From a virus: 26,451 nt of DNA. The first letter of the stretch is position 1. Each line of letters opens with the position of its first letter. Below, one piece after another: positions 1-26,451 of this stretch. The position numbers were made by a program, and so were the translations under genes. Where the stretch lies: positions 13,136 through 39,586 of IMG/VR virus record IMGVR_UViG_3300002242_000001; one strand, given 5' to 3'. Below the pieces are notes generated by a model. It was not told where the DNA came from and ran no database searches. It was given only the letters and a program-made list of their open reading frames with translations.

Positions 1-625
1 AGATTTTGTACGATTCCTTTCCCTCATTTTATATCTGTGAGTTACGAGGTTACATTCTGGACACAATACATGTCTCATATGAACCAACTTATAGAAAAGT
101 TTGTTAGTTCATACACAGGGAACAGGAATCAATTTAGAATCGAGACAGATAAAGGGTATTGGTTTGTTGCATATCCTGCAAACAATGTTACAAATGCAGA
201 CAACTTTGATGACTTCTCTCAAGAAGAAAGAATTGTAAGATATACTTTTAACATGACAGTGCCTGCATATATTGTCGCAACTCAAAATCCAGGGCAGATG
301 GCTCCTGTAAGAAGATATGTTTCTGCCCCCAATGTTTCCTTTGATATCTACACTGCGAATGCCCCTATTGTCGAGCACCCGCCGACACTACCTGATCCGA
401 ACAGGCGATATAGATAAATTCATTCTATCTGATGCTGAGCAGATTGATACAGCAGGAAACGTAGTAGAAGATCCCAGATTAACGTATTTAAAAGCTGTAA
501 ATAAGATCAGAAATCCCTTCTCCGGCAAGGATGAAATTGAATATCTTAAAGTATTAACAAGAAATCAACGCCAAGGTGAAACTGTAGTTAGCGCCAGAAT
601 AATAGATAAGATTGGAGAGATCTGA
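1..625 (+). CDS. gp15-like tail completion / sheath-stabilising protein (5' partial, one frame break)
   Basis: The frame is open from base 1, so the N-terminus lies upstream and the GTG at 37 is probably internal. About 207 residues are visible. The segment PFPHFISVSYEVTFWTQYM, followed by MNQLIEKF, matches what I recall of T4 gp15 (P-S-P-I-x-x-x-Y-E-L-x-x-F-T-R-Y, then an MxQxxE helix). A later R-x-x-F-x-x-x-V strand also fits. Gp15 caps the tail tube and sheath and joins tail to head. Its position directly before the sheath gene fits that role, although in T4 gp16 and gp17 lie between. The frame changes from frame 1 (stop at 415-417) to frame 2 near 403: dropping one A gives PDPNGDIDKFILSDAEQ without a stop, ending in TGA at 623-625. 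The C-terminal part has no motif that I recognise. The assignment rests on remembered family patterns and gene order. Confidence 0.66.
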
Positions 626-651
626 GGATATTTGCCCTCGCTCTCTATAAT
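624..651 (+). promoter_or_regulatory. Candidate late promoter of sheath gene 1
   Basis: A TATAAT hexamer at 646-651 lies in the 66-base gap before sheath gene 1. No convincing -35 hexamer is seen 17 bases upstream, which resembles T4-type late promoters that rely on a -10-like box alone. The upstream string GAGGATATTTGCC (624-636) has a close counterpart before the tail tube gene (6926-6940). A start point around 658 would leave a leader containing the AGGAG ribosome binding site at 678-682. Confidence 0.45.
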
Positions 652-691
652 TATTATGTTATCATAGCGATCGCTGCAGGAGATTAATCAC

Positions 692-3600
692 ATGGCAGAA
701 AAGACTTTTAGATCTCCAGGAGTATTCCAACAAGAGGTAGATTTGACGCAGCGCGTTCAAGCGCCACTTGGTACTCCTGCCGGAATAATTGGAACATCTC
801 AAAGAGGTCCCGCCTTTGTACCCGTTACAGTGGGTGGAATGGCTGATTTTAATACAAAATTTGGATCTTTGGATTCAAAGATGTTTGGACCCTATGCTGT
901 TAATGAATTTTTAAGAAATAGAGATGCAGTAACTTATGTTAGAGTTTTAGGTGGTGGGGCAAATTCATCCACTGCAGATATTTCAACAACTGAAACGCAA
1001 GGATCTGTAAAAAATAGCAGGATTTGTACTCGCGCCAGTAGTATCTGATCCTCGACAAGTAAAGGGTGCGACACAGATATTGGCGGCTCGCCACTATGTT
1101 TCTGCGTCTGAAGTCTACTCTCCTCGATACTTCACTGACAATGATTCTTTCCCAGGTGGTGGTGCAGATGGATTTGTTAACCTAGTAAGAGCAGTTATCT
1201 TTACTACGAATACTTCTGCTGTAGGTGTGCTCAGCGGTTCAGAATTTGCTAGCGCTCTCAACACAGACAACCCTGTGGGTGATGCAGCTACCCTTGGTGC
1301 TGAAGGCGCGATGAAGAACAAGTTTAAGCTCTTTATTTCTTCTTCTTCTGATTCTTTTGCAACTTCTGACTCTCAAGCTGGAGTCAAGGTATTCACTGCT
1401 TCGCTGGACCCAAGAAGCAGAGACTATATTAGAAATGTGCTAAACACAAATCCTGATAAGTTTGAAGAGGAGCAACATCTTCTCTATGCTGCTTACGATG
1501 TTGAAGCTTCTTTAGCTGCTGTTACCAATACTGGACAAGCTGTTGCAATGCTGTCAGGATCTTCAAATATATCTACTAATAATACAGCAGGTCAATCATT
1601 CTTAAATTCATTTGGCCGATTTGATACAAGGTACACCACCCCACGAACCACAATGTTTATCTCCCAACCCTTTGGAAACAAAGAGTTCGATCTGTTTCAT
1701 TTTTGAATCTCTTGATGATGGTGCATATTCAAACGATAAAATTAAGGTTTCAATTGCGAATGTTAAGGGTTCTACTGATCCTCTTGATCCTCATGGAACG
1801 TTTACAGTTTTTGTTCGGAAATATGATGACTCTGATAAGTCACCTGAGATTCTTGAGCAATATCCAAAACTGTAACTTAAATCCAGATTCTGAGTCTTTT
1901 ATTGGGGCAATGATCGGTGACCGCCGCCTTAAGTTCAATTTTGATGCGTCCAATGAGAATGAGAGAAAAGTATATGCAGTTGGATCGTATCCTGCCAAGT
2001 CCAATCTTATAAGGGTTGTATTGGGTGATGAGCTTTCAAATGGTGATGTTCCAAAGTCTAGCCTCCCCTTTGGGTTTAAGGGCTTACCAGTACTTAAAAC
2101 AAATGATTCTTTGACTGATATCCCTACTGGGTTTTCAAGAATGTATGCTGACGGATTCCAAGATGGAACTCCCGGGTCTATGGAAATATCAGGATCTATT
2201 CTTCCCCCTGTTCCGTATGTCTTCAAGGTAACAAACGGAGCTGTTTCTGAATCACCTTCCTTCACAGGCGACCCTGGATCACTTGAAAAAGTAGATGCAC
2301 AGATTTACTGGGGCATAAAGACAACTCTTCTTGCACCTGATTCTGAGATTCACCCTACAGAAAATGGAGCTATTGGCGATTCTAACCTAAGATCTAATGT
2401 GGATGGCGGAATTAACAGAGGCCTCCAAGATATGCTCAAATTCTCAGGAATTGAGTTGATGGATAATCTGGTAACAGGTTCAGGTCAAAATACATTCAAT
2501 AATAATAAATTTACCCTTGGTAGAGTTGCGCTCTCAGCCCAGGCCGGGGGATCAGATACAGGCTTCTATAACGATACTGAAATTACAGGTGCTGCTGGAC
2601 CTTACATGAGAGACGCAGCTTATTTAAGAGATGCGGACCTTGACAATGTTTCTTATGTTGCAACTGACGGAACAAGAGCTAATAGAATTACATTCGCAAC
2701 TCTTGCAGCGCAAACATCTTCTGTAACATTTAATAAGTTTACAGACTTTGCCAAGTTTACTAACGTTTTTTACGGGGGCTTTGACGGTCTTAATATCTTG
2801 GACCGCGATGCTTCTAGAATGAACGATAAATCGATATCTGTTGACGAAGGAGCTTCTGCTGCTTTCACGTCCCCAGGCCTTGCTTCAAATGTAGCAGGAG
2901 CAGGTATTGATAACAACGGAATCAATTCTTACAGAGCAGCTGCCCTTACAATGCTAGACCCTTATAGAACAGATATTAATATACTGGCCATCCCCGGTGT
3001 ACGTGAACCATTTGTCACAGACTTTGTCTTAGATAAGAATACTGACTATGGAATGTCCTTCTACGTCATGGATATTCCCGGATATGATTCAAGTGGTAAC
3101 AGGCTTTATGACGACTCCGCAGCAAGGGTTGAAGTTCAAAAAACAACTGCGGTATTCGAAGGAAGAGCAGTTGACAACAACTCAGCAGGAACCTATTTCC
3201 CTGATGTATCAATTGTTGATGACGCGAACAATAGAATAGTAGATGTTCCATCTTCTGTGGCAGTTATGGCTGCTCTTGGTTTTACAGATGCAACTCGTTA
3301 CCCGTGGTTCGCCCCTGCAGGTTTTGATAGAGGCTCTTTGGATAATGTTGTTTCTGCAAAGTCTCGCTTAAATGCAGCAGATAAAGATACACTATATGAC
3401 GGAAGAATTAATCCTATTGCAACTTTCCCACGCCTTCGAGGTGGAAGTCCTGGATACGTGATCTTCGGGCAGAAAACTCTACAGCAAGCACGATCTGCGC
3501 TTGATAGAGTCAATGTAAGAAGAATGCTTCTTGATGTTAAGCGTCAAGTTGTCAATGTTGCAAATAACTTTGTTTTCGAACAGAACACACCTGCGTTAAG

Positions 3601-3820
3601 AAAGAAATTCTTGTCCCAGGTTACACCTCTTCTTGCTGCAGTTCAAGCACAAAGCGGAATTGAAAAGTTTAGAGTGATCATGGATGAGTCTAATAATTCA
3701 GCTGCTGACATTGAAGAAAATAGGCTGAATGGAAAGATTGTAATTGTTCCGACTAGAGCAATTGAATTTGTTTCTCTTGACTTTATCATCACAAGTGCTG
3801 GTGTGAGTTTCGAAGAATAG
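692..3820 (+). CDS. Tail sheath protein, copy 1 (gp18-like; three frame breaks)
   Basis: This is the major contractile sheath subunit, which polymerises around the tail tube and contracts to drive infection. The start ATG has AGGAG at 678-682 with 9-base spacing. The N-terminus carries the sheath pattern GTPAGIIGTSQRGPAFVPV, then FGPYAVNEFLRN and TYVRVLGGG. The C-terminus carries YPWFAPAGFDRG, a QKTLQQARSALDRVNVRRML segment, and PTRAIEFVSLDFIITSAG. All are matched by copy 2 downstream. The gene runs through frame 2 (692-about 1009), frame 3 (to about 1704), frame 1 (to about 1869) and frame 2 again (to 3820). Deleting one base in A6 (1009-1014), T5 (1700-1704) and A4 (1866-1869) restores one 1041-residue protein, far longer than T4 gp18 (about 660 residues). 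The extra length lies in the middle, where sheaths usually carry surface insertions. As written, the longest intact piece is 1703-3820. The breaks look like artefacts because the restored sequence aligns with copy 2 across each one. Confidence 0.9.
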
Positions 3821-3838
3821 ATATATATGAATGATATT

Positions 3839-3842
3839 GGAG
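3839..3842 (+). promoter_or_regulatory. Ribosome binding site deciding the start of sheath copy 2
   Basis: GGAG lies 7 bases before the ATG at 3850 but only 1 base before the in-frame TTG at 3844. The ATG is therefore preferred, giving a protein that begins MAENIPGV, parallel to the MAEKTFRSPGV start of copy 1. Confidence 0.6.
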
Positions 3843-3849
3843 TTTGAGA

Positions 3850-6800
3850 ATGGCTGAAAATATCCCTGGCGTACGCGCACAAGAGATCGACATTTCTAAT
3901 CCTACCCCTAGCGGAATCGAGGGTATTCCTGCAGGTGTGATTGGAACTGCCTTAGAGGGGCCAGCATTTGTCCCTGTCACAGTTTCTAATTTTGCAGATT
4001 TCGAAAATATATTCGGAATGACTGATAAAGTCAAAGAGAAAAGCCTCTTTGGGCCAGTCGCCGCAGAACAGTGGCTTCGAAACTCTAATGCTTTGACATA
4101 CGTTCGTGTTCTGGGAGCTGGCGACGGCAAAACAAGGAACACTAACGATACAGTAACTAGCGCCGGATTTACCGTCGGCGCCGAATTACCTCAAGATACC
4201 GGATTCTTAGGGGCGAACGATTTCGCAAATGAAAACGGGACACTCGGCAGAGCGTATTTCTTGGGCTGCTACATGTCAGAATCAGCCGGATCAACAATAT
4301 TTACAGACGCTGGCATCCAGGTTCATCCCACTGAGCGCGCCCACCCAATTTTGAGAGGCGTGCTGTTCGCTGCTTCTGGAACTTCACTTACACTTTCTTC
4401 GTCTAACGGGGTTGCAGATAATACTCCTGGCACAGACTCTACTACAGCATCCAGCGTCGGATTTATAACAGGTACAGTTAATTTTGACAATGGTTCACCT
4501 CGATTTACCCTGCTTATAAAAGGGCTTAAGAATGATGACAACAATACTATTACATCATCATTGGACCCAACAGACAAGAATTACTTTCCAACTATTTTCA
4601 ACACAGATCCCAGTAAAATCCAGGAAAGAGGTCATCTTCTTTATACACACTATGATGTTTACCCACAGTTTGGCGCGGTAACAGGATCAGGGCTCACACA
4701 AGCTGGACCTGACATGGTCAATAATGCTGCCGCTGATACCTATGTTGGATCATCTGACTGTGTATTTCTTACAACAGGGTCTACAGCAAGAAATACCCTT
4801 TCTGGCGACGCTCCCAATTACGAAGGTTTTCAAAATAGGTTTGATCATGCTAAATCTCCGTGGGTTGTGTCCCAGAAGTTTGGTGGATCCGCTAAGAACC
4901 TATTTAGAATTCATGCTGTTGGTGATGGTGTAATTAAGTCTAAGGCATCTGATCCACTCGGTGCAAATACTAAGTTTAAGATTTCCATTGCAGATATTAG
5001 AAGCGACAAAGAAACATTCTCTCTTTTGGTGAGAGATTTTTATGACCAGGATCCACCTTCTAAGCAGAATGTTCTGGAAAGCTATACAAACCTTAGTTTG
5101 AATCCAAGCTCTGATCGATATATCGGTCGAGTAATTGGTGATAGAAGAACTAGCTATGATTTCGACCAGCCATCTGGGTTCCAAAAAATTATCATAGAAG
5201 GAAAATACGCAAATCGATCTAGAACAATTAGAGTTGAACTCTCACCTGATTTAGAAAATGGCGAGATCGATTCTACAGCATTACCCGTAGGATTCCGCGG
5301 TTTAGATCACTTGATCACATCTGGTAGTAATCCTTTGACTGCTGTTCCAGACAATGATCTACAGTTTGGAACAACTGATCTTCTCAAGCAGGCTATCGAG
5401 CCACCAACACCATTCAGACAGGATCTGCTATTAAATTCAGGATCTTCCACTGTAAGGGCAAATTCAGACCTCATGTGGGGTGTTCAATTTCAAAGAAAAG
5501 TTGAGCTTGCAAATCCAAATTCAGACACCCAGTCTGATAAGACAGTATTAAATCTCACTAAGTTCTTCCCTAACTTCTATGGTGAAAATAGCGCCAACAT
5601 GAACGTAACAACAGGGTCAAATTCAGGTCAAGCAGACGCTGACGGTATCGTTTTCGACTCTGATAGATTTAACAACAATGGATTCTCTCTTGAAAATATC
5701 CAGGTTCGAACTGGTTCAAACGGTTTTCCAGATTTCGAAGCGGATGGTCTAAAAGAGTGGAAATATGTAAGGCAGGGAAATATTGTAGCAAATGAAACTG
5801 CAAAAACTAGAGCGTGGATGGTTAGCGACACTAACGGCAATGCTAAAGCTTCACAAGCGTCTAGATTTTCATTCCCAATTCAGGGTGGTTGGGACGGAGT
5901 AAACGTCTTCAATTCAGATTCTGCTAACTTAAATGAGAACGCAGCTAAGGGTGAAATGGACGATGCCTCTAGAGGTCAAAATGATGGACCTACGGTTTCT
6001 GCATACTTCACTGCCCTGAATGTAATGGCAGACAAATCAGATGTTGACATCCAGTTGTTAGCAATACCTGGAATTCGTCAAGAAACAATCACAGATCAGG
6101 CGATCATCAAGGTCGAAGAGAGATTTGATGCTCTTTATATCATGGATATTGAGGAGAGAGATAACGTAAATACAGTCGTTACTTCTTCGGCGCAAAAAGA
6201 AAAAGTCAGTGTAAGCAATACTGTGACTTCTTTTACAGCTCGATCCCTTGATTCTTCGTTCGCAGCAGCATACTTTCCAGATGTTACTTTGTAATGTAAA
6301 TACAGAAGACACTTAATTCTGAGACGAGAACATTGAACGTGCAGCAAGTACCCGTACGTAGTACCACCCTCAGCTGTGGTCCTTGGGGCATTTGCGGCTA
6401 ACGATCGAATTGCTTTCCCGTGGTTCGCACCTGCAGGATTCACAAGAGGCGTCCTCGGAGGAGTTATCGCTATTCAAACAGCACTGAATAGGGATGATCT
6501 TGAAGATCTTAACGTTGCAGATATTAATCCAATTACAACGTATCCAAATACTGGACCAGTGGTCTTCGGACAGAGAACACTGCAATCTGCAGCTTCTGCA
6601 CTCGATCGAGTTAATGTTCGACGACTACTGATTGACGTCAGGCGCTCGGTCCGCCAAGTTGCTAACTCGATCTTGTTTGAGCCCAACAGAGAGGCAACAC
6701 TGGCAAGGCTTAGCGCTAAAGTTCGTCCAATTTTACAGAATATTCAACAGAACGCAGGTATTGATAGATTTAAGGTTCTTATCGATGCTTCTACGACTAC

Positions 6801-6918
6801 ACAGGCAGATATTGAAAACAACACGATTAGAGGAAAGATTTTCCTCCAGCCGACAAGAACAGTAGAGTTCATCTCTCTTGACTTCGTTGTCACAAATTCA
6901 GGCGTGGAAGGAATTTGA
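3850..6918 (+). CDS. Tail sheath protein, copy 2 (gp18-like; three clustered frame breaks)
   Basis: This is a paralogue of the preceding gene and shares its N-terminal block (GIPAGVIGTALEGPAFVPV, FGPVAAEQWLRN, TYVRVLGAG). It also shares the C-terminal block (FPWFAPAGFTRG, ASALDRVNVRRLLIDVRR, PTRTVEFISLDFVVTNSG). It starts 29 bases after copy 1 ends, so the two are probably co-transcribed. The frame is open to TAA at 6292-6294 and resumes in the same frame by 6364. Between these points the reading passes through frames 2 and 3: three single-base excesses near 6292, 6313-6314 and 6360. Removing them gives YFPDVTLNVNTEDTNSET, then RTLNVQQVPVRVPPSAVVLG, which aligns with the YFPDVSIVDDANN...VPSSVAV region of copy 1. 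The restored length is about 1021 residues. As the sequence stands, the pieces are 3850-6294 and roughly 6376-6918. The middle of the protein diverges from copy 1, so the two could form different parts of a mixed sheath or alternative sheaths. Confidence 0.9.
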
Positions 6919-6925
6919 TAGACAT

Positions 6926-6959
6926 GAGAATATTTTTGCCTGTAGCATATATTTATAAT
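6926..6959 (+). promoter_or_regulatory. Candidate late promoter of the tail tube gene
   Basis: TATAAT at 6954-6959 sits inside TATATTTATAAT. About 14 bases upstream lies GAGAATATTTTTGCC (6926-6940), resembling GAGGATATTTGCC before sheath copy 1. A start near 6966 would leave a short leader with AGGAG at 6972-6976, 6 bases before the tube ATG. A separate strong promoter would fit the high copy number needed for a tube protein. Confidence 0.45.
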
Positions 6960-6982
6960 GAGAGAGATGTTAGGAGCTTGTA

Positions 6983-7474
6983 ATGGCAGAGACACTATCA
7001 GTTGCAGAGATGCTTCCAAACAAATTTGAGCCGAAGCGCAAGTTTCGATGGGTTTTCGCTATTGAGGGAATCGACGCATTTTTAATGAAGTCGGCAGCCC
7101 GACCACAGATGCAGACATCTGAGCAAAAAATTCCGTTCATTAATCACACACGTTACGTTACAGGGCGATATGAGTTTCAACAGATGACCGTGAATCTGTA
7201 TGATCCAATTGCGCCATCAGGTGCACAGCAGGTAATGGAGTGGGTTAGAACTCACTTTGAATCTGTTTCTGGTCGTGCTGGATACGCAGACTTCTATAAG
7301 CGTGACTGCCAGATCAAGATGCTTGATCCAGTAGGAACTGTAGTTGAGCTTTGGGACGTGAAGGGCGCATTTATTCAGAGTGCAAATTTTGGTTCTGATC
7401 TTGATTATAGCACAGAGGCACCTGCAGAAATCGCCCTCACACTCCGCTTTGATAACGCTGTTTTACAATACTAA
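6983..7474 (+). CDS. Tail tube protein (gp19-like)
   Basis: This is the 163-residue subunit of the inner tail tube, through which DNA passes. The length is that of T4 gp19. The pattern also fits the family: an N-terminal leader, KFRWVFAIEGIDAFLMKSAARP, IPFINHTRYVTGRYEF, a central VNLYDPI, and a C-terminal beta region with MLDPVGTVVELWDVKGAFI and EIALTLRFDNAVLQY. The order sheath then tube is the T4 order (18, 19). The frame is intact, unlike the neighbouring sheath genes. AGGAG at 6972-6976 supports the chosen ATG. A 154-base non-coding gap follows, so this is probably the end of a transcription unit. Confidence 0.92.
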   Translation: MAETLSVAEMLPNKFEPKRKFRWVFAIEGIDAFLMKSAARPQMQTSEQKIPFINHTRYVTGRYEFQQMTVNLYDPIAPSGAQQVMEWVRTHFESVSGRAGYADFYKRDCQIKMLDPVGTVVELWDVKGAFIQSANFGSDLDYSTEAPAEIALTLRFDNAVLQY

Positions 7475-7506
7475 TCCTGATTTAAACTAGATCTTTTCTA
7501 GGGTGA

Positions 7507-7536
7507 GCTTTAATCAAGTATTTTCTTGGTTAAGCC
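7507..7536 (+). terminator. Hairpin after the tail tube gene, possible terminator
   Basis: GCTTTAATCAAG (7507-7518) pairs with CTTGGTTAAGC (7525-7535), giving an 11-bp stem with one bulged T, one G-T pair and a 6-base loop. The T-rich tract that follows is weak (CTACCTTTGTC), so this is not a classical intrinsic terminator. A smaller CTAGA/TCTAG hairpin lies just before it (7487-7501). Confidence 0.4.
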
Positions 7537-7595
7537 TACCTTTGTCTAAAGATTTAAAGTAGACGGCTATAGTTTAACGCATTACAATCTTTAAC

Positions 7596-7607
7596 ATACA
7601 ATATAAT
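7596..7607 (+). promoter_or_regulatory. Candidate promoter ATACAATATAAT before the hub assembly gene
   Basis: TATAAT occupies 7602-7607. The full 12-mer ATACAATATAAT recurs exactly at 17892-17903 before the DNA polymerase gene. The ribosome binding site AAGGA (7617-7621) lies 7 bases before the ATG at 7629, so a transcript starting near 7614 would have a short but usable leader. Confidence 0.45.
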
Positions 7608-7628
7608 TGCAATTGAAAGGACACGAGT

Positions 7629-8725
7629 ATGTCTAGAAACAATGATATCTTCACCACAGCAGGCATGCATGAACAGATGATGCAGCCTCCAATAGAACGA
7701 CTTGAACAGGATTTAGGATTCGAGATACCTGTCGAAGAAGTTCCTCTACCCTCTCAGGGATTAGCATATCCACCAGGGCACCCGCTCCACGGAAAAAAAT
7801 CTGTTTCAATTAGGGCAATGACGGCAAGAGAGGAAGATATCCTCACATCTCGTGCGCTAATCAAGAAGGGGACGGTTATCTCTCACCTTCTTTCTTCCTG
7901 CATGATGGATAAATCTGTAGACACAAGAGGAATGCTCTCAGGAGATCGTGCTGCTGTCATGGTCGCCCTGAGAATTACGGGATATGGAGCAAATTACGAA
8001 GTTTCGATAGACTGTCCCGCATGTGAAACAAGTCAGTCTCCCGAATATAATCTTGCTGATCTACCAATTAGGACACTTGACATTGCGCCTGTAGAAACAG
8101 GAGTCAATCTATTTGAGTTTAAGCTTCCTGTCTCTGGAAAGAAAGTTCACTTTAAGTTTATCACAGGTGAGGACGAAGAAGAGCAAGCTACTTTTGGCAG
8201 ATAGAAAAAGAAAGCAAGGAATGGTAGTAGAAAGCCTTGTCACAGATCGTCTACAGCGATGCATCGTCTCTATTGACGGAGAAACCTCAGGTGGCAAGAT
8301 AAATCAATTTATACGAAATATGCCTGCTAGGGACTCTCTATCCCTGCGGCGCTATATTGATGCTCACGAACCTACAGTTATAATGGAAGCTCCTTTTGAA
8401 TGCGTTAGTTGCGAACACGAAGAGGAGATCGGCCTTCCCATGGGCCCAAACTTTTTTTGGCCTGACTCCTAGCGATAAGGAAATCTATCTTGAGCAATCT
8501 TTTCTTTTGATGTATTATGGTGGCTTTACTTACACAGAGGCATATAAGCTACCCATCACTTATAGGAAATGGTTTATCGATAGAATAAATCAAGAGTTCA
8601 AAAAAGCCGCTGAGGCAGGTCAGCAAGCCCAGACACGTGCTGCTCATCAAAACGACCCTATGACAAGAACACTTACTGGTAAATCCAGAGGAGAATCACC
8701 TTCTAGGATTAGAAGATTTACGTAA
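7629..8725 (+). CDS. Baseplate hub assembly protein, T4 gp26-like (two frame breaks)
   Basis: The N-terminal half carries VPLPSQGLAYPPGHPLHGKK, SIRAMTAREEDILTSRALIKKG, then GDRAAVMVALRITGYG and a CPAC pair (C129, C132). The C-terminal half carries NMPARDSLSLRRYIDAHEP, a second CVSC pair near residues 257-260, and LPMGPNFFG. This arrangement, ending in a C-x-x-C...P-M-x-x-N-F-F segment, matches what I know of T4 gp26-like baseplate hub proteins encoded just before the tape measure. The gene goes frame 3 (to about 8195), frame 1 (to about 8458), frame 2 (to 8725). Removing one base in TTTTGG (8192-8197) and one in T7 (8452-8458) gives one 364-residue protein. It is longer than T4 gp26 (about 208 residues), with an extra Lys/Arg/Gln-rich tail. 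The two Cys pairs could bind one zinc ion, which is inference. Confidence 0.75.
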
Positions 8726-8792
8726 GTGCATATTTAATAATTGCTGGCACAAGCCAATATATACCAATTCCCTACAGAGAGTGAACTAGCAG

Positions 8793-10875
8793 ATGGCTGA
8801 ACTCAACGAACTATTAGAACAGTTAAAAGATCTTGCGTCAGGGCCAGCTCTCCAATCTGTTGAGCATCTAAGGGATCTTAGCAGGGTAATAGAAAAGCTA
8901 AACGGTCAAGAACTGAATTTTGCTAACAAGGAATACCTAGAGACTATTACTAAAAGAGCGAATGAGCTTGAAAATGGATTAGTTGGTCTTTCTTCCGCTC
9001 AAAAAGGTGTTGCTGCAGGTTCTAAAAATATGGCTGATAGCATTATGGCATCTCTGCCATCTTTTGCCGGAGGTGCCATCTCGATTGGAGCCATAACAGC
9101 TGCAGTAACAACTGCGGACAAGGCTTTGAATAAGCTGACACTTGGAACTATTCCAAAAGCTCTGAAAATGGCAGGCGCAAAATTAACTGCCGACGAAATG
9201 AAGTCAGCTACCTTGACAATGCTAGGTACGTATGACAGCCTTATCATACCTCTCCAACAAAAGCAAGAAGATGCATTTGCGACACTGTTCGGCGGAATCA
9301 GAGATACTGCAGGAGTGCTTGATGATGAAACCCTCGGGGGAAGATTTGCTAAGTCAGCAGAACAAGCCTCGATCAAAGCCGACGCTATGGGAAGAGCTGT
9401 AGGTAACACTACTAATTCATTTAGGTTTCTTAAGCCCGGGATTGCCGGCGCGACCGAAGCAATGGAGATTATGGGTAAAATCGGTGGTCAACTCACTGAT
9501 ACTATGTTTTCAATGGGTGAAGATATATCCAAAGTGAGCCTCCTGAATCTCATGAGGTTTCGAAATGCTTTGAATGTCTCTGACGAAGACATGGGCAAAT
9601 TCGGTAAACTAGCCGCCGCGACAGGAACCACGGCATCAACTCAATTTATGAGAGTTGAACAAGCGGCAACTGCTATGTCAAAGGCCACCGGAATCAATGC
9701 GAAGGTTTTAGCTACTGATCTTGTAAAGATGAGGGCAGATTTTAAAACCTTTGGATCATTCAGCGCAGATGAACTTGCCAAAGTTGCAGCACGAGCTAAA
9801 TCGTCTTGGCGTGGAAATTACTAAATTAACGGGCCTTGCTGATAAGTTTGATGATTTTGATACTGCAGCTGAGTCTATGGCAACACTTGCGCAGACAATG
9901 GGTATTAATATCGATGCTTTCGACATGTTCCAGGAAGAAGACCCGACTAAGCAACTGATCATGATCCGTCAAGCTTTCCAAGCTGCAGGTCAAGATATCA
10001 CCCAAATGAACAGGAAACAGCGAAAGATGATCGCTTCATCTCTCGGGATGGATCTTGCCGAAGTATTTCCTGCACTATCTCCCCAGGCAGTAAGGGGCGA
10101 AGAGATAAGAGATAAGATCGACGCTGTTCCTGAGACTGCCGTTAAGGGCCTCTCCAACGCTATCGATAAATTTAACCTATCTGTCCCTGCGCAAGCTCAA
10201 GAATATTTCGAAGGCCTCACAGGTCTAATGACCACCCACAAGGCCACAACCAAAGAGCTCCAAAAAGCAACAGCACAAAACGCCCTCCTTGATCGAGAGA
10301 CGAGAGAACAGATGTCCTTGGCAACAAAAGGAATCGTGGGAATGATGGACGCAGCAAACTTGGCATTCTCTGGCATGCCCAATTTATCAAAAACATTTCA
10401 AGGAAAATTGCTTGGAGTAACAGAAAAAACTATTGAGACTATTAATAAAGATCGCAAAGCCGCGCTTGGTGGAATATTTAAAACAGTCAAGGATGCTACA
10501 AATTCTATAGGTAAGCTAACAGCAGCTGGAATGAATGTTTTAGTCGCCGGAAATGATACTGAAGCCCAAGCTGCAGCACGTAAACAATTCAGGTCTGTTG
10601 CAGGGACAGTAGGTGCAGATGTTTCAGGTGCGGCGATGACCGCGCAAAGAACAGTTCAGGCGCAGACTCGCATTGCCACCCGGACAGGAGTTAACGCCGC
10701 GGGTCTCACGTCTGATATCGGACGTGAAATCCACACGCACATCACTGTTGAGCTAGACGGTGAGGTTGTAGCACGCAACACTTTGAAACAAAACCTTAAC
10801 GGACAAACTGTGGCAGAAAATATGGGAACTGGAAAAAATCCTGTAGTAAATCAAAACGTTGAGCCCGGAGGATAA
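8793..10875 (+). CDS. Tail tape measure protein (gp29-like; one frame break)
   Basis: After repair this is a 693-residue, mostly helical, Ala/Lys/Gln-rich protein. It has one hydrophobic stretch (residues 88-107, SLPSFAGGAISIGAITAAVTT in outline) and repeated amphipathic helices. It sets tail length and leaves with the DNA at infection. T4 gp29 is about 590 residues. The C-terminus contains a short beta segment, HITVELDGEVVARNTLKQ, of a kind often seen at the end of tape measure proteins. The frame shifts from 3 to 1 near 9798-9800: removing one A gives ELAKVAARANRLGVEITKLTG and avoids the stop at 9822-9824. As written, the pieces are 8793-9824 and 9751-10875. The ribosome binding site is weak (GAGAG, 8778-8782). 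The position between the hub assembly gene and baseplate genes supports the call. Confidence 0.8.
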
Positions 10876-10881
10876 GAAGAA

Positions 10882-11103
10882 ATGACGAACAATCCTTCTG
10901 ATAAAAAAGATGTCTCTGAAGCTTATAAGATAGTTATGAATAATGAGCTTTATAGCACTATCATCAACTCTATCTCTGATCCTGATTCTAGGCAGAGAAT
11001 AGAGAGCGCTGTTGAGGAATATGTTGCTGCCTTAGTGGAAGGACTCGCGAGGGAAAACAATCGATCCCTCAAAGAGACCCCTGCGGCCACAAACAAGGAA
11101 TAG
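10882..11103 (+). CDS. Small acidic protein of unknown function
   Basis: A 73-residue protein with no recognised family. It starts 6 bases after the tape measure stop, with GGAGG at 10867-10871, and ends 12 bases before the next baseplate gene, so it is translated within the tail operon. Residues 8-60 look like two or three charged helices (SEAYKIVMNNELYSTIINSI, then RQRIESAVEEYVAALVEGLA), followed by a polar tail. No signal peptide or membrane segment is seen. By position it could be a small assembly chaperone or tail component. Confidence 0.7.
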   Translation: MTNNPSDKKDVSEAYKIVMNNELYSTIINSISDPDSRQRIESAVEEYVAALVEGLARENNRSLKETPAATNKE

Positions 11104-11115
11104 AGGATATCAGCG

Positions 11116-14100
11116 ATGTCTAATGACAACGATACAAAAAAGGTGATAATACCTGTCAATAAAGACGGCAACGGCGGACTATTAAATCGCCCGTTTCCAT
11201 CACCTGAGCTTGACTATGATACGTTAGTCACACCCGAAACAGACATGGGAAGTGATATCCCATATCAAAGACAGGAGCCGGAGGAAGGTACTGAGCCTGT
11301 AAGTGTTGTAGGTGCACGGAACAGGTTCTTTAACAGGGCAACCAAAACAAACAAATACTACCCGGATAATTCTCAAGCGCTTAGGTCTGAAAATGAGTTT
11401 TCAAGCCCTGCTGCTTTAGATTTTCCGTCTACTGCGCCTATACGCCTTGGAATGCTTTTAAAGAAAGGTCTCCCAGGTCGGAGAACTACAGATCAGCCTG
11501 GAGGAGACACAGATCTTAAATCCGCGTATGAAGAGCTGGATCAAAATACAGAAGGTCAATCAACTATTCCTCATGCCAGGTATTTTGAAGCAGATAATAC
11601 TCCTGCTCAAGGTGGGCCAGGTAGTTCAAATGATATACTATCCAATACGATCCAGGGCAGTGTGCTATCTCAAAATCGATTCTCTGTGATTGGGGACGAT
11701 AATGAGCCAAATGTTTTCGATGGAAACAGAATCAGCCAGGACAATAGTCTAGATGAAAACTTCGATCAAGATTTTGCAGTTTTGCAAGAAACCCTAGGTG
11801 TCAATGATAAATCTTCTCCGGCTTTAACGCTAGAGGAGATGAAAAGCATTGCAGTTAAATTAATAGAAAATGCAGTCAACAAGACCGGCCCAGGGAACAC
11901 AGCAAACGATAATGTTACAGACGATTTTGTCAAAACACCTTCACTCAATATGTCAGCTAAGAATGTTGTTGCTCAAAATCGCAAATCAGCAAAAGGATCT
12001 TACGGGGCTTTTAACGAAACAGGAAGTGAGACTTCTTACGGTCAAATGAACTCCCCTAGCAGTAAGTTTGATGGCATGGACGATCGACTTGAAGTTTTCA
12101 CAGCTTTGACGCTAATATCTGCAACAGTTGCTATCGTAAATGATAAAATTGTAAATTCAGCAGGAGTACGCCCGCAGGGAATTAAACCTACAAGGAACAG
12201 TTTTAATGATGCTATAAGCAGAGGCGTTGAAATATTTTGCGGTGTATCCCTTTCAGGCAAAAAGGTGGAAACGTCAGATGCGAAAATAAACATCAGAGAA
12301 AATCCTGGTTTTTATACTGTTTTCGCTCGATCCATCATGAGAGATGTTATTGATGTGGCAGAAAAGTTTAGGGATGATGCACCCATGGGTTCCGCCCCAG
12401 ACACACAAGGAACCAATAATCTATTGAAAGTTCTGAGCAACTCTAAAGTAATCTCAGCAATTAATGTTTTCTCTGCTATCGGGGATATCGCGCTAGATCA
12501 AGAAAAGGGAATATACGACATAAACAGGATACGAGGAAGCCTAGCAGGATTTTTAGATCTGGCATCAGCGGCATCTCATAAGAGCAAGAGAGACTCTTCT
12601 AACGTAGTTTACGGTGACTCGAAAGACATGCCATCTCCTAACGATCGCAGGCTTGCATGGAGAGGAAGCTCTACTCCCTCTTTGTTTTTACTTCCTCCTT
12701 CTGTGGAATTTGCACACACAAATACTGGGCAAAGCAGTTTGATATCAACAGCCCATTCAAACTTGCACTCAACAACGATTGTAAAGCCTAAAAAGATTTC
12801 CAAAGAGGATGTAGTAAGGCACGAGCGCAGGCTTGATGCTGAATATGTACCTTTTTACTTCCAAGATCTTCGAACTAATGAGATTGTTTCTTTTCACGCG
12901 TTTCTATCACAGCTAGACGAAACCTACTCACCAAGGTATCAAGATTCCTCGATGATGGGAAGAGCTGATCCCGTTAGGATTTATCAAAACACAAGTCGGC
13001 AAATCAACTTGAGGTTTGTTCTCGCAGCAACTTCCAGAGAAGACTTTAATGAGATGTGGATGAAGTTCAATAAGATGATCACTCTTCTATATCCCCAGTA
13101 TTCCAAGGGAAGAACAACCAAGTCAGCTGATGGGAAAACGAAGATTACGATGCCTTTCTCGCAAGTGATGTCTGCGTCCCCTATGATTCGTCTAAGAGTA
13201 GGTGATGTGATTAGATCTAATTATAGTAGGTTTAATCTTGGTCGCCTCTTTGGTGCCGGAACTGTAAATTACAATCCAGGAAATATAAAGCTTGCCACTC
13301 AATTCTTAGCTACACAGGAAGTTCCAATACCTTTTGTTAATGGTGAAGTTACAGCAACTGAGCAGCTTCTTGAGAGTTTGATCAGCTTAAATAAAGCTAT
13401 AATGGCTCCAGAAATACTCCGGGGCGCCGCAAATTTTGTCGACGCGCTCAAGCTCGTTGTAACAAGAGCACGAACAAGACCTACTAGTGCAGCTCAAATT
13501 TCTCTTACTGGATTGACATTTGGAGATGTTGTTCGAATTCCATACCCAGAGGTCCGCTCTCTTAAAAAAGCACCCGAAGAAGATCAGTTTTCTTCAGTCG
13601 CTAATTTTGCAGGAGCAGATCAGTCAGATGAGTTTCACTTGCCTTATCGAGATGTCTATGCGAGAGTGCTAGGAAAAATGACAGACACAGATGATGTTGT
13701 CAAATACAAAGTAGCACTCTTTGCTGATGCTAGTATTTTTACGCCGCTTGCAGGAACAATTGGAAATGTTTATCTGCTTGATCATGGGGATATGCAAGTT
13801 TTTGCATCCGGGCTTGTTCTTGCAAAAGCTGCCCTTCTTGGATTAAAGGGAACAACGGGCGCCGTTTCTGCAAATATTCCAGGTAACGGAACTTTTGCTG
13901 CCGGTGTGGGCGTAGACTACTTTAGAAGAGCTACCAATTTCTTGAGACCAGAAAACAATGCAGTCGTTAGATCTTTTGAAGAAGTCGGAGGCAAAGGATT
14001 AGCTGGCTTTATCACAAACATGCAAATGGGATGGATTAAAGATAATTCTGTCTGGGAGACAGATTTAGATGCCCGAGCCCCAAAGACGTTCGAGATCCAG

Positions 14101-14394
14101 ATGACGTTTTCACCAGTCCACGATATTGCTCCAGGGTTGGACCACGATGGATACACAAGAGCAATCAATTATCCTGTTGCAGAATCTTCAAATATTCTCG
14201 CAGGTGACCAAAGAAGAATTGACGAAGCAAGTCAAATAGCAAAGAAGCATGACGCACGCGCCTCAGGTGCGCGCTATCTTCTCGATGCAGATTACGTAGA
14301 CGAGACAAGAGAGCTTGGCCTAAGACAAGAACAAGACGAGTGGGACGAAACATCTCTCGCCGCAATGAGGCTTCTTGGCAAGGCAGTGAGGTAG
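11116..14394 (+). CDS. Large baseplate/tail structural protein
   Basis: This is a 1092-residue protein in one intact frame. AGAGGA (11102-11107) lies 8 bases before the ATG. Residues 1 to about 500 are polar, rich in Asn, Asp, Ser and Pro, with no recognised fold. From about residue 520 the pattern changes: FLLPPSVEF, VPFYFQDLRTNEIVSFHAFL, YSPRYQDSSMMGRADPVRIY, then RQINLRFVLAATSREDFNEM and FNKMITLLYPQY. A Y-x-G-R-(A/S)-(D/E)-P-V-x-x-Y block followed by an I-x-x-x-x-x-L-x-A strand and a helix ending LLYPQY is known to me from virion structural proteins of large marine T4-like phages. The final 400 residues add further beta-rich segments. The flanking tape measure and gp53-like genes place it in the baseplate or hub, but the exact T4 equivalent is not recognised. 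Confidence 0.7.
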   Translation: MSNDNDTKKVIIPVNKDGNGGLLNRPFPSPELDYDTLVTPETDMGSDIPYQRQEPEEGTEPVSVVGARNRFFNRATKTNKYYPDNSQALRSENEFSSPAALDFPSTAPIRLGMLLKKGLPGRRTTDQPGGDTDLKSAYEELDQNTEGQSTIPHARYFEADNTPAQGGPGSSNDILSNTIQGSVLSQNRFSVIGDDNEPNVFDGNRISQDNSLDENFDQDFAVLQETLGVNDKSSPALTLEEMKSIAVKLIENAVNKTGPGNTANDNVTDDFVKTPSLNMSAKNVVAQNRKSAKGSYGAFNETGSETSYGQMNSPSSKFDGMDDRLEVFTALTLISATVAIVNDKIVNSAGVRPQGIKPTRNSFNDAISRGVEIFCGVSLSGKKVETSDAKINIRENPGFYTVFARSIMRDVIDVAEKFRDDAPMGSAPDTQGTNNLLKVLSNSKVISAINVFSAIGDIALDQEKGIYDINRIRGSLAGFLDLASAASHKSKRDSSNVVYGDSKDMPSPNDRRLAWRGSSTPSLFLLPPSVEFAHTNTGQSSLISTAHSNLHSTTIVKPKKISKEDVVRHERRLDAEYVPFYFQDLRTNEIVSFHAFLSQLDETYSPRYQDSSMMGRADPVRIYQNTSRQINLRFVLAATSREDFNEMWMKFNKMITLLYPQYSKGRTTKSADGKTKITMPFSQVMSASPMIRLRVGDVIRSNYSRFNLGRLFGAGTVNYNPGNIKLATQFLATQEVPIPFVNGEVTATEQLLESLISLNKAIMAPEILRGAANFVDALKLVVTRARTRPTSAAQISLTGLTFGDVVRIPYPEVRSLKKAPEEDQFSSVANFAGADQSDEFHLPYRDVYARVLGKMTDTDDVVKYKVALFADASIFTPLAGTIGNVYLLDHGDMQVFASGLVLAKAALLGLKGTTGAVSANIPGNGTFAAGVGVDYFRRATNFLRPENNAVVRSFEEVGGKGLAGFITNMQMGWIKDNSVWETDLDARAPKTFEIQMTFSPVHDIAPGLDHDGYTRAINYPVAESSNILAGDQRRIDEASQIAKKHDARASGARYLLDADYVDETRELGLRQEQDEWDETSLAAMRLLGKAVR

Positions 14395-14398
14395 ATCG

Positions 14399-14695
14399 AT
14401 GACAATCAGAAGATATGTTAGAGACGGTACAGTTTTAGGTGGCAAAGCCTTTGGGACATCCGCAGCGGTAAATGCCATACGTCAGAATATTCGCCAGGGA
14501 AATATTTCGTTTACTGTCCAAAATTTGGCAGAAGCTCAGAGGCTAGACGTTCTCGCAGGAGAAGTTTATGGCGATGCATCCCTGTGGTGGGTCATTGCTG
14601 CTGCTAGTGATATTGGCTGGGCCTTGCAGGTTCCTCCTGGAACATTCTTGAGAATTCCTACTGATCTTAGCGAGATCGGAGATCTGGTGTCATGA
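14399..14695 (+). CDS. gp53/LysM-like baseplate wedge protein
   Basis: A 98-residue protein whose C-terminal half has the LysM-like baseplate pattern: RLDVLAGEVYGDASLWWVIA (residues 48-67), then SDIGWALQVPPGTFLRIP (70-87). In gp53-type and related baseplate proteins, the L-A-x-x-x-Y-G-D-x-x-L-W-W-x-I-A segment and the G-x-x-L-R-I-P end form this small domain, which holds wedges together. T4 gp53 is about twice as long, so this is a minimal version. GAGG at 14388-14391 precedes the ATG, and the stop overlaps the next start (ATGA at 14692-14695), indicating translational coupling to the hub gene. Confidence 0.75.
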   Translation: MTIRRYVRDGTVLGGKAFGTSAAVNAIRQNIRQGNISFTVQNLAEAQRLDVLAGEVYGDASLWWVIAAASDIGWALQVPPGTFLRIPTDLSEIGDLVS

Positions 14696-16014
14696 GTGGT
14701 ATTAAATTTCCTGTGGTTGGAGGGCTAAATTATCGAAAGATGAAAGAGGCTGCAGCACAACTGAAGAATGTGACAGGATACGGAGGCATCATCGCTAACG
14801 GTAGTATCAATCCATCTGGAATGAAGACTTCTGCTCTCACTGACTCTGCAAAAAATGAACAAGATCTTGCTGCGATGGAAGATCTGCTTGGATATGACAT
14901 TGATGGCGCGCATGGCATAGATCACATAATCGACCAGATAAAGCAAAAGGGTGGTAAATTCGAATCCGATTTTGTTAGAAATAATTTTGAGTTTTATACT
15001 GAGAGTGCGAATAAATTAAAAGACGGCCCGCGTGTCCCAGGTATCGCTACTGAGCCAAACCACGAATTTGAAATGCGTATGGTTGCTCCTCGAATTGTAA
15101 TAACAGAGCCACATGGATTGCCGACAACAGAGATTGAACTTGGAGATAGACGGACTTCAACTGACTCTAGAGTTGTCCACAAATCCAATAATGAAATATC
15201 AGTTAAAGGTCAGTGGCACCGCGATGCTTCAAAAGATGATCTTCCCAAGTTAAGCTTAATCAATGTCGTAAATGGAAATTTTACTCCAACAAGTAAAAAC
15301 ACAGATGTTATTGAATTATTCATGAATTCTATTCCTACACACGAATTTTCAAGATGTGTTCCGTTTTTAGATGTTGTTTTTGAAGTAAAGACTGACAAGA
15401 AAGATAGCAAAGGCCGCCGATATGGATTGAGCCTTCACAGTGTTACTGAAGGCGGGAAGCCTCCAATTCCAGGTTCGGGAGACGCAGCATTGGCTGATAA
15501 TGTCCCGACTGGATTGGGTGAAAACAGCGAACAAGACAACAGTCGATATACGTTCGGCATGGAGATGTTTACATCACCCCAGACGTTCGCTCCAGTTTCA
15601 ACTGAGGCAGGAAAGCTTAGGATTGAGCCTGTCTTAGATCCTTTTCGACCATTTATGTCGATAAAAAGTTTTGATGTGAACCTAAACCCTGTAGCAGGTG
15701 GCTTTTATCAAAAAACGATGGCAACTTTAGGCATAGTTTTGCATGACAGATCTAGGATGCATGAGATTGCCCATTTAGTCCGCCCAGATAATTTTAGTTC
15801 CAACAAGATCTATATTGAATACGGTTGGTCTCATCCAGACGGGAATTTAGCAGGAAACAAAAATCCTTACGGTGATTTCTTGAACAGTCTAAGGCAGAAA
15901 GGAAAGTGGTCTCTTTATAATAGTAGTTTTAATTTTAGACAAGATGGGCAAGTAGATATTTCTCTCCATTTGGCAGGGCTCGGAAATAAAGCAGCAGAAA
16001 CCATGACCATTTGA
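14692..16014 (+). CDS. Baseplate hub-like structural protein, N-terminal part
   Basis: A 440-residue frame overlapping the previous stop by 4 bases, with GGAG at 14678-14681. Residues 320-440 contain MSIKSFDVNLNPVAGGFYQK, LGIVLHDRSRMHEIAHLVRP, IYIEYGWSHPDGNL and FRQDGQVDISLHLAGLG. This succession of beta strands with I-x-I-E-Y-G-W is what I associate with hub proteins of large myophages. The frame stops at TGA 16012-16014. Frame 2 is open from just after TGA 16004-16006 and leads straight into the next entry. Deleting one base at 16009-16012 gives ETMTFDGNEYISDLGTNMMK, so the two entries are probably one 1042-residue hub protein. Two separately translated proteins remain possible. Confidence 0.7.
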   Translation: MSGIKFPVVGGLNYRKMKEAAAQLKNVTGYGGIIANGSINPSGMKTSALTDSAKNEQDLAAMEDLLGYDIDGAHGIDHIIDQIKQKGGKFESDFVRNNFEFYTESANKLKDGPRVPGIATEPNHEFEMRMVAPRIVITEPHGLPTTEIELGDRRTSTDSRVVHKSNNEISVKGQWHRDASKDDLPKLSLINVVNGNFTPTSKNTDVIELFMNSIPTHEFSRCVPFLDVVFEVKTDKKDSKGRRYGLSLHSVTEGGKPPIPGSGDAALADNVPTGLGENSEQDNSRYTFGMEMFTSPQTFAPVSTEAGKLRIEPVLDPFRPFMSIKSFDVNLNPVAGGFYQKTMATLGIVLHDRSRMHEIAHLVRPDNFSSNKIYIEYGWSHPDGNLAGNKNPYGDFLNSLRQKGKWSLYNSSFNFRQDGQVDISLHLAGLGNKAAETMTI

Positions 16015-16048
16015 CGGTAATGAGTATATATCTGATCTAGGTACGAAT

Positions 16049-17821
16049 ATGATGAAAATTGAAAGTGCTGTATTGTCCTTGTTGAGAACCGAAGGTTTGG
16101 GGAAAGAAATTGCTCCTGAGTATGTTGAAAAGGGCTCTCTTGGAAAAGCATTGAGCTCTTTTACACCTGCTGCAGTCAAGGAAGTTCTAGATAAGATTGA
16201 GAAGATGGGCACGAAAAACAAGGGAAAAGTAGAACCCACAGTCAAAGAATTGAAATCAAATTTAATTCAATTTCTGGCTGCGCAAGAAGAGTTCAGTTCA
16301 TCGTCCGACCTAATAATTGACTTCCTTGAACAGCAAGTCCTCAAGCCGTCTTTTGGATCCGACCCATTTTTGCACGAAGCACTTCGACAAAGCAACATGA
16401 TGTCAATTAATGAAGATTACTTTTCTTCACCTGTTAAAAAACAAGATCGGCAAGAAGGAAATGCGCCACACCATCCTGGGTCTAGAGAAAATGATGAACC
16501 GCCTCAATCCCCCGATGGAGAAATTTTATATGACAAAGTTCCATTCATCAGCTTGGGGAAAGCATTGTCTGTCTTTGTTGGTCGCCCATTAGCAGCGACA
16601 GGAAAGTTTCAAGAAGTACAAATGTTCTTTTATCCGTTTGCCCTTCGCCACGGCGGCCCCATGAGCATGAATGAATTGACTACAGCTGAATTTCTAATGG
16701 ACAAGGAAGACCTAATGGAGGGAATCAGGCACGTGATGACCACATATAGAACCGCTAGTATTCCAATCGAAACCTTCATCGCCTTCGTTGTTCAAAATTT
16801 TGTTAACTTTATCGGATCTCCCCAGTATGGAATGATGAACGATCTTGACATATATCAGAATATCGAAAATGGAAAAAGGCAATCTTTGGTTGAAGCTGAG
16901 TCAGGACAATCTGATATTAAAAAATTAAATGACATTCAAAAGAAAAGAATCGACACAATGAACGACAAGTTGAGCGATTTCTATTTCCCAAAGATCGCTG
17001 TCGAGCTTGAATCAGTTCCCAGGATTCCACGCCCAGGTGAATCAAAAAAGTCTGCAGAGCAAGATTCTATTCTAAGAATTCACGTGTATGACACACATGC
17101 TGGGAAGCAGGAGCCTTACGAGAATCTAATCGAAGCCTCAATCGAAAATTTAACAACTATTAAACAAATTGAGAAAGTTCTTGCTGGAAAATCTAAGGAA
17201 GAGAAAAGCATTAAAGGTGAGAAGCAGATCGATGCTTATCGGTACTTCATGCTCAACAAGTTGATTCAAGAGCTCGCTGAAGAACATCCAAAAGGCCTGA
17301 AGCCCCTCCGAGAAGGGTTAAACTCTCAAGTTAAAGAATTTATTGTTGATCTCCCTTACGAGACTGTTAAAAAGAAGATCGCAGGTCAGTTTCCTTACGT
17401 CGTTTACGGCACAGAGGCTTCGGCAATAATCAGCGCTAACTTTAGATCTATTCAAAACCCACATCACAAGAATGTAATTCTATCTCAAGTAGGACGAAAC
17501 CCAGAAACCGCAGCAAATGGTCTGGGCAGTGACGGTCTTCCGATTCGTACCACTCCTGCCGGGCTTAATTTGACAACTATGGGATGTCCCATGTTCAAAT
17601 ATAGCACAGCGCTATTCTTTGACTTTAAGACAGGGACTACTATAGACAACATCTATTATGCGAAGAGCGTGCGTCACAGTATCACCCCGGGTGAGTTTAA
17701 AACTCACATAGATGTGAAAGTACGAAATGCCGACGGAAAATATCGAAGCTTATATAGTCTTCTCAAGAACGCTATTGAATACATTGATAACAATACTGAA
17801 GAAGCACCAGGTTCTGACTAG
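16049..17821 (+). CDS. Baseplate hub-like structural protein, C-terminal part
   Basis: A 590-residue frame beginning ATGATG with only a weak AGGT upstream, which supports its being the continuation of the preceding frame. The last 130 residues have the hub-like pattern ASAIISANFRSIQNPHHKN, LTTMGCPMFKYSTALFFDF, TGTTIDNIYYAKSVRHSI and TPGEFKTHIDVKV. The motif L-G-x-P-x-x-x-x-x-x-x-F-F-(I/D)-D-F-x-T-x-T-x-x-D-N-x-Y followed by H-x-I-x-P-G-x-F is familiar from hub proteins. Residues 330-430 are charged and probably helical. The stop codon lies inside a perfect hairpin (17818-17837) that closes the structural gene block. No signal peptide or lysozyme-type domain is seen. Confidence 0.7.
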   Translation: MMKIESAVLSLLRTEGLGKEIAPEYVEKGSLGKALSSFTPAAVKEVLDKIEKMGTKNKGKVEPTVKELKSNLIQFLAAQEEFSSSSDLIIDFLEQQVLKPSFGSDPFLHEALRQSNMMSINEDYFSSPVKKQDRQEGNAPHHPGSRENDEPPQSPDGEILYDKVPFISLGKALSVFVGRPLAATGKFQEVQMFFYPFALRHGGPMSMNELTTAEFLMDKEDLMEGIRHVMTTYRTASIPIETFIAFVVQNFVNFIGSPQYGMMNDLDIYQNIENGKRQSLVEAESGQSDIKKLNDIQKKRIDTMNDKLSDFYFPKIAVELESVPRIPRPGESKKSAEQDSILRIHVYDTHAGKQEPYENLIEASIENLTTIKQIEKVLAGKSKEEKSIKGEKQIDAYRYFMLNKLIQELAEEHPKGLKPLREGLNSQVKEFIVDLPYETVKKKIAGQFPYVVYGTEASAIISANFRSIQNPHHKNVILSQVGRNPETAANGLGSDGLPIRTTPAGLNLTTMGCPMFKYSTALFFDFKTGTTIDNIYYAKSVRHSITPGEFKTHIDVKVRNADGKYRSLYSLLKNAIEYIDNNTEEAPGSD

Positions 17822-17837
17822 GGTCCACCGACCCTAG
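17818..17837 (+). terminator. Perfect 8-bp hairpin at the end of the structural block
   Basis: CTAGGGTC (17818-17825) pairs exactly with GACCCTAG (17830-17837) around a CACC loop and includes the TAG stop of the hub gene. The nearest T-rich run (TTTTTCTTC, 17865-17873) is about 28 bases downstream, so it is not a classical intrinsic terminator. It could instead stabilise the 3' end of the message or act as a processing site. Confidence 0.5.
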
Positions 17838-17891
17838 GCAACCCAAGTTTAATCTAGCTTATAATTTTTCTTCAATGTAAACTTGATATGA

Positions 17892-17903
17892 ATACAATAT
17901 AAT
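17892..17903 (+). promoter_or_regulatory. Candidate promoter immediately upstream of DNA polymerase
   Basis: ATACAATATAAT is an exact copy of 7596-7607. TATAAT ends only 5 bases before the polymerase ATG at 17909, and no Shine-Dalgarno sequence is present. A second TATAAT lies at 17860-17865. If the nearer box is the -10 element, the transcript would start at about the ATG and be leaderless. Confidence 0.45.
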
Positions 17904-17908
17904 GCTTC

Positions 17909-19105
17909 ATGAACGTATGCATCAGCAAAAAAGTACTTGGGACTAGCTTACACTTATTGTCAAAACCCGATGGGTCAATTGAGTGGACTTCTAAAGTTTC
18001 TGGAGGATCTTTCCCTGTAGGTTTTTCAGAGTATGACACTTTTACAACCATTACCAACTTACTCGGAAAAGAGCTGGTTCTTACTCCAGGAAAGAAGTTC
18101 GTTGACATGATGAGATACCTCCAAGTGGAGGATAATATTCCGTGGCATCTTGTTGTCCCAGGGAAAATCTTTAAGGAGTTCGTCCAGAGGATCGTAGATG
18201 ACTCCAGATCACTTTCTACTAGCGACCAGTATGTATACTATCAAAACTACTTGATTAAAGCACAGAGATCAACCCAGAGGTTATCACCAGCTAAGATTGA
18301 CGAGAACGAGTACAAGCGGTTGATGATGGATTCAAAGACGATGAACAAGAACGTTATCCAGAGCTTTACTCCAGAGGCAGGATATGCCAAACGATCCACA
18401 TACGGATTTACATCTACTAATACAGGCCGATTAACTGTACGAAAAGGTCCACAAATTCTTACTCTCAAGAAAGAACACAGGTCTATATTGAAGTCTAGAT
18501 TCCCAAAGGGAAGAATAATTCAACTTGACTATACGAGCCTAGAGCCTCGTGTCGCCCTGTCGATGATCGGACAAAATCCTCCGAAGGATATCTACAATTT
18601 CGTTGCCGAAAACATACTTGATGATCAGGTAGGTAGAGAGTCTGCAAAGCTATTGACTATCGCTCTTCTTTATGGAATGGGGCAGAAAAGAGTAAAAAAT
18701 ATTCTGTCTGGAACTTATCTAGACCCGAGAGAGACAATGAACAAGCTAGATAAGTTCTTCGGTGCCCAGATTATTCGTGAAGAATTATCAAAGCAGGCAG
18801 AGACTGGTTTTATTCAAAATTATTACGGTCGGAACATAAGGGTCAGGAGCGATTCCGAGCATGTTCTTTATAACAATCTTATCCAGTCTACAGCTGTTGA
18901 TGTTGCTTTGCAAGGATTTACGAAAATGATAGATAAGATCTATGAAGAAGAGAAGCAGATGCGACCTATTTTTATTCTGCATGACGCTTTGATTATAGAT
19001 TGCCCACCGGAAGAAGTAGGATTCTTAGATGAGCTTTGTAGCCTCGGAAGCAAAGCCGAAAACCTAGATGCACATTTTTACATTAAGAAGGAACTTGTAA
19101 ATTGA
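17909..19105 (+). CDS. Family A DNA polymerase, polymerase domain only
   Basis: This replicates phage DNA. All core family A motifs are present in order: TSTNTGRLT (residues 168-176, template/primer contact, R174); motif A RIIQLDYTSLEPRVAL with catalytic D207 and E212; motif B RESAKLLTIALLYGMG with R243, K247 and Y255; motif C FILHDALIID with catalytic D359. At only 398 residues it lacks a 3'-5' exonuclease domain. About 165 residues precede the TGRL motif, enough for a reduced thumb. The spacing from motif A to motif B is shorter than in E. coli Pol I (36 versus 49 residues). The glutamate after the motif C aspartate (HDE, E883 in Pol I) is alanine here. The start ATG has no ribosome binding site. 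It heads the replication block and is coupled to the next gene (TTGA overlap). Proofreading would have to come from another gene outside this window. Confidence 0.9.
   Translation: MNVCISKKVLGTSLHLLSKPDGSIEWTSKVSGGSFPVGFSEYDTFTTITNLLGKELVLTPGKKFVDMMRYLQVEDNIPWHLVVPGKIFKEFVQRIVDDSRSLSTSDQYVYYQNYLIKAQRSTQRLSPAKIDENEYKRLMMDSKTMNKNVIQSFTPEAGYAKRSTYGFTSTNTGRLTVRKGPQILTLKKEHRSILKSRFPKGRIIQLDYTSLEPRVALSMIGQNPPKDIYNFVAENILDDQVGRESAKLLTIALLYGMGQKRVKNILSGTYLDPRETMNKLDKFFGAQIIREELSKQAETGFIQNYYGRNIRVRSDSEHVLYNNLIQSTAVDVALQGFTKMIDKIYEEEKQMRPIFILHDALIIDCPPEEVGFLDELCSLGSKAENLDAHFYIKKELVN
19088..19092 (+). promoter_or_regulatory. Ribosome binding site deciding a TTG start
   Basis: AAGGA lies 9 bases before TTG at 19102 but 21 bases before the next in-frame ATG (19114). 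The TTG, overlapping the polymerase stop as TTGA, is therefore the better start. Confidence 0.5.
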
Positions 19106-19692
19106 CTATTGAAATGAATATTGAGAAAATGCAACACGATTATGAGATGTTTAGATCTCTTTGCGAAAAGCTGGGGCATAGATCAAAAGCTGCAGCGGAG
19201 CTTCTTAGTCATATTGAAGAGCGGCTAGTTACCTGCCCATCTTCAGAGCGAAATGAGTATTTTAATTCTTTTCCCGGCGGTTTGCTGGATCATGCCTTGA
19301 AGATTCTTGATGCTTCTTACAAGTTGGTAAAAGCACACGATGCTAAACTCCCGAGGGAGTCCATCATCCTGTGCTCTCTGTTTTGCCTTATCGGAAAAGT
19401 CGGTGACGAAGAAAAAGACCTCTACTTGCCTCAAGATAATGACTGGCGTCGAAACAATCTCGGGGAGAACTATAAGTTTAATCCAGAATTACGTCATATG
19501 AGAGCGACCCATCGATCCCTTTACCTTCTTCAAAAGTTTGGCATCGACCTAACTCAAGAGGAGTGGCTTGCGATCTTGCTGGCCGATGGACTTACCGACG
19601 ACACACGACTTTACTCTATGAAGGAACCAACACTTGCGCTGGTGATTTCCTCTGCTAACAAGCTGGTCATGGCTGCCGCAAGAGAGTCTTAA
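19102..19692 (+). CDS. Degenerate HD-domain-like protein
   Basis: A 196-residue protein that keeps the frame of an HD phosphohydrolase-like fold but has lost the metal-binding dyad. FPGGLLDHALKI (residues 57-68) matches the G-G-L-x-x-H-x-L helix of YhaM-type HD proteins, with H64 retained. The following helix, SLFCLIGKVGD (92-102), has C95-L96 where H-D is expected before x-G-K. Later, THRSLYLLQKFGIDLTQEEW (136-155) keeps H137, LADG (160-163) stands where an H/N-D-G is usual, and VISSANKL (181-188) lacks the final H-x-x-D. Metal-dependent hydrolysis therefore looks unlikely. It starts within the polymerase stop, so the two products are probably made together, and a structural or regulatory role in replication is conceivable. 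The family comparison is from memory. Confidence 0.65.
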   Translation: MTIEMNIEKMQHDYEMFRSLCEKLGHRSKAAAELLSHIEERLVTCPSSERNEYFNSFPGGLLDHALKILDASYKLVKAHDAKLPRESIILCSLFCLIGKVGDEEKDLYLPQDNDWRRNNLGENYKFNPELRHMRATHRSLYLLQKFGIDLTQEEWLAILLADGLTDDTRLYSMKEPTLALVISSANKLVMAAARES

Positions 19693-19714
19693 ACAGCTCT
19701 TTCTCTCGTTGATG

Positions 19715-19726
19715 TATATTTATAAC
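19715..19726 (+). promoter_or_regulatory. Candidate promoter TATATTTATAAC next to a start codon
   Basis: TATATTTATAA recurs from 6948-6958 (tail tube promoter). The hexamer TATAAC (19721-19726) ends 4 bases before ATG 19731 and no Shine-Dalgarno sequence is present, the same layout as at 17909. Confidence 0.4.
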
Positions 19727-19730
19727 CGCT

Positions 19731-20426
19731 ATGAAGAAACGTTTCACACCCAAGTATGTTAAGCGCGCCACTGACCGACCATCTGGGATCGCACAGACCG
19801 GGGCTGGCCCTATGTCTGCAAAAATCGCACCTCCCGATGCTCACCGACTTGGAAACCTTCCCCAGGATTGGCCCCGATCCGGACAGTCCGGCCAATACAC
19901 AGCCTCAATCATGGGCCGCATGGGTGACGGAAGCTTAGCTTACTACACAGATGAGGATATCGAGGAATTTAGGGATCAAGATGGCCCACCAGGAAAAGCT
20001 GGTAACTACCAGTCGGACATGAAACGTGTATACATTAAAAAAGGCGGCGGCAAAGGAATGATCGGAGCTGCTGGAATACATGAGACTAAGGAGCCAAGCA
20101 TGGAAGAGCAAACCCTACGTGAGCTAATTCGAGAGATGATTCAACAGGAGCTGACTGAAGCCCGTAAGAGAAAAATGCCCGCCGATGTCGCTGCATACTC
20201 AGTTGAGCTCATGGATGAGGACGAGATAGAAGAAGATAATGAGGATATGGATGAGTTCTCCGGCGCCGGCGCAGTTGCTGGATTTTCCTTGCCATTAGGC
20301 GCTTCCAATGAGCCCTCCACATTGAAATCCCGCGGTGACTTCTCTTCTCGAATGTTCGGTGGCGGCCCGATTAAGCTCAACGCCCGAATCCTTTCCCGAC
20401 GAAAAAAAGTAAAAAATACTCGATAG
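19731..20426 (+). CDS. Unrecognised 231-residue phage protein
   Basis: No family recognised. The N-terminal 75 residues are basic and Pro/Gly-rich (KKRFTPKYVKRATDRPSG, LPQDWPRSGQSGQYTASIM). A helix at about residues 125-145 (MEEQTLRELIREMIQQELTE) resembles the L-R-x-x-I-R-E-x-I-x-x-E-L helix found in many small marine phage proteins. An acidic stretch (MDEDEIEEDNEDMDEF) and a basic C-terminus (LSRRKKVKNTR) follow. The alternation of basic, acidic and basic segments with low order is reminiscent of scaffold or virion-associated proteins, but that is only an impression. It sits between the HD-like gene and SSB, and is visibly richer in G and C than its neighbours. No ribosome binding site is seen, so the start may be leaderless or misplaced. 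Confidence 0.65.
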   Translation: MKKRFTPKYVKRATDRPSGIAQTGAGPMSAKIAPPDAHRLGNLPQDWPRSGQSGQYTASIMGRMGDGSLAYYTDEDIEEFRDQDGPPGKAGNYQSDMKRVYIKKGGGKGMIGAAGIHETKEPSMEEQTLRELIREMIQQELTEARKRKMPADVAAYSVELMDEDEIEEDNEDMDEFSGAGAVAGFSLPLGASNEPSTLKSRGDFSSRMFGGGPIKLNARILSRRKKVKNTR

Positions 20427-20429
20427 AGC

Positions 20430-20458
20430 TTGAACATCTCCTGCAGTTAGTGTAAATT
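20430..20458 (+). promoter_or_regulatory. Sigma70-like promoter of the SSB gene
   Basis: TTGAAC (20430-20435) and TAAATT (20453-20458) are separated by exactly 17 bases in the gap before the SSB gene. This is the best host-type promoter in the window and would suit early, strong expression. Confidence 0.5.
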
Positions 20459-20480
20459 AAACACATCCAAACTGCCAACT

Positions 20481-20486
20481 AAGGAG
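20481..20486 (+). promoter_or_regulatory. Strong Shine-Dalgarno of the SSB gene
   Basis: AAGGAG with 7-base spacing to ATG 20494 is the strongest ribosome binding site in the window, as expected for a protein needed in large amounts. Confidence 0.7.
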
Positions 20487-20493
20487 ATATAAG

Positions 20494-21297
20494 ATGGCAC
20501 TTGATTTTGACGCAATCCGACGTAAGGTTGCACAACTTTCGGGCAACGGCCCTCGGAAGAGTTCTGTTTTTTGGCGCCCAGATGAGGGCGAATATACTGT
20601 CCGCTTGGTGCCGTGGAAGGACAGCGATGGCCAGCCGTTCAAGGAGCGTTGGTTCTATTATAATATTGGTGAGAACCGAGGTATTCTTGCTCCCAAGCAG
20701 TTCGGTAAGCCTGATCCTATTCAAGAGCTGATCAACAAGCTTCGTGACGACGGAACCCCTGAGTCGGCTGAGCTGTGCAAGCGCCTGTACCCCAAGATGA
20801 GAGCTTATGCTCCCGTCGTTGTTCGAGGTGAGGAAGATAAGGGAACCCAGCTTTGGTCCTTTGGTAAGCGTGTATACCAAGATCTGCTTTCTATCATGCT
20901 TGATCCAGATTATGGTGACATCACCGATCCTTTTGAGGGTCGTGATGTTAAGGTAACCATCTCTAAGCAAGCCGGACAAAATTGGGCCACTACTACAGTT
21001 ATGCCTCGCGGTAAGCAGACTAGCCTGACTGATAATGATGAACAGGCAAAGACTTTGCTTGATAACTTGCCCAACTTGGAAGAACTTTACACGCTTGAAT
21101 CCTATGAGGAGATCGAGAAGAAGGTGAATGACTGGCTCAACGGTGAGTCTTCAGTCGAGGGAACCGAGAAGACCACTACTGGTACTACTACGACCAACGC
21201 AACGACTACTACGAGTACTACTGCTTCATCTAATACGAGTGATGGCAAGCAATACACTTCTCTTGATGACGCTTTTGCTGATCTTCTAAACGACTGA
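20494..21297 (+). CDS. Single-stranded DNA binding protein (gp32-like)
   Basis: A 267-residue protein that coats single-stranded DNA during replication and recombination. The N-terminus (LDFDAIRRKVAQLSG) resembles the gp32 cooperativity region. The core contains VFWRPDEGEYTVRLVPW (residues 25-41), FKERWFYYNIGENRGILAPK (49-68), and CKRLYPKMRAYAPVVVRG (95-112), strands typical of gp32-type OB folds. The His/Cys3 zinc cluster of T4 gp32 is absent: only one Cys (95) is present. Residues 224-246 form a Thr-rich linker, and the acidic tail ends SLDDAFADLLND, the usual protein-interaction tail. The stop is 7 bases before the RecA-like gene, and the two work together in strand exchange. GAGG in the last codons serves that next gene. 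Confidence 0.85.
   Translation: MALDFDAIRRKVAQLSGNGPRKSSVFWRPDEGEYTVRLVPWKDSDGQPFKERWFYYNIGENRGILAPKQFGKPDPIQELINKLRDDGTPESAELCKRLYPKMRAYAPVVVRGEEDKGTQLWSFGKRVYQDLLSIMLDPDYGDITDPFEGRDVKVTISKQAGQNWATTTVMPRGKQTSLTDNDEQAKTLLDNLPNLEELYTLESYEEIEKKVNDWLNGESSVEGTEKTTTGTTTTNATTTTSTTASSNTSDGKQYTSLDDAFADLLND
21169..21243 (+). repeat. ACT/ACG/ACC trinucleotide-like tract encoding the SSB linker
   Basis: Mostly Thr codons (ACT, ACG, ACC) interrupted by Gly, Asn, Ala and Ser codons. They encode the flexible linker between the DNA-binding core and the acidic tail. Such tracts can change length by slippage. Confidence 0.6.
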
Positions 21298-21304
21298 GGT
21301 AATA

Positions 21305-22492
21305 ATGGCTAGGAATAAGACGCCTAAAAAGGGTCCCGGGACTGATGATTTCACTTCAGATCTAATTAAGTCTCTAAACAAGGATCACGGAAGTCGAATA
21401 GCCTATAATCTCAGTGTTGATGAGTCTCCTACACATGTGAAGGCCTGGGTCTCTACAGGAATTCGTCAGCTTGATTATATCGCCGCCAATCGAAAAGGCG
21501 GAGGTCTACCTTGCGGACGAATCGTAGAGATCTTTGGTCCTCCATCTATTGGTAAATCTCACATCGCCCTCCAGATCGCTCGTAGTACACAAGCGATGGG
21601 AGGAATCGTGGTGTATATCGATACTGAGAACGGGACATCAGTTGAGAACCTTGGGTTGCTAGGTGTTGATGTATCTAAGCGATTTGTTTTTATCGAGACT
21701 GCTTGCACAGAAGAAGTGTTTGAAGTTGCTGAGTCTACTATCATGAAGGCCCGTGGTTTAAACAAAGATGTTCCAATTACAATTATTTGGGACTCAGTTG
21801 CTGCCTCCTCGCCAAAAGCGGAGCTGACCGGCGATTACGACAAAGACACTATCGGCTTACAAGCAAGATCTATTTCTAGAGGAATGCGTAAGATCACACA
21901 AGTGATCGGTAATACTAATACTTTGTTCATCGCGCTTAATCAAACGAGAACGAAGATCGGTGTAATGTATGGCGATCCTACAACCACACCGGGCGGCATG
22001 GCAATTCCTTTTCACTCTTCCACCCGAATTAAGTTAGGTGCTGGCTCACCCATCAAGAACAAAGATGGTGATGTCGTAGGGATCAATGTCTCAGCCAAGA
22101 CTATTAAGAATAAAGTCGCCCCTCCTTTCCGCTCTTGCCAATTTGAGATTCATTTTGGTGTAGGTGTGAAAGAACATGAGCAGATAACTGATCTCTTAAG
22201 GTCTTCAGGCGATGTCACTGCCGGAGGAAAGACATATTCTGTGGAAGGTGCAGGTGCTTGGAAGACCCTTACAGTTTCTAATGCCAAGACCGGCGAAGTA
22301 GAAGTAGAAAAGAAGTTTACTAAAAGTGGCATGGAAGATGTGCTAAAGAATCCCGAGTTTGCGCCCCATATTGAGGTGATGCTCGAAGAACTTCTTGTCA
22401 AGCAATTCCAGGGAAATGCTGATTTTGATTCTGACTCTTATGAAGAAGTTCGAGCTGTGGCAATGGATTTAGCTGAGGCTGACCTTAAGTGA
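21305..22492 (+). CDS. RecA/UvsX-type recombinase
   Basis: An ATP-dependent strand-exchange protein of 395 residues. Residues 49-77 (VSTGIRQLDYIAANRKGGGL, then PCGRIVEIFG) lead to Walker A GPPSIGKS (78-85, usual bacterial form GPESSGKT). Catalytic Glu is at 108 (YIDTEN), Walker B is TIIWDSVAA with D163, and the signature LFIALNQTRTKIGVMYGDP (207-225) continues into the L2 loop TTTPGGMAIPFHSSTRIKL. The NQ-x-R-x-K-I-G-V and TTPGG-x-A-x-x-F-x-S-x-R pattern is closer to cellular RecA than to T4 UvsX. C-terminal residues 300-395 differ from both. It acts with the SSB encoded just upstream in recombination-dependent replication and repair. GAGGT at 21296-21300 is 4 bases before the ATG, and the stop overlaps the dUTPase start (GTGA). 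Confidence 0.92.
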   Translation: MARNKTPKKGPGTDDFTSDLIKSLNKDHGSRIAYNLSVDESPTHVKAWVSTGIRQLDYIAANRKGGGLPCGRIVEIFGPPSIGKSHIALQIARSTQAMGGIVVYIDTENGTSVENLGLLGVDVSKRFVFIETACTEEVFEVAESTIMKARGLNKDVPITIIWDSVAASSPKAELTGDYDKDTIGLQARSISRGMRKITQVIGNTNTLFIALNQTRTKIGVMYGDPTTTPGGMAIPFHSSTRIKLGAGSPIKNKDGDVVGINVSAKTIKNKVAPPFRSCQFEIHFGVGVKEHEQITDLLRSSGDVTAGGKTYSVEGAGAWKTLTVSNAKTGEVEVEKKFTKSGMEDVLKNPEFAPHIEVMLEELLVKQFQGNADFDSDSYEEVRAVAMDLAEADLK

Positions 22493-22953
22493 CCTGTATA
22501 GTAAAAGTAAAGAAAACCCACCCAGATGCAAAGCTTCCCGTCCAGGAAAAAGGTGATGTAGGTTGGGATCTTTTCGCAATTGAGTCAGGAGTAATTACCG
22601 CAGGAACTACTGGAATGATTCATACAGGATTGACCTTAGCGGGAACGCCTATCGAGACAGACCCTTACAAACGCGTGTTGATAAAGATCGAGGGACGATC
22701 AGGTCTTGCCCTTAAGAAATCTGTTTTTCCAGTCGGCGGAATTATCGATCCATATTATCGAGGTGAGATTTGCGCACTTCTTTACAATGGTGGAAAAGAG
22801 GATTTCTGGTATGAGCCTGGGGATAGAGTTGCTCAAATTGTACTTTATCCTGTTCATGCCCGAGCTTTATCTAGCGGGACGAAGTTCGTGGAATCCGATG
22901 TAATACATACAACAGATCGAGGAACCAAGGGATTCGGGTCGTCCGGAAAGTAA
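22489..22953 (+). CDS. dut: dUTP diphosphatase (trimeric dUTPase)
   Basis: Hydrolyses dUTP to dUMP and pyrophosphate, keeping uracil out of DNA and supplying dUMP for dTMP synthesis. All five motifs of the trimeric family are present in 154 residues: motif 1 GDVGWDLFA (22-30), motif 2 GRSGLALK (69-76), motif 3 GGIIDPYYRGEICALLYN (83-100) with catalytic D87 and uracil-stacking Y90, motif 4 PGDRVAQIVL (110-119), motif 5 RGTKGFGSSG (144-153). The GTG start overlaps the recombinase stop by 4 bases, so translation is coupled. It looks full length and active. Confidence 0.96.
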   Translation: MTCIVKVKKTHPDAKLPVQEKGDVGWDLFAIESGVITAGTTGMIHTGLTLAGTPIETDPYKRVLIKIEGRSGLALKKSVFPVGGIIDPYYRGEICALLYNGGKEDFWYEPGDRVAQIVLYPVHARALSSGTKFVESDVIHTTDRGTKGFGSSGK

Positions 22954-22954
22954 G

Positions 22955-23899
22955 ATGAATAATCCAACTTTGGTGCTTGACTGCATGAACATCTTTATTA
23001 GGTGTTATGCGGCTAACCCAAAAATGTCTGCGCAAGGATTTCATGTTGGAGGAGTCGTAGGATTTCTCAAAACTCTGCGTGGTGTATGTAATAAATTTTC
23101 TCCGGGTAAGATTATTGCTGTTTGGGAAGGCGGTGGCTCTTCGCGTCGAAGAGCTATCTACCCAGGTTATAAAAAAGGTAAAAAACCAAAGAGGATGAAT
23201 CGCTTCTATGAAGACGATATCCCAGATAGCGAGAAAAATAAAAACTTCCAGATCGCTACTTTGATCTCTATGCTTAAGGATTTACCTATATGCCAAGTAT
23301 ATGTAAATGATTGCGAATGCGATGATGTGATAGGTTATCTGTGTCAGTACACGCTAAAAGATGATAAGAAGATAATAATCTCTTCAGATCAGGATTATTA
23401 CCAGCTCTTGAATGAGAATACACAGATTTACAGGCTTGGAAAAAAAGAGATTGTATCTGCTGATGATGTTTTAGATCTCACAGGAGTGTCTGCTGTTAAT
23501 TACTGTCTTGCTAAATGTCTTGTTGGAGATAGTTCAGACAATATTAAAGGCATAAAAGGCGCTGGCTTTAAGAGCGTCGCCAAACGCTTTCCGGATCTTA
23601 CAAGTGAAAAAGAGTGTAATTTAAGTGAGATTTTTGAAGCTGCTTCTGGGAAGAGAGATGAAAAGATTAAGCTGTACCGAGAGATAGCAGACAACTTTGA
23701 TATCGTGAAAAGAAACTGGCGATTAATATATTTAAATACGAATAATTTATCTGCGGCACAGATGACTCAAATTAATCATGTAATAGATACATTTGAGCCC
23801 CGGAGAAATAAGATAAGTTTGATGAGAGGGTTGATCAAGGTCGGAGTTCAAAGCTTGGACGTTGAAGCTCTCATGTTAAGCATGATCTATGTGAAATGA
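22955..23899 (+). CDS. 5'-3' exonuclease / RNase H of the FEN family
   Basis: A flap and RNA-primer removing nuclease acting on lagging-strand DNA; the 314-residue length is close to T4 RNase H (305). Metal ligands are in the expected order: LVLDCMN (D9), a WEGGGSSRRRAIYPGYK segment (58-73) where the usual VFDG aspartate is Glu59, CECDDVIGYL (120-129; E121, D123, D124), ISSDQDYYQLL (142-152; D145, D147), and VGDSSDNIKGIKGAG (190-204; D192, D195) entering the helix-hairpin-helix. The Arg/Lys-rich segment after GGG is the helical arch region. It begins 1 base after dUTPase. Because the window's polymerase lacks any nuclease domain, this separate enzyme likely supplies the 5' nuclease function that Pol I carries internally. 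Confidence 0.88.
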   Translation: MNNPTLVLDCMNIFIRCYAANPKMSAQGFHVGGVVGFLKTLRGVCNKFSPGKIIAVWEGGGSSRRRAIYPGYKKGKKPKRMNRFYEDDIPDSEKNKNFQIATLISMLKDLPICQVYVNDCECDDVIGYLCQYTLKDDKKIIISSDQDYYQLLNENTQIYRLGKKEIVSADDVLDLTGVSAVNYCLAKCLVGDSSDNIKGIKGAGFKSVAKRFPDLTSEKECNLSEIFEAASGKRDEKIKLYREIADNFDIVKRNWRLIYLNTNNLSAAQMTQINHVIDTFEPRRNKISLMRGLIKVGVQSLDVEALMLSMIYVK

Positions 23900-23914
23900 T
23901 AAGGGGTAAGATAC

Positions 23915-25324
23915 GTGTCTTACGAAGAATCGGGCGCCTCTTTTGGAAGCTATGGAAAAGCATTCCAAGAGAAGATCGTTCAAGGGTTGCTAACTGATCG
24001 CCTCTGGGCTGAGCAGATGTCAGAAGTCATTAATGTTGATTTCTTTGATTTGAAATATCTTAAGTTTTTAGCTGACAGATACTTTAAATATCATGGAAAA
24101 TACAAAGACTTCCCCACACTCCAGTTATTAGTTTCGATAATTAGGGATGATCTTAAAGCAGGTAATGACACTGTTCTTCGAGATCAGATTATTGATTACT
24201 TACAGCGTATTCGACACAACCCAGACATGGGTGATCTTGAGTATGTTAAGGACAAAGCTTTAGATTTCTGCCGAAAGCAAGCATTTAAAGGTGCTCTAGA
24301 ACAAGCTGTAGATCTAATCCAGACTGATAAGTTTGACTCAGTTATGGATCTTATGAGGCATGCTCTGTCTGTAGGTACTACGCCGTCTATTGGTCATGAT
24401 CTTTTTGAGGATATGGACGCTCGATTTATAACCATTAGTCGCCATCCAGTCCCGACTGGAATTGATGTCTTAGATCAAAAAGGAATCTTGAACGGGGGGT
24501 TAGGGCGCGGTGAAATCGGAGTTATAACTGCACCTACTGGTGTAGGAAAATCACACATGCTAGTCAACCTCGGCGCCGCTGCCATAAGCCGAGGGAAAAA
24601 CGTTGTTCATTACACGTTTGAGCTTACTGAAAACTCCACTGGTCTCCGGTACGATTCTAACCTCTGCATGATTCCATCTAACGAGGTTCCTGAAAGAAGC
24701 GACGAGGTAAAAGAGGCATACGAGAAGATGGAGGGCCTTGGTCGGCTCATGATCAAAGAGTATCCTACAGGAACTGCAACAGTTCAAACACTTCGATCTC
24801 ACATCGAGAAGCTGTCCCTCAAAGGGTTTATTCCTGATCTTCTTGTTATCGACTATGCCGATATCATGAGGTCATCGCGACAGTATGAGTCTATGCGTCA
24901 TGAGCTTAAGAAAGTTTATGAAGATCTCCGAAACTTGGCGATGGAAAAGAACTTGCCAATCTGGACAGCCTCACAAAGTAATAGAGAAAGTGCATCTTCA
25001 GATATTGTTGGCCTTGAGAACATGGCTGAGTCTTATGGCAAAGCCCAAGTGGCTGATGTTGTCATCTCTATTTCCCGAAAACCCGTAGAGAAATCCAGTG
25101 GAATGGGCCGACTTTACGTCGCCAAAAATCGTGCTGGTCGAGATGGGATTGTGTTCCCAGTAAAATTAAATACGGCAATGTCAAGGTTTGCAGTAATTGA
25201 GAACACAGAAGAAATGACCCTGGCAGAAGCCCAGGGTAAAAATGAGAATGACATAAAAAAGGTTTTGCAACAAAAATGGAAACAAGTTAGCAAAAGAGAA
25301 AACAATGAAGGCGAAAAGAAATAG
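23915..25324 (+). CDS. Replicative DNA helicase, DnaB/gp41-like
   Basis: A hexameric 5'-3' helicase of the DnaB (RecA-fold, superfamily 4) type, 469 residues. N-terminal residues 15-150 form a helical region (FQEKIVQGLLTDRLWAEQMS) like the DnaB/gp41 N-domain. The motor contains PTGIDVLDQKGILNGGLGRG (180-199), Walker A APTGVGKS (206-213), catalytic E236 (YTFELTEN), Walker B LLVIDYADIM with D313, sensor TASQSNRES (351-359), and the arginine-finger region VAKNRAGRDG (402-411). The C-terminal 60 residues are charged and could bind a primase. The start is GTG at 23915 with AAGGGG (23901-23906), 8 bases upstream. It completes the replisome set, except for a primase and clamp proteins, which are not in this window. 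Confidence 0.92.
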   Translation: MSYEESGASFGSYGKAFQEKIVQGLLTDRLWAEQMSEVINVDFFDLKYLKFLADRYFKYHGKYKDFPTLQLLVSIIRDDLKAGNDTVLRDQIIDYLQRIRHNPDMGDLEYVKDKALDFCRKQAFKGALEQAVDLIQTDKFDSVMDLMRHALSVGTTPSIGHDLFEDMDARFITISRHPVPTGIDVLDQKGILNGGLGRGEIGVITAPTGVGKSHMLVNLGAAAISRGKNVVHYTFELTENSTGLRYDSNLCMIPSNEVPERSDEVKEAYEKMEGLGRLMIKEYPTGTATVQTLRSHIEKLSLKGFIPDLLVIDYADIMRSSRQYESMRHELKKVYEDLRNLAMEKNLPIWTASQSNRESASSDIVGLENMAESYGKAQVADVVISISRKPVEKSSGMGRLYVAKNRAGRDGIVFPVKLNTAMSRFAVIENTEEMTLAEAQGKNENDIKKVLQQKWKQVSKRENNEGEKK

Positions 25325-25353
25325 AATCTTATATTAAGAATCAAAGGAAAAAA

Positions 25354-26451
25354 ATGACAACGTATAGCGAGGTTTTTGAGAAGTCAGTTGAGTATTTTAA
25401 GGGAGATGAGTTAGCCGCGTCCGTTTTCGCGACCAAATATGCACTACAAGACAAGGAAGGAAACTTCTTAGAGACGACTCCTGATCAAATGCATAGAAGA
25501 CTTGCTAAAGAGTTTGCTAGAATTGAAGGAAAATATCCTAACCCGATGGATGAAGAGACAATTTATGACCTCTTAAAAGACTTCAAGTATGTTGTTCCGC
25601 AAGGATCGCCCATGTCAGGAATTGGTAACGAATATCAAGTCCAGTCATTGTCAAACTGTTTTGTAGTTGACTCTCCGACAGACTCTTATGGGGGAATTCT
25701 TAAGGCTGATCAAGAGCAAGTACAGGTTATGAAACGCCGCGGTGGCGTGGGATTTGATATATCAACTATTCGACCAAAGGGAATGAATACATCGAACGCT
25801 GCAAAGACCACTGACGGAATCGGGGTCTTTATGGAAAGATTCTCCAACTCCTGCCGAGAAGTTGCCCAAGGAGGGCGTAGAGGTGCGCTAATGCTGACGA
25901 TCTCGGTTCACCATCCAGATATCGAGACATTCATCAATATTAAGCGCGACTTAACAAAGGTGACAGGGGCTAATATTTCTATTAGGCTCACTGATGAGTT
26001 CATGAACGCAGTGGAAAATGACGAGAGTTATGAGTTAAGATTTCCAGTAGATTCATCTGGCAATGACCGGGTTTTCACGCAGAGTGCTTCTGCTAAAGAA
26101 ATATGGGAACAAATAATAGAGTCAGCTCATAGATCTGCTGAGCCGGGCCTATTGTTTTGGGACAATGTTCTTAATCTCACGCCAGCCCAAATCTATAAAG
26201 ATAATGGATTTAATACAATTAGCACAAATCCTTGCAGTGAAATTACACTGTCAGCATATGATTCCTGCCGGCTTCTTCTTTTGAACACTACGTCTTTTGT
26301 TAAGAATCCTTTCCAGGAAAATGCTGAATTTGACTTTGAGCTATTTAAGAGCACAACTGTTCAGGCACAGAGGCTGATGGACGACCTTGTTGATCTTGAA
26401 ATTGAATGCGTAGACAAGATTATTTCAAAGATAAAATCCGATCCCGAAGAC
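25354..26451 (+). CDS. nrdJ: Adenosylcobalamin-dependent (class II) ribonucleotide reductase, 3' partial
   Basis: Reduces ribonucleotides to deoxyribonucleotides using a B12-generated thiyl radical, and needs no oxygen or small subunit. The first 366 residues are visible. The N-terminal core has SLSNCFVVDSPTDSYGGIL with C102, then KRRGGVGFDISTIRPKG (127-143) and a GGRRGALMLTISVHHPDIE segment (173-191). The active site loop STNPCSEITLS (290-300) gives N292, C294 (thiyl site) and E296. YDSCRLLLLNTTSFVKNPF follows with C305, whose 11-residue distance from C294 matches the Thermotoga class II enzyme (C322/C333), so C102-C305 should be the reducible pair. NPCSE rather than NLCxE, and YDSCRL, favour class II over class Ia. 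No N-terminal ATP-cone is present. AAAGGA lies at 25343-25348 before the ATG. The C-terminus and its redox cysteines lie beyond the window. Confidence 0.88.
   Translation, partial: MTTYSEVFEKSVEYFKGDELAASVFATKYALQDKEGNFLETTPDQMHRRLAKEFARIEGKYPNPMDEETIYDLLKDFKYVVPQGSPMSGIGNEYQVQSLSNCFVVDSPTDSYGGILKADQEQVQVMKRRGGVGFDISTIRPKGMNTSNAAKTTDGIGVFMERFSNSCREVAQGGRRGALMLTISVHHPDIETFINIKRDLTKVTGANISIRLTDEFMNAVENDESYELRFPVDSSGNDRVFTQSASAKEIWEQIIESAHRSAEPGLLFWDNVLNLTPAQIYKDNGFNTISTNPCSEITLSAYDSCRLLLLNTTSFVKNPFQENAEFDFELFKSTTVQAQRLMDDLVDLEIECVDKIISKIKSDPED

Follow-up and report, generated by a model that had tools for sequence, protein, structure and literature searches.

Private reading-frame breaks and a conserved, putative programmed +1 frameshift in a T4-like phage record

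The interrupted reading frames of a 78,377-base T4-like phage record from IMG/VR very probably mix two different things: private breaks that are errors of this one record, and a break at 8452-8458 that, judged by comparison with related loci, would be a conserved programmed +1 ribosomal frameshift. Coordinates refer to the window, the whole stretch of 26,451 nucleotides that was analysed (record positions 13136-39586), unless record positions are named. A preliminary description had listed eleven breaks in the window, each as a one-base surplus. Seven of these held up as private, with the frames of relatives uninterrupted at the same places (near 403, 1009-1018, 1700-1704, 1866-1870, 8190-8197, 9792-9804 and 16009-16013), three at 6292-6360 proved to be one disturbed patch, and the break at 8452-8458 is common to the relatives and is therefore of a different kind. 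A twelfth break, absent from that list, lies near base 9 at the left edge, beside an N at record base 13135.

Table 1. Features of the window and the frame breaks within them.
Feature	Position	Strand	Remarks
Neck/tail gene preceding the sheath-like genes	1-625	+	Private breaks near 9 and near 403; uninterrupted in relatives L141, L142 and L147
Tail-sheath-like gene 1	692-3820	+	Breaks at about 1009-1018, 1700-1704 and 1866-1870
Second large gene, resembling the sheath-like gene	3844-6918	+	Disturbed at 6292-6360
Tail tube gene	6983-7474	+	Intact; matches PHROG 4542 (tail tube) at E 2.2e-27
Frame-0 gp26-like gene (presumed tail assembly chaperone, short form)	7629-8472	+	Private break near 8190-8197
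Presumed +1 shift site	8452-8463	+	T7 run, then GGCCT; kept in 76 of 76 related loci
+1-frame continuation with gp51-like C-domain, long form of the presumed chaperone	8459-8725	+	88 codons
Frame-0 stop codon	8470-8472	+	Four codons past the start of the TGG codon
Presumed tape measure gene	8793-10875	+	Private break near 9792-9804; assigned by synteny with immuto
Large tail/baseplate-region gene	14692-17821	+	Break at 16009-16013; single frame of 1015-1037 codons in L087, L089 and L090
Break-free stretch, mostly replication genes	16015-26451	+	

A conserved site in the gp26-like gene

The site, the +1 frame beyond it and the gene order are conserved. The -1 continuation of programmed frameshifts in T4-like chaperones was not found here; all 76 related loci have the C-domain in +1. 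The site reads TTTTTTTGG in 59 loci, TTTCTTTGG in 14 and TTCTTTTGG in three. Frame 0 ends three to six codons past TTTTTTTGGCCT or a near variant, the +1 frame stays open for 71-119 codons past the site (74 loci ended, two run off the contig), and the -1 frame is closed after two codons in 59 of the 76 and by codon 40 at the latest in the remaining 17. The +1 arrangement also occurred in all 31 loci retrieved by C-domain, 29 of them with the TTTCTTTGG site, and in 72 of 74 loci retrieved by a 19-mer pattern, the remaining two running off the contig; three of the 31 and at least ten of the 74 overlap with the contigs already counted. The cultured phages Mel-JY01 and immuto share this arrangement, and in the window the gene sits between the tail tube gene and the synteny-assigned tape measure gene.

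In the mechanism that we propose, most ribosomes would read the gp26-like frame to its stop codon and release a short protein. In others, with the P-site YTT codon occupied by tRNA-Phe or tRNA-Leu and TGG next in the A site, the P-site tRNA would move forward by one base to pair with TTT; these ribosomes would continue in the +1 frame and produce a long protein whose C-domain is helical and gp51-like. The short and long forms would jointly chaperone the tape measure protein encoded by the next gene. No Shine-Dalgarno-like enrichment was seen upstream of the site, and the search for RNA structure downstream of it gave nothing clear (mean z -0.39, 40 loci).

The C-domain could instead be a separate gene with its own start, read without any frameshift, which is how cyanophage gp51 and the Mel-JY01 open reading frame are annotated (the latter as a hypothetical gene; in immuto the C-domain is mostly unannotated). 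A possible start codon (ATG, GTG or TTG) does precede the conserved domain in the +1 frame of 30 of the 76 loci, and one of these codons, a TTG at 8396, occurs in the window too, but 46 loci have none of the three, 72 have no ATG, and a +1-frame stop lies at most 14 codons upstream in 50. A separate gene is made improbable, too, by the site itself, whose 12 bases are almost invariant, third positions included: 65 of the 66 non-redundant loci use CCT for its proline, and the share of the commonest codon is 0.30-0.44 at eight other conserved proline columns. A frame change through slippage of RNA polymerase on the T7 run, or through ribosomes shifting -2 instead of +1, is likewise improbable. 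A -2 and a +1 shift reach the same frame and the T7 run is present in 59 of the 76 sites; however, the TTTCTTTGG sites (14 of 76, and 29 of 31) and the TTCTTTTGG sites (three of 76) have no run above four T, and in a -2 shift at TTC TTT TGG the tRNA would be expected to land on TCT.

Protein families and fold of the presumed chaperone

Together, gene order and fold suggest that a tail assembly chaperone is made in a short and a long form through programmed +1 frameshifting. The gene was placed in PF12322 (T4_baseplate) through the relative L005, whose gene (L005:9980-10840) scored 59.8 bits against a gathering cut-off of 24.5, as the copy in the window is broken. Whole-record searches of the distant phages Mel-JY01 and immuto gave no PF12322 match at E <= 0.01. 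When a model of the N-terminal part was compared with 993 chains, the two best, though weak, matches were the HK97 tail assembly chaperone 2ob9 (Z 6.0; Foldseek E 3.4) and YqbN 3klu (Z 5.9), which we take to be a tail assembly chaperone, Z values of about 6 lying below the tool's caution limit of 8.

The C-domain alone had no match in BFVD at E <= 0.001, and its direct profile comparison with T4 gp51 (hhalign) was not significant, so that its kinship with T4 gp51 is argued solely by way of cyanophage peptides. In cyanophages P-SSM2 and P-HM1 the N-terminal part also belongs to PF12322 and the downstream domain is found in the -1 frame, at a T6 run. The -1-frame peptides scored 36 and 35 bits against the T4 gp51 profile (best shuffle 12.6) and 16 bits against the profile of the present C-domain (best shuffle 7.6). 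In HTVC008M a gp26 was found, with no C-domain match at E <= 1, and LIS04 matched the C-domain weakly (E 0.008, with Z fixed at 1000).

Private breaks in a probably error-rich record

The best reading of the remaining breaks is an error-rich record, with no evidence of a join at 16 kb, and an insertion-prone read or consensus step is their likely source. The errors, which would comprise the ten private breaks and the one near base 9, appear mostly as single surplus bases, scattered over unrelated contexts in coding sequence and, in one case or more, outside it. The artefact explanation of the preliminary description fits ten of its eleven breaks, which are private, biased to insertions, without a common site and in genes under purifying selection; 8452-8458 falls outside it.

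In a strict test that counted sense-strand breaks, the record had 15 in 65.3 kb and the 136 related loci together one in 1,980.8 kb, with 135 of these loci free of breaks; as the relatives' rate predicts 0.03, the excess is beyond chance. A looser count over both strands with antisense frames gave 27 breaks in the record and 97 in 2,074 kb of the 136 others, and the sense-strand count was preferred, the looser one being inflated by shadow frames on the antisense strand. The curated list of 34 breaks has nine at record positions 1-13135, ten at 13136-29149, none at 29150-41888 and 15 at 41889-73052; it omits sites in the frameshift alignments that precede a start codon or have low identity (record 4169, 5239, 7194, 13811, 16977, 40975-40978, 44198, 44907, 47313, 53806 and 67354). 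The bias to one direction is strong, with 27 single surplus-base breaks, although not uniform as had been proposed, and homopolymers do not hold most of them, since only six of the 27 have a run of at least four within four bases (10% at random sites). Repair of every break by removal of one base is not borne out either: at 6292-6360 one missing and one surplus base fit four of five relatives (L005, L002, L141 and L147), and L044 alone fits three surplus bases. For the break at 9792-9804, where relatives are just 27-37% identical, one of nine (L019) places two missing bases instead.

The C-terminal end of tail-sheath-like gene 1 matched Pfam Phage_sheath_1C (E 1.5e-6), an 816-aa piece of the second large gene had no Pfam or PHROG match, and neither did the pieces of the presumed tape measure gene; in Flavobacterium phage immuto the gene after gp26 is annotated 'tail tape measure protein'. 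The record also carries ten N bases at eight places. Compared with the 93%-identical relative L140 it has single surplus bases at three places, and further small gaps in this alignment, at record 10654, 10661 and 10703, lie outside the counts and adjoin the end of a homing-endonuclease open reading frame (9217-10629). No near-identical record was found in the phage collection, and a 42-base pattern over one break had no match in viral contigs, close records having possibly been left out of both; single breaks may therefore have arisen for real, very recently.

We consider it quite unlikely that the genes are truly broken in a decaying or defective phage genome. Many genes are hit, portal and capsid included, and seven of the 34 breaks are not simple surplus bases, but dN/dS is 0.03-0.19 in five broken genes (two more are saturated), the relatives are intact, and the bias is to single-base insertions, with no larger deletions noticed. 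Still less does the record look like two sources of unequal quality joined near 16 kb, as had been supposed. Within the window the last break does lie at 16012, and the limit to the first 16 kb holds there; in the record, however, breaks occur upstream as well and resume about 2.3 kb past the window (record 41889, window coordinate about 28754). The gene that spans 16009-16012 is uninterrupted in L087, L089 and L090, and a break-free stretch of 12.7 kb is within chance (P = 0.051 with 34 breaks placed singly, 0.245 with 24 clusters), so that such a join, which we regard as highly unlikely, is unsupported. The stretch beyond it in the window encodes PolA-like, gp32-like and RecA/UvsX-like proteins, a DnaB-like helicase, a dUTPase, an exonuclease and ribonucleotide reductase.

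That every break reflects biological recoding in late genes, by programmed +1 shifts or four-base decoding, is exceedingly unlikely despite the one-direction bias and the conservation of 8452-8458: relatives' frames are uninterrupted at the ten private breaks, which have no shared site or common word, one surplus base relative to L140 precedes the first start codon of the capsid gene, the breaks hit DNA polymerase and further non-structural genes along with portal and capsid, distances to the next stop look random (median 5.5 codons over 26 breaks, compared with 7 simulated), and no tRNA gene was found in the window or the whole record. Recoding had been judged much less likely than an artefact, rightly for the ten private breaks and wrongly for 8452-8458.

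Specific forms of recoding were also rejected. Slippage at stop codons at every break seems apparent from the contexts, but the next in-frame stop comes at random distances (zero or one codon away in five of 26 breaks, as random insertions give). Genome-wide +1 recoding at stops as in Euplotes does not fit breaks at which the in-frame stop is not directly adjacent, and four-base decoding or a suppressor tRNA was set aside for lack of a tRNA gene and of a common word at the breaks.

Comparison with known frameshifts and implications

In the prfB gene (release factor 2), a +1 shift occurs by re-pairing of the P-site tRNA on CTT-T. The TTTCTTTGG variant resembles it in CTT-T re-pairing; the present sites differ in that the waiting codon is TGG rather than a stop and in the lack of upstream Shine-Dalgarno-like enrichment. 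PMC10885494 mentions CUU_U and describes some T4-like phages that, in place of frameshifting, carry two copies, one short and the other a longer fusion. The chaperone frameshift of phage Adele (Vandenendeviridae, Andersonviridae) is given as -1 at GTTTTT in PMC12846349; it shares with the present phages a T-rich conserved site that ends the short form and an open frame beyond it without a separate gene, but differs from the +1 shift at YTT-T-GGCCT proposed here. Among haloarchaeal myoviruses, a +1 shift with a TTT-CGC motif has been proposed for the HF1 group (PMC7230728), and the shift at the chaperone place of HSTV-2 has been called 'very likely +1' (PMC5009743). These archaeal viruses are likened to the present phages by direction and gene place alone. 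The lambda-type G/GT chaperone frameshift is -1, unlike the +1 shift of the present phages, whose N-terminal part is of the PF12322 family.

Gene calls or claims of recoding from the IMG/VR record need its reads first, given the ten private breaks. The conserved site provides a testable case of +1 frameshifting in a family for which the available literature describes -1 shifting or separate genes, and such a shift would correct the annotation of the C-domain in Mel-JY01 and immuto. From the sequences compared, it is probable that a large T4-like group makes the gp26-gp51 pair by a +1 shift at YTT-T-GGCCT, where P-SSM2 and P-HM1, with the same N-terminal family, have the C-domain in the -1 frame and T4 has separate genes. 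The pair would then allow naturally occurring +1 and -1 solutions to be compared. If true, three decoding solutions yield one protein pair, and evolution would have reversed the direction of a programmed frameshift while its product was retained.

A conserved frame change at the end of the gp26-like gene

The frame break at 8452-8458 lies at the end of a gp26-like gene, and three related loci (L003, L004 and L005) show the same change of frame. A gp26-like part was found in 80 loci, of which three ended too early and one lacked a second part; in all of the remaining 76, the second part followed in the +1 frame. A preliminary description had read eleven one-base breaks in the window, this one included, as an artefact, a reading that fails here. 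The site was TTTTTTTGG in 59 loci, TTTCTTTGG in 14 and TTCTTTTGG in three, followed by CCT in 75 of 76. Counted from the start of TGG, frame 0 stopped after 3-6 codons, and the -1 frame closed after two codons in 59 loci and within 40 in the others; the +1 frame ran on for 71-119 codons in those 74 loci where its end falls within the locus.

Two further samples were drawn. Searching with the downstream C-domain only gave 31 loci (one from a contig assigned by binning to a Flavobacteriales genome), all with a gp26-like gene and the domain in +1; their sites were TTTCTTTGGCCT (29), TTTTTTTGGCCT (one) and TTTCTCTGGCCA (one). In the last of these (L260) the variant occupied the same place, and a slip on its first TTT would be needed. 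A 19-base pattern, GTTTTTTTGGCCTGACGCC, matched at least 120 stretches. Of the 80 matches listed, six were known loci and 74 new; among these listed matches, the pattern lay at the end of a gp26-like gene and the domain followed in +1 in 72 of the 74 new loci, and the other two ran off the contig. The samples overlap: contigs already counted hold three of the 31 loci and no fewer than ten of the 74.

On the window sequence alone, the C-domain could have a start of its own, since TTG occurs in its frame upstream of the site. Across the 76 loci, the +1 frame was scanned from the preceding stop, which lay at most 14 codons upstream in 50, to 12 codons past the site: ATG, GTG and TTG were all absent in 46, and ATG in 72.

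In 66 non-redundant loci the 12-base site was almost invariant, third positions included. Its Pro codon was CCT in 65 of 66, compared to 0.30-0.44 for the commonest codon in eight other conserved Pro columns, and its first Phe codon was TTT in 63 of 66 (0.54-0.70 in three other Phe columns). Part of this constraint comes from simultaneous coding in two frames, for which both must in turn be translated. Neither Shine-Dalgarno-like enrichment upstream nor clear structure downstream of the site was found.

Shifts of +1 and -2 yield the same frame. In each of the three main variants, a P-site tRNA sitting on YTT could move one base forward and pair with TTT, and a -2 move at TTC TTT TGG would put the tRNA on TCT. 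Together with the shortness of the T runs in the variant sites, this favours a +1 shift and speaks against transcriptional slippage.

Features of the window, the record and related phages
Sequence	Coordinates	Feature
Window	692-3820	First of two large sheath-like genes in succession (relatives of one match the other too); the only one with a Pfam sheath domain
Window	3844-6918	Second sheath-like gene
Window	7629-8472	gp26-like gene (short form of the presumed chaperone)
Window	8396	TTG in +1 frame
Window	8459-8725	C-domain, +1 frame
Record	9217-10629	Homing-endonuclease-like ORF (PHROG 3339), upstream of window, directly 3' of major capsid gene
Record	42947-44218	ORF matching collagen-like tail fibre families, downstream of window
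Mel-JY01	L220 3764-4000	+1 continuation annotated as overlapping hypothetical gene
immuto	L221 3750-4013	+1 continuation mostly without annotation
P-SSM2	L387 896-1791	gp26 and gp51 annotated as separate, yet gp51-like domain continues gp26 in -1 across T6 run
P-HM1	L388 778-1658	As P-SSM2

Identity of the two parts

The gp26-like product belongs to PF12322, and its gene lies between the tail tube and a gene annotated as tape measure in immuto, the usual place of tail assembly chaperones. In BFVD, its AlphaFold model (mean pLDDT 86) matched baseplate hub proteins from other phages. Among 993 re-aligned PDB chains, the top match was the tail assembly chaperone of HK97 (2ob9; Z 6.0 over 84 residues, 4.2 A), followed by YqbN (Z 5.9), both below the Z of 8 under which a match is not proof; Foldseek itself did not rate 2ob9 (E 3.4).

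The C-domain model was a helical hairpin (mean pLDDT 75) and had no match in Pfam, PHROG or BFVD at the thresholds used. In the cyanophages P-SSM2 and P-HM1, a domain annotated gp51 follows gp26 in the -1 frame. These peptides scored 36 and 35 bits against the T4 gp51 profile, where the best shuffle reached 12.6, and 16 bits against the C-domain profile of the present loci, where it reached 7.6. The C-terminal domain of gp51 is therefore the most likely identity of the C-domain.

Frame breaks peculiar to the record

The record has 78,377 bases, of which 13136-39586 form the window, and contains ten N bases at eight places; single N bases at record 13135 and 39587 bound the window. Its gene set is that of a contractile-tailed, T4-like phage: portal, capsid, sheath, tail tube and gp26-like baseplate hub, with PolA-like, gp32-like, RecA-like, dUTPase, exonuclease, DnaB-like helicase and ribonucleotide reductase genes. 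No tRNA gene was found in the record.

Comparison with proteins of related IMG/VR contigs, by tblastn and then frameshift-aware alignment, recovered seven of the eleven breaks as surplus bases in genes that relatives carry as one frame. Removal of one base, proposed for all, is not shown for the three at 6292-6360, which form one disturbed patch: against four of five relatives the fit has one base missing and one in surplus, and against the fifth it has three surplus bases. An additional break lies near base 9, adjoining an N. The curated list held 34 breaks across the record (27 surplus-base singles and seven others). Breaks had been described as confined to the first 16 kb of the window, up to a supposed join; ten lie there, nine before the window, none in record 29150-41888 and 15 in record 41889-73052. 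The clean stretch had P = 0.051, or 0.245 with clustered breaks counted once, and nothing points to a join at 16012, because the gene spanning it is one frame in three related loci (L087, L089 and L090).

Under a strict test (sense strand, proteins of at least 150 aa, support from three or more loci), the record had 15 breaks in 65.3 kb compared to one in 1,980.8 kb of 136 other loci; a looser test allowing antisense frames gave 27 and 97. The related contig L087 also contains eight N bases, yet has no break by the strict test. Three surplus bases, at record 6881, 7169 and 7530, were missing from a relative with 93.1% DNA identity; the one at 7169 precedes the first start codon of the capsid gene. 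dN/dS was 0.03-0.19 in five broken genes, and two more were saturated at synonymous sites. Homopolymer runs of at least four, where most breaks were thought to sit, were near six of 27, compared to 10% of random sites, a weak enrichment. Shifting at stop codons was rejected, as the in-frame distance to the next stop was random at 26 breaks (median 5.5 codons; 7 for simulated insertions). The breaks private to this record are thus probably errors, as originally suggested, with an insertion-prone read or consensus step as the most likely source.

Relation to known frameshifts

The G-T frameshift is described as widely conserved among phages with long tails, 'except T4' (PMC5009743), and phage Moogle as having a chaperone with a translational frameshift (PMC4319497). 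PMC12846349 reports -1 sites from other families of phages and credits Vladimirov 2022 with T-rich -1 sites of T4-like phages. Some T4-like phages are described as carrying a short copy plus a fused copy (PMC10885494), and a +1 shift has been proposed in HF1-group haloviruses (PMC7230728). The present site would be +1, and no +1 site in this family of presumed chaperones was recognised in the excerpts surveyed.

Follow-up and report, generated by a model that had tools for sequence, protein, structure and literature searches.

A YhaM-type HD-fold protein with a lost metal site, encoded beside a short family-A DNA polymerase in phages

Locus and gene order

The window (the whole stretch of DNA analysed, 26,451 nucleotides) corresponds to G000:13136-39586; the record as a whole spans 78 kb and belongs to a tailed phage that carries contractile-tail genes. 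Its replication genes are arranged in the order POL-HD-orf231-gp32-RecA-dUTPase-FEN-DnaB-NrdA, which is kept in close IMG/VR relatives, POL being a short family-A DNA polymerase and HD the HD-like gene discussed here. The phages carrying both are for the most part marine. The features of the locus, all on the + strand, are as follows.

17909-19105, +: short family-A DNA polymerase, 398 aa (Pfam DNA_pol_A, 9.6e-15)
19088-19092, +: Shine-Dalgarno-like AAGGA, 9 nt 5' of the TTG, read in the sequence
19102-19105, +: TTGA overlap of the HD start TTG with the polymerase stop TGA, read in the sequence; overlap forms also occur in relatives
19102-19692, +: YhaM-type HD pseudoenzyme, 196 aa (PHROG matches, AlphaFold model, Foldseek, family profile)
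19291-19293, +: H64, the sole core metal ligand retained (alignments)
19384-19389, +: C95-L96 replacing the H-D dyad (alignments)
19582-19584, +: A161 replacing H; some relatives that keep the core intact have N or S here (alignments)
19648-19659, +: S183-x-x-N186 replacing H-x-x-D (alignments)
19731-20426, +: conserved acidic protein (orf231) between HD and the ssDNA-binding protein; order conserved in relatives
20494-21297, +: T4 gp32-like ssDNA-binding protein (SSB; Pfam gp32, 1.5e-12)
21305-22492, +: RecA-like recombinase (Pfam RecA, 5.6e-57)
22955-23899, +: 5'-3' exonuclease, FEN (Pfam 5_3_exonuc_N, 4.2e-24)
23915-25324, +: DnaB-like helicase (Pfam DnaB_C, 4.2e-23)

The first-pass annotation had placed the HD start inside the polymerase stop codon, and this is borne out: TTG 19102-19104 overlaps TGA 19103-19105 and is preceded by the AAGGA motif. 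As read from the sequence, TTG 19102 is the likeliest start; starting instead at the in-frame ATG 19114 would put 8 nt between the polymerase stop and HD. The next clade has a POL/HD overlap of another form (TAATG, TGATG), and the L196 and L216 junctions independently show a TTGA overlap, there combined with a strong AAAGGAG ribosome site, which supports TTG starts in such an arrangement.

For the acidic protein, family searches (PHROG, Pfam, NCBIfam) gave nothing above chance. The protein and its equivalents in relatives (L124:1920-2486, L125:2317-2856, L128:3593-4180) are acidic and otherwise divergent, with a recurring peptide like (I/V)AG(Y/F)(S/T)LPLGA. Elsewhere in the window (692-6918) two tandem tail-sheath-like genes are each split into several ORFs (692-1048, 1080-1706, and 1703-3820 for the first, 3844-6294 and 6376-6918 for the second), which suggests either that the record contains frameshift errors or that there are two paralogous sheath genes.

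The short family-A polymerase

The polymerase consists of the polymerase domain only, with motifs A (D207), B (R243, K247), and C (H358-D359) intact, and its catalytic residues are invariant across 17 relatives, in the same genomes as broken HD genes. Neither a 3'-5' nor a 5'-3' exonuclease domain was detected in it by family search. A separate DEDD exonuclease acting as its proofreader was considered and rejected, since RNase_T and DNA_pol_A_exo1 were unmatched in the window's record and its close relatives; RNase_T was matched in one distant record only, the records being fragments.

A DnaE-type Pol III alpha is encoded in 18 of the 29 records searched (six of 13, and 12 of a further 16), and the misses are mostly short fragments. 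As DnaE is co-encoded in these phages, the short PolA is likely to be an additional polymerase rather than the replicase, and its co-occurrence with DnaE and FEN suggests that it probably serves gap filling, primer replacement, or repair alongside DnaE. The first-pass annotation had hinted that the HD-like protein might be a processivity or regulatory subunit; to read this as a processivity subunit of the replicase does not suit these phages. A beta clamp as an alternative processivity factor was sought in 13 records and none was found. In G000, outside the window (60888-64835, equivalent to L029:888-4835), DnaE is split into two ORFs by a frame break around 62469-62663, compared with a single ORF of 1297-1314 aa in relatives; a sequencing error, an intron, and an inserted element are the candidate causes.

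The slot occupied by the short polymerase is probably that of divPolA1, the extra divergent PolA without exonuclease activity that Yutin et al. 2024 (PMC11348598) describe in phages with a regular polymerase as well. Judged from sequence, the window polymerase shares the traits of that class, i.e., an active PolA palm, no active 3'-5' exonuclease, the presence of a second polymerase, and a conserved replication neighbourhood. Flavobacterium phage immuto, a divPolA1 phage, has the same downstream order (PolA-...-SSB-RecA-FEN-DnaB-Nrd), and its PolA (gp001), the one published divPolA1 member compared, is weakly similar to the window-type polymerase (E 1e-4 with a 17-sequence profile). Unlike the window, immuto lacks an HD gene at this position, and its intact HD lies at 77 kb; gp002 was considered as a vanished HD and rejected, as the HD profile did not match it. 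An HD or phosphohydrolase partner is not mentioned in the main text of Yutin et al. 2024 (PMC11348598).

HD fold and the lost metal site

The window HD protein matches PHROG phosphohydrolase families (1.3e-6 and 3e-5), but on its own gives no significant Pfam match and no NCBIfam match, whereas relatives 41-43% identical to it, encoded beside the same polymerase and with an intact motif, pass Pfam HD PF01966. An AlphaFold model built from 26 relatives (pLDDT 81, pTM 0.82) has YhaM (9h3f) as its top Foldseek match in the PDB, with a probability of 1.00, TM 0.61, and a modest E of 1.5e-3; weaker PDB fold matches include other HD proteins. The only plausible sequence-level PDB match of the HD family profile is the solved YhaM/Cbf1 structure 9o7t, at a weak E of 0.0016. 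Profile search and structure prediction thus both uphold the YhaM-type HD fold proposed in the first-pass annotation.

The modelled fold places the protein in the HD-domain metallohydrolase superfamily, but of the H...HD...D ligands H64 alone remains. It is therefore an HD homologue by fold and not an HD enzyme by motif, and is filed here as an HD-fold pseudoenzyme. It is likewise not a YhaM exoribonuclease, a class of about 325 aa defined by an N-terminal OB fold followed by HD, having 196 aa and no OB domain. Compared with YhaM/Cbf1, the Gram-positive 3'-5' exonuclease (PDB 9h3f, 9o7t; about 313-325 aa), the likeness lies in the HD fold, for which it is the best structural match, in the H...HD...D motif of the intact phage relatives, and in the inactivating D193A change, natural in some linked relatives; the window clade differs from it by lacking the metal ligands and by its place in a phage replication operon. 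The intact HD relatives match NF010007 only partially, far under its cut-off, and by fold alone the sister HD enzymes would be assigned to the nuclease type. The Mn-dependent 3'-5' nuclease activity is predicted to be absent from the window protein.

Alignments show that the window HD has lost H95, D96, H161, H183, and D186, which are now C95, L96, A161, S183, and N186. Position 95 is C or S (S in L001). The three groups of changed metal positions noted at first (C95-L96, A161, and the last H-x-x-D) are thus real, although that list was slightly incomplete, as position 137 is H in place of the D of most intact relatives. In addition, F54 replaces a histidine present in all intact relatives. 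Position 161 alone is not diagnostic, because S or N also occurs there in relatives that keep the whole core quartet.

The same substitutions at the dead site are found in every close relative identified (L001-L014, L016, L032-L037). Pairwise dN/dS of HD is 0.038-0.092, similar to that of the polymerase, FEN, and SSB, which indicates strong purifying selection; the gene is free of frame breaks in the window clade and diverges more slowly than POL (71% versus 41% identity in L011). Since the substitutions are shared by all close relatives and the dN/dS is that low, the loss is neither chance nor sequencing noise but, on these sequence comparisons, ancient and constrained.

Linkage to the polymerase and graded loss in relatives

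About 80 relatives were gathered via the polymerase rather than via HD. An HD gene lies downstream of the exonuclease-less PolA in about 59 of the 66 distinct polymerase relatives. The two genes overlap at 15 of 57 distinct junctions and are within 60 nt of each other at 36 of the 57; in many relatives HD lies 0.3-1.7 kb from the polymerase, in several with another gene between. At least four independent lineages have no HD gene next to the polymerase (L179/L180/L182, L186, L193, and L220/L230 are among them), and no copy was found elsewhere on those contig fragments. The partnership is therefore not obligate: the neighbourhood with a short PolA, which was to be checked for constancy, is near-universal and not invariable. 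Among the loci searched there was no natural POL-HD fusion. In two loci (L186:3026-3872, L187:5037-5582) a repetitive protein with WRRNGxLHRxDGPAxE-type repeats takes the place of HD after the polymerase.

The core metal quartet was scored as H64, H95, D96, and D186. At least one of these ligands is lost in 45 of the 54 non-redundant polymerase-linked HD proteins, the nine intact ones being L131, L132, L133, L181, L183, L188, L194, L195, and L202. By contrast, the 15 HD relatives encoded away from the polymerase all keep the quartet (before de-duplication, 72 of 72); the peptide patterns by which they were fetched omitted all four core positions, so that their intactness was not selected. The broken forms are graded: D186 is lost and the dyad kept in L124 and L130, among other examples; D96 is changed to A together with H64 to Y in L125, L127, and L128; the HD-to-HA change (D96 to A) as such also occurs in L184, L201, and L226; L126, L129, and L178 have R-N at the dyad and no ligand left; and the window form, with H64 alone, is a further type. 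The broken forms also lose pocket residues outside the metal site, at positions 54, 108, 162, and 168.

In the HD tree D96 requires seven changes, H64 four to five, and D186 two to three, while the overall intact/broken label requires two to three; these numbers also hold on a tree rebuilt without the scored columns. Some long branches make the exact numbers of losses approximate, and the state of D186 is less secure for the rows that diverge most. The independent polymerase tree requires at least three changes of the label, and in it L128 (broken) and L133 (intact) are fully supported sisters. These trees indicate that the metal ligands were lost repeatedly and separately, presumably from an intact ancestor, a direction suggested by the intactness of the unlinked relatives and of the superfamily. 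HD proteins with an active dyad beside unrelated genes, which the first-pass annotation named as a finding against a partnership, do exist, but they belong to an HD clade of their own that is more remote and the neighbours of which gave an uninformative PHROG search. The dyad is kept beside the same polymerase in L131, L132, L133, and L195, so the loss is derived and the idea of a partner is not refuted.

The polymerase-unlinked HD relatives (L072:7926-8708, L038:2747-3526, and similar ones) are extended at the C terminus, and the last residues form an acidic hydrophobic peptide (LFDELFGDS, GLMNMLNDL) that resembles clamp-binding tails.

Association of the two proteins

Genomic and evolutionary association of HD with the polymerase, as expected of an accessory subunit, was found: in addition to the linkage, POL and HD distances remain correlated when SSB and RecA are controlled for (partial r 0.66, p 0.0005). 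For the neighbouring genes SSB and RecA the value is much the same (partial r 0.65), so that linkage alone could explain the POL-HD correlation. A POL-HD chain of L195 read through the intervening stops was modelled with pLDDT 92.8 and matches Klenow/Bst Pol I; its pTM of 0.71 falls between the values estimated here for no placement of HD (about 0.6) and for its confident placement (0.78 or more). Near-universal linkage together with decay of the metal site only in the polymerase-linked group would be expected if HD had been kept as a non-catalytic partner. The first-pass view of HD as a polymerase partner is supported in part; the partnership is not obligate, and the polymerase concerned is probably not the replicase.

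Function of the dead HD protein

The leading hypothesis, to which we give about even chances, is that the window HD is a non-catalytic YhaM-type descendant working with the exonuclease-less PolA encoded upstream. An ancestral intact HD, which like YhaM was probably a Mn-dependent 3'-5' nuclease, would have been encoded with this short PolA, as in the pairs that persist. The metal ligands were then lost several times independently, as the trees show, although the gene kept its place next to the polymerase, and the dead HD of the window clade has been held under the strong constraint seen in its dN/dS. As the ligands are lost and the gene is nevertheless retained and constrained, the retained function is probably not hydrolysis. 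Most likely the protein would stabilise or regulate synthesis by binding to the polymerase, to the primer 3' end or ssDNA, or to both. In favour of such a role, the D193A variant of S. aureus YhaM is reportedly inactive yet still able to bind RNA (PMC11347170); D193A is the HD-to-HA change natural in the six relatives listed above. A more tentative extension, which we hold to be possible but doubtful, is that the intact YhaM-like HD is an in-trans proofreader of the exonuclease-less PolA in some phages and has repeatedly turned into a dead structural subunit in others, including the window lineage. In the window lineage itself a proofreading role is rejected, the metal site being gone.

Alternatively, a dead YhaM might grip ssDNA or RNA-DNA 3' ends at primers or gaps with no polymerase complex, the pair being kept for co-expression. 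The replication operon context, with SSB, RecA, FEN, and DnaB, would suit such a protein, as would the RNA binding reported for D193A YhaM and the earliest descriptions of YhaM relatives, which were of DNA-binding proteins linked to replication (PMC11347170). This reading is nevertheless unlikely, as HD distances, after controls, follow those of the polymerase more closely than those of RecA, and the loss of positions 54, 108, 162, and 168 in the broken forms argues against a fully kept substrate groove.

Two further alternatives are each improbable. The dead pocket might bind a dNTP or a host signalling nucleotide, in regulation or counter-defence, with the polymerase linkage incidental, much as HD enzymes of jumbo phages have been assigned to nucleotide-targeting counter-defence (PMC7824862); but the window protein has no match in the PADLOC defence library, the pocket ligands are lost differently in different lineages, which is unexpected of a conserved ligand site, and the linkage is to a replication operon. 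Altered chemistry through the remaining H64, K99, D102, Q111, D112, and R138 would fit the sharing of these residues and of the YLPQDN(D/E)W segment by intact and window-clade proteins, but H64, Y108, and Q111 are missing in other broken lineages, no alternative metal site is apparent, and C95 is S in L001. Finally, decay of the gene under relaxed selection, en route to the loss already seen beside some polymerases and in keeping with the many losses of activity, is very improbable, being contradicted for the window clade by dN/dS, by the unbroken frame, and by an HD identity above that of the polymerase, although it could hold for single long-branch lineages such as L225.

Comparable transitions and significance

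A partnership of the dead HD with the short PolA would resemble that of archaeal PolD DP1 and the eukaryotic B-subunits, in which a proofreading nuclease subunit of one lineage is a dead scaffold in another (PMC4996933), although these have a calcineurin-like phosphoesterase fold and serve other polymerase families. The mitochondrial Pol gamma accessory subunit and T7 thioredoxin likewise show a family-A polymerase being served by a one-time enzyme or by a redox protein, but they have class II aminoacyl-tRNA synthetase or thioredoxin folds and are experimentally proven subunits; Pol gamma-beta has been lost in nematodes (PMC4419789). No paper joining an HD domain, a pseudoenzyme, and a phage polymerase was found in the open-access literature.

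The observation on the HD-like ORF is confirmed and is stronger than first stated. If the leading hypothesis is true, intact, partly broken, dead, and absent HD genes form a natural series beside one polymerase lineage, showing the passage from an enzyme to a non-catalytic polymerase subunit, while comparable transitions (eukaryotic B-subunits, mitochondrial Pol gamma) are known without such graded intermediates. The proofreader-to-scaffold reading, if true, would be a further independent case of the DP1-to-B-subunit type of transition, caught at several stages. The hypothesis would also suggest what phrog_5889, a PHROG family without an assigned function, and the divPolA1-like second polymerases do, and would make the question approachable with small expressible proteins.
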